A DNA stretch of 64,000 bases from Pseudofrankia sp. DC12 (GTDB lineage Bacteria; Actinomycetota; Actinomycetes; Frankiales; Frankiaceae), in the NCBI RefSeq assembly GCF_000966285.1, contig NZ_KQ031391.1, positions 1,946,640 to 2,010,639 of the forward strand, written 5' to 3'. Shown piece by piece: positions 1 through 64,000 of this stretch (the stretch's first letter is position 1; each line of letters begins with the position of its first letter). Under the pieces are notes generated by a model, which was not told the origin of the DNA, did not search any database, and saw only the letters and a list, made by a program, of their open reading frames with translations. Position numbers and translations under genes: made by a program.

Positions 1-615
1 CCTGCCGTGGTACAGCCGGCCGTCGAGGATCAGGCCGCCGCCGACCCCGGTGGAGACGGTAAGCGCCAGCAGGTTGCGCATGTCGCGTCCGGTGCCAGTC
101 CAATGCTCACCCGCGGCCAGCGCGACCGCGTCGTTGTGCACCAGCACCCCGATCTCGCCGAACGCGTCCCGCAGCCGGGCCCGCAGTGGGAACCCGCGCC
201 ACGACGGGATGTTCAACGGCGAGACCTCGCCGGCCGGCCATTGCATCGGCCCGCCGCAGCCGACGCCGAGGCCGGCGAGGCCGGCGTAGTCGTACCGGCC
301 GCCGAGGCCGGCGTCGCCGAGGGCAGCGTGGAGACAGTCGACGGCGGCGGCGAACGTCACCTCGGGATCGAGGGTCTTCGGCATCGGCCGTCGAGCCCGG
401 CCGAGTACGGAGCCCGTGGCGTCGACGACGCCCGCGGCGAGCTTGGTACCGCCGATGTCGAGCGCCAGGGCAGCCCGGTGACGTCCCGCGCCGAGTCCCT
501 CGGCCGTCATCGCGACCCTGGTGGTCGTCGTCGTGGTCACCGGGCCGGAGGTCACCGTCACCCGCTCCGTGGAGCTCGTCACCGAATACGTGCCCGTCCT
601 ACCGTCCGCCGCCAT
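1..615 (-). CDS. ROK-family sugar kinase (glucokinase-like), partial
   Basis: This frame leaves the window at base 1, so only the first 205 residues are visible. ROK proteins phosphorylate hexoses such as glucose with ATP in the cytoplasm, or act as sugar-sensing repressors. The phosphate-binding motif ALALDIGGTKLAAGVVD lies near residue 50, HNDAVALAAGEHW carries the catalytic-base Asp region, and TVSTGVGGGLILDG is the second ATP motif. No DNA-binding domain precedes the kinase core, which favours a kinase over a repressor. The ATG at 615 has a purine-rich GAGGAAGAGGA stretch upstream. An in-frame ATG at 510 would remove a Thr-rich 35-residue extension. The ROK-specific zinc cysteines lie beyond the edge and cannot be checked. 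Confidence 0.85.
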   Translation of the reverse strand, partial: MAADGRTGTYSVTSSTERVTVTSGPVTTTTTTRVAMTAEGLGAGRHRAALALDIGGTKLAAGVVDATGSVLGRARRPMPKTLDPEVTFAAAVDCLHAALGDAGLGGRYDYAGLAGLGVGCGGPMQWPAGEVSPLNIPSWRGFPLRARLRDAFGEIGVLVHNDAVALAAGEHWTGTGRDMRNLLALTVSTGVGGGLILDGRLYHGR

Positions 616-730
616 CGTGCTCAGTCGTCCTCTTCCTCGGTCCTGGATCCGGATAGCGCCGAGGCGTCATCATCGCGCATCTTGGCGGATCCACCGAGGT
701 AGCCAAAGGCAATCTTTGGCCGCGATGGCG

Positions 731-952
731 CTACGCAGGCGCCATAGGGCCGGACCATGACTCGCCGACGGCATCGGGTGGCGGCGCCAGGCGGGCACGG
801 GAGGCGGGACCCTCAGGAACCTGGTCGTCACGCCACGGCCGTTCCCGTTCCCACATCTCCCAGGGAAGGAGCTGCTCACCGGGTCGTTCGCGCGGGTCGA
901 ACGCGTCGAACGCGTCGAACGCGTCGAACGCGTCGAGGTCGAAGGTCGCCAC
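731..952 (-). CDS. Small hypothetical protein with FDA repeats
   Basis: Not a recognised family. The 73-residue frame starts at a GTG preceded by GGAGG with six bases between, one of the better ribosome sites in the first kilobases. It begins MATFDLDAFDAFDAFDAFDP, where a 9-bp unit (GTCGAACGC on the plus strand, 896-931) is repeated four times. The rest is rich in Trp, Glu, Arg and Pro (for example LLPWEMWERERPW), with no signal peptide or membrane segment. It lies 115 bp upstream of the ROK kinase on the same strand and could share its transcript. Support is the start site and biased composition only; it could be a chance frame. Confidence 0.45.
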   Translation of the reverse strand: MATFDLDAFDAFDAFDAFDPRERPGEQLLPWEMWERERPWRDDQVPEGPASRARLAPPPDAVGESWSGPMAPA

Positions 953-1228
953 GGCCCACCTCCGGGATGGGGAACGCCCAGCCGCGACACCGGCGTCGCC
1001 CGCGGGCCCGGCCAACTGCCGCGCGCCGCGGTGGCGTTCTGTGCCCTCATCATCGCCGCCGGCACCGCCCGCCGACCCGCGTTTGCGCAATCTCGCGGGT
1101 CCGAGCGACCGGAGAACGCCGGGCAGCAGGACGGCCGGGCCCCGCCCCTTTCGGAGTGGTCACCCGGCCGTCGGCACACTGAGCCGCGCCGCCCGTGAGG
1201 GGCGAGGCGCCTGGCGTGGCTGGCGTGG

Positions 1229-2188
<960 letters not shown>

Positions 2189-2203
2189 TTCTCTCGATAC
2201 CCC

Positions 2204-2989
2204 TCAGATGAGCTTCTGCGCCGCGAGGAAGTCGGCGATCTTCGTTCCGCCGTCACCCTCGTCCTTGACGATCGTTCCGCTCTGCCGCGGCGGCGCCGGC
2301 TTGGCATCAAGGACCGTCGAACCCGCGGCCGCGAGGCCGACCGACCCGCCATCAAGCCCGGCGTCGCCGGCCGACAGCGTGGTGAGCGGCTTCTTCTTCG
2401 CGGCCATGATGCCCTTGAAGGAGGGGTACCGCGGCTGGTTGATCTTCTCGACGACGCCCACGACGGCCGGCAGGCTCGCCTCGACGAGGGCGTAGCCGTT
2501 GTCGGCCAGCCGCTCGACGGTGACCTTGCTCGACGAGGGGTCGACGGTCACCTTGCGGGCCTGGGTGAGCTGCGGGAGCCCGAGCCGCTCGGCCAGAAGC
2601 GCACCCATCACGCCACCGCGCGCGTCGGAGGCCTCGGTCGCCGTGATGACGAGATCCGGGTTGAGCGTCGCGATGACCTTCGCCAGCGCGGCGGACGTCT
2701 GCAGCGCGTCCGAGCCGTGCAGCGAGTCGTCGGTCAGGTGGACCGCCTTGTCCGCGCCCATCGAGAGGGCCTTGCGGATCGTCTCGACGGCCTTAGCCGG
2801 GCCCATCGTGACGACGGTCACCTCACCGCCGTGCGCTTCCTTGATCTTGAGGGCCTCTTCGACCCCGTACTCGTCCATCTCGTTCATGACGTTGTCGACG
2901 CTGACGCGGTCGACGGTCTTGTCCGCGGCGTCGAGCTTCTTCTCCGCCCAGGTATCAGGAACCTGCTTGACGGTAACGACGATGTTCAC
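2204..2989 (-). CDS. etfB: Electron transfer flavoprotein beta subunit
   Basis: This is the AMP-binding subunit of the electron transfer flavoprotein, about 261 residues. The protein opens MNIVVTVKQVPDTWAEKKLD, typical of EtfB. The conserved region TVVTMGPAKAVETIRKALSMG and the later DLVITATEASDARGGVMGA loop contact the nucleotide and the partner subunit in this family. The GTG at 2989 is chosen because GGAGG lies nine bases upstream; an ATG nine codons earlier has no such site and adds non-conserved residues. First gene of the etfBA operon, facing away from the HTH/TPR regulator at 3593 across a roughly 600-bp gap. Confidence 0.96.
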   Translation of the reverse strand: MNIVVTVKQVPDTWAEKKLDAADKTVDRVSVDNVMNEMDEYGVEEALKIKEAHGGEVTVVTMGPAKAVETIRKALSMGADKAVHLTDDSLHGSDALQTSAALAKVIATLNPDLVITATEASDARGGVMGALLAERLGLPQLTQARKVTVDPSSSKVTVERLADNGYALVEASLPAVVGVVEKINQPRYPSFKGIMAAKKKPLTTLSAGDAGLDGGSVGLAAAGSTVLDAKPAPPRQSGTIVKDEGDGGTKIADFLAAQKLI

Positions 2990-3592
2990 GCCTTGGGGCC
3001 TCCGTAGCCAACACAATCAGGTGTCCAGTGCTCTTGACATGGTGTCATCGGTCGCCGCGACATGCCCGATGATCGGCGGCGTGACGCTAGCCGCATAACT
3101 CACAATGCCTTACCAGATGGGCACTCCGGCGCTCCCGGCGACCCGCCCGGCCGAGTGGCGGACGCTCGGCCCGGGTTCGCCGGGCCGATTCCGCGCCATC
3201 GCCTCCGGCTCGCGGACCGACACCAGTACCCAGTCCCGCTTTACCGCCTGCGGGGCCGTGGTGACCGCCAAGGTGAGCGGTCTTACACACCTCAGTGGCA
3301 GTCCCCGCGGCCCAGGACCGGCCTCGCGGACGGCACCTGCGGGCAATCGGGGTCACGCCCATCCGGTGCACCTTTCGCGGTCGGATGTCCGTTTGTGGAG
3401 CCGCCAGAGGGGCGTTGTCGTCACAGAACCGAGCAGGAACCGCGACACGCGGCTACCCGAGCCTGTGCATTCACCCGGGACTATGCACACTCTCTCGGAG
3501 AGAAGTCACGAGTCCACTACTTTCTGGCCCTGGATATGCGTCAGGCGACGGCTCTCCCACTTTCAGTGACAGGATTCGATCCCGGGGGTTCG
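2990..3592. other. Divergent intergenic region between etfB and the HTH/TPR regulator
   Basis: About 600 bp with no frame showing a recognisable motif or good ribosome site. It should hold the promoters of both flanking genes. The stretch 3420-3590 is somewhat richer in A and T than the surrounding coding DNA, which fits a promoter for the rightward gene. No clear paired -35/-10 boxes could be picked by eye. Confidence 0.5.
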
Positions 3593-5008
3593 ATGTCCAG
3601 CTCCACGCCTGCCAACGACGACCCTGCAGCATCAACCGTGTTCGACCGCCTGCTGCGTGAGACGGGGATGTCGGACACCCGGTTCGCCAAGCAGGTCAAC
3701 AGCCGGGCCCGCCACCACCGGCGGATCGAGCTCGGCCTGGCGCGCACGACCGTGGGGCACTGGCGGCGGGGCATGCGGCCCCGGGACCCGATGGTGGCCG
3801 AGCTGGCCGCCGCCGAGGTGTCGGCGCTGGTGGGCTACCCGGTGCTGCCGGCCGACCTCGGCTGGCGCGGCGAGCACTACGGGCGCGAGGACCTGGGACT
3901 GAACGTCGCCGACGTCCCGGACCAGACCGTCCGAACGCTGGCCGGTCTCACCGGCCGAGACATGCGATATCGCGACATGATCCAGGACCGGACCGCCTTC
4001 GTCGCCAGCGCGTTCGCCGAGCCGGTGCTGTCGAGCATCACCGGCGTCGTCCGGCGGGCCCTGCAGGCGAGCACCGAGGTCTCCACCAGTAGCGCCGCCA
4101 TGATCAGGGACATGACGGAGACCTTCCGGCGGCTGGACGCGCGGTTCGGCAGCGGGGAGATCCGGTCCCAGGTGGTGACCTTCCTGCACGACCGAACCCG
4201 GGCGGCGATGAGCGACAGCCCGGACGTCGACCTGTGCGGCGCGCTGGCCGAGCTCACCCAGTTCGGCGGCTGGCTCGCCCAGGACAGCGACCGGCAGGCC
4301 CTCGCCCAGCGCTACTACATCCAGGCGCTCAGCCTGGCCGAGCACGCCGACGACGCCCAGCTCGCCGGCCGGGTGCTCGCGGCGATGAGCGACCAGGCCG
4401 CACGGCTCGGCTACGAGCGCCAAAGCCTGTCGATGGCGCGCGCGGCCGTCGACCGGGCGCATCGCAGGGCCGCGCCGACGGTCGAGGCCATGCTGCACGA
4501 CAAGCACGCCTGGGCCTGCGCGCAGGCGAAGGACGAGGCCGGCTGCGTCGGGGCGCTGAACGCCATGGAGCGGGCCATCGGGCGCGGCGCGGACGCCGAC
4601 GAGCCGGCCTGGGCCGCGCACTACAACGCGGGCGACGTCGCCGAGTGCGTCGGCCACTGCTACCTGCTCCTGGACCGGCCGGAACAGGCGGCCGAGCTCC
4701 TCGTCGAGGCCAGGGTGCTGCAGGACTCCAGCCGGGCCAGGACCCGCAGCTACGCCGAGGCGGACCTCGCGATCGCCTACCTGCGCAGCCACTCCCCCGA
4801 CCTGGAGGCGGCGCTGGACGCCGGTCAGCGGGCCGTCAAGTTCGCCGGGCCGGTGTCGTCGGTCCGGGTCGCCGACAAGCTGCGCGAGCTGGACAGCGCG
4901 TTCGCGCCCTACCGGTCCGCGTCGTCGGACGTCCAGGAATGGCACGCCGACGTGGCCCCGATCGTCGACCGATTCCCGACGACCCGCAGGTCCGGACCGT
5001 TCTCCTGA
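3593..5008 (+). CDS. HTH/TPR regulatory protein (NsdA-like architecture)
   Basis: A 471-residue cytoplasmic protein. Residues about 12-85 form a helix-turn-helix-like module (FAKQVNSRARHHRRIELGLA, then TTVGHWRRGMRPRDPMV) ending in a conserved LGW segment. The rest is helical, with repeated Ala/Leu-rich pairs (for example RYYIQALSLAEHADDAQLAG and LSMARAAVDRAHRRA) reading as tetratricopeptide repeats. Streptomyces relatives of this layout, such as NsdA, modulate development and secondary metabolism; transferring that role here is inference. The ATG at 3593 follows a GGGGG run and removes a long non-conserved upstream extension. A strong hairpin terminator follows six bases after the stop. Confidence 0.75.
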   Translation: MSSSTPANDDPAASTVFDRLLRETGMSDTRFAKQVNSRARHHRRIELGLARTTVGHWRRGMRPRDPMVAELAAAEVSALVGYPVLPADLGWRGEHYGREDLGLNVADVPDQTVRTLAGLTGRDMRYRDMIQDRTAFVASAFAEPVLSSITGVVRRALQASTEVSTSSAAMIRDMTETFRRLDARFGSGEIRSQVVTFLHDRTRAAMSDSPDVDLCGALAELTQFGGWLAQDSDRQALAQRYYIQALSLAEHADDAQLAGRVLAAMSDQAARLGYERQSLSMARAAVDRAHRRAAPTVEAMLHDKHAWACAQAKDEAGCVGALNAMERAIGRGADADEPAWAAHYNAGDVAECVGHCYLLLDRPEQAAELLVEARVLQDSSRARTRSYAEADLAIAYLRSHSPDLEAALDAGQRAVKFAGPVSSVRVADKLRELDSAFAPYRSASSDVQEWHADVAPIVDRFPTTRRSGPFS

Positions 5009-5013
5009 GGCGA

Positions 5014-5045
5014 GGCGCCGGCCCTCCTCCCCCAGGGCCGGCGCC
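5014..5045 (+). terminator. Rho-independent-type hairpin after the HTH/TPR gene
   Basis: A perfect 12-bp stem, GGCGCCGGCCCT (5014-5025) pairing with AGGGCCGGCGCC (5034-5045) across an 8-base C-rich loop, begins six bases after the stop codon. There is no T tract, as is common in GC-rich actinobacteria. Confidence 0.75.
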
Positions 5046-5125
5046 GGCTGTGACGGTGGTCTCAGCGGGTGGGTCCGCGCGCGGGCCGAGTGTGGTGGAC
5101 CGCGCGAAACGGGCACTCTGGTCAC

Positions 5126-6202
5126 ATGGTGACTTCGGGGGAGAGCACGGGCAAGGCAGCCGCCAACGTCGCGAACGGCCGCACCTCGGACGGGACGGCG
5201 CTCGGCGGCGAGGGCGACGGCGGCCGCGGGCTCCACCCGGGTCGCGCGTTGCTCGGCTGGCTGACGTGGCTCGTACTCGCCGTCCTCGCGGTACTCGCGC
5301 TGGGCCGGCTGACGCACCTCGACGACGCGCTGGCCTACCCGTACTCGGCGGTGAACGCGCTGACGCCGCTGGTTTACCTGCCCGCCTACGCCGCCGTGGC
5401 GGTCGGCTTCGGGCTGCGGCGCAACCTGCTGATGCTCGCCGCCGTGCCGCTGATCGGGCTGCACCTGTTCTGGACCGTGCCGGAGCTCTGGCCGAGCAGC
5501 CCCGACGATGCCCCCGCGGGCGCCGTCTCGGTGCGCCTGCTCACCGCGAACCTCGAGTTCACGAACGCGCAGGCCGCGCGGCTCGGCCCGCAGATCGCGG
5601 CCCAGCACCCGGACATCGTCGTGCTCGAGGAGGTCTCGCCGCTGACGCTCGACGGCGTCGAGAGCTCCGGCGCGGTGGCGCGCTTCCCGTACCACGCGGT
5701 CCACACGGACCTGGGAGCGTTCGGGTACGCCGTGTACTCGCGGTTCCCGCTGTCCGCCGTGAGCGCGCCAGTGGTCGGCGGGGAGCCGTTCGCCCGTATG
5801 ACGGTCGCCGTCGGCGACGGCCAACGCTTCGTCCTGTTCGCCGTCCACACGATCTCGCCGACGAGCGTCGCCTACACGAAGCGCTGGCGGGCCCAGCTGG
5901 ACCAGCTCGCGACGGACGCCCGGACGTCGGCGCTGCCGGTCGTGCTGGCCGGCGACTTCAACGCGACCCGGGATCACCGCCCGTTCCGCCACCTGCTGGA
6001 CTCGGGGGTCCGGGACGCCCATGACGTCGTCGGCGTCGGCTGGCAGCCGACCTGGCCCGCCGATCTGACCCTGCCGCCGGTCATCCGGATCGACCACGTG
6101 CTCGCCTCACCGGCCTTCGCGATCACCGGCTACCGCCGCGGCGGCAACGACGGCAGCGACCACCTCCCCGTGATCGCCGACCTCGCCCTCCGGCGCCCTT
6201 AG
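5126..6202 (+). CDS. Membrane-anchored endonuclease/exonuclease/phosphatase (EEP) family protein
   Basis: A 358-residue protein with three N-terminal hydrophobic segments (around residues 41-62, 76-98 and 102-118) followed by an EEP hydrolase domain, probably facing outward. The EEP motifs are all present: LLTANLEFTN (metal-ligand Asn), IVVLEEVSP (catalytic Glu), AVHTISP, VLAGDFNATRDHRPFRHLL (Asp/Asn pair), IRIDHVLAS and GSDHLPVIADL (Asp-His). Family members cleave phosphodiesters in nucleic acids or phosphoinositides; the substrate here is unknown. The ATG at 5126 keeps the hydrophobic segments while dropping an Arg/Trp-rich extension. It converges on glgX with a 13-bp gap. Confidence 0.85.
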   Translation: MVTSGESTGKAAANVANGRTSDGTALGGEGDGGRGLHPGRALLGWLTWLVLAVLAVLALGRLTHLDDALAYPYSAVNALTPLVYLPAYAAVAVGFGLRRNLLMLAAVPLIGLHLFWTVPELWPSSPDDAPAGAVSVRLLTANLEFTNAQAARLGPQIAAQHPDIVVLEEVSPLTLDGVESSGAVARFPYHAVHTDLGAFGYAVYSRFPLSAVSAPVVGGEPFARMTVAVGDGQRFVLFAVHTISPTSVAYTKRWRAQLDQLATDARTSALPVVLAGDFNATRDHRPFRHLLDSGVRDAHDVVGVGWQPTWPADLTLPPVIRIDHVLASPAFAITGYRRGGNDGSDHLPVIADLALRRP

Positions 6203-6215
6203 GGCACGAACCTGG

Positions 6216-8774
6216 TCAGCGCTGGGCGCGCAGTACCAGGAGTGACGACCAGGGGGCGCGCAGGGTCGAGCCGGCCGGGTAGGTCGCCAGCGGGCGGCGC
6301 GGGTCGTCGAGGGCGGTGCGGACGCCGTCGAGCTCGGCCGCCGTCGAGTCGAGGAGCAGGTCGTAACGGGTCGCCCACGGGTCGCCGGGCAGCCTGACGT
6401 CCAGGTCCTCGCCACCGGGGTGCAGGACGAGCAGGAGGCTGTCGCCACCGGCCGGCGTCCCGTCCGGGCCGAGCCAGTCGAGGCTGTCGCCGGCGATGAA
6501 CGCGATGACCGTGGCCGGGGCCGGCGCGTTCCAGTCGGCGTCGGACATCTGGGTGCCGTCGGCGAGGAACCAGGTCATGTCGGCCCGGTGCGTCACGGTC
6601 GACTGTCCGCCGTGGAAGAACCGCGGCCGGCGCAGGGCTGGCGAGGCGCGGCGTAGCGCCAGCAGGCAGGAGACCAGCTCGGGCAGGCCCGGGTCGTCGC
6701 CGGCCGGGTCGGGCGCCGGGGCGCCGGTGGCCGTCCCGAGAGCGCCGGTGTCGGTGTCCTCCGCACCGGCGGCCCGGGGGCCAGGCCCGTCGCAGGCCGG
6801 GCGGTCCGAGCGCCGCGGCCACCAGGCGCGGCCAGCCAGCCGCCGCGGCCAGCCAAGCCAGGAGACCGGGTTGTCCTGGCAGTACGCGTTGTTGTTGCCG
6901 CCCTGCGAGCGGCCGAGCTCGTCCCCGGCGACCAGCATCGGCACCCCGGCCGACAGCAGCAGGGTGCTCAGCATCGCCCGGCGGACCCGGCGGCGGCGTT
7001 CGAGGATCGCGGGGTCGCCGGTCGGCCCCTCAGCGCCGTGGTTCGACGACCGGTTGTGGCCGTCGCCGTCGCGGTTGTCCTCCAGGTTCGCCTCGTTGTG
7101 CTTGTGCTCGTAGGAGACCAGGTCGGCGAGGGTGAAGCCGTCGTGCGCGGTGACGAAGTTGACCGAGGCACTCGGTGACCGGCCGGCGTGGTCGAACAGG
7201 TCGGACGACGCTGTGATCCGGTAGCCCAGGTCGGCGGCGCTCGCCGCCCGCCCTGTCCAGGTGTCCCGCACCGTCGCGCGGAACCGGTCGTTCCACTCGG
7301 CCCACGGCGGTGGGAAGGCGCCCACCTGGTAGCCACCCCAGCCGACGTCCCAGGGCTCGGCGATCAGCTTCGTCAGGGCGAGCACCGGGTCCTGGCCGAT
7401 CGCGGTCAGGACCGGCGCGTCGGGGTCGAACGCGTCCGGGTTGCGGGCCAGCGCGGCGGCCAGGTCGAAGCGGAAGCCGTCGACGCCCATCTCCGTCACC
7501 CAGTACCGCAGCGAGTCGCAGATCAGCCGGACCACGTGGGGCGAGGTGACGTTCAGAGTGTTGCCGCAGCCGGTGACGTCCCGGTAGCGGCGGGCGTCGG
7601 TCGGCTCCAGTCGGTAGTAGGCGGTGTTGTCCAGGCCGCGCATCGACAGCGTCGGGCCGCGCTCGTCCTGTTCGGCGGTGTGGTTGTAGACGACGTCCAG
7701 CAGCACCTCCAGGCCAGCGTCGTGCAGCGTGGCGACCATCGCGCGGAACTCCGCGACCGGGTCGTCGGTGGCCGCGTAGCCCGGGTGCGGGGCGAAGAAG
7801 CCCAGCGAGTTGTAGCCCCAGAAGTTGCTCAGCCCGCGTTCGGTGAGGACCGGCTCGGAGACGAACGCATGCACGGGCAGCAGCTCGACGGCCGTGATGC
7901 CGAGGCCGACCAGGTGCTCGACGACGGCCGGGTGGGCCAGGCCCGCGTAGGTCCCGCGCAGGTGGCGCGGCAGGGCCGGGTGCAGCCTGGTGAACCCGCG
8001 GACGTGCAGCTCGTAGATCACCGTGTCGGGCCAGGGAGTGCGGGGCCGGTTGCGGGTCGGGTCGGTGACCGTCGGGCCGCCGCCGCGCCGGCCGGCGGAG
8101 GCAGCGGGGACGCTGCTCGGCACCGGGGTGACGACGCCGACCGGGACGTAGGGCGCCGAGTCCGTTCCGTCGGCGAGGTGGCCATACGGGTCGCCGTCGG
8201 CGTAGCCGAAGATCGCCTGGTCCGGGATCAACGTGCCCTCGACCTGGCGGGCGTACGGGTCGAGCAGCAGCTTGGCCGGGTTGTAGCGCAGCCCGCGGGC
8301 AGGGTCGTACGGCCCATGGGCCCGCAGGCCATAGCGCTGGCCTGGCCGGATCCCGCGGACGTAGCCGTGCCAGACGCCGCCGGACCGCTCGGGCAGCCGG
8401 ATGCGGACCTCGCCGTGCTCCGGGTCCAGCAGGCAGAGATCGACGGCGTCGGCGCCCGGCGCGACGACGGCGACGTTCACCCCGTCCGCGTCGGGGGTGA
8501 CGCCGAGTGGGACCGGAGCACCGGGCAGCACGCGGGGCAGCACCGGGTCTGGACCCGTGGGATCCGGGCGCTTGGGATCCGGGCGCCAAGGATCTGGGCG
8601 CCGGGGGTCTGGGTCTCTTGGGTCAGGGCGCGTGAGACCTGAGTCGAATGTGTACGACACATCGGCGACGCTAGTGGAACGTACTGATCGCCTCCGGGTG
8701 AACGGCTCGGCTGTGGACGCCGATGTTCCGTCCCCAGCCTCGGCCGGCACCGGCGAGATCGTGATATGCGTCAC
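6216..8774 (-). CDS. glgX: Glycogen debranching enzyme (GlgX type)
   Basis: A GH13 isoamylase-type enzyme that removes alpha-1,6 branches from glycogen limit dextrins left by phosphorylase. An N-terminal beta module (about residues 85-190) precedes the barrel, with motifs ELHVRGFT, DVVYNHTAE, GFRFDLAAAL (nucleophile Asp), LIAEPWD (acid/base Glu) and FVTAHDGFTLADLV. At 852 residues it is long for GlgX, because residues 1-80 are an unconserved tail with a five-residue PDPxR-type repeat (six units, DNA 8544-8630). The start is uncertain: GTG 8774 lacks a clear ribosome site, and another in-frame GTG occurs near 8657. Works with GlgP in this window. Confidence 0.93.
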   Translation of the reverse strand: MTHITISPVPAEAGDGTSASTAEPFTRRRSVRSTSVADVSYTFDSGLTRPDPRDPDPRRPDPWRPDPKRPDPTGPDPVLPRVLPGAPVPLGVTPDADGVNVAVVAPGADAVDLCLLDPEHGEVRIRLPERSGGVWHGYVRGIRPGQRYGLRAHGPYDPARGLRYNPAKLLLDPYARQVEGTLIPDQAIFGYADGDPYGHLADGTDSAPYVPVGVVTPVPSSVPAASAGRRGGGPTVTDPTRNRPRTPWPDTVIYELHVRGFTRLHPALPRHLRGTYAGLAHPAVVEHLVGLGITAVELLPVHAFVSEPVLTERGLSNFWGYNSLGFFAPHPGYAATDDPVAEFRAMVATLHDAGLEVLLDVVYNHTAEQDERGPTLSMRGLDNTAYYRLEPTDARRYRDVTGCGNTLNVTSPHVVRLICDSLRYWVTEMGVDGFRFDLAAALARNPDAFDPDAPVLTAIGQDPVLALTKLIAEPWDVGWGGYQVGAFPPPWAEWNDRFRATVRDTWTGRAASAADLGYRITASSDLFDHAGRSPSASVNFVTAHDGFTLADLVSYEHKHNEANLEDNRDGDGHNRSSNHGAEGPTGDPAILERRRRVRRAMLSTLLLSAGVPMLVAGDELGRSQGGNNNAYCQDNPVSWLGWPRRLAGRAWWPRRSDRPACDGPGPRAAGAEDTDTGALGTATGAPAPDPAGDDPGLPELVSCLLALRRASPALRRPRFFHGGQSTVTHRADMTWFLADGTQMSDADWNAPAPATVIAFIAGDSLDWLGPDGTPAGGDSLLLVLHPGGEDLDVRLPGDPWATRYDLLLDSTAAELDGVRTALDDPRRPLATYPAGSTLRAPWSSLLVLRAQR
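8544..8630 (-). repeat. 15-bp tandem repeat encoding PDPxR units in glgX
   Basis: About six imperfect 15-bp units in frame with glgX encode PDPRD, PDPRR, PDPWR, PDPKR, PDPTG and a terminal PDP. Units differ mainly at one codon. The unit length is a multiple of three, so copy-number change would keep the frame. Confidence 0.8.
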
Positions 8775-8870
8775 CCAGGGGCGGCCGGCAGGTGCCGCCG
8801 CGGGGTGCGATGTTGCACGAGCGGGCCCGGGCGACGGGCGCGGGTGATGGCGGGACGAGGAGGTCGGCCG

Positions 8871-9647
8871 GTGGCGGTCGTACGGCTAGAGGTTGCGGAC
8901 GGTGTGGGGACGGTCCGGCTGGATCGGCCGAAGGTGAACGCGCTCAACGCCGAGCTCACGGCGGACCTGCGCGCGGTGACGCTGGAGGCGTCCCGGCGCG
9001 AGGACATCCGCGCGGTCGTGATCTACGGCGGCGAGCGGGTGTTCGCGGCCGGCGCCGACATCAACGAGATGGCGCCCATGGACATCGCGGCCATGTCCAG
9101 TTGGGCGACCGACCTCACCCAGACGTTCGAGCTCGTGGCGCGCCTGCCCAAGCCGGTCTTCGCCGCGGTCACCGGCTACGCCCTCGGCGGAGGGCTGGAG
9201 CTGGCCCTGTGCGCCGACTTCCGGATCTTCGCGGACAACGCCAAGGCCGGGCAGCCGGAGATCCTGCTCGGCGTGATCCCGGGCGCCGGCGGTACCCAGC
9301 GACTGCCCAGGCTGGTCGGCCCGGCCAGGGCTAAGGAGCTGGTGTTCTCCGGCCGGCAGGTGCGCGCACAGGAGGCGCTCGAGATCGGCCTGGCCGACGC
9401 GGTCGTCCCCGCGGCCGACGTCTATGAGGAGGCGTTGCGGCGGGCGAAGCGGTTCGCCGACGGCCCGGCGCTCGCGCTGGCCGCCGCCAAGCGGGCGATC
9501 GACGACGGGCTGGAGATGGGTCTGTCGGAGGCGCTGCGGCTGGAGAACGGGCTGTTCGTCGGGCTTTTCGGAACCCTGGACCAGAAGGTCGGCATGGAGT
9601 CGTTCCAGCAGAACGGCCCCGGAAAGGCGAAGTTCACCGGCCACTGA
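8871..9647 (+). CDS. Enoyl-CoA hydratase/isomerase family protein
   Basis: A crotonase-fold enzyme of 258 residues, probably hydrating trans-2-enoyl-CoA in beta-oxidation. The oxyanion-hole segments are present (VFAAGADINEM, and GYALGGGLELALCADFRIF), as are the catalytic Glu positions in the ALGGGLELAL and PEILLGVIPGAGGTQRLPRL regions, so true hydratase activity is likely. The GTG at 8871 sits seven bases after a strong GAGGAGG; an ATG at 8847 would add eight residues but has no ribosome site. It diverges from glgX and precedes pirin on the same strand with about 107 bp between. EtfAB and the other acyl-CoA enzymes of the window are likely pathway partners. Confidence 0.92.
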   Translation: MAVVRLEVADGVGTVRLDRPKVNALNAELTADLRAVTLEASRREDIRAVVIYGGERVFAAGADINEMAPMDIAAMSSWATDLTQTFELVARLPKPVFAAVTGYALGGGLELALCADFRIFADNAKAGQPEILLGVIPGAGGTQRLPRLVGPARAKELVFSGRQVRAQEALEIGLADAVVPAADVYEEALRRAKRFADGPALALAAAKRAIDDGLEMGLSEALRLENGLFVGLFGTLDQKVGMESFQQNGPGKAKFTGH

Positions 9648-9754
9648 CCACGGCGCCAGGCTGGAAGCACCGGAGCCGCCCATTGGTTGCATCTGCAACG
9701 AGTGCTCCCGGGCGTGCGGCCCAGGGGCGGGAACGAGAAGGGCGGGCGGGGACG

Positions 9755-10708
9755 ATGAGCGGCCCAGTCACCGGTGCGGACACCCTCCTGGGCCAGCCCG
9801 CGGCGAGTACGGACCCGCCGCCACAAGTGCAGATCACCGACGGTCGCGCGCAGACCGTCGGCGCGGTCCCGGTCCGCCGGACGCTGCCCATCCGGGCCCG
9901 GCGGACCGTCGGCGCGTGGTGCTTCGTCGACCACATGGGCCCGCTCGCGGTCGGGCCGGACGCGGGTGCGCGCGGCATCGACATCGGACCGCACCCGCAC
10001 ACCGGCCTGCACACCGTCACCTGGCTGCTGGCGGGCGAGGTGCGCCACCGGGACAGCCTCGGCTCCGAGCAGCTCATCAGGCCGGGCCAGCTCAACCTGA
10101 TGACGGCCGGCCACGGCGTCGTGCATGCCGAGGAGGGCACCGACTACCGCGGCGCGCCGCACGGCGTCCAGCTGTGGGTGGCGCAGCCCGCCGCGACCCG
10201 CGACGGCCCGGCCGCCTTCGAGCACCACGCCGAACTGCCGCGCACCGAGGTCGGTGCCGCGGTGGCCACGGTGCTGGTCGGTGAGCTCGCGGGGGTGGCC
10301 TCCCCGGCCCGGCGGGACAGCGAGCTGGTCGGGGCCGACCTGATGCTGCGGCCGGGGCGGACCGTGCCGCCGCTGCGGCCCGACTTCGAGTACGCCCTGG
10401 TGGTGACCGAGGGCACGGTGCTGGTCGCGGACGGCCCGGCCGGCGAGGCGGCCGCCCGGCCGGGGCAGCTGGCCTACCTCGGCGCGGGCCGCTCCGAGGT
10501 CGCGCTGGACGCACGCGAGCCGGCCCGCGCGCTGCTGCTCGGCGGCGTCCCGTTCGGCGAGTCGATCGTCATGTGGTGGAACTTCGTGGCCAGCACCCGG
10601 GCCGAGCTCACCACGTCGTTCCAGCAGTGGGAGGCGCGCGACGAACGGTTCGGCCCGGTCGCCTCCGAGCTCGGCCGGGTCCCGGCCCCGTCGCCACCCT
10701 GGCACTGA
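9755..10708 (+). CDS. Pirin family protein
   Basis: A bicupin protein of 317 residues. Pirins are metal-binding cupins reported as quercetin-dioxygenase-like enzymes or metabolic regulators; the substrate here is unknown. The N-terminal cupin carries IDIGPHPHTGLHTVTWLLAG and GQLNLMTAGHGVVHAEEG, giving the conserved His/His...His/Glu metal set. The C-terminal pirin domain ends with LLLGGVPFGESIVMWWNFVA, also family-typical. The ATG at 9755 follows a G-rich segment. A strong hairpin lies immediately after the stop, shared with the convergent glgP gene. Confidence 0.92.
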   Translation: MSGPVTGADTLLGQPAASTDPPPQVQITDGRAQTVGAVPVRRTLPIRARRTVGAWCFVDHMGPLAVGPDAGARGIDIGPHPHTGLHTVTWLLAGEVRHRDSLGSEQLIRPGQLNLMTAGHGVVHAEEGTDYRGAPHGVQLWVAQPAATRDGPAAFEHHAELPRTEVGAAVATVLVGELAGVASPARRDSELVGADLMLRPGRTVPPLRPDFEYALVVTEGTVLVADGPAGEAAARPGQLAYLGAGRSEVALDAREPARALLLGGVPFGESIVMWWNFVASTRAELTTSFQQWEARDERFGPVASELGRVPAPSPPWH

Positions 10709-10709
10709 A

Positions 10710-10752
10710 GCTCCCGGCCCGGTCCTCGTCGAGAGAGAGCCGGGCCGGGAGC
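10710..10752. terminator. Bidirectional hairpin terminator between pirin and glgP
   Basis: A 13-bp perfect inverted repeat, GCTCCCGGCCCGG (10710-10722) and its complement (10740-10752), separated by 17 bases. It starts two bases after the pirin stop and lies 23 bp from the glgP stop, so it can serve both convergent genes. Confidence 0.8.
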
Positions 10753-10775
10753 GATACGACGCGCGCCGATCCGAG

Positions 10776-13331
10776 TTACGGGACGGCGATCAGGCCGACC
10801 TCGGCCGGGGTCGCGAGCAGCCCGTGCGCGGGCAGCACGCTCACGGTGTAGCCGAACGGCCCGGTCCGTGACAGCGGGATGGTGCCCTCGAAGCGGTCGC
10901 CACCGCCCTCGGCGTCGCCGGCCGGGTGCAGGTCCGTCGTCACCGGGTCCAGCAGCCGGTCGGTCTCGTCGACCCGGCCGTACGACACCCGCACGACCAC
11001 GTCGGACGGGTCCAGCCCACCGAGCTCGATGGTGGCGCGGACGACCAGGTCCTGGCCGACCTGCGGGGTGTCCCCGAGACCGGACGAGTCGACGTTGACG
11101 ACCCGCACGCCGCCCCAGGCGGACCGGACCTTGTGCTTCCAGGCCGAGAGCTCCCGGGCGCCGCCGTAGGCACCGGCCGCCGCGGCCCGGGCCGAGACGC
11201 CGGCCGGTACGTAGTACTTCTCGACGTACTCCTCGACCATCCGGGTGGCGAGCACCTTCGGGCCCAACGTCGAGAGGGTGTGCCGGACCATCGCCGTCCA
11301 GCGGTGCGGCAGGCCGTCGGACCGGTCGTAGAACCGGGCCGCGACCGCGTTCTCCAGCAGGTCGTAGAGCGCGGCGGCCTCGATGGCGTCCCGGCGGTCC
11401 GGGTCCTCGACGCCGTCGGCGGTCGGGATCGCCCAGCCGTTCTGGCCGTCGAACAGCTCGTCCCACCAGCCGTCCCGGATCGAGAGGTTCAGGCCGCCGT
11501 TCAGCGCGGCCTTCATCCCGGACGTGCCGCAGGCCTCCAGCGGGCGCAGCGGGTTGTTCAGCCAGACGTCGCAGCCGGCGTACAGGTACCTGGCCATGCC
11601 GATGTCGTAGTCCGGCAGGAAGACGATCCGGTGACGGACGGTCGGGTCGTCGGCGAACTGGACGATCTGCTGGACCAGCTGCTTGCCGCCGTCGTCGGCC
11701 GGGTGCGCCTTGCCGGCGATGACCATCTGGATCGGCCGGTCCGCGTGCAGCAGCAGCCGGGTGAGCCGGTCCCGGTCGTGCAGCATCAGGGTCAGCCGCT
11801 TGTAGGACGGCACCCGGCGGGCGAAGCCGATGGTCAGGACGTCCGGGTCGAACACGCCCTCGACCCAGTCGAGCTCGCCGGAGGCCGCGCCGCGCTCCAG
11901 CCAGGAGGCGCGCACCCGGCGGCGGACCTCGGCCACCAGGCCCTCGCGCAGCTCCCGGCGGGTCGACCACAGTGCCTCGTCGGAGATCTTGTCGATCTTC
12001 GCGAAGCCGCGGCCGTCGGCGGACAGCAGGCCCGGCTCTGGCTCGCGGTCGGCGAGTTCGATGAGCGTGCGGGCGACCCAGGTCGGGGCGTGCACGCCGT
12101 TGGTGACCGAGCCGATCGGCACGTCGGTCGGGTCGAAGCCCGGCCACAGGCCGTTGAACATCTCCCGGCTGACGATGCCGTGCAGCTTGCTCACGCCGTT
12201 GGAGCGCTGCGCGAGGCGCAGCCCCATGTGCGCCATGTTGAACACGTTCGGGTCCGGCTCGGCGCCGAGTTCCAGCACCCGCTCGACCGGCACGCCGTCC
12301 CAGGCGCACTCCCCGCCGAAGTGGCGGGAGACCATGTCCTTCGGGAACCGGTCGATGCCGGCCGGGACCGGGGTGTGGGTGGTGAACAGGGTGCCCGAGC
12401 GGGTGGCCTCGAGCGCCTCGTCGAAGCTGAGGCCGGTCGCGGTCAGCTCCCGGATCCGCTCCAGGCCGAGGAAGCCGGCGTGGCCCTCGTTGGTGTGGTA
12501 GACGTCCGGCGCCGGCGCGCCGGTGACCCGCGAGAACACCCGCAGGGCCCGCACGCCGCCGATGCCGAGCAGCATCTCCTGCAGCAGCCGGTGGTCGGTG
12601 CCGCCGCCGTAGAGCCGGTCGGTGACACCCCGCTCGGCCGGCTGGTTGTCCTCGACGTCCGAGTCCATCAGCAGCAGCGGAACCCGCCCGACCTGGGCCT
12701 TCCAGATCTGCGCGTGCAGGGTGCGGCCCTCGGGCAGGCCAACCGTGATCTTCTGGGGAACGCCGTCGGCGTCGGTCAGCTGGGTGATCGGCAGGCCGTG
12801 CGGGTCGATGCCCGGGTAACGCTCCTGCTGCCAGCCGTCGCGGGACAGCGACTGGACGAAGTAGCCGGCCCGGTAGAGCAGCCCCACGCCGATGATCGGC
12901 ACCCCGAGGTCGCTCGCGGTCTTCAGGTGGTCGCCGGCCAGGATTCCGAGGCCGCCGGAGTACTGCGGCAGCACCTCGGTGATGCCGAACTCCGGCGAGA
13001 AGTAGCCGATCGCGCTGGGCGCGCCCGGCAGGTTCTGCTTCTGGTACCAGAACTCGGCGCTCAGGTACTCCTGGAGCTCGTCAGCCGCGTCGGTCAGCCG
13101 GCGGACAAAGCGCCTGTCGGCGGCCAGGGTCATCAGCCGGCTGTGATCGACCTCGCCGAGCAGCCGGACCGGGTCGCCCTTCGTCGACCGCCACAGCTCG
13201 GGGTCGACCGACTCGAAAAGGTCCAGCGTCTCCGGGTGCCAGGACCAGCGGAGGTTCATCACCAGGTCGGCGAGCGGAGCCAGCTGCTCGGGAAGCTGCG
13301 CGCGGACGGTGAACCGTCGGAGTGCTCTCAC
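10776..13331 (-). CDS. glgP: Alpha-glucan (glycogen) phosphorylase, actinobacterial GT35 type
   Basis: A PLP-dependent phosphorylase of 851 residues releasing glucose-1-phosphate from alpha-1,4-glucans. The N-terminal DUF3417-like domain (LVMNLRWSWHPETLDLFESV, residues about 22-45) marks the GlgP/MalP form common in actinobacteria. Other family segments are YFSPEFGITEVLPQYSGGLG, AGKAHPADDGGKQL, and WLNNPLRPLEACGTSGMKAA, where the Lys binds PLP. The start is a GTG with only a weak ribosome site. It sits 224 bp beyond acs on the same strand. In this organism it may also act on the glucan made by GlgE/GlgB at 33-41 kb. Confidence 0.95.
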   Translation of the reverse strand: MRALRRFTVRAQLPEQLAPLADLVMNLRWSWHPETLDLFESVDPELWRSTKGDPVRLLGEVDHSRLMTLAADRRFVRRLTDAADELQEYLSAEFWYQKQNLPGAPSAIGYFSPEFGITEVLPQYSGGLGILAGDHLKTASDLGVPIIGVGLLYRAGYFVQSLSRDGWQQERYPGIDPHGLPITQLTDADGVPQKITVGLPEGRTLHAQIWKAQVGRVPLLLMDSDVEDNQPAERGVTDRLYGGGTDHRLLQEMLLGIGGVRALRVFSRVTGAPAPDVYHTNEGHAGFLGLERIRELTATGLSFDEALEATRSGTLFTTHTPVPAGIDRFPKDMVSRHFGGECAWDGVPVERVLELGAEPDPNVFNMAHMGLRLAQRSNGVSKLHGIVSREMFNGLWPGFDPTDVPIGSVTNGVHAPTWVARTLIELADREPEPGLLSADGRGFAKIDKISDEALWSTRRELREGLVAEVRRRVRASWLERGAASGELDWVEGVFDPDVLTIGFARRVPSYKRLTLMLHDRDRLTRLLLHADRPIQMVIAGKAHPADDGGKQLVQQIVQFADDPTVRHRIVFLPDYDIGMARYLYAGCDVWLNNPLRPLEACGTSGMKAALNGGLNLSIRDGWWDELFDGQNGWAIPTADGVEDPDRRDAIEAAALYDLLENAVAARFYDRSDGLPHRWTAMVRHTLSTLGPKVLATRMVEEYVEKYYVPAGVSARAAAAGAYGGARELSAWKHKVRSAWGGVRVVNVDSSGLGDTPQVGQDLVVRATIELGGLDPSDVVVRVSYGRVDETDRLLDPVTTDLHPAGDAEGGGDRFEGTIPLSRTGPFGYTVSVLPAHGLLATPAEVGLIAVP

Positions 13332-13554
13332 GGGAACGGCAGCCTAGACACCGCCCGTGAACTGGCAGCACCCGGGTCGCACCATCGGGTTACCAACAGG
13401 AAAAACCCTGTGCACACGCGGGGAAATGAGCACGATTGCGCCGTATCGCACCCGTGTCCCCACACGCCGTGAATTCCACCATCGAGCCGTTGCCAATGTG
13501 CCCCAGAGCTGTTGATCTTGCGACCGGCGGCGGCTCGGGCGCCGTCTGCGCGCC

Positions 13555-15561
<2,007 letters not shown>

Positions 15562-16150
15562 GCATCCTCCTACGGCGTCGTGGGGGCCGGCAGCCCAGCT
15601 TCCGGGCCCTCGGGGCCGGCTCCGTGTGCGCCCGGGTGCAGGCCGGGCGGGGGCCCTGCGTGCGGCAACGCCAGGCAACCGCGGCCCGGCACCGCCAAAG
15701 CCGTCGCCTACCCCGTGACCCGAGGCACAGGTCCGGGTCTACCACGAACCGGAACGAGACGTCGATCGCCGTCGCGCCGGGCAAGGCGTCCTCCTGTGTG
15801 CTCAGACTCCTGTGTGCTCAGACTCCTGCGTGCTCAGACTCCTGTGTGCTCAGACTCCTGTGTGCTCAGAGCACTGGGTCTGGCGGGCACGCGTCCGGCA
15901 CAGAACGAGAGGCACGCCGCCGGTAGCTCACGAAGCTGTCTGCTGTCTTCGTAAGCTGGAGCGCGACGTGCCTCCGGTGAGGCTCCCGCCTGTACGACCG
16001 CGGCTCAGAGGTCCGCGCCGCGGCGGGCGTACGGTGACGCGGCGCCAGACCGTCGCGAGCGGCCCGGCGCCGCCGGCTAGCGCCCGGCTTCCCGGCTCGG
16101 CTCCCCCACAAAGACCCGAACCCGCTTCATGGAGACCGTCCCGGGGACGC
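15562..16150. other. Intergenic region with a 16-bp tandem repeat
   Basis: Nearly 590 bp between the HAD gene end and the acs start. Apart from the tandem repeat at 15791-15870, nothing recognisable was found. The acs promoter should lie here. A weak 9-bp imperfect stem occurs near 15927-15958. Confidence 0.6.
15791..15870 (+). repeat. Five-copy 16-bp tandem repeat (VNTR-like)
   Basis: Five contiguous copies of CTCCTGTGTGCTCAGA, with a single C for T change in the third copy. The period is not a multiple of three and the array lies between genes, about 230 bp upstream of acs. No spacers are present, so it is not a CRISPR. Confidence 0.9.
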
Positions 16151-16999
16151 TTATCCCCGACCAGCAGGGTGGCCCGCGGGCTGGGACATCGTGCCGGTGA
16201 CGATGGTGGCGAGCTGGCCGACGATCTCCTCGCCGCCCAGGATGCCGGCGGCGGTCACACGCAGGTTGGGTGCGGCCCAGGCGCGGTCGTGCAGCTCGCC
16301 GTGGGCCGGGCGCAACGCGATGCCGGCGGCGGCGAGCATCGGGGCGTCGAGAAGCGAGTCCCCGGCGGCGACGGTCCGGTCGGTGCCGGCGCGGCGGGCC
16401 ACCTCGGCGAGGGCCGCCTGCTTGGTGAGCGTCGCGGGGACGAAGTAGACCTTGCGGCCCTGGACCGAGACCGTCCAGCCCGCGGCGGCGAGCTCGGCGG
16501 TGACCACCGTGAGGTCGGGGATGCCGTCACGCTCGTGGGCGACCAGGTAGACGAACAGGTCGTCGGCGACGCGGGTCAGCCGGCACCAGCCGCCGGTGGC
16601 GAGCCGCTCGGCGAGGCCGAGCACCTCGGCCAGGGGCGCCGCGTCGCGCAGCCGGGTGGCGACGGCCGCCGCCCAGCCCGGGTCGGGCTCGCCGTCGACG
16701 AGCACGTGGCCGCCGTTGGCAGCCACCGCGAACGGCGGCGTCACGCCCAGGTCGACCCGGCGGTACTGGCCCAGCGTGCGGGTCGTCACCGGCACCAGGA
16801 CCGCCTGGCGGGCCAGCTCGGCGATGCGCGCGAAGGCCGCCGCGGTCATGAACGCGGCCGGCTCGCCGTTCAGCCGCTCGACCAGGACCAGCTCCGGCTC
16901 GGCCGCGCCCGGCGGGAGCCGGAACGAGCGGCGGGAGAAGATCAGCGTCTGGTCGAGGTCACAGGCCACCAGCCAGCGCGCGGCCGGCACCGGCGTCAC
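16151..16999 (-). CDS. HAD-superfamily phosphatase of the Ter-associated biosynthetic operon
   Basis: A Cof/sucrose-phosphatase-like HAD hydrolase of 282 residues. Motif I is VACDLDQTLIFSR (DxDxT), motif II is VTTRTLGQY, the conserved Lys is in ATLTKQAALAEV, and motif IV is AAGDSLLDAPML. It should dephosphorylate a small molecule in the cytoplasm. It is the last gene of a minus-strand operon and overlaps the upstream PRTase-PELOTA gene by 4 bp. In Ter-linked operons this HAD accompanies the same phosphoribosyltransferases and CitE-like lyase and is thought to help make a nucleoside-like metabolite; the exact substrate is unknown. Confidence 0.85.
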   Translation of the reverse strand: MTPVPAARWLVACDLDQTLIFSRRSFRLPPGAAEPELVLVERLNGEPAAFMTAAAFARIAELARQAVLVPVTTRTLGQYRRVDLGVTPPFAVAANGGHVLVDGEPDPGWAAAVATRLRDAAPLAEVLGLAERLATGGWCRLTRVADDLFVYLVAHERDGIPDLTVVTAELAAAGWTVSVQGRKVYFVPATLTKQAALAEVARRAGTDRTVAAGDSLLDAPMLAAAGIALRPAHGELHDRAWAAPNLRVTAAGILGGEEIVGQLATIVTGTMSQPAGHPAGRG

Positions 17000-18219
17000 C
17001 GGCCGCCCTCGGCGACCTCGGACGGGCGCCAGCGCGACTGCGGGGTGTGGAACTCGGGTGTCTCGCCGTCGGCGCGGACCGGGCGGACCAGGCCGACGCA
17101 GGAGAACGGCAGGCCGGGTAGCTCCTCGACCGGGACACCGCGGGCCTCGGCCAGGACCAGCACGTGCGCCAGCTCGTCAACCCGGTCCGGGGCCACCAGG
17201 ACCCGCCACGGCACCCGGCGCAGCAGCACCCGGGTGGCCTCGCCGACCCCCGGCTTCACCATGGCCACGTCGGGGATGTCGTAACGCTCGGCGATCTGCT
17301 CGACGGCGGCCCACCCCGCCCACGTGGGGGTCCGGTCGGCCGACCACAGCTCGGGCCAGGTCGCGGCCACCTCGGCGGCGACGTCCGGGAACCGGGCGAC
17401 GACCGTCTCGACGAAGTGGCGGGACAGGTCATGCGGCTCCAGGTCGCGGTAGTACTTGGCGCCGTGGAAGTCGGCCGGGCCGACGTGCTCGGCGTTCAGC
17501 ACCGTGCGGCTGACCAGGCCGGAGACCGTGGAGTTCAGGCAGGCGCTCGGGATCAGGAAGTCATCGCGGGTGCCGTAAAGGGAGACGCAGCGCGCCGGGT
17601 CGGCGAGGACCGCCATCGTGTCGTCCAGGCCGAGCGCTGGGGCGGCCTCCGCCAGTACGCGGGTCATCACGCCCTTGCCCGTCCAGCCGTCGACGAACTG
17701 GAGGGCGGCCGGGTCATGCCGCTCGGTGAGGTACCGGACGGCGTTCAGGTCGACCCCCCGGTCCTTGATCACCGAGATGGCATAGTGCGGCACGTCCAGC
17801 CCGAGGCTGAAGGCGTACCAGCGGCGCATCAGGATGCCGATCGGGGTCCCGGCACGAGCGATCGAGACGAGCACCGGCGCGGGCTTGGCCACCCGGACCA
17901 GCTCGCAGACCAGGCCGACCGCCAGCGCCACCCGGGTCGCCGAGCGCTCCAGCGCCTGGTGGTAGAGCGCCAGGTAGCTCTCGTCCGGCTGGTACTCGAC
18001 CGGCAGGTCCTCCGAGTAGTGCCGCCCGCGCTGCATGTCCTCCTCGCGGTCCTCGGTCGGCCGCTCCAGGTCGGCGGCGGAGAGGTCCTTGAGCAGGAAG
18101 GTGACGTCGGCCGGGTCGTAGGAACCGGAGCCGATCGTGCCCGGCAGGCCGGCGCCCGCCGGCGCGCCGGCCGGGACCGGGCCGGGCCGCAGGCCGTTCG
18201 TCTGGGTTGTCGCGGTCAT
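16996..18219 (-). CDS. Phosphoribosyltransferase-like protein with C-terminal PELOTA-type domain (Ter operon)
   Basis: A 407-residue protein. Residues about 40-270 resemble the Ter-associated PRTase family (VSIARAGTPIGILMRRWYAF, YAISVIKDRGVDLNAVRYL, LQFVDGWTGKGVMT). Residues about 320-390 (VAMVKPGVGEATRVLLRRVP through ELPGLPFSCVGLVRP) fit the small PELOTA/L7Ae-like RNA-binding domain fused to this family. The ATG at 18219 has GGAGGG eight bases upstream and overlaps the preceding stop as ATGA, which implies translational coupling. Assignment rests on recalled family features and the operon order; a ribosyl-transfer role for the metabolite pathway is inferred. Confidence 0.78.
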   Translation of the reverse strand: MTATTQTNGLRPGPVPAGAPAGAGLPGTIGSGSYDPADVTFLLKDLSAADLERPTEDREEDMQRGRHYSEDLPVEYQPDESYLALYHQALERSATRVALAVGLVCELVRVAKPAPVLVSIARAGTPIGILMRRWYAFSLGLDVPHYAISVIKDRGVDLNAVRYLTERHDPAALQFVDGWTGKGVMTRVLAEAAPALGLDDTMAVLADPARCVSLYGTRDDFLIPSACLNSTVSGLVSRTVLNAEHVGPADFHGAKYYRDLEPHDLSRHFVETVVARFPDVAAEVAATWPELWSADRTPTWAGWAAVEQIAERYDIPDVAMVKPGVGEATRVLLRRVPWRVLVAPDRVDELAHVLVLAEARGVPVEELPGLPFSCVGLVRPVRADGETPEFHTPQSRWRPSEVAEGGR

Positions 18220-19658
18220 CGGGCGCCCTCCGGGACGAACGACGGCAGGGTGACCACGGTGACCTGCGCCTGGCGGCGCAGCGCCTCGACCAGCCCGGTC
18301 AGGGCCGGGCCGTCGGGGTGGCCGGGGGCGGCGGCGTCGGCGCCGTCGTCGACGACGAGCACGATGTCGTCGTAACGGCCGGCGGCCGGGCCGGCGTCGG
18401 TGGTTGGTCCGCCGGAGCGGGTGAGGCCGACGTTGTAGACCTGGCTGACCCGGCTCGGGGCGTCGGGTGCCGGGAACTCCAGCGCGCTGCGGATCGCGTA
18501 GCCGGGCACGTCCAGCGGGTATACGGGCGAGCGCGTCGTCGACTGGTAGCGCACGTCCCCGCCGGTCGCCCCGGCGAGGGCCGCCGCGAGCCGCATCGGC
18601 GTGTACATGAGCTCCTCGGTGCCCAGCACCAGGGTCCGTCCCGCGGGTGTGGCAAGCCGGGCGGCGATCGCGGCGCCCGCCGCGTCGACGACCTCGTCGA
18701 GCAGCCGGCCGTGCGCGGGCGTCCAGCCGTGCCGGCCGCCGTCGGGCAGCTCGGCCGGCCACCGCGGACGCATCCAGCTCACCGGTCTGCCGGCCGCGTC
18801 GGCGGCTCCGGGGCCGGGAGCGGCGAACCGCTCGCGGAGGGCGCGAGCCCGCTCGGCCACGTCCGGTGGCACCTGGACGGTCGCCGAGACCAGCGAGACG
18901 ACGTCGACTGGCACGCCCAGCTCATCGGCCAGCCGGTCGAACTCGGCCCGCGCCCGCGCCGGCCGGGCGTCCAGCAGCGCCGCGACCGTGTAGGCGGGGC
19001 GCGGCGCGAGCGCGTGCAGGGCCCGGATCGTGCCGATCGCGGTGTTGCCGGTGGACAGCTCGTCGTCGACGAGCAGCAGGGGGCGCGGGTCGGTCAGCAG
19101 CCGGCGGTCGGCCGGCAGCAGCCAGTGGTGGACGGCATGCGAGTGCGCCTCGGCGAGCTCCAGCTCGGAGCGCATCCCGGCGACGGCGCGACGGGTGGTG
19201 TGCAGGTAGCCGGCGCCTGGCAGCCCGTCGGCGACGGCGTGCCCGAGGGCGGTCGCCGTCTCGCAGTAGCCGAGGACGAACACGGGGCCGCCGCTGGCCA
19301 GCGAGGCCCGGACGGCGGCCGATCTGGCCCGGGCCATGGCGGCGAGCGCCGTCCCGGCCCCGAGCGCGTCGGCGGGCCAGACCGGCAGATGCTTGCCGAG
19401 CACCCGGCTGACCAGCAGGTGGGCCCGGCGCGGGTTGCGCCGCAGCGCGAGCCCGACCAGGCCGCGCAGCCCGGCTCCGGTGACGTCCTCGGTGACCTCG
19501 GCCGCGAGCCCCAGCGCGTCCCACAGCCAGTCGTCCTCGTCCACACCACTCCCCACCGGCACGGGTCCCGGCGACGCCGGCCGGTCCGACGCCGGCCTCT
19601 CGGACACCAGAAGACCCGACTCCGGCTCGCTCATGGCTCCCGCTGCGAGCGGGCTCAC
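18216..19658 (-). CDS. Phosphoribosyltransferase with TRSP-type C-terminal domain (Ter operon)
   Basis: A protein of about 480 residues. The N-terminal half is a type I PRTase: FVLGYCETATALGHAVADGL, then LLLVDDELSTGNTAIGTIRAL, the PRPP-binding loop with two acidic residues. The C-terminal half (LVLGTEELMYTPMRLAAAL, YQSTTRSPVYPLDVPGYAIR, YDDIVLVVDDG) matches the TRSP extension seen in Ter-operon PRTases. The GTG at 19658 is preferred because it overlaps the upstream stop as GTGA; an ATG at 19634 is an alternative. It lies between the CitE-like lyase and the PELOTA protein, overlapping both by 4 bp, so the products are probably made together. Confidence 0.82.
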   Translation of the reverse strand: MSPLAAGAMSEPESGLLVSERPASDRPASPGPVPVGSGVDEDDWLWDALGLAAEVTEDVTGAGLRGLVGLALRRNPRRAHLLVSRVLGKHLPVWPADALGAGTALAAMARARSAAVRASLASGGPVFVLGYCETATALGHAVADGLPGAGYLHTTRRAVAGMRSELELAEAHSHAVHHWLLPADRRLLTDPRPLLLVDDELSTGNTAIGTIRALHALAPRPAYTVAALLDARPARARAEFDRLADELGVPVDVVSLVSATVQVPPDVAERARALRERFAAPGPGAADAAGRPVSWMRPRWPAELPDGGRHGWTPAHGRLLDEVVDAAGAAIAARLATPAGRTLVLGTEELMYTPMRLAAALAGATGGDVRYQSTTRSPVYPLDVPGYAIRSALEFPAPDAPSRVSQVYNVGLTRSGGPTTDAGPAAGRYDDIVLVVDDGADAAAPGHPDGPALTGLVEALRRQAQVTVVTLPSFVPEGAR

Positions 19659-20848
19659 GCCATCACCGCCTGGCTGGCCGCGAGCACGTCGACGAAGGTG
19701 TGGCCCGCCTTGAGGACGCCGAAGGCCTCGGCGCGGCGCAGCACGGCCTGGGCCCACAGCCGGTGCGGGCGCAGCTCGTTCATCTTGTTCGCGTAGCTGC
19801 TGCGCCGGACGCCCCCGGTCGCGCCGTCCGCGACCGTCAGCGCGTCCTCGTACTCCTCATGGGTCACGACGTAGAGCGCGTGCACCGCGGCGACGTGGCT
19901 GGGGTGGATGACGGTCTTGCCGATCAGGCCGTTCGCCTTGTCGAGCACGACCTCCTTGATCAGCCGGTCCAGGTCGGCCGAGACCAGGTCGCGGCGCATC
20001 GCCGGGCCCTGGACGACCGGGTCGGCGAGGTCGGCGGTGGCGAACGGGGTGACCCGCAGGGAGCTGACGAACAGCCGCTCCGGCTGGGCGAAGTACTCCC
20101 ACACCGGGCCGGTCACGACGTGGTCGCCGCCGCGCGCGCAGACGTTGACGATGTCGGCGATGCAGTCGCGGACCACGGCGATGTCGTAGATGGTCAGGTC
20201 GCGGTCGCGGCGCAGCCCGTAGAGGCCGGAGAGGTCGGTCGCGCCCAGCCGGACGGCGAGGACGTGGTCGGCGTGCTTGTCGACCAGCCGGCGCACGCCG
20301 AGCAGCGTCTCCAGCCTGGACTCCCGGTTGATCACTTCGGGGCTCTCCAGCACCGGCATCGCCCAGAGCTGCCGGCCCAGGTCGTCGCAGGCGCGCAGGA
20401 CCGCGGCCATGGACATCTCGCCCGAGTCCTCGACGAACTTCGGCAGCACGAAGCCAGCGAGCACGTCGGCCGCGGCGGGTGAGAGGCCCGCGACCAGCGC
20501 CGGGATCTGCTCCGCGGAGCGGACCCGGACGAAGATCATCCCCGGGCTGTCCCCGACGCTCGGCGGGTCCTCGCCCAGCTCGTTGAGCGCGCGCACCACG
20601 TTCGCCTCGGCCGCCGCCACCTCGCCGTCGGAGATCGCGTCTTCCAGACAGAGGACCATGGACGCGACTCCGGCCGCCGACTGGCGGCGCACGTCGTCCG
20701 ACAGCTTCGGCCGGGTGCCTGGGGCGTAGAGGGTCGCGCCGAGGGCGGTGGCCACCAGCCGGCGGTCGTCCTCGCGACTGATCTCCTTCGGCGGGCAGTG
20801 GAACAACGCGTCACGAGCCGCCGGGTCGAGGAAGGCGAAGTGTCGCAC
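19655..20848 (-). CDS. HpcH/HpaI (CitE-like) aldolase/lyase of the Ter-associated operon
   Basis: A TIM-barrel lyase of 397 residues related to citrate lyase beta chains. Key segments are ATLYAPGTRPKLSDDVRRQ, SMVLCLEDAISDGEVAAAE (acidic metal ligand), MIFVRVRSAEQIP (substrate Arg), GFVLPKFVED and PVLESPEVINR, the last two lining the Mg-acyl site. It should cleave or form a C-C bond next to a carboxyl group. It starts at a GTG with AAGGAG nine bases upstream and heads the four-gene operon ending in the HAD phosphatase. The reaction in the Ter pathway is not established; CitE-like enzymes are recurrent members of this module. Confidence 0.85.
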   Translation of the reverse strand: MRHFAFLDPAARDALFHCPPKEISREDDRRLVATALGATLYAPGTRPKLSDDVRRQSAAGVASMVLCLEDAISDGEVAAAEANVVRALNELGEDPPSVGDSPGMIFVRVRSAEQIPALVAGLSPAAADVLAGFVLPKFVEDSGEMSMAAVLRACDDLGRQLWAMPVLESPEVINRESRLETLLGVRRLVDKHADHVLAVRLGATDLSGLYGLRRDRDLTIYDIAVVRDCIADIVNVCARGGDHVVTGPVWEYFAQPERLFVSSLRVTPFATADLADPVVQGPAMRRDLVSADLDRLIKEVVLDKANGLIGKTVIHPSHVAAVHALYVVTHEEYEDALTVADGATGGVRRSSYANKMNELRPHRLWAQAVLRRAEAFGVLKAGHTFVDVLAASQAVMA

Positions 20849-21376
20849 AGAGCGGCTCCTTCAAGGCTCGACGGGCTTCACGCGTGCGCTCTCGGGGCCG
20901 GCCCGGCGTCACCCCCGATCGCCGCCGGACCTGGGGCAACGCCCGACGCGGGGAACGTACCCCCCACAATGACGAAGGTCGCCGGGAAACGGGCCACTGA
21001 CGCCATCACGACATTTTCTTGTAATGTCCACGTTCCGCATGATCTACGCCTGTGTGAACACGGATCCGACGGAGAGGCGGTTGCTCACCGACTGCTACAT
21101 ACGTGTAGTAGTAAGCCCCGCACGCTGGGCTACAACTAGCTCGGGCCTCGCCAGGCGCCCCGGCCGGGCGCCGCTGCGCCGCCGCCGGCCTGTTTAGCCG
21201 CCACCTTCAGTTCATCCGGTGTCCGGGCAGGATCGCGGACATTGCTGGAACCCGGCCGGCCGAATACGCCCGGGTTCCCGATCCGGTTCGCACGGATGAC
21301 ACCTCGCCATCCATCCGGCGAACATCCGGTCACCGACGCGCGGCTCGCCCCCCAGCTCGCCGCCCAGGCTGCTGGC
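20849..21376. promoter_or_regulatory. Upstream region of the Ter biosynthetic operon
   Basis: About 530 bp separating the giant gene's stop from the lyase start. The segment 20990-21130 is clearly AT-richer than its surroundings and contains TTTTCTTGTAATG and an interrupted dyad CTACA-N4-TGTAG (21095-21108). Since the only gene starting here is the minus-strand lyase, a promoter and possible operator for the operon are likely. No protein frame with family features was found. Confidence 0.45.
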
Positions 21377-24300
21377 TCAGCGGATCACGAGCGCCTCGTC
21401 CGGCGGGTGGTCGACCGTGAGGTCGCCAGCGGCCGCGGCGGCTGGCAGCAACCGGATGCCCCAGGGCAGCAGCGCGCCCTCAAGCCGGACATCCATCGTC
21501 CTGGTCGCCCGCTCGGCACTCGGCGCCAGCCGCGCGAGCGCCTGGCCGTCGCCGAGCGTGGCCGGCGGCACCGTCCCCGGCCGGGCGACCAGTACCAGCT
21601 CGGGCACCACGCCGTCGGTGCGGACCCGCAGCCGCAGGACGCGCCTGCGCCAACCCGCCCTGGTCGCGAAGTAGGATACGCGGGGCTCGCCCGAACCGAG
21701 CCGGTCGTCGTCGAGGTCGTCACCGAACTGGTCGTCGTCGGCGTGCTCGTCGGACTCGTCGTCCAGGTCCTCAAGCAGGCTGTCCGCGGCGTCCGACCGG
21801 CCGTCCTGGTCCGAGCGGCCATCCGGACCCGCGGCGGGCTGGCCGGCGCCGTAGCCGTCCGGCGGGCTCCCGCCGGCAGCGGCGGGGACCGTCGCCAGCC
21901 CGGGCGGCCAGGTCGGCGCGCCGAACCCGGCCGCGGCACCCTGGCCGACCGGTGCGAACAGGTCGGTGTGGGTCGCGGGCAGCGTCCAGCCGGCGGGTGA
22001 GTCCGCGGCTGGGGCACCCAGGGCCGGAAAACGGCCCGCCGGGCTGGCGGCACCCGGATCGGCACTGCCCGGCACGGCCGGGGTCCACGCCGGCTCCGCC
22101 CCGGCCTCGGCCAGCGGGGCGCGCGGGGCCTCAGCCGGGAACGGCTGGAAGGCCACCACCGGGACGGGCATCGCCGGACGGAACCAGCCGGGGCCACTCG
22201 GGATCTCCTCGTCGGCTCCCGGCGAGGTAGGCAGCGGCCCGGCCGGCATCGGCCCCACGGCGTCCGGGAGCGGCGCGTCGAACGAAGCCGGGCCGGGACC
22301 GGCCGGGGCACCCAGCCGGCCGACGATGGGCAGCCCCGCGCCGGTGGGCGGATTGACCATCGGTGGCAACGGCCTACCTGGCTGCCGCTCCGGCGCGCCC
22401 GCGGCCATCGGTAGCGGTGTCGGCCCAGTACTCGTGGCGAACCCGGCGGGCGACTGCGGGACCGGTCCCGTGACCGCCTGAGGCTGCGCAGCGCCCGCCG
22501 GCAGCAGCCCTCCAGGCACCGGCGGGCCCCCAACCACCATGGGACCTGCGGCCGGCATCGGGACGCCGACCCGCGGTGGCAGTCCCGTCATCGGCGGCCC
22601 GGCCGACGGCGGCGCGGCGGGAACCGGCGGCTGCGCCAGGCCTGGCGAGGGCATCGGCAGGGCGCCGGTCGACACGGCGACCGGGATCGCGGAGGTCGCC
22701 GGGCCAGCCGGGACCGACGCGAGGTAGGACGGCCCGGGCGCGGCCAACGGCCCGGCCGCGGGGGCAGCGGCTCCGGACGTGGCAAGGGGCGGCACGGCAC
22801 CCGCGTCGACGCGCGGCCGGGCCGGAGCACGCACGACGACCTCCGCGCCGGCGGCCGCGGCCCTCGGCTGCCCGGCCACGCGGAACACCGGGAAGCAGGC
22901 GACGTAATAGGGCCAGCCGTCGCGCGGCGCGGACAGCCGCCAGCCGCCACCGCGCGGCTGCATTCCGGCGACGGTCACGGTCGCGGCGGACGCGGTCGGG
23001 TCGTCCGGACCGGTCGGTGTGCGGTCCCGTCGCCACAGCACCCGCGCCTCGGTCAGGCCCGGCGCCAGCCGGAAGAACAGCACCAGCTCGTCGCCGCGGT
23101 CCTCGGCGCGCAGCTCGGTGACGCCGCCCGGCGCGATGTGCTGCACCGAGCGGCCGGTGACCCCCCGGCCGCCGACCACGCTGACCGGCGTGTAGACGAC
23201 CGGGCCGACCGCGGCCGGGTCCAGCAGCCGGCCGCGCCGGCTGGCGCCCACGAGCCGGACCGGGCCGGTCAGCGCCTCCAGCGGCAGGTCGACGTTCTCC
23301 GGCCCGAACGGCCCGAACGGGCCCACCGGCGCGGCTGGCGGTGCGCCGAACCGGCCGCCAGGCGGCGCACCCACGTCGGGCAGCACGCCGGGCGCCGCGT
23401 AGACCCGCACGTCACCGCCGGGCTGCGCGGTCCAGCGCAGCATCGTCCCACCGGCGGAGTAGGAGACCGCGAGGTCGAGCACCGGCAGTGGCCGCGCCAC
23501 CACCGGTACCGAGATCTCGACGCCGGCCGTGCGGGCCGGCATGCCGTCGGCGGCGACGTACTCCACGGAAAGCCGGTAGCGGTAGGTGACGCCGGCCTGG
23601 ACGTCCGGGTCGGTCAGCGTGCCCCCGCCGGCCCTGGTGTGCCGCACGGACCGGTCGACGACGCGGGCCGCGCCGGGTGCCGCACCACCGCCGGTCGCCG
23701 GGTCGGCGTCCTCATCGGCCGCCAGCTCGACGCTCGGGTCGACGGCGTCGACGGCGCGCTCGACCGTGACCACCTGGACCGGGCCGTCGAGCCGCCAGGT
23801 CAGCCGGACGCCATCCGCGGTCTGCGCGGCGCGCAGCTGCTCGACCTCGCGGGTCAGCACCAGTGGCGCCGTCCGCGCGACAGCCGAACGGCGGTTGGCC
23901 GAAAACGCCGTCACCTCGTAGAAGACCGGCGCCCAGGCAGGGGCGCCGGCGTCGGTCAGCTCGGCGACGGTGGTCGTGCCCAGGCCGGCCCGGGTCGGCG
24001 GGACGCCGAGAGTGCCGGCGACCACCCGGTCCACCCAGAAGGTGACCGGGGCGGCGGTGTCGGCGGACCGCCAGCGCAGCAGCACCGCGCCGGTCGGCCC
24101 GGTGGCGACGGTCGGCACCGCGACGAGGTCGGCGGGCGCCCCGAGCGGCAGGGCGGCCAGCGCCGCGAGCGCCTCGGGACTGTCGGAGGCGCTCGCGAGC
24201 ACCGCCACCAGCGCCGCCTCGCGCTGGGCCGGCGGCAGCCCGAGCGCCGCGTCGACCCGGCGGCGGATCATCGCCTGCGCGACGGTCAGCTCCGCGAGCA

Positions 24301-25747
24301 CCTCGGCGGCGTCCCGGCCGTCCGGCCCGCGCACGTCGGCCGCCTGTGCTACCAGCCAGCGAGCCCGGTCCAGCGCGGCCTGGGCCCGCCCCGCCGCGCG
24401 GTCGTCGGCCAGCGCCCGCCAGCCGGCCTCCGCCGCGGCCAGCGCCGCCGCGGCGCGCGCGGCCAGTTCCTCACCGACGGCGCCGGCCGGGCCGCCGAGC
24501 GCGGCCAGCAGGGGCCTGGCCCGGCCGACGAGCTCGACGGCCTGGGCGGGCTGTCCCTCGTCGAGGGCGCGGCGGATCGCGCCGATGGCCTCGGTGGCGT
24601 CCCTGGACTGCCGCACGCTCTGCCCGCAGTGCCGGCAGACGACGGCCGCGGCCTCGGTGAGCCGCGCGCAGCTGGGGCAGACGACGTAGAGGTCCGTGTC
24701 GCAGTAACGGCAGACCCGCACCTCGCCGACCGGCTCCGGGCGCGCGCAGCTGGGGCAGACGACGAAGTCGACGGTCGCGCCCGTGCTCACCGGGACGCCG
24801 AGGTCGCGGGCGAGGCCGAGGACGACGGTCCGGATCTGGGCCGCGCTCAGCCCGCGCCCGGTGCCCAGCGCCCGGCGCATCAGGCCCTCGAACGCGACGG
24901 CGGTGATCTCGCCGTCGAGGAGGACGTGCTCCTCGACGGCGCCGCGCAGCTCCTCGGCGGCGTCCGCGAGCAGGCCGGCGGAGTAGGCGGCCGGGTCCGC
25001 CTCCAGCAGCCGGGCCCGGACCAGCGCGAGCAGGTCGGCCGTTACCGTCTTCTCCCGGTCGTGCGGCCGGCGGGCGTTCACGGCGGCGACCGCTTCGTAG
25101 GCGGCGGCCAGCCGCGCCGGCGGCGACTCCGGCGCGACGCCGAGGAAGGCCCAGAGCGAGGCGGTGGACGCGTGGTCACCGCGGCGCAGCGCCCTCAGCT
25201 CGTCGAGCCGGTCGCGGATCTGGCCTCGCGCGTCAGGCGGCAACGGGGCCACCCGAGCGCCGGCGGCATCCTCGATGATCCGTTCCCGGGCCAGCCGGAC
25301 GTCGAACCGCTCGCCGGTCACGCCGGCCTGCGCGGCCAGCCGGCGCAGCCCGTCAACCCGGGAGGTCGGGATGCCGCCGAACCTCTCCCGGACCGTGGCC
25401 AGGTACCCGTCGACCTTCGCGAGCCGCTCCGTGTCGCCGTCCCGCCGGGCCTCGACGACAAGGGCCCGGACCCGCTCGCGCTGCGCGGGGTCGAGAAGCG
25501 GAGCCTCCCACTCGGCGCGGCGGCGGACCAGCTCGGTGGCGAGCGTGGCGTACTTCGCGGAACCGCGCTCCCGCTGCAGGAAGCCGAGCACGCGGGCGAG
25601 CCGGGCCGCCACGTCCGCGTCGGAGTGGCTGCCCTCGGGGTCGAGGTCGGCGACGAGGAACGGGTCGTCGATGCGCAGCGGGGAACGCGCCCGCAGCACC
25701 GCCAGCACCCGCTGGCGATAACCGCTGCCGTCGAAAGCCGCGCTCAC
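21377..25747 (-). CDS. Giant zinc-ribbon / FN3-like repeat protein of the Ter-Hsp70 block
   Basis: A 1,456-residue cytoplasmic-looking protein without signal peptide or membrane segment. Residues 1-330 are mainly helical. Residues about 331-380 hold four CxxC pairs (CPSCARP, CRYCDTD, CPSCARL, CRHCGQS), consistent with two zinc ribbons. A helical stretch to about 520 follows, then several beta-rich modules resembling fibronectin type III (for example VTFWVDRVVAGT, GVTYRYRLSVEYVAADG, VLFFRLAPGLTEARVLW) to about 960. Next come a Pro/Ala/Gly-rich linker with acidic patches and a small beta domain (1365-1456). Its catalytic role is unknown. It follows the Hsp70 gene on the same strand and may be a scaffold or client adaptor of that system. 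Confidence 0.75.
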   Translation of the reverse strand: MSAAFDGSGYRQRVLAVLRARSPLRIDDPFLVADLDPEGSHSDADVAARLARVLGFLQRERGSAKYATLATELVRRRAEWEAPLLDPAQRERVRALVVEARRDGDTERLAKVDGYLATVRERFGGIPTSRVDGLRRLAAQAGVTGERFDVRLARERIIEDAAGARVAPLPPDARGQIRDRLDELRALRRGDHASTASLWAFLGVAPESPPARLAAAYEAVAAVNARRPHDREKTVTADLLALVRARLLEADPAAYSAGLLADAAEELRGAVEEHVLLDGEITAVAFEGLMRRALGTGRGLSAAQIRTVVLGLARDLGVPVSTGATVDFVVCPSCARPEPVGEVRVCRYCDTDLYVVCPSCARLTEAAAVVCRHCGQSVRQSRDATEAIGAIRRALDEGQPAQAVELVGRARPLLAALGGPAGAVGEELAARAAAALAAAEAGWRALADDRAAGRAQAALDRARWLVAQAADVRGPDGRDAAEVLAELTVAQAMIRRRVDAALGLPPAQREAALVAVLASASDSPEALAALAALPLGAPADLVAVPTVATGPTGAVLLRWRSADTAAPVTFWVDRVVAGTLGVPPTRAGLGTTTVAELTDAGAPAWAPVFYEVTAFSANRRSAVARTAPLVLTREVEQLRAAQTADGVRLTWRLDGPVQVVTVERAVDAVDPSVELAADEDADPATGGGAAPGAARVVDRSVRHTRAGGGTLTDPDVQAGVTYRYRLSVEYVAADGMPARTAGVEISVPVVARPLPVLDLAVSYSAGGTMLRWTAQPGGDVRVYAAPGVLPDVGAPPGGRFGAPPAAPVGPFGPFGPENVDLPLEALTGPVRLVGASRRGRLLDPAAVGPVVYTPVSVVGGRGVTGRSVQHIAPGGVTELRAEDRGDELVLFFRLAPGLTEARVLWRRDRTPTGPDDPTASAATVTVAGMQPRGGGWRLSAPRDGWPYYVACFPVFRVAGQPRAAAAGAEVVVRAPARPRVDAGAVPPLATSGAAAPAAGPLAAPGPSYLASVPAGPATSAIPVAVSTGALPMPSPGLAQPPVPAAPPSAGPPMTGLPPRVGVPMPAAGPMVVGGPPVPGGLLPAGAAQPQAVTGPVPQSPAGFATSTGPTPLPMAAGAPERQPGRPLPPMVNPPTGAGLPIVGRLGAPAGPGPASFDAPLPDAVGPMPAGPLPTSPGADEEIPSGPGWFRPAMPVPVVAFQPFPAEAPRAPLAEAGAEPAWTPAVPGSADPGAASPAGRFPALGAPAADSPAGWTLPATHTDLFAPVGQGAAAGFGAPTWPPGLATVPAAAGGSPPDGYGAGQPAAGPDGRSDQDGRSDAADSLLEDLDDESDEHADDDQFGDDLDDDRLGSGEPRVSYFATRAGWRRRVLRLRVRTDGVVPELVLVARPGTVPPATLGDGQALARLAPSAERATRTMDVRLEGALLPWGIRLLPAAAAAGDLTVDHPPDEALVIR

Positions 25748-26241
25748 GCAGTACCCCGAGTTCGCTCCGGCGCCGCACCCGCTGCGGCCTCGTCCTCGTA
25801 CCTCGGACGAGACCTCCGCTCGCTTGCGCCTGCGCTCACGTCACCCTCGTCTCACGTAACGCCGTGCCGAGCGAGCAGGCGCCAGCCGCCGCGAACCACC
25901 CACGTCCGGGCCCCGGAGAGCGGGTGGGACGAACCGCCGCCACCACGCGATCGCCTGCTCTGAGGGGCTCTTCCGTTCCATCACCAGGTTACGGACCACC
26001 CCCGTCCGGGGTCGCACGGGTCGCCCCGTCAGCACCGTCCGCGAACCCCTGAACGGGGACGACCCAGCAGCAGCGAGAGGCGACCAGACCACCCGAGCGC
26101 ACTCAGCCAAGATCCGGACCCTGGACGGCGGCCAACCCCGAACATCTCGGCCCGCCTCGATCCAACGTTGGCGAGGGCGCTCAACGCCCGAGCCGGCGAA
26201 GGCGGCCCACGGGCGCTCCGCGCCCGCCGGCCGCCTTCGCC
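25748..26241. other. Intergenic region with a 3'-flanking palindromic repeat
   Basis: About 490 bp between the Hsp70 stop and the giant gene's start. The half nearest Hsp70 (26117-26225) is one copy of the repeat family described separately. The remainder is Arg/Pro-biased GC-rich DNA without a convincing frame. Confidence 0.6.
26117..26225. repeat. Dispersed palindromic repeat, copy 1 (3' of Hsp70)
   Basis: GACCCTGGA at 26117, then GGCGAGGG 53 bp later leading into the palindrome GGGCGCTCAACGCCC (26175-26189), and a second palindrome GGGCGCTCCGCGCCC (26211-26225). The same ordered parts occur at 31931 and 48193. It ends 17 bp beyond the Hsp70 stop and could act as a terminator. Confidence 0.7.
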
Positions 26242-28077
26242 TTAATCGCGGCGTTCGACGAGCTTGTTGACCTTCTCGGCCTCGGCGGTGCGCAGCGCCT
26301 CGCTGCCGACGCCGGCGGTGACCCGCAGCACGAGCGGGTCGGCGGTGCCCGGGTGGGTCGCGCGGACCTCGATCGTCTGGTCGCGGCCCATGATGAAGGT
26401 CACCTCGACAGGCGTGCCGCGCTGGTGGCCGGACGGGATGCCGCGCAGCGCGCCGGCGACGATGACCTTGTTGTCCTCGATCACCGGGGACGCGACCGCG
26501 GTGCCCTGTTCGAAGACCCGGATGTCGACCTCGGTCTGGTCGTCGGTGACGGTGTAGAAGGTCCTGGCGACCGAGATCGGCAGCGGGTCGTTCTGCTGGG
26601 CGAGGAACGCGGCCACCGGCCGGCCCCGGTCCTCGGCGAAGATGCCGAAGCCCCGGGACGTGACGTTCGTGACGGTGGTGCGTACCAGGTCCGCCACGGC
26701 GGAGGCCGGCAGCCCGACCTCGCCGGCCCGTTCGGCCGCCGCCGCGGCGACGTCGGCGTCGGAGGCCGCCGTCAGGTCGTCGTCGGCCCCGATCCGCCCA
26801 GCCTTCACCAGGTCGTCGCGGACGGCCCGCTCCAGCGCCTTCTTCTGGCCGTAGACGGCCGCGCCCTTGGCCACCGCGAGGTCCGGGTCGATCAGCTTGC
26901 AGGTGAGCCCGAACTGCTCGGCGAGCCGGCGGGCTACCGCGGGCGACTTGCTCATGCCCCCGACGAGCAGGCAGGTGTCGATCCGGTCGACGCCCTTCTC
27001 CTTCGCCCGCCCGAGGACCGACGCCGTGAGCTCGACCGTGCGGTCCAGCAGCGGCTTCGTCAGCTCCTCGAAGGAGGACCTGGTCACCGTCACGCTGGTG
27101 CGCCGGCCACCGTGCACGACCAGCACGTCGACGCTCTCCCGGCCGGACAGGGCGAGCTTCGCGTCCTCGGCCGAGGTGAGCAGCTCCTGCTCGTCGTAGA
27201 CGTCGTCGAGCGGGTCACCGGCGTCCGGCTGCGCCTCGACGAACCGGCGGGCCAGGTGGCGGACCAGCTCCAGGTCCCAGTCGGCGCCACCGAGCTCGTG
27301 GTCGCCGTCGGTGGCGACGACGGTGATGCCGCCCTCTCGCAGCCGGATCACGGTCGTGTCGAAGGTTCCGCCACCGAGGTCGTAGACGAGGACCGTCGAC
27401 TCGGCCGCGCCGTCCTGGGCGAAGCCGTAGGCGAACGCCGCGGCGGTTGGCTCGTTGATGATGTCGACGACCGTGAGCCCGGCGAGCTCGCCGGCGAGCT
27501 TGGTCGCCTTGCGCTCCTCGTCGCCGAAGTAGGCGGGCACCGTGATGACGACGTCGGTCACCGGGCCGCCGGTGGCGCGCTCCGCGTCGGCGGCCAGGGC
27601 CTTGAGAACCAGGCTGGAGACGGCGGCGGCGGTGTACTCGACACCGTGCGCGACGAACCTCCAGTCCGACGTGCCCATGTGCCGCTTGACCAGGCTGGCC
27701 ACGTCGTCCGGCCGGATCCGCAGCTGGCGCTTGGCCTGCGTGCCGACGACGAACGACACCTGACGCTCGGCGCCCTCGTCGAACAGCACCACGCTCGGGG
27801 TGGTCGGCTGCGACTCGATGTTGCGGATCACGTCCGGCCGGCCGTACTCGTCCAGCCGCGCGATGCACGAGTAGGTCGTCCCGAGGTCGATCCCGAAGAC
27901 CTTGGCGCCCCGTCCGCCGTCGCCTGACCTGCCCGAGGCCAGGTCGCCTGAGGCCAGGTGCGGGCCTGAACCGCCTGAGGCCAGGTGCGGGCCTGAACCG
28001 CCTGAGGCCAGGTGCGGGCCGTCTGCCACGCCGCCACCGTCCCTTCCGACGCGCCGCCTGGGCGCCGCGTTTGTCAT
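26242..28077 (-). CDS. Lidless Hsp70 (DnaK-like) chaperone of the Ter block
   Basis: About 611 residues with an N-terminal low-complexity tail carrying a nine-residue repeat, then an Hsp70 ATPase: KVFGIDLGTTYSCIARL (phosphate 1), VLVYDLGGGTFDTTVIRL (phosphate 2), TCLLVGGMSKSPAVARRL (adenosine). The substrate-binding beta domain is recognisable (NVTSRGFGIFAEDRGRPV, PLPISVARTFYTVTDDQTEV). The chain ends at KVNKLVERRD with no C-terminal helical lid, unlike DnaK. A short Ala-rich helical insertion follows the ATPase. GTG 28080 or ATG 28077 can start; a further GTG about 50 bases inside is possible. The GrpE-like gene upstream is its probable exchange factor. Confidence 0.88.
   Translation of the reverse strand: MTNAAPRRRVGRDGGGVADGPHLASGGSGPHLASGGSGPHLASGDLASGRSGDGGRGAKVFGIDLGTTYSCIARLDEYGRPDVIRNIESQPTTPSVVLFDEGAERQVSFVVGTQAKRQLRIRPDDVASLVKRHMGTSDWRFVAHGVEYTAAAVSSLVLKALAADAERATGGPVTDVVITVPAYFGDEERKATKLAGELAGLTVVDIINEPTAAAFAYGFAQDGAAESTVLVYDLGGGTFDTTVIRLREGGITVVATDGDHELGGADWDLELVRHLARRFVEAQPDAGDPLDDVYDEQELLTSAEDAKLALSGRESVDVLVVHGGRRTSVTVTRSSFEELTKPLLDRTVELTASVLGRAKEKGVDRIDTCLLVGGMSKSPAVARRLAEQFGLTCKLIDPDLAVAKGAAVYGQKKALERAVRDDLVKAGRIGADDDLTAASDADVAAAAAERAGEVGLPASAVADLVRTTVTNVTSRGFGIFAEDRGRPVAAFLAQQNDPLPISVARTFYTVTDDQTEVDIRVFEQGTAVASPVIEDNKVIVAGALRGIPSGHQRGTPVEVTFIMGRDQTIEVRATHPGTADPLVLRVTAGVGSEALRTAEAEKVNKLVERRD
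27946..28020 (-). repeat. 27-bp tandem repeat in the Hsp70 N-terminus
   Basis: Two complete identical 27-bp units (27946-27972, 27973-27999) and 21 bases of a third, in frame, each encoding the nine-residue unit GPHLASGGS. A degenerate partial copy flanks the array. The identity between units points to recent expansion. Confidence 0.9.
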
Positions 28078-28333
28078 CACCGCCGCCCACCCGGAACGCC
28101 GGCCGTGGTTGTGTCACGGCCAACCGGCGACACGCTGGTCTGACTGTTTGCCCACCTGTTTTGTACCTAGCGCTACCCGGCCGGCCGTCACCGCCCCCTT
28201 TTCGGGCGCATGAGGCCACCAGGGCGACACGGTACGTCCTCACCCGGATCGTCGCGTGGGACCACATCAACGACGATCACGAACCGGTCGCCGTCCCGGC
28301 GGCCGATCGGGCTCGCAGCGGCGGCCGGCGGCA

Positions 28334-29398
28334 TCAACGGTGCCGGTACACCTCGGCCTCGGCCGGGCGCAGCACCGTCGAGGAGCCGCGGACGAAGCCG
28401 GGCCGCACGCCGCGGGCGATCGTGCGGTCGCGAGCCGGGTCGTCAGTGCCGACCCCGCGCAGCGCGAGATGGCGGGTCGGGTCGAAAGGGCTGCCCGGCA
28501 CCGCGATGTAGGGCCGAACATCGGCGGAGATATCCAGTACCTGCAGCAGCTGCTTGCACAGGATGCCGGCGACGCTCTGCGGGTCGTCCGCGCCGAGGCT
28601 CGACATCTGGTCGTGCAGCCGGATCAGGCCGCGCAGCAGCGGGCCCATCGCCTCGGTCAGCTCGCCCTGGCGCAGCTTGCCGTTCTCCTCGTGCAGGCGG
28701 TCGACCAGCTCGACGTCGTGCCGGCGCAGCCTGGCCAGCTCGTCGAGCCGGCGGGCCACCGTGGCGAGCTCCTCGGCGAGGCCGCCGGCGCCGGCGGCGC
28801 GCGACCCGGTCCCGTTCTCCCCAGGGATCGTCCGCTCGCCGGCTCGTTCGGCGCCCTGCCGGTCGGCGCCGGCGCGGTCGCCGCCGGGCGGCGGGACCTG
28901 CCCGCGGGTCGGCGCGGGCGGGGCACCGACCGGATCGGCGCCGGAGTCCCGGCCGGACTGGCGAAGCCGATCTGGGAGGTCGGCGGCCCGGGAGGTCGTC
29001 CAGTCCGGACCGGTTCCCGCCTCCACGTAGGTGTCGTAGTCGTACGGCCCCGCCTCGACGAACGGCGGAAGACTGTCGATCGACCCCCGCCCCGTGACCC
29101 CGGGAAGCCCCGATGTCCCGCGCGGCGGACTGCCTGGGTCGGGCTCCCCGCCCCGGGCGGAACCTCGAGCGCCGTCGGCCAGCCCGGGCGCCGCACGCAC
29201 GCCGTCCGGCGCGGTGATGCTGCCCGGCAGCGCGGCGGCGGGCACAGTCGGCAGCGCCGTCGGCGAGCCGCCCACGCCGGACAGGCCCGGCAGGCCGGTG
29301 GTCTCGGCGTCCGGGCCATCGCCCTGGGCGGGACCGTGCGGGTCGGCGCCGGGGAACCAGCGGCCCGCCCGGTCCCGCCGGCGGCGGGGTTCGGTCAC
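28334..29398 (-). CDS. GrpE-like nucleotide exchange factor with long disordered N-terminus
   Basis: A protein of about 354 residues. Residues 1-205 are Pro/Gly/Ala-rich and probably disordered. From about 206 a long helix predicts a coiled coil (AEELATVARRLDELARLRRH through ENGKLRQGELTEAMGPLL), and the end of the chain (DRTIARGVRPGFVRGSSTVL, then RPAEAEVYR) resembles the GrpE beta-wing that contacts the Hsp70 ATPase. The GTG at 29398 overlaps the terD stop as GTGA. The Hsp70 gene starts 254 bp downstream on the same strand, supporting an exchange-factor role. Classical GrpE proteins are shorter, about 200 residues, so this is a specialised form. Confidence 0.75.
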   Translation of the reverse strand: MTEPRRRRDRAGRWFPGADPHGPAQGDGPDAETTGLPGLSGVGGSPTALPTVPAAALPGSITAPDGVRAAPGLADGARGSARGGEPDPGSPPRGTSGLPGVTGRGSIDSLPPFVEAGPYDYDTYVEAGTGPDWTTSRAADLPDRLRQSGRDSGADPVGAPPAPTRGQVPPPGGDRAGADRQGAERAGERTIPGENGTGSRAAGAGGLAEELATVARRLDELARLRRHDVELVDRLHEENGKLRQGELTEAMGPLLRGLIRLHDQMSSLGADDPQSVAGILCKQLLQVLDISADVRPYIAVPGSPFDPTRHLALRGVGTDDPARDRTIARGVRPGFVRGSSTVLRPAEAEVYRHR

Positions 29399-30069
29399 TT
29401 GCGGCCCGGCGTCCAGTTGAGGCCCCAGTTGTAAAGGGCGTCGAGCTGACGGTGGCCGCCGACGTACTTGACCTCCCGGCTGACGGTGAAGTCGCCGGCG
29501 CCGTTGTTCGTCAGCAGCGCGATGGCGCACATCCGGGAGCCGCCGGCCTGCTCGTCCAGGTGGACCTCGATCGGGGCGCCCTGTGCGGGGGTCAGCGTCG
29601 CGACCGCGTTGGCCTGGTCGAAGGAGGCCACCCCCTCGTAGATGAACGCGAAGATCAGCAGCCGGCGGATCTGCCCCGCCCGCGCCAGGTTGACGTAGAG
29701 GTTCTCGCCGCCGACCGCGGACCCCGTCCGGTCGTCGGCGTCGAGCAGGACGAACGGCGGGGCGTCGAAGGCGCCGAAGGTGTCACCGAGGGCCTGGATG
29801 ACCCCCTTCTGGCCGTCGCTCAGCTCATAGAGAGCGGCGAGGTCGAGGTCGATCCCGCCGGTGCCACCGAGCACCCGCTTGAGGAAGCCGCCCTTCTGGG
29901 GGGCACCGGCCTGCCAGTTCAGGTTCACGTGCAGCCGCCCGCCGCCGCCCTGTTTGGACAGCGACACGCTCGGCGCGGACTTCGTGAGGGTGACCTTGCT
30001 CAGGGACACCCCGGGCGTCGCGCCACCCGGCCCGCTGGCCGCCCCTGGGTTCGGGTTGTCGAAAGCCAT
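29395..30069 (-). CDS. TerD-family protein, long form
   Basis: A 224-residue TerD/TerE/CABP1-type protein. These small beta-sandwich proteins bind calcium and take part in tellurite, phage and stress responses at the inner membrane face. Family marks are SVSLSKQGGGGRLHVNLNW, GGIDLDLAALYELSDG with paired acidic residues, GGENLYVNLARAGQIRRLLI, and IYEGVASFDQANAVATL. It is longer than the usual 190-odd residues because of an extra N-terminal stretch with a second VSLSK-like strand. The ATG follows AAGGAG at optimal spacing. Its stop overlaps the start of the GrpE-like gene, linking Ter and chaperone functions in one transcript. Confidence 0.93.
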   Translation of the reverse strand: MAFDNPNPGAASGPGGATPGVSLSKVTLTKSAPSVSLSKQGGGGRLHVNLNWQAGAPQKGGFLKRVLGGTGGIDLDLAALYELSDGQKGVIQALGDTFGAFDAPPFVLLDADDRTGSAVGGENLYVNLARAGQIRRLLIFAFIYEGVASFDQANAVATLTPAQGAPIEVHLDEQAGGSRMCAIALLTNNGAGDFTVSREVKYVGGHRQLDALYNWGLNWTPGRK

Positions 30070-30429
30070 GTCCGCTCCTTCGCGGTCGTCGTCCGCCGCC
30101 GCCCGCCGGGCGTCCGGGAGAGCCTCCTCGGACCATCAACCCGGCCCCCGGTAGGGGTGGCGCGGCTTCCCGAGCACTGGTCGACCTGGGGCCTGTCAGC
30201 CTCCCCGGCATCGACCACCGAACACCCCCCGACGATCCCGTCGACCATTCTGCACAGCGGCCGGCTCGGCGCAGACCGCCGGTTCGGCTCGGTCGCCCTA
30301 CCCAGACAACGTGCCTGGTCCCGAAGAGGCTCCGTGCGGCCAACATCCGGGCTGCCCACACGGCGTCGGCCGGGCCCCGACCCGGGACTCGCGTGTGCCG
30401 GTCCACTCCGCCGGCGGCGGGTGGCGCCG
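30070..30429. promoter_or_regulatory. Upstream region of the terD-grpE-like-hsp70 genes
   Basis: 360 bp between the DUF475/TerC-like stop and the terD start. It probably holds the promoter of the terD-led transcript. A palindromic GGCGCC-N10-GGCGCC pair overlaps the end of the TerC-like gene. No frame with family features was found. Confidence 0.45.
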
Positions 30430-31551
30430 TCAGGAGCTGGCGCCGACCGGTTCCGCGGTGGTGCTCTCGTCTGAGCTACCGCCCTCGTCCGCCTTGTGCC
30501 TGCGGTGGCGGATCGAGGTCAGCAGCGCCAGTCCGATGAAGGCGACACCGATCAGCCCGGTGACGATCTCGGGCACGTCGTTCTCGATCGAGACGGCGAG
30601 GATCACCGCCAGCGCGCCGATCGCGTAGTGCGCGCCGTGCTCGAGGAACACGTACTCGGACAACGTCCCCTGGCGGACCAGGAAGACGGTCAGCGACCGG
30701 ATGTACATCGCCCCGATGCCGAGACCGGCGGCGATGACGAAGATGTTCTGCGAGATCGCGAACGCTCCGACGACGCCGTCGAACGAGAAGCTCGCGTCCA
30801 GCACCTCGAGGTAGAGGAACAGGAAGAAGGCGGCCTTGCCGGTGGCGAGGGCCGCGGTGGACGCCCCGCCCGCGGTGGCCGGCTTTCCCTCGCCGTCGTC
30901 GTCGTCCTCGGCGCCGATCCCGCGCGACTCGAAGAACTCGCCGAGGCCGCTGACGGCCAGGTACACCGCCAGACCGGCCACTCCGGCGACGAAGACCTGC
31001 TCGGTGTGGCCGTCGGAGAACGCCTCGCCGACGACGAGCAGCGCGACCAGCGCGATCACGATCGGGATGACGTCCAGCGCGCCGATCTTGCGCAGCGGCT
31101 CTTCCAGCCAGCGCAGCCACTGGACGTCACGCTCGTTGTCGAACATGAAGTCCAGGAAGATCATGAAGAGGAAGATCCCGCCGAACGCGGCGATCGCCGG
31201 GTGTGCGGCATGGAGCTTCGCCGCGTACTGATCGGAATGGTTCACCGCGAGGTCGAAGACGTCATACGGGTTCAGATGAGCCGTGAGCGCGACGACCACG
31301 ATCGGGAAGATCAGCCGCATGCCGAAGACGGCGATCAGCACACCGAGCGTCAGGAACACCCGCTGCCAGGCGGGGCTCATCCGACCCAGGACCGTCGCGT
31401 TGATCACCGCGTTGTCGAACGACAGACTGATCTCGAGGACGGCCAGGATCGCCACGAGCGCCGCGGCCTGGCCGCCGCCGAGCACTCCGGCGCCAGCGAT
31501 GACCACGGCGGTCACGGCGAATGACCAGCCGAAGATCCGCAAGATGTGCAC
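30430..31551 (-). CDS. DUF475 / TerC-like integral membrane protein
   Basis: A multi-pass membrane protein of about 373 residues with roughly eight or more hydrophobic segments. The TerC/DUF475 signature acidic residues within the membrane appear twice: LAVLEISLSFDNAVINATVL and YLEVLDASFSFDGVVGAF. TerC-like proteins have been linked to Mn efflux and to tellurite resistance and complex with TerD proteins at the membrane. An acidic loop (EDDDDGEGKP) lies mid-chain. The GTG at 31551 has GGAGG about ten bases upstream; the GTG at 31563 overlaps that site and is less likely. It lies between two terD genes on the same strand. Confidence 0.92.
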   Translation of the reverse strand: MHILRIFGWSFAVTAVVIAGAGVLGGGQAAALVAILAVLEISLSFDNAVINATVLGRMSPAWQRVFLTLGVLIAVFGMRLIFPIVVVALTAHLNPYDVFDLAVNHSDQYAAKLHAAHPAIAAFGGIFLFMIFLDFMFDNERDVQWLRWLEEPLRKIGALDVIPIVIALVALLVVGEAFSDGHTEQVFVAGVAGLAVYLAVSGLGEFFESRGIGAEDDDDGEGKPATAGGASTAALATGKAAFFLFLYLEVLDASFSFDGVVGAFAISQNIFVIAAGLGIGAMYIRSLTVFLVRQGTLSEYVFLEHGAHYAIGALAVILAVSIENDVPEIVTGLIGVAFIGLALLTSIRHRRHKADEGGSSDESTTAEPVGASS

Positions 31552-32081
31552 CAGTACCTGCACCTCCGCGGACCGGTCTAGGGATGATGGTCAGCCGGCG
31601 CCCTTGGCGCTGCGGCTCCGGTCCGCCGGAGTCCACCGCACCGCCGTGATCGGCGCCGCCGTCAGCCGCGCTCAACAACGCGTGCCGGCCGGCCACCCGC
31701 TCCCCGCCCCGCGGGAGCTCCGGCGGACCGAGGCCGCACCAGACAGCCGGCCAACGACACGCTCGTAGAGGGTGCGCGACCCTCGCATCGTAGCCAGCCC
31801 CACCTGGGACAAAGCTGACAAGCGGCCGACAAGATGTGAACAATCACCGGTCCGACCTGCCAGGCCACCCATTCGACCTGGCAGGTACCCAAGAGCGACC
31901 GCCAACCGACCCAAACCCAGCCGACGTCCGGACCCTGGATCCGCGCCTGCCTCAGGCCTTCTGCACCACAGGAGAATCACATTGGCGAGGGCGCCCAGCG
32001 CCCGAGACGGCGCCGCGGCCGGCGGGCGCTCCGCGCCCGTTCCGGCCTCGGCGCCCTCCGCGCCCGTTCCGTGCGCTCACC
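31552..32081. other. Intergenic region with a 3'-flanking palindromic repeat
   Basis: About 530 bp between the second terD stop and the TerC-like start. The part adjoining terD (31931-32066) is a copy of the dispersed repeat. The segment 31800-31980 is less GC-rich and probably contains the TerC-like gene's promoter. No credible protein frame. Confidence 0.55.
31931..32066. repeat. Dispersed palindromic repeat, copy 2 (3' of terD)
   Basis: GACCCTGGA at 31931, GGCGAGGG at 31984 (again 53 bp apart), palindrome GGGCGCCCAGCGCCC (31989-32003), then GGGCGCTCCGCGCCC (32024-32038) and a further related GC palindrome to about 32066. It abuts the terD stop at 32082. Confidence 0.7.
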
Positions 32082-32657
32082 TCAGACGTTGACGCCGTAG
32101 TCCTGGGCGATGCCGCGCAGGCCGGTGGCGTAGCCCTGGCCGACCGCCCGGAACTTCCAGTCGGCGCCGTGCCGGTAGACCTCGCCGAAGATCATAGCGG
32201 TCTCGGTCGAGGCGTCCTCGGACAGGTCGTACCGGGCGATCTCAGCGCCGCCGACCTCGTTCGCGATCCGGATGAAGGCGTTGCGCACCTGGCCGAAGCT
32301 CTGCTGCCGCGACTCGGCGTCGTAGATCGAGACCGGGAACACGATCTTGTCGATCTCCGGCGGCAGGCTGGCGAGGTTCACCTTCACCTGCTCGTCGTCG
32401 CCCTCGCCGGCGCCGGTGAGGTTGTCACCCTGGTGCTCGATAGCGCCGTCCGGGCTTTTCAGGTTGTTGAAGAAGACGAAGTACTGGTCGGAGAGCACCC
32501 GACCGTCAGCGCGGCACGCGATCGCGCTCGCGTCGAGGTCGAAGTCCGATCCGGTCGTCGTCCGAGCGTCCCAGCCGAGACCGACCATGATGCTCGTGAG
32601 GCCAGGTGCCTCCTTCGACAACGAGACGTTGCCGCCCTTGCTGAGGCTGACTCCCAC
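32082..32657 (-). CDS. terD: TerD-family stress protein, standard length
   Basis: 191 residues, exactly the usual TerD length. It starts [20 protein letters not shown], the family hallmark, followed by [20 protein letters not shown] (calcium-binding acidic set), [39 protein letters not shown] and the second acidic set near [20 protein letters not shown]. It should bind calcium and act in stress response together with TerC-like membrane proteins. The GTG at 32657 follows GGGAGG with seven to nine bases between; the longer frame adds only non-conserved residues. It lies 530 bp upstream of the TerC-like gene on the same strand. Confidence 0.96.
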
Positions 32658-33479
32658 TGTTTTTCCTCCCGCTGTCCGTGCGGACGGGGCTTCGGCGCCC
32701 CGAGCACCCACACCCTGGCTCTGCCGGTACGAGCGGCAGCCTACTGCCCATACCGGGCCGGACCGGGCGCTCGCCCGTCCGGGCGACATCCACCGGGGCT
32801 TCTGAAGAGCCATACGAATGATGCTGTGCCCAGAGTTCCCAACGCGGGCGGCGCGCCCAGCGCCGAATGCGAAACATGGCCCGCCGCGGGGACGCGCCAG
32901 TCCAGGGAACGTCCTCATAAGGACTGCTTTCCGGCGCGAGGGCGGCCGTCGGCGCGCCTCGCGGCACCCGGAACGCGCCGCGCGCGGCCCCGTCGCGCGG
33001 CCGACGACAGCGGGCGGCGGCGATGCCCCGACGCTCCACCGCGTCGACCGTCGCCGCACCGTCCACGCGGGCTCGTCCGACACCGCGTGGCGGCCGAGTC
33101 CGCGGCCCGGCCGCTCGGCGACCGGCCAGACTCCGGGCAGATCGCACGAAGGTGGGGGCGTCATGGCAATTCCAGGTGAACGGCCTGCTGAGAGCGACGG
33201 CGCGGCGGCCCGCTGAGGCGGGTGTCAGCCGTCGCGCCGCCCCGCCACGATCGACGTGGTCGACGACGGACTGCGGCCCACGTGGTTTCCCAGACCCAAC
33301 CTGGGAACATCGACCACGGGCCAACCGGCCGGGCGCTCGTCCCACGCCCAGAGTCACCCCCACCACATCACCACCTGGGGGTGTCCGGTGGTCTCACGCA
33401 GTTCACGTTGGGGTATCGCCATTTGCCATCTCGGAGGCGGATCATTGAGCCCGTGGTTCGTCTGGATAAGGTCGCAGCG
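32658..33479. promoter_or_regulatory. Divergent regulatory region between terD and glgE
   Basis: About 820 bp with no frame carrying a recognisable motif. It must contain the promoters of terD (leftward) and glgE (rightward). A strong inverted repeat lies at 33355-33383. The last 70 bp before glgE are AT-richer. Open frames here are Arg/Pro/Ala-biased, as expected of noncoding GC-rich DNA. Confidence 0.5.
33355..33383 (+). promoter_or_regulatory. Inverted repeat upstream of glgE (possible operator or leader hairpin)
   Basis: Perfect 8-bp arms CACCCCCA (33355-33362) and TGGGGGTG (33376-33383) with a 13-base CA-rich spacer, ending 96 bp before the glgE ATG. Confidence 0.45.
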
Positions 33480-35461
33480 ATGATCGGACGTTCAGTAGGC
33501 CGGGTCGTCATCTCTGACGTCACCCCGGCCGTCTCGTGTGGCCGCTGGCCGTCGCGCGCGGTGATCGGGGAAACCATCACCGTGGGCGCAACTGTGTTTC
33601 GGGAAGGTCACGACCTCATCGGGGTGAACGCGACGCTGTCCGGCCCTGACGGGCTCGGGGCGCCGTTCACCCGGATGCGGCCCGTGGGCGCCGGAACTGA
33701 CCGTTATGAAACCGACCTCACGGTCACGGCCGAGGGGCTCTGGGGCTTCCGGATCGAGGCCTGGGCGGACCCCGTCGCGACGTGGGTGCACGGCATCGAG
33801 CTGAAGGTCGGCGCCGGGCAGAGCTCGGACGAGCTCGCCGTCGACTTCGAGGACGGCGCCCGCCTGCTGCTGCGCGCGCTGCCCGGCGTGCCCGAGCGTG
33901 AGCGGGCGGCGGTCGCCCGCGCGGCGGCGGCGCTGCGCGACGACCACCTCCATGACCCGCACCAGCGGATCGCCCCGGCCTGTGCCCCGGAGCTGACCGA
34001 CCTGCTGGCCAGGTACCCGCTGCGTGAGCTGGTGACCCGCTCCCCGCTGCACCGGGTGTGGGTCGACCGCGAACGAGCCCTCTACGGCAGCTGGTACGAG
34101 TTCTTCCCGCGGTCGGAGGGCGCCTCGCTGGACCCGCCGCGTTCGGGGACGTTCCTCACGGCCGCGGACCGGCTGCCCGCCGTCGCCGAGATGGGTTTCG
34201 ACGTGGTGTACCTGCCGCCGATCCACCCGATCGGCGAGGTCAACCGCAAGGGCCCGAACAACACCCTGACCCCCGGGCCGGACGACCCGGGCTCGCCGTG
34301 GGCGATCGGCAGCGAGCACGGCGGCCACGACGCGGTGCACCCGGGCCTCGGCACCCTCGAGGATTTCGACCTGTTCGTCGCGCGGGCCCGCTCGCTCGGT
34401 ATGGAGGTCGCGCTCGACCTCGCTCTGCAGTGTGCCCCCGACCACCCGTGGGCGAAACGCCATCCGGAATGGTTCACGGTTCGTTCCGACGGCTCGATCG
34501 CGTACGCGGAGAACCCACCGAAAAAGTACCAGGATATCTATCCACTGAACTTCGACTCGGACCCGGACGGTATCTACCAGGAGATCCTCCGCGTCGTTCG
34601 GCACTGGACCTCGCACGGTGTACGCATTTTCCGGGTGGACAACCCGCACACCAAGCCGGTCGAGTTCTGGGAGTGGCTCATCCGGGAGGTGAAGGCGACG
34701 GAGCCGGACGTGCTGTTCCTCGCGGAGGCGTTCACCCGGCCCGCGATGATGCACACGCTGGCGAAGGTCGGCTTCACCCAGTCGTATACCTACTTCACCT
34801 GGCGCAACGTGAAGTGGGAGCTGGAGGAGTATGCCCGCGAGCTGGTCGAGGCGGCCTACTACATGCGGCCGAACTTCTTCGTGAACACCCCGGACATCCT
34901 CTCGGAGTACCTCCAGCACGGCGGCCCGGCGGCCTTCCGGATCCGGGCGGCGCTGGCGGCGACGATGTCGCCGGCCTGGGGCGTCTACGCGGGGTACGAG
35001 CTGTACGAGCGCGTCCCGGTCCGGCCGGGCAGCGAAGAGTACCTCGACTCGGAGAAGTACCAGTACCGGCCGCGCGACTGGGCCGCCGCCGAGCGCAACG
35101 GCGCGTCGCTGGCGCCCTACCTGAGCAGGCTCAACGCCATCCGCCGTGCCCACCCGGCGCTGCACTGGCTGCGCAACCTGCACATCCATCACTCGGACGG
35201 CGATGAGATCATCGCCTTTTCCAAGCGGTCCGGAACCGGACCGGACGCCGACGTCGTCATCGTCGTCGTCAACCTAGATCCGCATGCAGCTCGGGAGACC
35301 ACCGTGCGACTTGACATGCCTGCCCTCGGCCTCGAGTGGTGGGAGACCTTCGACGTCCGGGACGAGATCACCGGGGCCACCTACACCTGGGGCCGGGAGA
35401 ACTACGTCCGCCTCGACCCGTTCGTCGAGCCCGCCCATGTGTTCACGCTGGCACGGCGGTC

Positions 35462-35465
<4 letters not shown>
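33480..35465 (+). CDS. glgE: Maltose-1-phosphate maltosyltransferase GlgE
   Basis: A GH13_3 enzyme of 661 residues that extends alpha-1,4-glucan with maltosyl units from maltose-1-phosphate. The N-terminal beta domain opens MIGRSVGRVVISDVTPAVSC and continues GETITVGATVFREGHD, as in GlgE. Active-site segments are FDVVYLPPIHPIGEVNRKGP, FRVDNPHTKPVEFWEW (nucleophile Asp) and LFLAEAFTRPAMMHTL (acid Glu), with YTYFTWRN typical of the subfamily. The ATG at 33480 gives the N-terminus seen in relatives. Its stop overlaps the treS start as ATGA, and mak and glgB follow, giving the complete GlgE pathway. Confidence 0.97.
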
Positions 35466-37216
<1,751 letters not shown>

Positions 37217-37700
37217 ACCGACGCCGGGAGCCCGCCCGGCACGCCCGGCCGGGCCGCCGCGTGTTCGTATGGGAGCGCCCGCCCAAGGGCGGGTGGGCGC
37301 TTGCCATCTCTGGCAAATCGGTTGGACAAGTGCTATCTACCGGATGACAGGTCCGTTAGGTTGACGGCAGCCGCAAAGGCGTGTCGGTACGCCGGCCCGG
37401 CCCATCGGGGTCAGGCCGCAGGGCCCTATTTTGGCGGGCCGTGGCATGTGGGCTCCGGTCGCTCGTCTCAGCTCGCGTCCCAGGGGAACTACTCAACTGA
37501 ACACCGCCACATCCGACGGCCCGCGAGGGGATAACGCCTCCGGATCCGGGGACAACGGCCCTCCGGCTGCGTGATCGAGATGCGCGTGCCCAAGCCGCCG
37601 GCACCTCTCGAAGCGCGGTCCTTGGCCCTGCGTCAACTACAGGCTCCGGCCGTGCGAGGAGATCACGATCGCACAGCCGCCGGCCAGAGGGAGGTCGACC
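37217..37700. other. Intergenic region between treS and mak
   Basis: About 480 bp. A GC hairpin lies at 37274-37301 shortly after treS, followed by an AT-richer stretch (37300-37375, including TTGGACAAGTGCTATCTACC) that may carry a separate promoter for mak. No convincing protein frame. Confidence 0.5.
37274..37301 (+). terminator. Putative terminator hairpin after treS
   Basis: AGCGCCC (37274-37280) pairs with GGGCGCT (37295-37301), and inner GCCC/GGGC bases extend the fold. It lies 58 bp after the treS stop. No T run follows. Confidence 0.5.
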
Positions 37701-39095
37701 GTGCGAGACCATTCCGAGCTCACGTCCCTGTTGACGGACTGGCTGCCCAGGCAGCGCTGGTTCGCCGGCAAGGGCCGCGCCGACGCGCGGGTGGGCATCG
37801 TCGGGGACGTCCCCGTCTCCGAACGCCTGCGTCACCTCGTGGTCGAGGTCGTCTACTCCGACGGCGGCCCCCGCGACCTCTACCAGGTCCCGCTGATGAT
37901 CCGGCCGGACGCGCCGCACGGCCACTCGGGCTTCCTGCTCGGGGAGATCTCCGCCGGGCTGGTCTACGACGGGCTGCACGACGCGGACGGCAGCGCGGCG
38001 CTGCTCGACTTCCTCTCCGCCGGCCGCCGCCATGGCACCCTGGCGGCCCACGCCGTCGCGCCGCTGAGCCAGCTGCCGGCGCACTCGGTCGGCGCCGAGC
38101 AGTCGAACACCTCGATCGTGTACGGCGAGGAGTACATCCTCAAGGTCTTCCGCCGCCTCTGGCCAGGGGTGAACCCCGACCTCGAGGTCACCAGGGCGCT
38201 GGCCGCCGCCGGCACCCGCCACGTCGCGACCCCGCTGGCCTGGCTGGACGGCGAGCTGCCCGGCGGCGAGACCGGCCAGGGCGCCGAGACCACCTTCGCC
38301 TTCATGCAGGAGTACCTGCGCAGCGGCACCGAGGGCTGGAAGCTCGCGATCACCAGCGTCCGCGACCTGTACGCCGAGGGCGACCTGCCCCCGGACGAGG
38401 TCGGCGGCGACTTCGCCGGCGAGTCCGAGCGGCTGGGTGCCGCCACCGCCGAGGTGCACACCCTGCTGGCGGGCTGTTTCCCGACGGCCAAGGTCGACCC
38501 GGACGCGCTTCGCACCACCGCGCTGGGGCTACATGGCCGGCTCGACGCGGCCCTGACCGCCGTCCCGGAGCTCACCCCGCACGAGGGGGGCGCCCGGGCC
38601 GCCTACGACGCTCTGGCCGCGGTGGCCGCGGCGGCGCCCTACCAGCGGATCCACGGCGACCTGCACCTCGGCCAGGTGCTGCGCACGGAGAACGGCTGGG
38701 TGCTGTTCGACTTCGAGGGCGAGCCGGCCCGGCCGGTGCCCGAGCGCCGCCGGCTGGACTCGCCCCTGCGCGACATCGCCGGCATGCTGCGCTCGTTCGA
38801 CTACGCCGCTCAGTCGATGCTGCTGGAGCGCGCCGACGAGCCGGGCCTCGCCTACCGGGCCAGCGAGTGGGCCGAGCGCAACCGGGTCGCCTTCCTGGAC
38901 GGCTACCAGGCCGCCAGCGGCCTCGACCTGTCCGCGCACGCGGTCGAGCTACGCGCGTACGAGCTGGACAAGGCCGTCTACGAGGTGCTTTACGAGGCCC
39001 GCCACCGGCCGTCCTGGGTCGAGATCCCGCTCGGCGCGGTCCGCCGGCTCACCGCGCTCCAGCCCCCGCTGCCCACCGGATCCGCCGCCGCATAA
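37701..39095 (+). CDS. mak: Maltokinase (Mak/Pep2)
   Basis: A 464-residue kinase that phosphorylates maltose to maltose-1-phosphate, the GlgE substrate. The N-terminal cap (LLTDWLPRQRWFAGKGR) is typical of Mak. The eukaryotic-kinase-like core has SNTSIVYGEEYILKVFRRLW (ATP-site Lys), RIHGDLHLGQVLRTENGWVL (catalytic His-Gly-Asp loop) and LFDFEGEPARPVPERRR (Mg-binding Asp). The GTG at 37701 follows GGGAGG with five to six bases between. It sits between treS and glgB, completing the TreS-Mak-GlgE-GlgB route on one strand. Confidence 0.95.
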   Translation: MRDHSELTSLLTDWLPRQRWFAGKGRADARVGIVGDVPVSERLRHLVVEVVYSDGGPRDLYQVPLMIRPDAPHGHSGFLLGEISAGLVYDGLHDADGSAALLDFLSAGRRHGTLAAHAVAPLSQLPAHSVGAEQSNTSIVYGEEYILKVFRRLWPGVNPDLEVTRALAAAGTRHVATPLAWLDGELPGGETGQGAETTFAFMQEYLRSGTEGWKLAITSVRDLYAEGDLPPDEVGGDFAGESERLGAATAEVHTLLAGCFPTAKVDPDALRTTALGLHGRLDAALTAVPELTPHEGGARAAYDALAAVAAAAPYQRIHGDLHLGQVLRTENGWVLFDFEGEPARPVPERRRLDSPLRDIAGMLRSFDYAAQSMLLERADEPGLAYRASEWAERNRVAFLDGYQAASGLDLSAHAVELRAYELDKAVYEVLYEARHRPSWVEIPLGAVRRLTALQPPLPTGSAAA

Positions 39096-39146
39096 GGCGC
39101 CGAGGTTGACCGGGCGGCTAATAGGGGCACGCAAGAGAGGAACATC

Positions 39147-39188
39147 GTGACACCAGCCGGAAGACCGGAAGAGACGCGTGGGAGCTGA
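39147..39188 (+). other. Possible 13-codon leader ORF upstream of glgB
   Basis: A GTG with GAGAGG six bases upstream opens a short frame, [13 protein letters not shown], whose TGA at 39186 lies one base before an in-frame GTG of glgB (39190). It has a better ribosome site than glgB itself. It could couple translation into glgB, but it may also be chance. Confidence 0.25.
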
Positions 39189-41469
39189 AGTGATCGACAT
39201 TGACGACGGTCGCCCCAGGCCAGCGGCGGACGGCCCGGCGCTCGCGCAGCCGCCGGTCCTCGCCCCGCCCAGCATCGACCTGCCCCGCGGCGAGCTCGAC
39301 CAGCTGGTCAGCGGCCGCCACCACCAGCCCCACGGCATCCTGGGCGCCCACCCGGCCGGCGACTGGACGATCGTGCGCGCGCTGCGCCCGGACGCGGTCA
39401 GCGTCACCGTCCTCGTCGGCGAGGAGCGCTACCCGACGACCAGGCTGCACTCCAGCGGTGTCTTCGGTGTCGCGGTGCCCATCGGCAAGGTGCCCGACTA
39501 CCGGCTGGAGGTCACCTACCCCGACTCCAGCTTCCTGGTCGACGACCCCTACCGGTACCTGCCGACGGTCGGCGAGGTCGACCTGCACCTGATAGCCGAG
39601 GGGCGCCACGAGCGGCTGTGGACGGTGCTCGGCGCGCACGTGCGCCACTACCCGACGGCCGGTGGCGGCGTCGTGCGCGGGGTGAGCTTCGCCGTCTGGG
39701 CGCCGAACGCCCGCGGCGTGCGCGTCGTCGGCGACTTCGACTTCTGGGACGGCCGCGCGTACCCGCTGCGCTCGCTGGGCCACACCGGCATCTGGGAGCT
39801 CTTCGTACCCGGCGTCGAGGCGGGCACCCGGTACAAGTTCGAGATCCTCGGCTTCGACGGCGTGTGGCGCCAGAAGGCCGACCCGATGGCGGCACACACC
39901 GAGACCCCGCCCGCGACGGCCAGCGTCGTCTTCGAGTCGGACTACGAGTGGTCGGACGAGGCGTGGATGGCCGAGCGGGCCGGCACCTCATGGCACGCCG
40001 CGCCGGTCTCGGTCTACGAGGTGCACCTGGGCTCCTGGCGGCGCGGCCTGTCCTACCGGCAGCTGGCGACCGAGCTGGTCGACTACGTGAGCGAGGCCGG
40101 GTTCACCCACGTCGAGCTCCTGCCGGTCGCCGAGCACCCGTTCGGCGGCTCGTGGGGCTACCAGGTGTCGGCCTACTACGCGCCGACGTCCCGGTTCGGC
40201 AGCCCGGACGACTTCCGCTACCTGGTCGACGCGCTGCACCAGGCCGGCATCGGCGTGCTGGCCGACTGGGTGCCCGCGCACTTCCCGCGGGACAACTGGG
40301 CGCTGGGCCGGTTCGACGGCACCGCCCTCTACGAGCACGCCGACCCGCGCCGTGGCGAGCACCCGGACTGGGGCACGTTCGTCTTCGACTTCGGCCGGGT
40401 CGAGGTGCGCAACTTCCTGGTCGCGAACGCCCTGTACTGGTTCGAGGAGTTCCACATCGACGGCCTGCGGGTCGACGCGGTCGCCTCGATGCTCTACCTG
40501 GACTACTCCCGCAAGCCCGGCGAATGGATTCCGAACATCCACGGCGGCCGGGAGAACCTCGACGCGGTGTCGTTCCTGCAGGAGGTCAACGCGACGGTGT
40601 ACCGCAAGGCGCCGGGCGCGATGATGATCGCCGAGGAGTCGACGGCCTGGCCGGGCGTGACCCGGCCGACCCATCTCGGCGGGCTCGGCTTCGGCTTCAA
40701 ATGGAACATGGGCTGGATGCACGACACGCTCGACTACATGACCAAGGCGCCCATCTACCGGATGTACCACCACCACCAGGTGACGTTCTCAATGGTCTAC
40801 GCCTACTCCGAGAACTACATGCTGCCGTTCAGCCATGACGAGGTCGTGCACGGCAAGGGCTCGCTGCTGCGCAAGATGCCGGGCGACCGCTGGCAGCAGC
40901 TGGCGAACCTGCGCGCGCTCTACGCCTACATGTGGGCCCACCCGGGCAAGCAGCTGCTGTTCATGGGCTGTGAGTTCGGCCAGGACCGGGAGTGGGACGA
41001 GTCGACCACGCTGGACTGGGGCCATCTCGACGACCCGGGCCACCGGGGCGTCTTCAGCCTGGTCGGCGATCTGAACCGCGCCTACCGGGCGACGCCCGCG
41101 CTGTGGGCCAGGGACAACGAACCGGGCGGCTTCGGCTGGATCGACGCGAACGACGCGGAGAACAACGTCCTGTCGTTCCTGCGCTTCGGCGAGCACCCCG
41201 GCGGGCCTCACGCCGACGGCGCGGGCACGACGATGCTCGCCTGCGTCACCAACTTCTCCGGCAGCCCGCACTACGGCTACCGGCTCGGCCTGCCCAGGCC
41301 CGGCCGCTGGCGCGAGGTGCTCAACACCGACGCGGGCAGCTACGGCGGCGCCGGCCAGGGCAACCTGGGCGGGGTCACGGCCACCGCCGAGCCGCACCAC
41401 GGTCAGCCGGCCTCGGCCCCGCTGACGATCCCCGCCCTCGCCACCCTCTGGTTCGCTTACGAAGGCTGA
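39178..41469 (+). CDS. glgB: 1,4-alpha-glucan branching enzyme
   Basis: A GH13_9 enzyme of 763 residues that introduces alpha-1,6 branches into the glucan made by GlgE. An N-terminal CBM48 module (about 130-230, [20 protein letters not shown]) precedes the barrel. Catalytic segments are [40 protein letters not shown] (nucleophile Asp), [20 protein letters not shown] (acid Glu) and [15 protein letters not shown]. An additional N1 domain (about 30-125) is present, as in other actinobacterial GlgB. The start is uncertain between GTG 39178 and GTG 39190. Last gene of the glucan cluster. Confidence 0.97.
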
Positions 41470-41476
41470 GTCTCTC

Positions 41477-41525
41477 TGTTCGCGGCGTCCGGGCGCTGTG
41501 ATATTTGTTCGCGGCGTCCGGGCGC
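41477..41525 (+). repeat. 20-bp direct repeat after glgB
   Basis: TGTTCGCGGCGTCCGGGCGC occurs at 41477-41496 and again at 41506-41525, nine bases apart, starting 8 bp after the glgB stop. The following 200 bp are GC-rich with several short CTTCGCTCCG-type motifs and no gene before the convergent thioredoxin-like gene. Confidence 0.7.
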
Positions 41526-41727
41526 GAGCCTGCGGCCCCGATCCTCGCTTCGCTCCGGTCGGGACCTCCGGCTCGCGTCCTCCGCCGCGAACGGGCTCCG
41601 CTCCGCCCGCCGGGCCAGTCAGGCCGGTCGCTTCGCTCCGGCCTGCTGGCCCGGCGGGCTACGCGAAGCCACCGGGTCGGTCCATATCGCAAACGCGAAC
41701 GGGGCCCGATCTTCGCTTCGCTCGGTT

Positions 41728-42756
41728 CTAGAAGAGGGCGGCGGCCAGTGCTCGGCGGGCCGGGGGGACGGCGGGGTCGGCGTCGCCGAGGGCCTGGAAC
41801 AGGCCGACCAGGTGGGCGCGCACCTTCTCCCGGTCCTCGCCGGTGGTGCGCCGGACCAGCGCCACCAGCTGGCCGAACGCGTCGTCGATCTGGCCCTGTT
41901 GCACGATCAGGAGGTCGGCCGCGACGAGCGCCGCGTCGACGTCGTCCGGGTTGGCGGTGAGGCGCCGGCGCACGTCCGCGGGGTCGACGCCGCTCACCCG
42001 CTCCAGCAGGGTGACCCGGGCGAGCCCGAGCACCGCCTCCGGGTCGGCGGGCGCCTCGGCCAGCCTGGCCCGGTACGCCGCGGCCGCCGCGGGCAGGTCG
42101 CCATGCTCGATCGCCTCGTCAGCCGCGGTCAGGTTGGCGTCACGGGCCGGGCCGGCGGCCCCCGGCATGTCACCGAAGGTCTCGGCGACGAGGTCGAGGA
42201 GCTGGTCGAGCCAGCCGCGCACCTCTGCCTCCGGTAGCGCGCCGGTGAACTCCCCGATGATCCGGCCGCCGACGACCGCCTTCACCGCCGGGATTCCCTG
42301 GACCTGCGCGGCCTGGGCAAGGCCGGGGCTGGCGTCCACGTCGATCTTCGCCAGCACCCAGCGACCGCCGTCGGCCACGGCCAGGCGCTCCAGGATCGGG
42401 CTGAGCTGCTTGCACGGGCCGCACCAGTCGGCCCAGAAGTCGAGCACCACCGGCACCTGCATGGACCGGTTGACGACCTCGTCGGCGAAGGTCGCCTCGG
42501 TGACGTCGATGACCACCGGGCCGGCCGGGCTCCCCGCGCCGCCACCGGCGGGCGCGGCGGCCGGCGGGCGGGCGGCGGGCGGCGGCGCTGGCTTGGGGTC
42601 GAGCGGAACCGCACCGGCCAGCCGCAGCCCGCCGAGCCGATCCGGGAGCGGCCCGGCTTGGTTGCGGGAGGACTGCCCGCGCGCGGGTCTGGCGCCGGGC
42701 GCGCCCGGTCGACCAGCCGTGGGTGGGACTGGAGGCCTACGTTGCATACCCACCAT
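41728..42756 (-). CDS. Thioredoxin-TPR protein (YbbN/CnoX-like co-chaperone)
   Basis: A 342-residue protein. After a Pro/Ala-rich tail (1-75), residues about 85-190 form a thioredoxin fold with LDFWADWCGPCKQLSPILER (intact CGPC) and QGIPAVKAVVGGRIIGEFTG. The C-terminal half is TPR-like (ADEAIEHGDLPAAAAAYRAR, LGLARVTLLERV, DPAVPPARRALAAALF). YbbN/CnoX relatives protect proteins from oxidation and hand them to Hsp70/Hsp60 chaperones; they vary in redox activity, and the two Cys here allow it. The ATG at 42756 has GGGAGG seven bases upstream. It probably shares a transcript with the thiamine-binding gene upstream, 92 bp away. Confidence 0.9.
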   Translation of the reverse strand: MVGMQRRPPVPPTAGRPGAPGARPARGQSSRNQAGPLPDRLGGLRLAGAVPLDPKPAPPPAARPPAAAPAGGGAGSPAGPVVIDVTEATFADEVVNRSMQVPVVLDFWADWCGPCKQLSPILERLAVADGGRWVLAKIDVDASPGLAQAAQVQGIPAVKAVVGGRIIGEFTGALPEAEVRGWLDQLLDLVAETFGDMPGAAGPARDANLTAADEAIEHGDLPAAAAAYRARLAEAPADPEAVLGLARVTLLERVSGVDPADVRRRLTANPDDVDAALVAADLLIVQQGQIDDAFGQLVALVRRTTGEDREKVRAHLVGLFQALGDADPAVPPARRALAAALF

Positions 42757-42848
42757 CGTGACACCTCCCACGACGACCGGGCCGAGCCGGACACGACTGT
42801 TTTCCCGTACGACCGGGAACCGTCAGCCCGGCCGAACGGGCGAAAGCC

Positions 42849-43154
42849 TCAGAACTCGCCCGCGGGCTCCAGGTAACGCTCGACCATTGCCACCTTGGCA
42901 TGCAGGGCATCGTGGGCGCCCGGCCGGATGTCGGCCTTCAGGACGAGGCTGACGCGCCCGCCGCCGGCGCCGACCGCCTCGGTCGCCCGGCGCACGACGT
43001 CCATGACCTCGTCCCACTCGCCCTCGATCGTGGTGAACATCGAGGTGGTCTCGTTGGGCAGGCCGCTGGCCCGGACGACCCGGACGGCCTCGGCCACCAG
43101 GGCACCGACATCCTCGCCGGCGCCGATCGGGGTCACGCTGAACGCTACAAGCAT
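42849..43154 (-). CDS. MTH1187/YkoF-type thiamine-binding protein
   Basis: A small 101-residue ferredoxin-like-fold protein of the MTH1187 (PF01910-type) family, some members of which bind thiamine or HMP. The pattern [40 protein letters not shown] and [20 protein letters not shown] is characteristic. No membrane segment. Its physiological role is poorly known; it precedes the thioredoxin-TPR gene on the same strand. Confidence 0.88.
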
Positions 43155-43650
43155 GGCTCACGGAATATCACGCCCGGCTGGGGACGCGGCGGCCTGGCCG
43201 CCCGGACCGGCACCGGCACCGGCACACCAGGGCCGCCGGGCGCCCAACACCGGCCCGCCCTGGCCCCCGAAGGGCACAAAACCAGACACGGCGGGCCCGC
43301 CGACGTCGCAGCTACGATGCGTGCCAACCGCTGGCGCTGCAGCGTCCACCCCGCCCGCGGCGAACACCCCGGGCTTCGGAGACGATTCGACATGTGACGT
43401 TAACGCCGGAGCGAACCCGCTGTGCTAGCGAATGGTCGCTTCGAGTCCACGAAGACGCTACGCCGAGCCGTGCCGCGCAAACCCGCCACAACACCGGATG
43501 ACGGAACGCCCTACCATTGGCCGCCGTGGGACGGACACAGGTGGGGCACAGCCGCCGAGCTCGCTCGGTAGGCCCTGACGCGCGCCACCACCCGGCCGGA
43601 CCGCCCCTGTCCGCCCCGGTGCCCCCACACCGCGGGCGGCCCGACGGGAT
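43155..43650. other. Divergent intergenic region
   Basis: About 500 bp between the leftward thiamine-binding gene and the rightward histidine kinase. The segment 43370-43480 is less GC-rich and includes GACATGTGACGTTAACGCC, a candidate promoter area. No frame shows family features. Confidence 0.45.
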
Positions 43651-45231
43651 GTGGACCAGGTGAGCACCCGCACGCTGTTGGACGCACTGAACGACCTCGT
43701 CGTTGTGGTCGGTGCCGACGGACGTCTGCTCGACGTCGGCGCGGCGGCGCGTGCCTTCCTCGGCGACCGGCTGGCCGGCGTGAGCTGCCTGCGCGACCTC
43801 GCCGACGTCGTCGAGCCGGCCTCGCGGGTGTCGCCCGACGCGGTGCTCGACGGGCTGGCCCGCTTCGGCGAGTGGCGCGGCTCGGCCAACCTGCTGGACA
43901 TGGCCGGCAACGCGGTGCCGTTCGACGTGACGGTACGGGCCGACCGGGCCGGCTGGGTGGCCCTCGTCGCCCGGGACGTCACCGACCGCCACGCCAGGCT
44001 GAACGCCGAGCGGGGCTCCCGGGCCAAGGACGAGTTCATGGCCCGGCTCGGCCACGAGCTGCGCACCCCGCTGAACGCCATGCTCGGCTTCGCCCAGCTC
44101 CTGGAGCTCGAGCCGCTGCCGAACAACCTGCTGGACGACGTCCAGCGGATCATCACCGGCGGCCGGCACATGCAGGCGATCATCGACGACGTGCTGGACC
44201 TGGCCCGGCTGCGCGCCGGCCGCGGCGACATCACCAAGTCGCCGGTCAACGTCCTGGACATCGTCGAGGGCGTGGTGGAGCTGGTCGAGCCGCTCGCCCA
44301 GCGGCGCAGCATCCGCCGGGTGATCCACCCGGCCGAGCCGCTGATCGTCGACGCCGACCGGCGCCGGCTGTGGCAGGTGCTGCTCAACCTGGTCGGCAAC
44401 GCGCTGAAGTACGGCCGGGAGGGCGGCACCGTGCGGGTCGGCATCGTGCCGATCACCGGCGGGCGGCTGCGCATCGAGGTCGAGGACGACGGCCAGGGCC
44501 TGCCGCCGGACGCGATGAACCGCCTGTTCCGCCCGTTCGAACGGCTCGGCGCCGAGCAGACCCGGATCGAGGGCAGCGGCCTCGGCCTGGCGCTCTCGCA
44601 CGCCCTGGTCACCGCGATGGGCGGCGTGCTGACGGCGGCGAGCCGATACGGCGTGGGCAGCGTCTTCGCGGTGGTGCTCGACGCCGTCGACGTCCGCTAC
44701 CCGCACCCGGACCCCGACCAGGACCCGTTCCCGCCGGGCATCGGCGGCCGGATCCCGACCGGGGCGAGCATGCGGGTGGTGCACGTCAGCGGCGATCCCG
44801 CGACTCGGGCCCAGGTGACCCAGACGCTGGCCCGCGCGTTCGGCGCCGACACGATCAGCGTGCCCCGCGGCGCGCTCGCGCTCGACGCGATCCACCGCGC
44901 CCAGCCGGACCTCATCATGATCGATCAGCAGCTGCCGGACACAACGGCCTCGGACCTGCTCGCCTACCTGGCCGGCGATCCCAAGGCCGGCGCCGTGCCC
45001 AACGTGATCCTCTCCGCGGCCGACGACGCCGCCGAGGCGCTGCGCCTGCGCCAGGCGGGCGCGCGGGACGTGGTCCCGTCGCCGATGGACACCGGCGCGC
45101 TCGTCATCGCCGTCAAGAGCGCCGCGGGCAGCGCCGCGACGGAGCTGGCGGGAGCCCACCCCAACGGCGCGTCGCCGGCCGGGACGCAGTACCCCGCGGC
45201 TCCCCAGTACCCCGCCACCACGCAGTCCTGA
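43651..45231 (+). CDS. PAS-hybrid sensor histidine kinase with C-terminal receiver
   Basis: A 526-residue cytoplasmic sensor with no membrane segment. Residues 1-110 form a PAS-like domain (LLDALNDLVVVVGADGRLLD). The kinase core follows: FMARLGHELRTPLNAMLGFA (phospho-His), LLNLVGNALKYG (N box), VEDDGQGLPPDAMNRLF (G1) and IEGSGLGLALSHALV (G2). From about 375 a receiver-like domain has the acceptor in PDLIMIDQQLPD, but the usual Lys near its end is replaced in RDVVPSPMDT, so phosphotransfer there may be impaired. The start is GTG 43651 or GTG 43660. No partner response regulator adjoins it. Confidence 0.9.
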   Translation: MDQVSTRTLLDALNDLVVVVGADGRLLDVGAAARAFLGDRLAGVSCLRDLADVVEPASRVSPDAVLDGLARFGEWRGSANLLDMAGNAVPFDVTVRADRAGWVALVARDVTDRHARLNAERGSRAKDEFMARLGHELRTPLNAMLGFAQLLELEPLPNNLLDDVQRIITGGRHMQAIIDDVLDLARLRAGRGDITKSPVNVLDIVEGVVELVEPLAQRRSIRRVIHPAEPLIVDADRRRLWQVLLNLVGNALKYGREGGTVRVGIVPITGGRLRIEVEDDGQGLPPDAMNRLFRPFERLGAEQTRIEGSGLGLALSHALVTAMGGVLTAASRYGVGSVFAVVLDAVDVRYPHPDPDQDPFPPGIGGRIPTGASMRVVHVSGDPATRAQVTQTLARAFGADTISVPRGALALDAIHRAQPDLIMIDQQLPDTTASDLLAYLAGDPKAGAVPNVILSAADDAAEALRLRQAGARDVVPSPMDTGALVIAVKSAAGSAATELAGAHPNGASPAGTQYPAAPQYPATTQS

Positions 45232-45232
45232 C

Positions 45233-45249
45233 CCCGCCGCCGCGGCGGG
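45233..45249. terminator. Hairpin between convergent kinase and cupin genes
   Basis: CCCGCCG (45233-45239) pairs with CGGCGGG (45243-45249) across three bases, two bases beyond the kinase stop and 22 bp from the cupin stop. Short but placed to serve both convergent genes. Confidence 0.45.
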
Positions 45250-45271
45250 CCCGGTGGCACCACGGCTTGGG

Positions 45272-45778
45272 TCAGGGCTCGGGGTGAGTGCCGTATAGCT
45301 CGAAGTCGGCGAAGTCGAAGCCCGGAGCCACCACGCAGCCGGCCAGGACGGCTTCGCCCGCGACGGGGCGCGCCATCTGCCAGTGGCCGGCGGGCACCAC
45401 GGCCTGCAGGGCGTCGCCACCGGCCGGGTCGGGGCCGAGCGTGACCTGCTCGCCGGGCGACGGGTCCGCCCCGGTGCCACCGAGCGTCAGGGTGAGCCGG
45501 CCGCCGCCCTGCCACAGCCAGATCTCCGCCGAGGCGACCCGGTGCCAGGCGGAGGCCTCGCCGGGCTGGAGCAGGAAGAGGATCGACGTGGCGACCGGGC
45601 GCCGGCCGCCGTGGGCCGGAATCTCGTCAGGGCTCGCCCAGGTCCGCCGGTACCAGCCACCCTCCGGATGAGCCGCCAGCCCGAGCGCGGCGATCAGCGG
45701 GTGGTCCTGGGCCCCCGCCGGACCGGCCGAGGCGGGTCCGGCGGCCTGCTCGGGGGTGCGCTCCGAGCTCCCGCTCAT
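45272..45778 (-). CDS. DUF985-type cupin protein
   Basis: A 168-residue cupin. Segments HPEGGWYRRTWASPDEIP, TSILFLLQPGEASAWHRVAS, AEIWLWQGGGRLTLTL, VPAGHWQMARPV and VAPGFDFADFELYG match the DUF985 family of single-domain cupins, function unknown, some related to sugar epimerases. The ATG at 45778 overlaps the meaB stop as ATGA, so the two are translationally coupled. A connection with acyl-CoA metabolism is only inferred from that coupling. Confidence 0.85.
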   Translation of the reverse strand: MSGSSERTPEQAAGPASAGPAGAQDHPLIAALGLAAHPEGGWYRRTWASPDEIPAHGGRRPVATSILFLLQPGEASAWHRVASAEIWLWQGGGRLTLTLGGTGADPSPGEQVTLGPDPAGGDALQAVVPAGHWQMARPVAGEAVLAGCVVAPGFDFADFELYGTHPEP

Positions 45779-46815
45779 CGGGCCGGCTCCGGCGAGCCGG
45801 TCAGGGCGGCGATCAGGTCGTCGGCGGCAGTCCAGGGGTCGAGCCGCCCAGCCACGACCTCGTCGGCCAGAGCACCGAGGTGGCGGGACCCGCGGGTTTC
45901 CCCGAACCGGGCGCGCAGCCCCGCGACGGCGATCTGCTCGATCTCGTCGGCGGCCCGCCTGGCCCGGCGGCGGGCCAGCTCGCCGCTTGCCTCCAGCCAC
46001 GAGCGGTGCGCCGCGACGGCCTCGACGACGTCGATGACGCCCGTTCCCGCGGCCGCGACCGTCCGGACCACCTTCGGGACCCACCGCCCGTCGTCGGCCG
46101 CCGCACCGTCGCGCCCGCGATGACCGGTGAGCCCGGACAGGCGGACCATGTTCGTCAGGTCGCGGTAGGTGTCGTCGGCGCCGGGGCGGTCGGCCTTGTT
46201 GACGACCAGGACATCCGCGATCTCCAGAATGCCGGCCTTCGCCGCCTGGATGCCGTCGCCCATTCCGGGAGCCAGCAACACGAGCGTGGTGTCGGCGATC
46301 GAGGCGATGTCGACCTCGGCCTGGCCGACCCCGACCGTCTCGACGAGCACGACGTCGTAGCCGGCCGCGTCGAGCACCCGCAGCGCCTGCGGCGTCGCCC
46401 ATGACAGCCCGCCCAGATGGCCGCGAGAGGCCAGCGACCGGATGTAGACGCCCGGGTCGGTGGTGTGCGCCGTCATCCGGACCCGGTCGCCGAGCAGCGC
46501 GCCGCCGGTGAACGGGGACGACGGGTCGACGGCGAGCACTCCGACCCGGCGCCCGTCCGCCCGCAACGCGCTCACCAGCGCCGAGGTGGACGTCGACTTG
46601 CCCACCCCGGGCGCACCGGTGATGCCGATGACCTGCGCCGACCCGGCCAGCGGCGCCAGCAGCCGGGCGATCTCCCGCAGCCAGGGCGAGCCCTCCTCGA
46701 CCAGCGAGATCAGCCGGGCCAGCGCGCGCGGCGAGCCGTCCTCGACGGCCGCCGCCACCAGCGCCTCCGGGCTCGCATACGGGCCTCGGGCCACGGCGGC
46801 CGCTCGGCCGGGCAA
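45775..46815 (-). CDS. meaB: MeaB/ArgK-type G-protein chaperone of B12-dependent mutases
   Basis: A 346-residue SIMIBI-class GTPase that guards and gates cofactor loading of methylmalonyl-CoA-type mutases. Motifs: VIGITGAPGVGKSTSTSALV (Walker A), VLAVDPSSPFTGGALLGDRV, VLVETVGVGQAEVDIASIAD (Walker B/switch), VLVVNKADRPGAD (NKxD, guanine specificity). It starts 6 bp after the thiolase gene and overlaps the cupin by 4 bp. The ethylmalonyl-CoA mutase at 60.6 kb is its likely client, and the adenosyltransferase at 63.7 kb supplies the cofactor. Confidence 0.95.
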   Translation of the reverse strand: MPGRAAAVARGPYASPEALVAAAVEDGSPRALARLISLVEEGSPWLREIARLLAPLAGSAQVIGITGAPGVGKSTSTSALVSALRADGRRVGVLAVDPSSPFTGGALLGDRVRMTAHTTDPGVYIRSLASRGHLGGLSWATPQALRVLDAAGYDVVLVETVGVGQAEVDIASIADTTLVLLAPGMGDGIQAAKAGILEIADVLVVNKADRPGADDTYRDLTNMVRLSGLTGHRGRDGAAADDGRWVPKVVRTVAAAGTGVIDVVEAVAAHRSWLEASGELARRRARRAADEIEQIAVAGLRARFGETRGSRHLGALADEVVAGRLDPWTAADDLIAALTGSPEPAR

Positions 46816-46820
46816 GTGGG

Positions 46821-48011
46821 TCAGGAGGCGGCCGGCACGCGCAGGATCAGCGCGTCACCCTGGCCGCCACCACCGCACAGCCCGGCCGCACCGACGCCAC
46901 CGCCGCGCCGCCGCAGCTCGTAGGCCAGCGTGAGGGCGATCCGGGCGCCGGACATGCCGACCGGGTGGCCGAGCGCGATCGCGCCGCCGTTGACGTTGAC
47001 CACGCCGGAGGTGATCCCCAGCTCGCGCATCGACTGGATGCCGACCGACGCGAAGGCCTCGTTGATCTCGTAGAGGTCGACGTCGGCGGGCGTCAGGCCC
47101 TCCTTGGTCAGCGCCGCCTTGATGGCGTTGGCCGGCTGCGACTGCAGCGAGGTGTCCGGACCGGCGACGAAGCCGTGGTGGCCGACCTCGGCGAGGATCG
47201 GCAGGCCGAGCTCCTCGGCCTTCGCGCGGCTCATGACGACGACCGCGCAGGCCCCGTCGGAGATCTGCGAGGACGAGCCCGCGGTGATCGTGCCGTCCTT
47301 GGTGAACGCGGGGCGCAGCTTCCCGAGGGTCTCGGCGGTGGTGTCGCCGCGGACGCCCTCGTCCTGGCTGACGACGATCGGGTCGCCCTTGCGCTGCGGC
47401 ACCTCGACCGGGACGATCTCGTCCTCGAACAGGCCGTTCTTGATGGCCGCCGCGGCCCGCTGGTGCGACAGCGCGGAGAACTCGTCCTGCTCGGCGCGGG
47501 AGATGTTCAGCGGCACGTTGTACTGCTCGGTGGCCAGGCCCATGCCGATCCGCTCGAAGGCGTCGGTCAGCGCGTCGTACTCGGTCGCGTCGACCAGCTC
47601 GGCGGCGCCGTAGCGGAACCCGGCGCGGGCGCCGAGCAGCATGTGCGGGGTGTTCGTCATCGACTCCATGCCGCCGGCGACGACGACGTCGTACTCGCCG
47701 CTGGAGACGTAGGTGTCGGCGAGCGCGATCGCGTCCAGGCCCGACAGGCAGACCTTGTTGATCGTGATCGAGGGGACGGTCATCGGGATGCCGCCCTTGG
47801 CCGCCGCCTGGCGAGCCGCCATCTGCATCGAGCCGGCCTGGATGACCTGGCCGAAGATCACATACTGGACGGCGTCGCCGGTGATCCCGGCACGCTCCAG
47901 CGCGCCCTTGATCGCGACCCCGCCCAGCTCGACCGCGGAGAAGCCCTTGAGCGCCCCGGAGAGCTTGCCGATCGGGGTCCGCGCGCCGGCCACGATGACC
48001 GAACCAGGCAT
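46821..48011 (-). CDS. Acetyl-CoA C-acetyltransferase (thiolase)
   Basis: A 396-residue thiolase condensing two acetyl-CoA to acetoacetyl-CoA, or the reverse. The nucleophilic Cys lies in [20 protein letters not shown], the active-site His in [19 protein letters not shown], and the second Cys in [14 protein letters not shown]. The ATG at 48011 has GGAGG at normal spacing. It leads the thiolase-meaB-cupin operon. Acetoacetyl-CoA from this enzyme would be the entry to the 3-hydroxybutyryl-CoA/crotonyl-CoA steps encoded at 53.9 and 50.1 kb. Confidence 0.95.
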
Positions 48012-48393
48012 GGCTGCCTCCAGCAGAGGGGAGTGCGAATCAGGAAAGGCGTTCTTCCCACACTAACGTGATCTTGCAGAACGTGCCGCCGGAGCGTGGC
48101 AAGCACCACCCGCCACGCACGTCACACTCCCCGCCACGTCGCGAGCGAGACGCGCCCAGAACCCGCACTCGGGCGAAACGCAGGCAGTTCCCGACCCTGG
48201 ACCAGCGCCCACCCTCGCACTTCAACGCCACCCCGGACCACGTCGGTGAGGGCGCTCAGCGCCCGGACCGGCGGAGCCGGGGTCCCTGCCTGATCGGCGA
48301 CAGGGTTCCTGCCGGATGGGCGGAGCCCATCTGGGAGGTCGGCGATCTGGCAGGTCTGCCGCGGGCGCTCAGCGCCCGTTCGGGCCGACCGCC
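48012..48393. other. Intergenic region with a 3'-flanking palindromic repeat
   Basis: About 380 bp between the stop of the sigma-linked membrane protein gene and the thiolase start. The part 48193-48377 is a copy of the dispersed repeat. The 48012-48080 part, AT-richer, should carry the thiolase promoter. Confidence 0.55.
48193..48377. repeat. Dispersed palindromic repeat, copy 3 (3' of the anti-sigma-like gene)
   Basis: GACCCTGGA at 48193, GGTGAGGG at 48245 (52 bp apart), perfect palindrome GGGCGCTCAGCGCCC at 48250-48264 and again at 48363-48377. Between the two palindromes lies a 65-bp segment (48292-48356) that matches bases 28933-28997 inside the GrpE-like gene at about four of five positions. 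It ends 16 bp from the gene stop at 48394. Confidence 0.7.
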
Positions 48394-49380
48394 TCAGCCC
48401 AGCGAACCGCAGTGGGCCACGAACGAGGGCGTCGCGACGGAGGCCGCCATCGTGCTGGTGGTGGGGTCACCCTGCTGGACCCAGCCGCCGGTCAGGGTCG
48501 GCTTCAGCGTGACGGTGGTGACCTGGAAGGTCTGGCCGCTGTCCGACGAGGTGCCGACGACGAACTGGACGCCAGCGCTGACACACGCGAAGCCCCAGCC
48601 CGCGGTGGCGCCCGAGGTGCCGGCGGCGAGGCGCTCGGGCTGGGGCGGCGGCGCCACCACCTGCATCTCCTGGGGCGCGAGGTACCGCGCGAGCGCATAC
48701 GTCGTGACGCCGCTGCCGGCGCCCGTCTGGACGATCAGCTCGGCGAAGCCGTCGTCGTCGAGGTCGAGTGCCGTGCTCGGCCCGGCCGTGGAGCCGGCGG
48801 GGAGGGTCACCCGGGCCGCACCCCCGCGGCTGAGGGTGACCTGAACGCTGGTGCCGCTGGCGTGGACCGCGTCGACCGTGCCGTCGCCGTCGATGTCGCC
48901 GGGCTTCGCCGGCCAGGCCACCGGTGTCGGCCGGGCCAGGCTGCCCCCGTCGGTCGAGGACGCGGTGGTGTGCACCGGGCCGGTGGACGTCGTGACGCCG
49001 GAGGGCTGACCGCTCGGCCCGACGGAAGGCCCGGTCGAGGTGCCCGGCCTCGTCGAACCGCCGGAGCTGGGCCCGTTCGTCGGGTGTGGGCCGGTCGAGC
49101 CGCCGGCCTGGGACGCGGCCGTCACGTTGATCGGTGGCTGGACCTCGACGACGTCGTCCTGCTGGCGCGGCCGGACCAGCAGGACGCTCAGCACGATCGC
49201 GCCGGCCAGCACCAGCCCGCCGGCCGCGTAGAGCGGCGCCCGCCACCGGCCGCGCCGCTCGACGCCGGCCTGAATCCGCCGGTAGGCCTCCGGCGACGGC
49301 CGGATCGGCTCCACCGCGGCGTGCAGCAGCCGGCTCAGCTCCTCGGGGCCGAGCACGTCCCGCTGCTCAGGGGTGTTCAC
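48394..49380 (-). CDS. Single-pass membrane protein coupled to a SigE-type sigma factor (putative anti-sigma)
   Basis: About 328 residues. A short cytoplasmic N-terminus (NTPEQRDVLGPEELSRLLHA) is followed by one membrane segment (about residues 46-66, LYAAGGLVLAGAIVLSVLLV). An outside Gly/Ser/Thr/Pro-rich linker and then FG-GAP/VCBS-like repeats follow (GDIDGDGTVDAVH and LDLDDDGFAELIVQ, each with a calcium-type DxDxDG loop). The GTG at 49380 overlaps the sigma stop as GTGA. The layout fits a sensor/anti-sigma partner, but a classical zinc anti-sigma motif is not seen, so the role is inferred from context. Confidence 0.7.
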   Translation of the reverse strand: MNTPEQRDVLGPEELSRLLHAAVEPIRPSPEAYRRIQAGVERRGRWRAPLYAAGGLVLAGAIVLSVLLVRPRQQDDVVEVQPPINVTAASQAGGSTGPHPTNGPSSGGSTRPGTSTGPSVGPSGQPSGVTTSTGPVHTTASSTDGGSLARPTPVAWPAKPGDIDGDGTVDAVHASGTSVQVTLSRGGAARVTLPAGSTAGPSTALDLDDDGFAELIVQTGAGSGVTTYALARYLAPQEMQVVAPPPQPERLAAGTSGATAGWGFACVSAGVQFVVGTSSDSGQTFQVTTVTLKPTLTGGWVQQGDPTTSTMAASVATPSFVAHCGSLG

Positions 49381-49946
49381 CGTAGGTCCGCCAGCTTGGT
49401 CGACAGGGCCGCCAGGCCACGGGAGGTGTACGCCTTGACGGAACCGACGCTGCACCCCATGACGGCGGCGGCGTCGGCCTCGGACATGTCACCGTAGTAA
49501 CGCAGGACGACGGCCTCCCGCTGCCGGCGGGGCAGCTCTCGCAGCGCCTGCACGACCGCCGCCCGTTCGACGAGAGAGTAGGCCCCTTCCTCGGCGCTGG
49601 CGGCGTTGGGCATCGGCTTGGGGGCGTGCTTGAGCGCCACGAGCCGGCGCCGCAGCGTGGAACGGGCCAGGTTGACGACGGTCTGGCGCAGGTAGGCGAG
49701 GGCCTTGTCCTTGTCCTGCAGGCGCCCCCAGGCCGCGTGGACGCGGATGTAGGCGTCCTGCACGACCTCCTCGCACAGGCCGATGTCGTCCAGGAGCAGG
49801 GCCGCCAGCCGGACGAGGGACCGGTAGTGCTCGGAGTACAGCGCGGTCAGCGCCTGGTCGGCGTCCCGGGCGACGGCACTGCGGGCGGCGTCGCTCCGCG
49901 CAGGCACGGGCCGCCACCCTTCCACGACTGTCATGGGCGCGGTCAC
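49377..49946 (-). CDS. SigE-family ECF-like RNA polymerase sigma factor
   Basis: A 189-residue sigma factor with region 2 (ALYSEHYRSLVRLAALLLDD through EEVVQDAYIRVHAAWGRL) and region 4 (LRELPRRQREAVVLRYYGDM, then SVGSVKAYTSRGLAAL as recognition helix). It directs RNA polymerase to a small regulon, controlled by its partner. The gene is coupled to the membrane protein downstream by a GTGA overlap. The start is uncertain: GTG 49946 and ATG 49934 both lack a clear ribosome site. It diverges from ccr at 50148. Confidence 0.93.
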   Translation of the reverse strand: MTAPMTVVEGWRPVPARSDAARSAVARDADQALTALYSEHYRSLVRLAALLLDDIGLCEEVVQDAYIRVHAAWGRLQDKDKALAYLRQTVVNLARSTLRRRLVALKHAPKPMPNAASAEEGAYSLVERAAVVQALRELPRRQREAVVLRYYGDMSEADAAAVMGCSVGSVKAYTSRGLAALSTKLADLR

Positions 49947-50147
49947 GACTGTTTGACGCCGACCGGGCCGTTTGGGTTGTCGTCTCCGTTCTACCGCTTC
50001 CCGCCACAGCTAGTCAGCCGAGTCCGGTTCCCGATGCTTGTCCGCCATCGGTCCTGCGGGGATGACGCGACTGTGAGGGTGGTTATCGATGACACTTGCC
50101 GTGCCGCTCGAAGGACTGACTGCCGCTCGAACGCCGGAGGTAGACCC

Positions 50148-51521
50148 GTGAAGGACATCCTCGACGCCATCCTTGCCGAAGGGTCACCAGCCGATCTTGC
50201 TGAAAGGTCAACAGCTGAGACCCGCGCGAAGGAGTTCGCCCGGCTGCCCGTGCCCGAGTCCTACCGGGGGGTGGTCGTCCGCAAGGACGAGGTCGGCATG
50301 TTCGAGGGCCTGGCCTCCCGGGACAAGGACCCGCGCCGGTCGCTGCACGTCGACGAGGTCGCCACTCCGGAGGTGGGGCCGGGCGAGGCGCTGGTCGCCG
50401 TGATGGCGTCGGCGATCAACTACAACACCGTCTGGACGTCGATCTTCGAGCCGATGTCGACGTTCGGCTTCCTGGAGCGCTACGGGAAGACGTCGCCACT
50501 GGCGAAGCGGCACGACCTGCCCTACCACGTCGTCGGCTCCGACCTCGCCGGCGTGGTGCTGCGCACGGGCCCGGGAGTGCACGCCTGGAAGCCCGGTGAC
50601 GAGGTCGTCGCGCACTGTCTGTCGGTCGAGCTGGAGCGGCCCGAGGGGCACAACGACACGATGCTCGACCCCGAGCAGCGGATCTGGGGATTCGAGACGA
50701 ACTTCGGCGGCCTGGCCCAGCTCGCCCTGGTGAAGGCCAACCAGCTGATGCCGAAGCCGGGCCACCTGAGCTGGGAGGAGGCGGCGAGCCCCGGCCTGGT
50801 GAACTCGACGGCCTACCGGCAGCTCGTCTCGCGCAACGGCGCCGCCATGAAGCAGGGCGACGTCGTGCTGATCTGGGGTGCCTCCGGCGGCCTGGGCTCG
50901 TATGCCACCCAGATGGCGTTGCGCGGCGGCGCGATCCCGGTCTGCGTCGTGTCCTCGCCACAGAAGGCCGACATCTGCCGTTCGCTGGGTGCCGACCTGG
51001 TCATCGACCGCAACGCCGAGGACTACCGGTTCTGGAAGGACGAGCACAACCAGGACCCGAAGGAGTGGCAGCGGCTGGGCAAGCGGATCCGCCAGCTGAC
51101 CGGCGGTGAGGACCCGGACATCGTGTTCGAGCACCCCGGCCGGGAAACGTTCGGCGCGTCCGTCTACGTCGCCCGGAAGGGCGGCCAGATCGTGACGTGC
51201 GCGTCGACCAGCGGGTTCATGCACACCTACGACAACCGCTACCTGTGGATGAACCTCAAGCGAATCATTGGCTCGCACTTCGCGAACTACCGCGAGGCCT
51301 GGGAGGCCAACCGGCTGGTCGCTCGCGGTCTGATCCACCCGACCCTGTCCAAGGTCTACCCGCTCGACGAGACCGGCCAGGCGGCTCACGACGTTCACCG
51401 CAACGTGCACCAGGGGAAGGTCGGCGTCCTGTGCCTCTCGCCGGCCGAAGGGCTCGGCGTCCGCGACCAGGCGCTCAGAGACCGTCATCTCGCGGCGATC
51501 AACCGGTTCCGTGGCATCTGA
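50148..51521 (+). CDS. ccr: Crotonyl-CoA carboxylase/reductase
   Basis: A 457-residue MDR-superfamily enzyme that reductively carboxylates crotonyl-CoA to ethylmalonyl-CoA with NADPH and CO2. Family-specific segments include MASAINYNTVWTSIFEPMST, YHVVGSDLAGVVLRTGPGVH, IWGFETNFGGLAQLALVKAN, VLIWGASGGLGSYATQMALR (nucleotide loop) and FEHPGRETFGASVYVARKGG. The GTG at 50148 follows GGAGG with eight bases between; the long upstream frame runs into the sigma gene region and is not conserved. A hairpin follows. With Ecm, thiolase and the double dehydrogenase in this window it forms an ethylmalonyl-CoA-type route, which can also supply extender units for polyketides. Confidence 0.96.
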   Translation: MKDILDAILAEGSPADLAERSTAETRAKEFARLPVPESYRGVVVRKDEVGMFEGLASRDKDPRRSLHVDEVATPEVGPGEALVAVMASAINYNTVWTSIFEPMSTFGFLERYGKTSPLAKRHDLPYHVVGSDLAGVVLRTGPGVHAWKPGDEVVAHCLSVELERPEGHNDTMLDPEQRIWGFETNFGGLAQLALVKANQLMPKPGHLSWEEAASPGLVNSTAYRQLVSRNGAAMKQGDVVLIWGASGGLGSYATQMALRGGAIPVCVVSSPQKADICRSLGADLVIDRNAEDYRFWKDEHNQDPKEWQRLGKRIRQLTGGEDPDIVFEHPGRETFGASVYVARKGGQIVTCASTSGFMHTYDNRYLWMNLKRIIGSHFANYREAWEANRLVARGLIHPTLSKVYPLDETGQAAHDVHRNVHQGKVGVLCLSPAEGLGVRDQALRDRHLAAINRFRGI

Positions 51522-51555
51522 CGCCTGTCGGCAGGCACGGACTGCACGCCATTCG

Positions 51556-51586
51556 TACCTGTCCGGGACCGGCTCCCGGGCAGGTA
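51556..51586 (+). terminator. Hairpin terminator after ccr
   Basis: TACCTGTCCGGGA (51556-51568) pairs with TCCCGGGCAGGTA (51574-51586), one G-T wobble, five-base loop, 35 bp beyond the ccr stop. Confidence 0.7.
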
Positions 51587-51712
51587 GGCCGGTTTCACAG
51601 CGTCCGAAACCGGCCGGAAACCATTCGGCGGGGGTGCTGCGGAAGGCGCTCCAGCGGACGGTAGGGTTGCCCTTGTGACTAGGCACGCGACCGTCTGGAT
51701 TGCTGGTCTGCT

Positions 51713-52396
51713 ATGACCGAGCACTCCGACATGTTGCCAATGGGCGGCGAAGTTGAAGGCTCTCCGGGCTTCGACTTGGTTCGCCGCGGCTATGACCCTC
51801 ACCAGGTGAACTCTCATGTCGCCTGGCTCATGGAACAGCTTCGGGAGGCCGAGGCGCACCGCGCCGCCGCCGAGGCCGCGGCGTCGGAGGCGGCGGCCGA
51901 GGCCGCGCGCGTCCGCGACGACCTCGCCGCCGGCCGGCCGGCCTGGGACGACTTCGGCGGCCGGATCACCCAGATCCTGATGCTGGCCGAGGAAGAGGCC
52001 GCCACCGTGCGGTCCGAGCGGACCCGGGACGCCGACGCGCAGCTCGAGGAGGCCCGGCGGATCGTCTCCGACGCCGAGCACACCCGGGACCGGACCCTGC
52101 GCGAAGCCGACGAGCAGGCCGCCGGGATCGTGTCGACCGCGCGCGGCGAGGCCGAGCACATCATCGACACGTCCCGGACCAAGGCGCACAAGCTCGAGGA
52201 CGAGTCGCAGCATCGGCTCAGCGAGCTCGAGCGGCAGCGGGACCAGGTGACCCAGCAGCTGGGCGCGCTGCGCAACCAGGTGACCCAGCAGCTGTCGGCG
52301 CTGCAGAACCAGCTCGCCGCCGCCACTGCGGCCATCGAGCTGCCCGGCCTGGAAGAGCAGAAGGCCGTCAGCTCCAAGGCCGGCAGCCGCATCTAG
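51713..52396 (+). CDS. DivIVA/Wag31-like coiled-coil protein
   Basis: A 227-residue protein. The N-terminus contains FDLVRRGYDPHQVNSHVAWL, a DivIVA-type membrane-targeting segment, followed by long Ala/Glu-rich heptads (about 38-215) predicting a coiled coil, including the direct repeat QVTQQLGALRN/QVTQQLSALQN. DivIVA-family proteins mark poles and septa and organise cell-wall growth. It is shorter than Wag31 and differs in sequence, so it is probably a paralog with a specialised role. The ATG at 51713 has no obvious ribosome site. Confidence 0.75.
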   Translation: MTEHSDMLPMGGEVEGSPGFDLVRRGYDPHQVNSHVAWLMEQLREAEAHRAAAEAAASEAAAEAARVRDDLAAGRPAWDDFGGRITQILMLAEEEAATVRSERTRDADAQLEEARRIVSDAEHTRDRTLREADEQAAGIVSTARGEAEHIIDTSRTKAHKLEDESQHRLSELERQRDQVTQQLGALRNQVTQQLSALQNQLAAATAAIELPGLEEQKAVSSKAGSRI

Positions 52397-52500
52397 TCAC
52401 GAGCGGTCTCGCCGAACGCCCGCCGCCACCCGCGACGGGCTAGCGGGGGCAGGCTGGCCGCGGTCGGGGCTGGACCAGGCAGTCCGGTGCCAGGCCCCGA

Positions 52501-52812
52501 TCAGTAGGGAGCCCGGTAGGGGCGCCCACCCGCGCGGCGGCGCGCCCAGCAGGGCGTGTGCCAGTGGCGCCGGCTGTCGGTCCGCCCGCTCGGCCAGGCC
52601 ACCATGTGCGGGGTGCCCGGCGAGATCTCGTGGTCGCAGCCGGGGCAGCGGTAGGGCTTACCGCTCGCCGCGCCGGTCACCGGGCGCTGTGACCAGTCCT
52701 CGCCATCGACCTCGACCGACTCGACGAGCCAGCCCGGCCGGGACCCCTGCTCGTCGTCCTGCGGTCGGCCCCTGCGGGGACGGCCAGCCGATCCCGCGCG
52801 TCGTGGGCTCAC
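52501..52812 (-). CDS. Small conserved zinc-finger-like actinobacterial protein
   Basis: About 103 residues. After an Arg/Pro-rich start, the conserved body reads RPGWLVESVEVDGEDWSQRP, then KPYRCPGCDHEISPGTPHMV and RHWHTPCWARR. The paired CPGC and H...HTPC residues suggest one bound zinc. Homologous small proteins, sometimes labelled ATP/GTP-binding without evidence, are widespread in actinobacteria; function unknown. The GTG at 52812 is the probable start but its ribosome site is weak. It lies 79 bp downstream of the DUF1232 gene on the same strand. Confidence 0.7.
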   Translation of the reverse strand: MSPRRAGSAGRPRRGRPQDDEQGSRPGWLVESVEVDGEDWSQRPVTGAASGKPYRCPGCDHEISPGTPHMVAWPSGRTDSRRHWHTPCWARRRAGGRPYRAPY

Positions 52813-52891
52813 GACAGCCGCCCGGCCTCGGCCGTCGGCCCATCCCCCACCGCTGGAACGCCGCGCCTGCTGGCCGGCGGACGCCGACGGC

Positions 52892-53422
52892 TCACTTGCG
52901 GAAGCGACCGCCGTCGGTCCGTCCCGACGAGCCGGTCGGCGCCGACTCGTCCACGCGGCCGACGACCTCGCCGTCGACGACGCGGCCCGAATGGCCGAAC
53001 CGGCCGCCCAGGTTGCCGACCCGGCCGAAGGCGGCGCCGGCGAGCGTCGTCGCGAGCTTCGCCTTGCGCAGCGCCCCTGCCGGGCTCGCGAGGGCCGACG
53101 AGGCCCCGATGAGCGCGTGGAAGGCCCGGTCGCTCCCACGCCAGTGCTCCCGCAGGATCGGCTCGCCCGCGCCGACGACGAGGCGGCGGAACGCGAAGGC
53201 GACGACCGCGACGTCGTCGAGCTGCCCGATGACCGGGATGACGTTGGTGATCCGGTTACGCGGGGAGACGAGGTAGGCCAGCGCCGCCCCGGCCTCGACC
53301 TTCGCCGACTGCGGCACCCGCGGATCGGCGACCACCCCGCGCAGCATGAGGGCCAGATCAGGCAGGAAGGTGGCTACTTCTCGGCCGAACGTGCGGACCG
53401 CGTCCTTGTCCAGCGAGACCAT
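52892..53422 (-). CDS. DUF1232 (YkvA-type) protein
   Basis: 176 residues with the YkvA/DUF1232 core: LRGVVADPRVPQSAKVEAGA, ALAYLVSPRNRITNVIPVIG and QLDDVAVVAFAFRRLVV, where the acidic/Pro pattern and hydrophobic segment define the family. Function is unknown; members are often membrane-associated. A Gly/Arg-rich C-terminus follows. The ATG at 53422 has GGAAGGG upstream. First of a pair with the zinc-finger-like gene. Confidence 0.85.
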   Translation of the reverse strand: MVSLDKDAVRTFGREVATFLPDLALMLRGVVADPRVPQSAKVEAGAALAYLVSPRNRITNVIPVIGQLDDVAVVAFAFRRLVVGAGEPILREHWRGSDRAFHALIGASSALASPAGALRKAKLATTLAGAAFGRVGNLGGRFGHSGRVVDGEVVGRVDESAPTGSSGRTDGGRFRK

Positions 53423-53910
53423 CGGCCGACCCTTCCTTCCTTCGCACTGCCGGCGCCGCGAGACCCTGCCGCCATAAGATCATCGGGAGACGCCACTCAC
53501 CTGCCGATCCATCCTAGAACGTGCGTACGACCGCATAGCTCCCGCCGGGCCGGCCGCCCGGCCCCCAAGGGAACGGCCGATCCGGCCCGTCCGAACGATC
53601 CGCCCGGTCGGCCCGGCCAGCCGGGGGGTCAGCCGGGCGCCCCTCCCCCCGGTGCGGGGCCTTCGATTGCACACCAGGCGCGCCCATGCCAACACTCTCT
53701 GTCACCACATCCTTTCCCGGCCCGCGCGGCGGCAGATAGGCGACAGTCCTCCTCGCGATCACGAGCTTGTCCGTCACTGATCTGGGAGAATTCCGCCCAG
53801 CAGCAGACGCTTCTGACACCCGGCCCGCGCCCAGCCTGGCTGACGCCGCTCATCCGTGGCCGCGGGAGAGCCGGTGGACCGGCGCGAGGCACTTTCGACA
53901 GGGAGCTGAC
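53423..53910. other. Divergent intergenic region
   Basis: About 490 bp between the leftward DUF1232 gene and the rightward dehydrogenase. It must hold both promoters. Frames crossing it are Arg/Pro/Gly-biased with no family motif. Nothing else recognised. Confidence 0.5.
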
Positions 53911-55683
53911 ATGAGTCGTGAGCTGACGACGGTCGCGGTGGTCGGGCTCGGCACGATGGGCGCCGGCATCGCCGAGGTCCTCGCGCGGGCGGGCATCGGG
54001 GTGGTCGGCGTCGAGAAGGACGACGCGGGCCTGCGGCGCGGGCTCGGGCACCTGGCGCACTCGACCGACCGGGCGGTGGCCGGCGGAAAGCTCACCCCGG
54101 CCGAGCGCGACGCGCTGCTCGCCCGGATCCAGGCCGGGACCGACCTGTCCGCGGCGGCCGGGGCGCCGCTCGTGATCGAGGCGATCGACGAGGACCTCGA
54201 CGCGAAGATGGCGTTGTTCGCGCGGCTCGACGGGCTCTGCGGGCCCGAGACCATCTTCGCGACGAACACCAGCTCGCTGTCGGTCACCCAGCTCGCCGCG
54301 GCCACCGGCCGCCCGGCCCGGGTGGTCGGGACGCACTGGTTCAACCCGGCGCCGGTGATGGACCTGGTCGAGATCATCAGCACCGTCGTCACCGACCCGG
54401 CGGTGCTCGCCGACCTCGCGGCCCTCGTCGAACGCGTCGGCAAGAACGCGGTGACGGCAGGCGACCGGGCCGGGTTCATCGTCGACGCGCTGCTGTTCGG
54501 CTACCTGAACAACGCGGTCCGCATGCTGGAGGCGCACTACGCGACCCGTGAGGACATCGACGCGGCGATGCGGTTCGGCTGCGGCCACCCGATGGGCCCG
54601 CTCGCCCTGCTCGACCTGATCGGCCTGGACACCGCCTACGCGATCCTCGACTCGATCTACCACACCTCCCGCGACCACCTGCACGCCCCGGCGCCACTGC
54701 TCAAGCAGCTGGTCACCGCCGGCATGCTGGGCCGCAAGTCGGGCCGCGGCTTCTACCGCTACGCCGGGCCGGACTCGCCCGAGATCGTCGACCCGGCTCC
54801 CCCGGCGACGGTCGCCGGCACGACCGAACGGCCGGTGCACACGGTCGGCGTCGTCGGCACCGGCACGATGGCCTGCGGCATCGCCGAGGTGCTGGCCAAG
54901 TCCGGCTACGAGGTGGTCGTGCGGGCCCGGACCGACGACAAGGTCGCAGCGGTCCGCAAGAAGGTCGAGTCGTCGCTGGCGCGGGCCGTCGAGAAGGGCC
55001 GGCTGACCTCCGAGGACCGGGACACCGCGCTGACCCGGCTGCGCGGGACGACCGAGCTCACCGACCTCGCCGGCGCCGACCTGGTGGTCGAGGCCGTCGT
55101 CGAGGACCTCGCCGTCAAGCAGGCTCTGTTCGCCGAGCTCGACCGGGTCGTGAAGCCCGGCGCGGTGCTGGCGACGACGACCTCGTCACTGCCGGTCGTG
55201 GAATGCGCGGCGGCGACCAGCCGGCCGGGCGACGTCATCGGCATGCACTGGTTCAACCCGGCGCCGGCGATGAAGCTCGTCGAGGTGGTGCCCACCGTGC
55301 TCACCGCGCCGGACGTGGTCGCGACCGTGCTCGCCGTCGCCCGGGCCGCCCGCAAGCACCCGGTGACCTGCGCCGACCGGGCCGGGTTCATCGTCAACGC
55401 GCTGCTGTTCCCGTACCTCAACGACGCGGTGCGGATGCTGGAGGCGCACTACGCGGGCGTCGAGGACATCGACACGGCGATGAAGGTCGGCTGCGGGCAC
55501 CCGATGGGCCCGTTCGAGCTGGCCGATGTCGTCGGCCTCGACGTCACGCTGGCCATCCAGCGGACGCTCTACCTGGAGTTCCGCGAGCCCGGGTACGCGC
55601 CCGCTCCGCTGCTGGAGCATCTCGTGACCGCCGGCTACCTCGGCCGCAAGACCGGCCGCGGCTTCCACGACCACCGCCGTTAG
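53911..55683 (+). CDS. Tandem-duplicated 3-hydroxyacyl-CoA (3-hydroxybutyryl-CoA) dehydrogenase
   Basis: A 590-residue protein made of two complete 3-hydroxyacyl-CoA dehydrogenase units (about 1-290 and 305-590). Each has an NAD-binding Gly loop (VAVVGLGTMGAGIAEVLARA; VGVVGTGTMACGIAEVLAKS), the catalytic His region (THWFNPAPVM; MHWFNPAPAM), DRAGFIVDALLF/DRAGFIVNALLF and CGHPMGP. In copy 2 the Gly loop has Ala for Gly and the acidic residue expected after beta-strand 2 is replaced (VVVRARTDD against GVEKDD in copy 1), so its cofactor use may differ. The ATG at 53911 follows GGGAG. It likely provides 3-hydroxybutyryl-CoA for crotonyl-CoA formation ahead of Ccr. Confidence 0.94.
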   Translation: MSRELTTVAVVGLGTMGAGIAEVLARAGIGVVGVEKDDAGLRRGLGHLAHSTDRAVAGGKLTPAERDALLARIQAGTDLSAAAGAPLVIEAIDEDLDAKMALFARLDGLCGPETIFATNTSSLSVTQLAAATGRPARVVGTHWFNPAPVMDLVEIISTVVTDPAVLADLAALVERVGKNAVTAGDRAGFIVDALLFGYLNNAVRMLEAHYATREDIDAAMRFGCGHPMGPLALLDLIGLDTAYAILDSIYHTSRDHLHAPAPLLKQLVTAGMLGRKSGRGFYRYAGPDSPEIVDPAPPATVAGTTERPVHTVGVVGTGTMACGIAEVLAKSGYEVVVRARTDDKVAAVRKKVESSLARAVEKGRLTSEDRDTALTRLRGTTELTDLAGADLVVEAVVEDLAVKQALFAELDRVVKPGAVLATTTSSLPVVECAAATSRPGDVIGMHWFNPAPAMKLVEVVPTVLTAPDVVATVLAVARAARKHPVTCADRAGFIVNALLFPYLNDAVRMLEAHYAGVEDIDTAMKVGCGHPMGPFELADVVGLDVTLAIQRTLYLEFREPGYAPAPLLEHLVTAGYLGRKTGRGFHDHRR

Positions 55684-55737
55684 TCGGCCCGAGACGCGAT
55701 CCAGCGGACAACTCTGCCCGCGGCGCACGACGGATAA

Positions 55738-55809
55738 GAAAAGACAACGGACAGGCAACATGCGAGAATCCCTGTCGGCCCGCTACCGGCGGATCGTTGT
55801 CGTCTTTTC
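55738..55809. repeat. Inverted repeat abutting the broken secreted-protein gene
   Basis: GAAAAGAC (55738-55745) matches GTCTTTTC (55802-55809) as perfect 8-bp arms, extended by AACG/CGTT, with an inner GACAGG/CCTGTC pair (55750-55755, 55771-55776). The right arm ends directly at the ATG of the signal-peptide frame. It could be a transcription hairpin or a remnant end of a mobile element. Confidence 0.5.
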
Positions 55810-56096
55810 ATGCACCTTAGCGAGATCAGCTCTTCGGTCCGTCGCCGCCTGACGGTCTTGCCGCTCGTCCTGCTGACACTAGGAATTGTATTCATCGGTT
55901 TTCCATCGATGGCGCAGGCTGCCGGGCCCTGCACCCAGGGCTGCGGCGAGATCGCTCTCGGCAGCGCATGACTACTCAAGGTAGTCGAATTCGGCCGGCA
56001 CGGATAGACCGGCAGCGACGTGAACCGCCTGTGGTTGCTGGGTTTCCTGATCAACTCTAAGCACTTCTCCAGGCCCGACCAGACTGGAAGTGTAGT
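55810..56096 (+). pseudogene. 5' part of a degraded secreted-protein gene
   Basis: A 53-residue frame (55810-55971) starts with a clear signal peptide: Arg-rich start, hydrophobic core LPLVLLTLGIVFIGFPS, cleavage near MAQAAGP, then Cys-containing CTQGCGE. It ends at a TGA. The same frame continues past that stop and a TAG (56005) with sensible residues (DVNRLWLLGFLINSKHF) before another stop. The intact frame at 56097 is in a different phase. The DNA is visibly AT-richer than its neighbours. The simplest reading is one exported protein broken by stops and a frameshift; sequencing error cannot be excluded. Confidence 0.55.
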
Positions 56097-56489
56097 TTGA
56101 TCAATCCGGACTGTTATCTTGCCGCGGCCCTGCCCTGCACCGCCGCCGATCTGCAGTATCAGGGATACTCTCTCGTCAATCGTATTTACCCGCATCTGAA
56201 CAACACGAGCTCGCCCGAGCATGGTGCCGCCATTGAGACCTGGGTGAAAGGCAGCCTCAAGGTCGCGCGAGGCGCCAACTACATCGCCAACGGCAAGACC
56301 AATCTTCTCATGACCGCGGGAACGGTGTACGCCGGCACCGACCTCGGAGTGACAGTCGGTATCGGAACCGCACCCAGCGGGGGCTGGTGCTCCACCGTCA
56401 CGAGCAACTGGCAGGTGAGCACCCAGCTGTACTACACGATTGGCCAGAACTTCTACACGACGGGCGTCATCGCGCCGTTCGGTCAGTGA
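56097..56489 (+). CDS. Hypothetical protein, 3' part of the degraded secreted-protein gene
   Basis: A 130-residue frame from a TTG, reading through CYLAAALPCTAADLQYQGYS, YPHLNNTSSPEHGAAIETWV and a Thr/Gly/Tyr-rich C-terminus (GGWCSTVTSNWQVSTQLYYT). Composition and Cys content suit an exported beta-rich protein, but it has no signal peptide of its own; the one at 55810 probably belonged to it. No family was recognised. AT-richer codons than the surroundings suggest acquisition by transfer. Confidence 0.5.
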   Translation: MINPDCYLAAALPCTAADLQYQGYSLVNRIYPHLNNTSSPEHGAAIETWVKGSLKVARGANYIANGKTNLLMTAGTVYAGTDLGVTVGIGTAPSGGWCSTVTSNWQVSTQLYYTIGQNFYTTGVIAPFGQ

Positions 56490-56511
56490 GTCCTTCCCAA
56501 CGGAAGGCGGG

Positions 56512-57210
56512 TCAGGAAGCGTTGCAGATCTCTGGGTGGCTTCCCCAGACCGCGGTCATGCTGGGGGGAACCTTGGTGCAGGCGCCTGGGCCGGTGGCGA
56601 CGACTTTCCAGGCTGAGTTGCCGATCCGCTCCCAGACGTGTAGCCGGTCTACCGGAACGACGCTGCCCGAGGTTTCGGCGAAGCCGACTGCCCAGAAATC
56701 GTCAGATGCCGCGTCAGTGCCCTGAATGGCACCGTAGAGAAGCCCCTGCGGGATGGTGATCGACTGGTCCGTCAGCACGGCTCTACTGGTGGCGGCCTGC
56801 GCGCCGGCCGTGCCCGACGCCGGGGAACCCGAGGAGAGGAAGACCTCGGACCAGGTGGGCCGTCCCGCCTTCGCGAGTGCGTCGTCGGCAGCCGCCCATG
56901 CCAAGGCCGTACGCACGATGGGCGACATGGCTTGGTCGAGGGTGACGTTCACCGCTGCGCCCGGCGAGCGGTCGCCATTCCAGGGAACCGACGGCAGCGC
57001 CGGTTGACGGGCCTGCGCCACGGCGGCCGAGGCCTCTGTACCAGATGGCCCGTTCGTGCTGGGCGCGGTCAGCAGGCCGATCAGGACGCCCAGCAGGGCA
57101 GCCGCGACGAAGGCGCCGATGATCACGGGCCGACGCCGTTGTTCCACCCAGGCCTTCCAGGGCACGCCACTGGCGCGGGCTCCAGAACCCGCCGGCATCG
57201 GTACATCCAT
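56512..57210 (-). CDS. Single-pass membrane hypothetical protein
   Basis: 232 residues. A short cytoplasmic start (KAWVEQRRRP) is followed by a membrane segment (about 29-48, VIIGAFVAAALLGVLIGLL) and an outside domain with no recognised family (SPIVRTALAWAAADDALAKA, TIPQGLLYGAIQGTDAASDD, VDRLHVWERIGNSAWKVVAT, then VPPSMTAVWGSHPEICNAS with two Cys in the last 25 residues). It converges on the degraded secreted gene. The ATG at 57210 lies 11 bases after GGAGG; a GTG nine bases upstream of it is possible. Confidence 0.7.
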   Translation of the reverse strand: MDVPMPAGSGARASGVPWKAWVEQRRRPVIIGAFVAAALLGVLIGLLTAPSTNGPSGTEASAAVAQARQPALPSVPWNGDRSPGAAVNVTLDQAMSPIVRTALAWAAADDALAKAGRPTWSEVFLSSGSPASGTAGAQAATSRAVLTDQSITIPQGLLYGAIQGTDAASDDFWAVGFAETSGSVVPVDRLHVWERIGNSAWKVVATGPGACTKVPPSMTAVWGSHPEICNAS

Positions 57211-57567
57211 GTCCAGCACGTGCCTCCGTTCGGCCTGCGCACCTTCCCCCCACCACTCCGGGGGACGTAGGCCTCCGGCTGTGCATTCGAAAGGCAGGAT
57301 CGCACAGCCCCCAGCCCGATCTCGCCTCCGGGGTGCGGGGTGGCCCCGGACGCGACCACGGCGCCCACCGCCAGCCACGGGCCGTCGCGAGGGGGTCACG
57401 CCGGCCGTCGACCGGTGGTTCCCGCGAGCCGGCTCAGGCAGTCCCGCTCCTGGCCACAGGTGACGCAACTCGCATGCCTGAAGTATGCCGTGTGGTCGGG
57501 GCTGGGCGTCGCTGCCGCCGGCCGTTCGGGTCCCCAGCGGCGGGCGCACGAGGAGGCCTCCCGTCGG
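57211..57567. other. Intergenic region between murA and the membrane hypothetical gene
   Basis: About 360 bp. It separates the murA stop from the start of the membrane protein gene on the same strand and should hold the latter's promoter. No credible protein frame or hairpin stood out. Confidence 0.45.
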
Positions 57568-58842
57568 TCAGGCGGCGACAGCGTCGCGCTCGCGGCGGAT
57601 GTCCGCGCCGAGCGCCCGCAGGTTCTCCACGAACCCCGCGTAGCCGCGGTCGATGTGGTGGACCTCGTGGACCTCGGTCGTGCCCTGCGCGACCAGGCCG
57701 GCCAGCACCAGGCCGGCGCCGGCGCGGACGTCCGACGCGGCCACCGACGCTCCGACGAGCTGGGCGGCCGGCCGCACGACGACGTGATGGCCGTCCGTCC
57801 GTAGCTGCGCGCCCAGCCGCAGCAGCTCGCGGCAGAACACGAAGCGGCTGTCGAACACGTTCTCGGTGATCAGCGAGATGCCCTGGCTGACCGCCTCCAG
57901 GGCGATGATCTGCGGCAGCAGATCGGTCGGGAACCCCGGGAAGGGCAGGGTGACGACGTCGATCGAGCGAGGCCGGTCGTCGATCGAGACCCGGAACCCG
58001 TCGCCGCCGACGTCGACGACCGCCCCGGCGGCGGACAGCTTCTCCAGCACGATGCCGAGATGCTCGGCCCGGCCGTTCCGGATGAAGACGTCACCCCGGG
58101 TCATGACGGCGCCGATCGCGTAGGTTCCGGCGACGATCCGATCCGGCACTGTCTCGTGGGTGGTGGGCCGTAGCTCGTCAACGCCCTCGATAACCAGCGT
58201 GGAACCGCCGATGCCTTCGATCCGGGCGCCCATCTCGGTCAGGAACTGGCACAGGTCGGCGATCTCCGGCTCCCGTGCTGCGTTGTCGACGACCGTCGTC
58301 CCCTTGGCCAGAACCCCCGCCATGAGCAGGTTCTCGGTCGCGCCGACGCTCGGGAAGTCCAGCCAGATGGCCGCACCCTGCAGCCGGCCGGACGACCGCG
58401 CGACCAGGACGCCATCCTCGATGTCGACGACGGCGCCGAGCCGGCGCAGGCCGTTGACGTGCATGTCCAGGGCGCGCGAGCCGATCGCGTCGCCGCCGGG
58501 CAGCGCGACCCTCGCCTCGCCGCACCGGCCGACGAGCGGGCCCAGGATGGCCACGGAGGCCCGGATCCGGCGCACCAGGTCGGGGTCGGCGGCCGCGCCC
58601 GGGGTGACGGGGGTGTCGATGGTCATCGTGCCGGCGGCGACGTCGCGCCCGACCGTCGCACCGAGAGTGGTCAGCACGTCGGCCATGACGTCCACGTCGA
58701 GGATCTCGGGCACGGCCGACAGGGTCGTCACGCCGGGTGCCAGCAGGCTCGCGGCCATCAGCTTCAGGACCGAGTTCTTCGCCCCGGGGATGAAGACCTC
58801 ACCCGCCAGCTGACATCCGCCGGTGACGACGAAGCGTTCCAC
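57568..58842 (-). CDS. murA: UDP-N-acetylglucosamine 1-carboxyvinyltransferase
   Basis: A 424-residue enzyme for the first committed step of peptidoglycan synthesis. It opens [20 protein letters not shown] and has [35 protein letters not shown], and [20 protein letters not shown]. The active-site loop reads [17 protein letters not shown]: the usual catalytic Cys (Cys115 in E. coli) is Asp, as in mycobacterial MurA, which is known to prevent fosfomycin inactivation. The GTG at 58842 gives the standard N-terminus; the longer frame lacks conservation. It diverges from the HD hydrolase gene. Confidence 0.97.
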
Positions 58843-59068
58843 AGAAAGCGATGCTAGGGCTTGCGTGGACACTCCGGTGCCCCCACGGGATCGCAACGGC
58901 TGTCCTTCACCCGATACGGGCTCATCCCGCGTGGCCTCCGGCATGTCCCGCCCCTTCCCGGCGCGTCGACCCGCCAAGCCAGAGTCCAAGAGTCCCATCA
59001 TCAGGGACCAGGCCAGGACCGTCGGGCCGGTTGGGCGGGCCTTGGCCGGCCGCGGATACCGTGAGGAC

Positions 59069-59584
59069 ATGGCGTGTCCTGAACCAGGCATCGCGGCGAC
59101 AGAGTCCTTCGCGGCCGAGATGCACGCCGGCCAGCTCGACAAGGCCGGCGAGGAGTACATCGGGCACCCGCTGCGGGTCCGTGCGACGGTCGAGCGTACC
59201 GCGCCGGCCGCCGGCGTCGACCCGCTGCAGGCCCAGCTGGCGGCGCTGCTGCACGACGTCGTCGAGGACACCGAGGTGACCCTCGCGGACCTGGCCGGGC
59301 GCGGGTACTCACCGCGGGTCGTCGCGGCGGTCGACGCGCTGACCAAACGCGCGGACGAGCCGACCGAGGCCTACCTGGCCAGGGTGGCGGCCGACCCGGT
59401 CGCCGTCGTCGTGAAACATGCCGACATGGCCGACAACAGCGATCCCGTCCGGCTGGGCCGGCTGCCCGCTGAACAGGCCGACCGGCTCGCCCGCCGCTAC
59501 GTCGCCCGGCGCGCGCTGCTCGACGAACTGGTGCTCGCCCGCGCCGCGACCCCGCCCGGCACCAGCGGCGGCAGCAGCGTCTGA
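59069..59584 (+). CDS. HD-domain hydrolase (RelA/SpoT-HD or MESH1-like)
   Basis: A 171-residue cytoplasmic protein consisting of an HD domain. [20 protein letters not shown] (first His and a region like the RSH hydrolase start), [20 protein letters not shown] (HDxxED) and [14 protein letters not shown] (conserved Asp/Asn) match the SpoT-type ppGpp hydrolase fold, without synthetase or TGS domains. It may hydrolyse (p)ppGpp or another nucleotide. The ATG at 59069 has GAGG close upstream. It precedes nucS on the same strand by about 100 bp. Confidence 0.85.
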
Positions 59585-59682
59585 GCCGGGATCCGCGGCC
59601 CAGATCGGGCGATGGCGGTCCTTCGGCGACCAAGGCGGCACCTGTGCCGGGAAGTGGCTCGCTGGCGCGATAACGTAGCCGA

Positions 59683-60345
59683 GTGCGCCTCGTGATCGCT
59701 CGGTGCAGCGTGGACTACGTCGGACGGCTCAACGCGCACCTTCCCAGCGCGGTGCGGCTCTTGCTGCTCAAGGCCGACGGCTCGGTCTCGATCCACGCCG
59801 ACGGCCGCGCCTACAAGCCGTTGAACTGGATGAGCCCGCCCTGCGTGCTGACGGAGGCCGAGGGTGTCTGGCGGGTCACCAACAAGGCCGCCGAGACCCT
59901 CGTCATCACGATCGAGGAGGTCGTCCACGACTCCACCCACGATCTCGGGATCGACCCCGGGCTGCGCAAGGACGGCGTCGAGGCTCACCTGCAGGTGCTG
60001 CTGGCCGACCGCCCCGACGCGATCCGGCCGGACCTGACCCTGGTACGCCGGGAGTACGAGACCGGGATCGGTCCCGTCGACCTGCTCTGCCGGGCCGGCG
60101 ACGGGTCCACGGTCGCCGTCGAGATCAAACGGCGTGGCGAGATCGACGGCGTCGAGCAGCTGACCCGGTACATCGCGCGGATGACCGACGACCCGGCGCT
60201 CCCGCACCCGGTACACGGCATCCTGGCCGCCCAGTCCATCACCCCGCAGGCCCGCCTCCTGGCAACCGACCGGGGCCTGGCCTGCGTGACCGTCGACTAC
60301 GACGCCCTGCGCGGCCTGGAACCGTCCATTCCCACCCTCTTCTAA
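59683..60345 (+). CDS. nucS: Mismatch-specific endonuclease NucS (EndoMS)
   Basis: A 220-residue endonuclease that cuts both strands at mismatches and performs non-canonical mismatch repair in actinobacteria lacking MutS/MutL. N-terminal part: [20 protein letters not shown]. Catalytic RecB-like part: [20 protein letters not shown] and [17 protein letters not shown], giving the Asp, Glu and Lys residues. The C-terminal tail ends PSIPTLF, resembling the beta-clamp-interacting tail of the family. The start is GTG 59683. Confidence 0.97.
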
Positions 60346-60363
60346 CCAAGTCCGATCCCCAGG

Positions 60364-60427
60364 GACCCCAACCCAGCCCCAGCCCTCTGAGCCCGCCCCC
60401 GAACCAGGGCGAGGGCGCCAAGCGCCC
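60364..60427. repeat. Partial dispersed repeat, copy 4 (3' of nucS)
   Basis: GGCGAGGG (60408) followed by palindrome GGGCGCCAAGCGCCC (60413-60427) with the same flanking bases as copies 1-3. The upstream GACCC part is degenerate and nearer (about 44 bp), and there is no second palindrome. It lies about 65 bp after the nucS stop. Confidence 0.5.
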
Positions 60428-60609
60428 GAAGCAGGCGGAGCAGCCGCAGGCGCGCAAGCGCCGGTTCCGGCTGACCGCCATTGCATGACAGTTCACTTCG
60501 CGGGCGCCCGACCGGGTGGCGCCGGTACGCTTTCGCCGTTGGCCACGATCTGGGGGTCGCGGCGGCGCGCTGCGTGCCCGACCCCCCAATGGCGAGGGGA
60601 CGGCTGGCA

Positions 60610-62667
60610 ATGGCCGAGGAACAGGGATCCCCGCCCGCAGCGGACGCGCCCACCGGGGCGGCGACGGCGCCCGAGGCCCGTAAGGAACGGGACCGGCCCT
60701 GGATCATCCGGACGTACGCGGGCCACTCCAGCCCGGCGGAGAGCAACGCGCTCTACCGCCGCAACCTCGCCAAGGGCCAGACCGGCCTTTCGGTCGCCTT
60801 CGACCTGCCGACCCAGACCGGCTACGACCCGGACCACGTGCTGGCTCGCGGCGAGGTCGGCAAGGTCGGGGTCCCGGTGGCCCATCTGGGCGACATGCGG
60901 GCCCTGTTCGACCAGCTCCCGGTCGAGAAGATGAACACCTCGATGACGATCAACGCGACGGCCATGTGGCTGCTCGCGCTCTACCAGGTCGTCGCCGAGG
61001 AGCAGGGGGCCGACCCGGCCCTGCTCAACGGGACGACCCAGAACGACATCATCAAGGAGTACCTGTCCCGGGGGACGTACGTGTTCCCCCCCGGCCCGTC
61101 GCTGCGGCTGATCACCGACCTGATCGCGTACACGGTCACCGAGATCCCGAAGTGGAACCCGATCAACGTTTGCAGCTACCACCTGCAGGAGGCCGGAGCC
61201 ACGCCGGTGCAGGAGCTGGCGTACTCGATCTGCACCGTCATCGCGGTGCTCGACGCCGTCGTCGCGTCCGGGCAGGTGCCGGCCGAGCGGCTGGGTGACG
61301 TCTGCGCCCGCATCTCGTTCTTCGTCAACGCCGGCGTCCGGTTCGTCGAGGAGCTGTGCAAGATGCGCGCCTTCGTGGCGCTCTGGGACGACCTGCTGCG
61401 CACCCGGTACGGCGTGCGGAACCCGAAGCACCGCCGGTTCCGGTACGGGGTGCAGGTCAACTCGCTCGGCCTGACCGAGGCGCAGCCCGAGAACAACGTC
61501 ATCCGCATCGTCCTGGAGGCGCTCGGCGTCACGCTGTCGAAGGACGCCCGCTGCCGGGCGCTGCAGCTACCGGCCTGGAACGAGGCACTCGGCCTGCCCC
61601 GGCCCTGGGACCAGCAGTGGTCGATGCGGATCCAGCAGATCCTCGCCTACGAGACCGACCTGCTGGAGTACGAGGACATCTTCACCGGCTCGGTCGTCGT
61701 CGAGCGCCGCGTCGGCGAGCTGGTCGAGGCGGCGAAGGCCGAGATCGACCGGGTCCAGGCGATGGGTGGCGCGGTGGCCGCCGTCGAGTCCGGCTACATG
61801 AAGTCCCAGCTCGTCGGATCGCAGGCGGCGCGCCGCGCCCGGATCGAGTCCGGCGAGGACGTCGTCGTCGGGGTCAACCGCTTCACCGAGACCGAGCCGA
61901 ACCCGCTGCTCGCCGACCTGGACACCGCGATCCAGACGGTCGACCCCGCCGTCGAGGAGGCCGCCCGCACCTCGCTCGCCGGCTGGAAGGCGCGGCGCGA
62001 CCCCGCCGCCGTCGACGAGGCCCTGCTCGCGCTGCGCGAGGCGGCCAAGACCGAGGCCAACCTGGTGCCCGCCACCCTGGCCTGCGCCCGCGCAGGCGTC
62101 ACGACCGGCGAATGGTCAGGGGTGCTGCGCGAGGTCTTCGGCGAGTACCGCGCCCCGACCGGCGTCTCCGGCGTGGCCGTCGGCGCCACGGCCGGGGCCG
62201 GTGGCGGCGAGCTCGCCCTCGTCCGGGCCCGCGTCACGGCGACCGGCGACGAGCTGGGCCGCCGGCTGAAGGTCCTCATCGGCAAGCCCGGCCTCGACGG
62301 CCACTCCAATGGAGCCGAACAGATCGCCGTACGCGCCCGCGACGCCGGCTTCGAGGTCGTCTACCAGGGCATCCGCCTCACACCCGAGCAGATCGTCGCC
62401 GCCGCCGTGCAGGAGGACGTCCACCTCGTCGGCCTGTCGATCCTGTCCGGCTCACACCTGGAGCTGGTCCCCCAGGTCCTCGACGGCCTGCGCGCCGCCG
62501 GCCTCGGTGATGTCCCGGTCGTCGTCGGCGGCATCATCCCCGACCGCGACGCCGACACGCTGCGCGCCGCCGGCGTGGCTGCCGTCTACACCCCCAAGGA
62601 CTACGGCCTCACCGACATCATGTCCGGCTTCGTCGACATCATCCGCGCGGCGAACAGCCTCCCCTAG
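60610..62667 (+). CDS. meaA: Ethylmalonyl-CoA mutase (B12-dependent, MeaA/Ecm type)
   Basis: A single-chain B12 mutase of 685 residues. The N-terminal catalytic barrel has RTYAGHSSPAESNALYRRNL, KGQTGLSVAFDLPTQTGYDP, ARGEVGKVGVPVAHLGDMRA and NVCSYHLQEAGATPVQELAY, matching ethylmalonyl-CoA mutase more closely than methylmalonyl-CoA mutase. The C-terminal cobalamin domain carries KVLIGKPGLDGHSNGAEQIA (DxHxxG) and SILSGSHLELVPQVLDGL. The ATG at 60610 has GAGGGGA nine bases upstream; the ATG at 60589 is less suited. Ccr, MeaB and the adenosyltransferase in this window are partners. Confidence 0.93.
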   Translation: MAEEQGSPPAADAPTGAATAPEARKERDRPWIIRTYAGHSSPAESNALYRRNLAKGQTGLSVAFDLPTQTGYDPDHVLARGEVGKVGVPVAHLGDMRALFDQLPVEKMNTSMTINATAMWLLALYQVVAEEQGADPALLNGTTQNDIIKEYLSRGTYVFPPGPSLRLITDLIAYTVTEIPKWNPINVCSYHLQEAGATPVQELAYSICTVIAVLDAVVASGQVPAERLGDVCARISFFVNAGVRFVEELCKMRAFVALWDDLLRTRYGVRNPKHRRFRYGVQVNSLGLTEAQPENNVIRIVLEALGVTLSKDARCRALQLPAWNEALGLPRPWDQQWSMRIQQILAYETDLLEYEDIFTGSVVVERRVGELVEAAKAEIDRVQAMGGAVAAVESGYMKSQLVGSQAARRARIESGEDVVVGVNRFTETEPNPLLADLDTAIQTVDPAVEEAARTSLAGWKARRDPAAVDEALLALREAAKTEANLVPATLACARAGVTTGEWSGVLREVFGEYRAPTGVSGVAVGATAGAGGGELALVRARVTATGDELGRRLKVLIGKPGLDGHSNGAEQIAVRARDAGFEVVYQGIRLTPEQIVAAAVQEDVHLVGLSILSGSHLELVPQVLDGLRAAGLGDVPVVVGGIIPDRDADTLRAAGVAAVYTPKDYGLTDIMSGFVDIIRAANSLP

Positions 62668-62781
62668 CCGCCCTGGACCCCCAGCGGCACCGATCCATAC
62701 CTCATGGCGGCGCTCCCGCTGGGTTCCGCGACCACAGGGGATCATTGGGTGGGGACAGGTCGAGTGGTGAGGGGCCCGCGG

Positions 62782-63603
62782 ATGCGGGTGCGCGAGGCCA
62801 TCAGCGCGTCGTTCAAGAGCTCCAACGAGGACGCCTACGGCAGCCGGGACGACGGCCTCTGGGTGATCGACGGTGCGACCCCGCTCGACGAGGCTCCGCT
62901 GGTCGCGGGCGTCAGCCCGGCAGCCTGGCTCAGCCACACGGCGAGCGAGATACTTCGCGACCTTCCCTGGGTGGGGCGCTCACTTCCGGACGTCATGCGG
63001 TCCCTGATCGGCCAGCTGGCCGATCAGGGCGCCGCGTACGGCTTGGCCGGCCGGGAGTTCCCGACGGCGGCCATCTCGCTGGTTCGCCGCATGGGTGACC
63101 GGGTGGAGGTCTGCTCGCTTGGGGACTGCACGGTGCTGATCGACGTCGAGGGCAAGCCGATCGAGGTGATGGATCCCCAGTTCGAGGGAGCCGAGGACGC
63201 GGCGCTGGCTTGGGTCCACGACCGACTGGACCGCGGCGTCGCCGCCGCGACCGTCTACCAGGAGATCCGGGTACAGCTGCACCAGCGACGTCTGGAGCGC
63301 AACTCGCCGGCTGGGTTGTGGATCCTGGCCGCGGCGCCCGAGGCCGCGCGGCACGTGGCGATCGACTCGTTCCCCGCGCCGCCCGACACGAACGTCGTGC
63401 TGATGTCCGACGGCTTCGCTCGTGCGCTGTGGCCCTTCGGCCTCGTGGGGGACGCCGGCGAGCTGTGGGACCGGATTGTCGCGGGCGGCGCGGCCCAACT
63501 GCTGGCCGAGCTGCGGGCCGCCGAGGCCGCGGACCCGGACTGCGTCCGGACGCCCAGGTTTGGTGCCCATGACGACGCGACCATGGTGTGGGCCGAGATC
63601 TGA
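62782..63603 (+). CDS. PP2C-like protein phosphatase family protein
   Basis: A 273-residue PP2C-fold protein. Segments: REAISASFKSSNEDAYGSRD, DGLWVIDGATPLDEAP (metal-site Asp), VCSLGDCTVLIDVEGKPIEV, TNVVLMSDGFARALWPFGLV (metal-site Asp) and RFGAHDDATMVWAEI (C-terminal DD). These match PP2C metal ligands although overall similarity is loose. The substrate is unknown. The ATG at 62782 follows GAGGGG with about eight bases between; the ATG at 62704 has no ribosome site. It lies between meaA and the adenosyltransferase on the same strand. Confidence 0.75.
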   Translation: MRVREAISASFKSSNEDAYGSRDDGLWVIDGATPLDEAPLVAGVSPAAWLSHTASEILRDLPWVGRSLPDVMRSLIGQLADQGAAYGLAGREFPTAAISLVRRMGDRVEVCSLGDCTVLIDVEGKPIEVMDPQFEGAEDAALAWVHDRLDRGVAAATVYQEIRVQLHQRRLERNSPAGLWILAAAPEAARHVAIDSFPAPPDTNVVLMSDGFARALWPFGLVGDAGELWDRIVAGGAAQLLAELRAAEAADPDCVRTPRFGAHDDATMVWAEI

Positions 63604-63697
63604 GCCGATGGCCGAGTCTCACTGGTCCCCAGCGACGGCGTCTGTGACCCATGCCTGGGCGACGCGCCGGGACCGGTGGCGCCCCTAGGGTAGGCGT

Positions 63698-64000
63698 ATG
63701 GCTGTCCATCTGACGCGGATTTACACCAGGACCGGCGACGACGGGACGACGGCGCTCGGTGACCTGTCCCGAACGTCGAAGACCGACCCGCGGCTGACGG
63801 CCTACGCGGACACGGACGAGACGAACGCGGCGATCGGGGTGGCGCTGGCTCTCGGCAACCTGCCGGACGAGGTCCGCGCGGTGCTCGGCCAGGTACAGAA
63901 CGACTTGTTCGACGTCGGCGCGGACCTCGCGACGCCGATCGTGCCCGACCCCAGGTACCCGCCGCTGCGGGTGACCCAGAACTACGTCGACCGGCTGGAA
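63698..64000 (+). CDS. PduO-type ATP:cob(I)alamin adenosyltransferase, partial
   Basis: The first 101 residues of a PduO-type adenosyltransferase that makes adenosylcobalamin for mutases. It reads MAVHLTRIYTRTGDDGTTAL, GDLSRTSKTDPRLTAYADTD, ETNAAIGVALAL and LGQVQNDLFDVGADLATP; the RTGDDGTT and ETNAAIG segments are the family's ATP-binding loops. The ATG at 63698 has GGGTAGG just upstream. The gene runs off the right edge. It probably serves Ecm (60.6 kb) and MeaB (45.8 kb). Confidence 0.95.
   Translation, partial: MAVHLTRIYTRTGDDGTTALGDLSRTSKTDPRLTAYADTDETNAAIGVALALGNLPDEVRAVLGQVQNDLFDVGADLATPIVPDPRYPPLRVTQNYVDRLE

Follow-up and report, generated by a model that had tools for sequence, protein, structure and literature searches.

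A stretch of 64,000 nucleotides from Pseudofrankia sp. DC12 (the window) carries, on one strand and in this order, terD, terC, terA, a grpE-like gene, a lidless hsp70, a J-like/zinc-ribbon gene, and genes for a C–C lyase, a PRTase/TRSP protein and a StiP/PELOTA protein. TerD, TerC and TerA together with the lyase, PRTase/TRSP and StiP/PELOTA proteins, which we take to be the components that define a Ter-dependent stress cluster, were all present (by Pfam match or, for TerA, by homology), placing such a cluster at 16151–32657 on the minus strand with the predicted GrpE-like/Hsp70/tandem-J machine in its middle. The canonical dnaK, grpE and dnaJ of the same genome lie elsewhere, at 3.07 Mb. The features, from terD onwards, are as follows:

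32082–32657 (about), minus: terD, 191 aa, with an inferred GTG start at 32657 (PF02342, E 1.7e-83 for the ORF that contains it)
30430–31563, minus: terC-like/DUF475 membrane protein (PF04332, E 2.7e-119; TerC PF03741, E 8.5e-20)
29395–30069, minus: short terA-type gene (homology to proteins with the gene name terA)
28334–29398, minus: GrpE-like protein, GTG start (PF01025, E 1.7e-4; AF2 GrpE fold)
26242–28080, minus: lidless Hsp70, NBD plus SBD-beta (PF00012, E 8.6e-97; alignments)
21377–25747, minus: tandem J-like/zinc-ribbon/FN3-like protein, 1456 aa, the gene next downstream of hsp70
25439–25684, minus: J-like module 1, residues ~22–103 (AF2; best VIA-align Z with J-domains 6.8)
24950–25183, minus: J-like module 2, residues ~189–266 (VIA-align)
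24623–24757, minus: weak double zinc ribbon, residues 331–375 (DZR PF12773, E 2e-4, 21.9 bits versus a cut-off of 27.3)
19655–20848, minus: Ter-type C–C bond lyase (PF15617, E 2.5e-120)
18216–19757, minus: PRTase_2 plus TRSP (PF15609, E 3.2e-66; PF12500, E 3.2e-37)
16996–18762, minus: StiP cysteine protease plus PELOTA (PF11202, E 4.7e-98; PF15608, E 2.7e-32)
16151–16999, minus: weak HAD-like hydrolase (PF08282, E 0.0064, under the cut-off)

TerA, the GrpE-like protein and the lidless Hsp70

The initial annotation had placed a long-form terD at 29395–30069, but the product of this gene gave no match to Pfam TerD (PF02342) at E ≤ 1 and shares 44% identity across 91% of its length with proteins that carry the gene name terA; a TerD-family (PF02342) identity is thus rejected, and the gene is TerA-type. 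The gene that does match PF02342 lies two genes upstream, past terC, and its product is 82–98% identical across 13 Frankiaceae blocks. Among the 40 plasmid matches listed for the 29395–30069 product, 13 carry the gene name terA, one more has the product name TerA and 23 are named only 'TerD family protein', so the earlier label was a loose family name. The product also matched, at 54% identity, a 'Tellurium resistance' protein from an actinobacterial plasmid with the order terD–DUF475–terA, and a profile comparison with true TerD gave 63% probability, as expected because both belong to one superfamily.

The three open reading frames at 29395–30069, 28334–29398 and 26242–28080 were confirmed, all on the minus strand. 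The second had been called GrpE-like, an assignment that holds by fold, with the Pfam score under the cut-off (PF01025, C-terminal part only, 21.7 bits versus 25.8). The GrpE domain lies within residues ~205–354 (28337–28786), and the C-terminal 154 residues were modelled by AF2 as a GrpE fold (pLDDT 90.1, pTM 0.63), with the long helix and C-terminal beta-wing evident from the model, VIA and Foldseek; VIA aligned the predicted fold with GrpEL1 (9blt; Z 12.5, 145 residues, rmsd 2.8) and GrpE (1dkg; Z 12.4), and all 11 Foldseek hits at E ≤ 0.001 were GrpE. By phmmer against the PDB, the protein gave six hits (best E 0.14) with no GrpE among them, and a search for the GrpE-like domain in plasmids returned no match. 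Of the 200-residue extension described earlier as disordered, residues 1–200 of the protein, composition is the only measure: they contain 19% Gly, 15% Pro and 14% order-promoting residues, and the apparent N-terminal extension ranges from 156 to 943 residues in 18 relatives.

The GTGA at 29395–29398, in which the terA-type stop overlaps the grpE-like start, was also confirmed. The translational coupling proposed from it is rejected as a general feature: with the first ATG or GTG taken as the (inferred) start, the same 4-bp overlap occurs in 3 of the 18 loci (L084–L086, one genus), and gaps of 19–252 bp separate the two genes in the other 15. The overlap looks like a genus trait.

The hsp70 gene lies on the same strand as the grpE-like gene, as originally described, yet does not directly follow it (253 bp from its first start to the grpE-like stop). 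Its product keeps the phosphate and adenosine motifs of the NBD in an alignment with the genome's own DnaK, in agreement with the retained ATPase motifs noted earlier. The absence of a helical lid was likewise borne out, with 44–46 residues past the DnaK D481-equivalent in the 27 rows of this Hsp70 group, where a pair of canonical DnaKs have 156 and 159; judged by lengths only, 32 other Hsp70 pairs have 47–48 (14 pairs) or 62–181 (18 pairs). The VLLLD interdomain linker is absent (L390 is replaced by K, T or R and L391 by V or I in 27 of 27 rows of the group), the linker stretch comprising 66 residues versus 19 in DnaK, with an insert in the window protein at about residues 414–470 (26671–26841), where the linker would be.

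A predicted tandem J-like partner and a reversed charge pattern

A J-domain protein had been reported as missing from the neighbourhood. However, the gene at 21377–25747 adjoins hsp70 and its N-terminus carries two predicted J-like modules without HPD; the AF2 model and VIA-align thus speak against the absence of a J partner. Across 58 of 58 named loci, an hsp70 gene is immediately upstream of the relative of this gene. Module 2 aligned with the Tid1 J-domain (2dn9) at a VIA-align Z of 7.3 over 75 residues (rmsd 3.2), and among the best 36 VIA rows for the N-terminus, 25 were named J-domain, DnaJ, Hsp40 or HscB (Z 5.0–7.3, all <8), most of the J-domain rows falling on residues about 22–103 or 189–266. 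For the N-terminus, Foldseek returned nothing at all at E ≤ 0.001 (the first J-domain row was at rank 8, E 1.6, after unrelated helical-repeat proteins), and the full product had no match to the Pfam J-domain at E ≤ 1. In hhalign comparisons with J-domains, for which the reference held only four sequences, module 1 reached a probability of 1.3% (E 0.042, with an HPK placed near HPD) and module 2 a probability of 87%, with only 23 columns aligned. The HPD motif was absent at both module positions (57 of the 59 rows had data at each); in the window, S-A-K stands at this position in module 1 (Lys65, codon 25553–25555) and P-H-D in the corresponding columns of module 2. The FN3-like part has weak similarity to relatives whose own fn3 matches fall under the cut-off.

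According to three papers (PMC8215388, PMC13012618 and PMC5519331), DnaJ D35 contacts DnaK R167, and E. coli substitutions at both places have been paired. At the position of R167, Asp was found in 58 of the 59 Hsp70s (Asp206 in the window, codon 27463–27465), with Gly in the sisters L080 and L135, and at the position of D35, module 1 has Lys or Arg in all 57 of the 57 with data. Because both are conserved, selection rather than decay is indicated. The R167D change would, however, most simply be one ancestral event. The pattern suggests that the Hsp70 and J-like proteins form a natural charge-swapped, insulated pair, most simply fixed once. It is possible, though on balance doubtful, that an orthogonal pair arose through this D35–R167 reversal (Lys/Arg in module 1, Asp in the Hsp70), was fixed early in a mostly lidless actinobacterial clade and became, in one branch, a dedicated Ter remodelling engine. 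Among the open PMC titles listed, none announced a Ter–GrpE–Hsp70 cluster or a charge-swapped pair.

Conservation and distribution of the cluster

The survey of actinobacterial genomes that the initial annotation had called for found the six-gene order (terD to the J-like gene) in 18 of the 18 Frankiaceae Ter-copy loci whose contigs extend far enough (26 loci in all, 8 being too short for the count), and the arrangement is therefore not confined to one strain. Cluster protein P0002 was detected in 34 of 35 Frankiaceae genomes at E ≤ 1e-120, and in 23 of these 34 the lyase gene lies no more than 10.2 kb away on the same contig; in one genome (G014), terA and the lyase gene are direct neighbours, uninterrupted by any chaperone gene, on a different contig from the chaperones. 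In the Geodermatophilaceae, terA is divergent beside the same Hsp70/J pair at 4 of 4 loci, and no GrpE was found beside the pair there. Ter genes also occur within about 10 kb of the pair in Pseudonocardia (L113) and a Mycobacteriales MAG (L127), and one genome (G164) has a cluster in rearranged order of terD, terC, terA, the Hsp70 and J-like genes and a gene that matches GrpE weakly (E 9e-9).

The Ter link of this Hsp70–J pair is not universal. Second-copy Frankiaceae Hsp70–J loci had no TerA, TerC or GrpE in 18 of 18 cases within the stretches covered, one of them (L128) alone having a TerD-like gene, and no Ter gene was found at the Hsp70–J loci of Virgisporangium (2 of 2), Nocardioides (4 of 4), Nocardia (1 of 1) or a further MAG (L119, 8.7 kb only).

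A proposed Ter-dedicated Hsp70 machine and its alternatives

To our knowledge, the molecular role of Ter proteins is unsettled. Ter-dependent stress response systems were reportedly described by Anantharaman et al. in 2012; of their components, TerD, TerC, TerA, the C–C bond lyase, PRTase/TRSP and StiP/PELOTA are all present in the window, which would differ in having the GrpE-like/Hsp70/J-like trio between terA and the biosynthetic genes. With DnaK–DnaJ–GrpE, this trio shares NBD motifs, SBD-beta and the predicted GrpE and J-like folds, but it lacks the lid, the VLLLD linker and HPD, and its D35/R167 charges are swapped; its parts look rebuilt for one another rather than for the cell's ordinary Hsp70 machine. 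The original proposal of a dedicated chaperone machine tied to Ter gains support from the conserved synteny and the adjoining Ter biosynthetic genes, although the adjoining Ter partner is TerA-type, not TerD. With about even confidence, we read the locus as a Ter-dependent stress cluster that has an Hsp70 machine of its own. In this reading, clients would be bound by the J-like protein through its zinc-ribbon/FN3-like part. These clients are probably assemblies of TerA and TerD at TerC, a membrane protein, or else a signal of stress or of an invader. One of the J-like modules, most likely module 1, would hand them to the lidless Hsp70, whose ATP hydrolysis would remodel, assemble or disassemble the Ter complex, and the GrpE-like factor would reset the cycle. 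A lidless Hsp70 should bind its clients quickly and weakly, a behaviour that would suit a switch or threshold more than it would a folding chaperone. The reversed charges, along with the loss of HPD and of the linker, should separate the machine from the housekeeping DnaK–DnaJ–GrpE.

TerA, TerC and the genes of Ter biosynthesis are associated with metal and stress response, which speaks against a different reading that we judge unlikely, namely that the cluster is mainly anti-phage, a relocated branch of a conflict system that senses invaders, with the Ter proteins as effector or sensor. The chaperone module itself is not new: in Kaur et al. 2020 (PMC7159879), theme 2 of the GAP1-N2 conflict systems comprises HSP70, GrpE and a fusion of an FNIII protein with a DnaJ domain, and the module of the window is a relative of it. 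Both have an HSP70, a GrpE-type protein and a J/FNIII-type protein (J-like by prediction in the window), and the Hsp70 groups adjoin in the tree, where seven GAP1/DO-GTPase-type Hsp70s form the neighbouring group; DO-GTPase2 exceeded its cut-off at L071–L074, L076 and L082, which are 6 of the 7 loci and all those scanned, the stretch of L075 ending within the J-like gene. GAP1-N2 exceeded its own at 5 of the 6 (L071, L073, L074, L076 and L082) and also in L081, and in L082, from Frankiaceae, a TerD-domain protein adjoins the GAP1/DO-GTPase-type set. The window cluster differs in being tied to a full Ter cluster and in its J-like part, a predicted tandem without HPD, and a Pfam scan found neither GAP1-N2 nor DO-GTPase among the cluster genes scanned. 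PADLOC gave zero matches for seven cluster proteins, leaving a known defence-system label unsupported, and presence in nearly all Frankiaceae genomes (34 of 35) is unlike patchy defence islands.

A further reading, to which we likewise give little credence, is that the Hsp70 is no longer J-driven, docking having been lost on both sides, and that it makes up, with the J-like protein, a structural scaffold that senses ATP. The missing HPD would fit this, as would the replacement of R167, Q378, the linker leucines and D477 in the 27 rows of the Hsp70 group, but the catalytic motifs are intact and the charge replacements at the J contact are themselves conserved. That these are extra general-purpose stress chaperones merely co-regulated with the Ter genes is quite improbable: stress genes often cluster and a second Frankiaceae Hsp70–J copy lies away from terA and terC, but the lost lid, altered linker and altered J contact argue otherwise, as does a Ter association that recurs in several lineages and orientations.

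A conserved ATP-driven machine within the cluster yields a concrete, testable proposal, that a private Hsp70 builds or dismantles Ter complexes. If true, the swapped contact would provide, in nature, a check on the rule that an HPD–Arg167 contact is needed, and the Hsp70 and J-like proteins would offer a ready-made insulated chaperone pair.

Gene content of the Ter/chaperone cluster

The window lies at positions 1946640–2010639 of a 6.88-Mb single-contig genome; its relatives place it in Frankiaceae, and its nearest named locus is that of Frankia sp. AgB1.9, with an Hsp70 99% identical. The three open reading frames of the initial annotation are present on the minus strand, and GTGA joins the stop of 29395–30069 to the GTG start of 28334–29398, as had been described. 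The hsp70 gene does follow on the same strand but does not directly adjoin the grpE-like gene (its first start codon lies 253 bp beyond the stop of that gene).

Main features of the cluster and its flanks
About 32082–32657, minus: PF02342 (TerD) gene, upstream of the terA-type gene (Pfam)
Between the PF02342 gene and 29395–30069, minus: TerC/DUF475 gene (Pfam)
29395–30069, minus: terA-type gene
28334–29398, minus: grpE-like gene
26242–28080, minus: lidless hsp70 gene
21377–25747, minus: J-like gene, next after hsp70, 1,456 aa
10776–13331: phosphorylase gene (glycogen-type flank)
From 33222: glgE (glycogen-type flank)
From 35336: alpha-amylase-family gene (glycogen-type flank)

The terD label given to 29395–30069 had to be replaced. 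A Pfam search of its product at E ≤ 1 gave no TerD hit, and the product matched 2,609 of 72,556 records in a plasmid collection search; among 40 plasmid rows spread across the ranking of these matches, terA was the annotated gene name in 13 (44% identity, 91% of the length) and TerA the product name in a fourteenth, the others being 'TerD family protein' only (23), 'Tellurium resistance' (1), hypothetical (1) or unannotated (1). By sequence, the gene is therefore TerA-type, inside the wider TerD superfamily. Because the order terD–DUF475–terA also occurs on a Mycobacteroides plasmid, these three together are ordinary, whereas the genes after them here are not. Downstream of the J-like gene, on the same strand, are a Ter-type C–C bond lyase, PRTase_2/TRSP, StiP/PELOTA and a weak HAD match, so that the chaperone genes sit within a Ter-dependent cluster. 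The whole is bounded by glycogen-type genes: the phosphorylase, and glgE, the alpha-amylase-family gene and glgB within 33222–41469.

Predicted folds of the chaperone proteins

Alignment with DnaK bore out an Hsp70 with its ATPase motifs and no lid: the NBD motifs and beta substrate domain are kept, and the interdomain linker stretch has 66 residues (19 in DnaK). The GrpE-like identity of 28334–29398 was upheld by a predicted GrpE fold, although the Pfam GrpE score was below the cut-off (21.7 versus 25.8 bits): for the C-terminal 154 residues (modelled at pLDDT 90.1), all 11 Foldseek hits at E ≤ 0.001 were GrpE structures, with VIA Z of 12.5 and 12.4. The N-terminal extension has an apparent length of 156 to 943 residues across 18 Frankiaceae loci, with short repeats visible in some.

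No J-domain protein had been seen nearby, yet the adjoining 21377–25747 product has a predicted J-like N-terminus (AF2 pLDDT 88.4, pTM 0.51). In VIA-align, 25 among the first 36 rows were named J-domain, DnaJ, Hsp40 or HscB, mostly covering residues about 22–103 (module 1) or 189–266 (module 2); the best Z was 7.3 (75 residues, rmsd 3.2) and all were <8. Foldseek returned nothing at E ≤ 0.001, helical-repeat proteins outranking the first J-domain (rank 8, E 1.6, TM 0.64 by target's length), and Pfam detected no J-domain in the product. HPD is missing at both module positions (57 of 59 rows having data at each). A double zinc ribbon (E 2e-4) fell below the Pfam cut-off, and the middle region weakly resembles proteins of loci with DO-GTPase2/GAP1-N2 genes (GAP1-type; E 1e-8 to 2e-4); several of those proteins match fn3, though below cut-off. 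In a different layout, at L077 (6004–9473) and L078 (10091–13241), a J-TPR protein carrying APD in place of HPD stands beside a further lidless Hsp70. One of the two J-TPR proteins scores above the Pfam DnaJ cut-off and the other below it, and in L078 a grpE-like gene comes after this pair.

Conservation and relation to GAP1-N2 systems

The order terD–terC–terA–grpE–hsp70–J is not confined to one strain: it was found at 18 of 18 Frankiaceae Ter-copy loci with enough contig (26 in all, 8 on contigs ending too soon). Hsp70 (P0002) matches occurred in 34 of 35 family genomes, two at E ≤ 1e-120 in 28 of the 34, and hsp70 lay directly upstream of the J-like relative at all 58 named loci, defined as those with such a relative. 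In 23 genomes out of 34 the lyase shares the contig and is ≤10.2 kb away; the remaining 11 have it on a different contig or show only a weak match. In G014 the lyase adjoins terA and the trio is not there. Among 296 genomes sampled from the class, 37 had GrpE-like matches, 28 the J-like N-terminus (27 Frankiaceae and G164) and 67 TerA. All 28 with the J-like gene had a TerA-type match (weak in G027), an association strongly confounded by kinship, and 39 had TerA without it. G164 has all six genes, differently arranged and with a weak GrpE match.

Geodermatophilaceae carry terA divergent to hsp70–J (4 of 4 loci), and Ter genes lie within about 10 kb of the pair in Pseudonocardia (L113) and a MAG (L127). 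TerA, TerC and GrpE were absent from 18 of 18 second Frankiaceae copies, within the stretches examined, and no Ter gene was near the pair at two Virgisporangium, four Nocardioides and one Nocardia loci or MAG L119 (short contig). One second pair (G000:C1:1801992–1804873, L039) has surroundings that look housekeeping by eye. Two Geodermatophilus loci (L115, 15359–16624; L136, 15294–16559) have two similar tandem genes, which look AIM24-like, between the pair and terC.

Ten GrpE hits in the class sample fell outside Frankiaceae: six near a similar Hsp70 (L071–L076), two near the J-TPR type (L077, L078), one in G164 (L080) and one in a housekeeping dnaK–grpE–dnaJ set (L079). DO-GTPase2 and GAP1-N2 were both above cut-off in L071, L073, L074, L076 and L082, DO-GTPase2 in L072 and GAP1-N2 in L081. 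These loci correspond to the HSP70–GrpE–DnaJ/FNIII theme that PMC7159879 places in about 14% of GAP1-N2 neighbourhoods. In a midpoint-rooted Hsp70 tree (71 rows), the seven GAP1-type proteins formed one group beside the 60 Hsp70–J proteins; among the latter, the Ter copies and the second copies of Frankiaceae each grouped together, as did Geodermatophilaceae. Given this match and placement, the machine described here is a Ter-linked variant of an already known module. A conflict-system reading of the cluster is less likely than a Ter-remodelling one. At L082 (Frankiaceae G020), a 584-aa TerD-domain protein (10687–12441; PF02342, E 6.1e-17) is encoded directly upstream of a GrpE–Hsp70–FN3-type–DO-GTPase2–GAP1 set, a second, different Ter/chaperone junction.

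A proposed swapped Hsp70–J contact and its possible role

In E. coli, DnaJ D35 bonds DnaK R167, and His or Asp changes in HPD abolish stimulation (PMC8215388); DnaJ D35N can be paired with DnaK R167A or R167H (PMC13012618, PMC5519331). Asp occupies the R167 position both in the window and at 57 of the 58 named loci, L135 having Gly instead; of the seven GAP1-types, five share the Asp and two have Asn. The position is Arg in the strain's own DnaK, L079 and L077, His in L078 and Gly in L080. At the D35 position, module 1 carries a basic residue, Lys or Arg, in all 57 rows with data (triplet SAK/SAR/ATR in the Frankiaceae Ter copy, HPK/HPR elsewhere), the loop alignment being firm only where H-P is kept. 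Asp is retained there by module 2 in 52 of the 57 rows with data. L080 pairs Gly with module 1 Lys. In the 27 Ter-copy Hsp70 rows, Q378 is Tyr/Phe and D477 is replaced. Most simply, the Hsp70 change was one ancestral event, implying long retention rather than repeated co-change, and the conserved residues on both sides, as aligned, argue against simple decay. A scaffold role for the Hsp70 and J-like proteins is no likelier than the conflict-system reading; these readings and that of an insulated cycle overlap. The evenly balanced proposition is that an insulated Hsp70 cycle would remodel Ter complexes or a sensed client.
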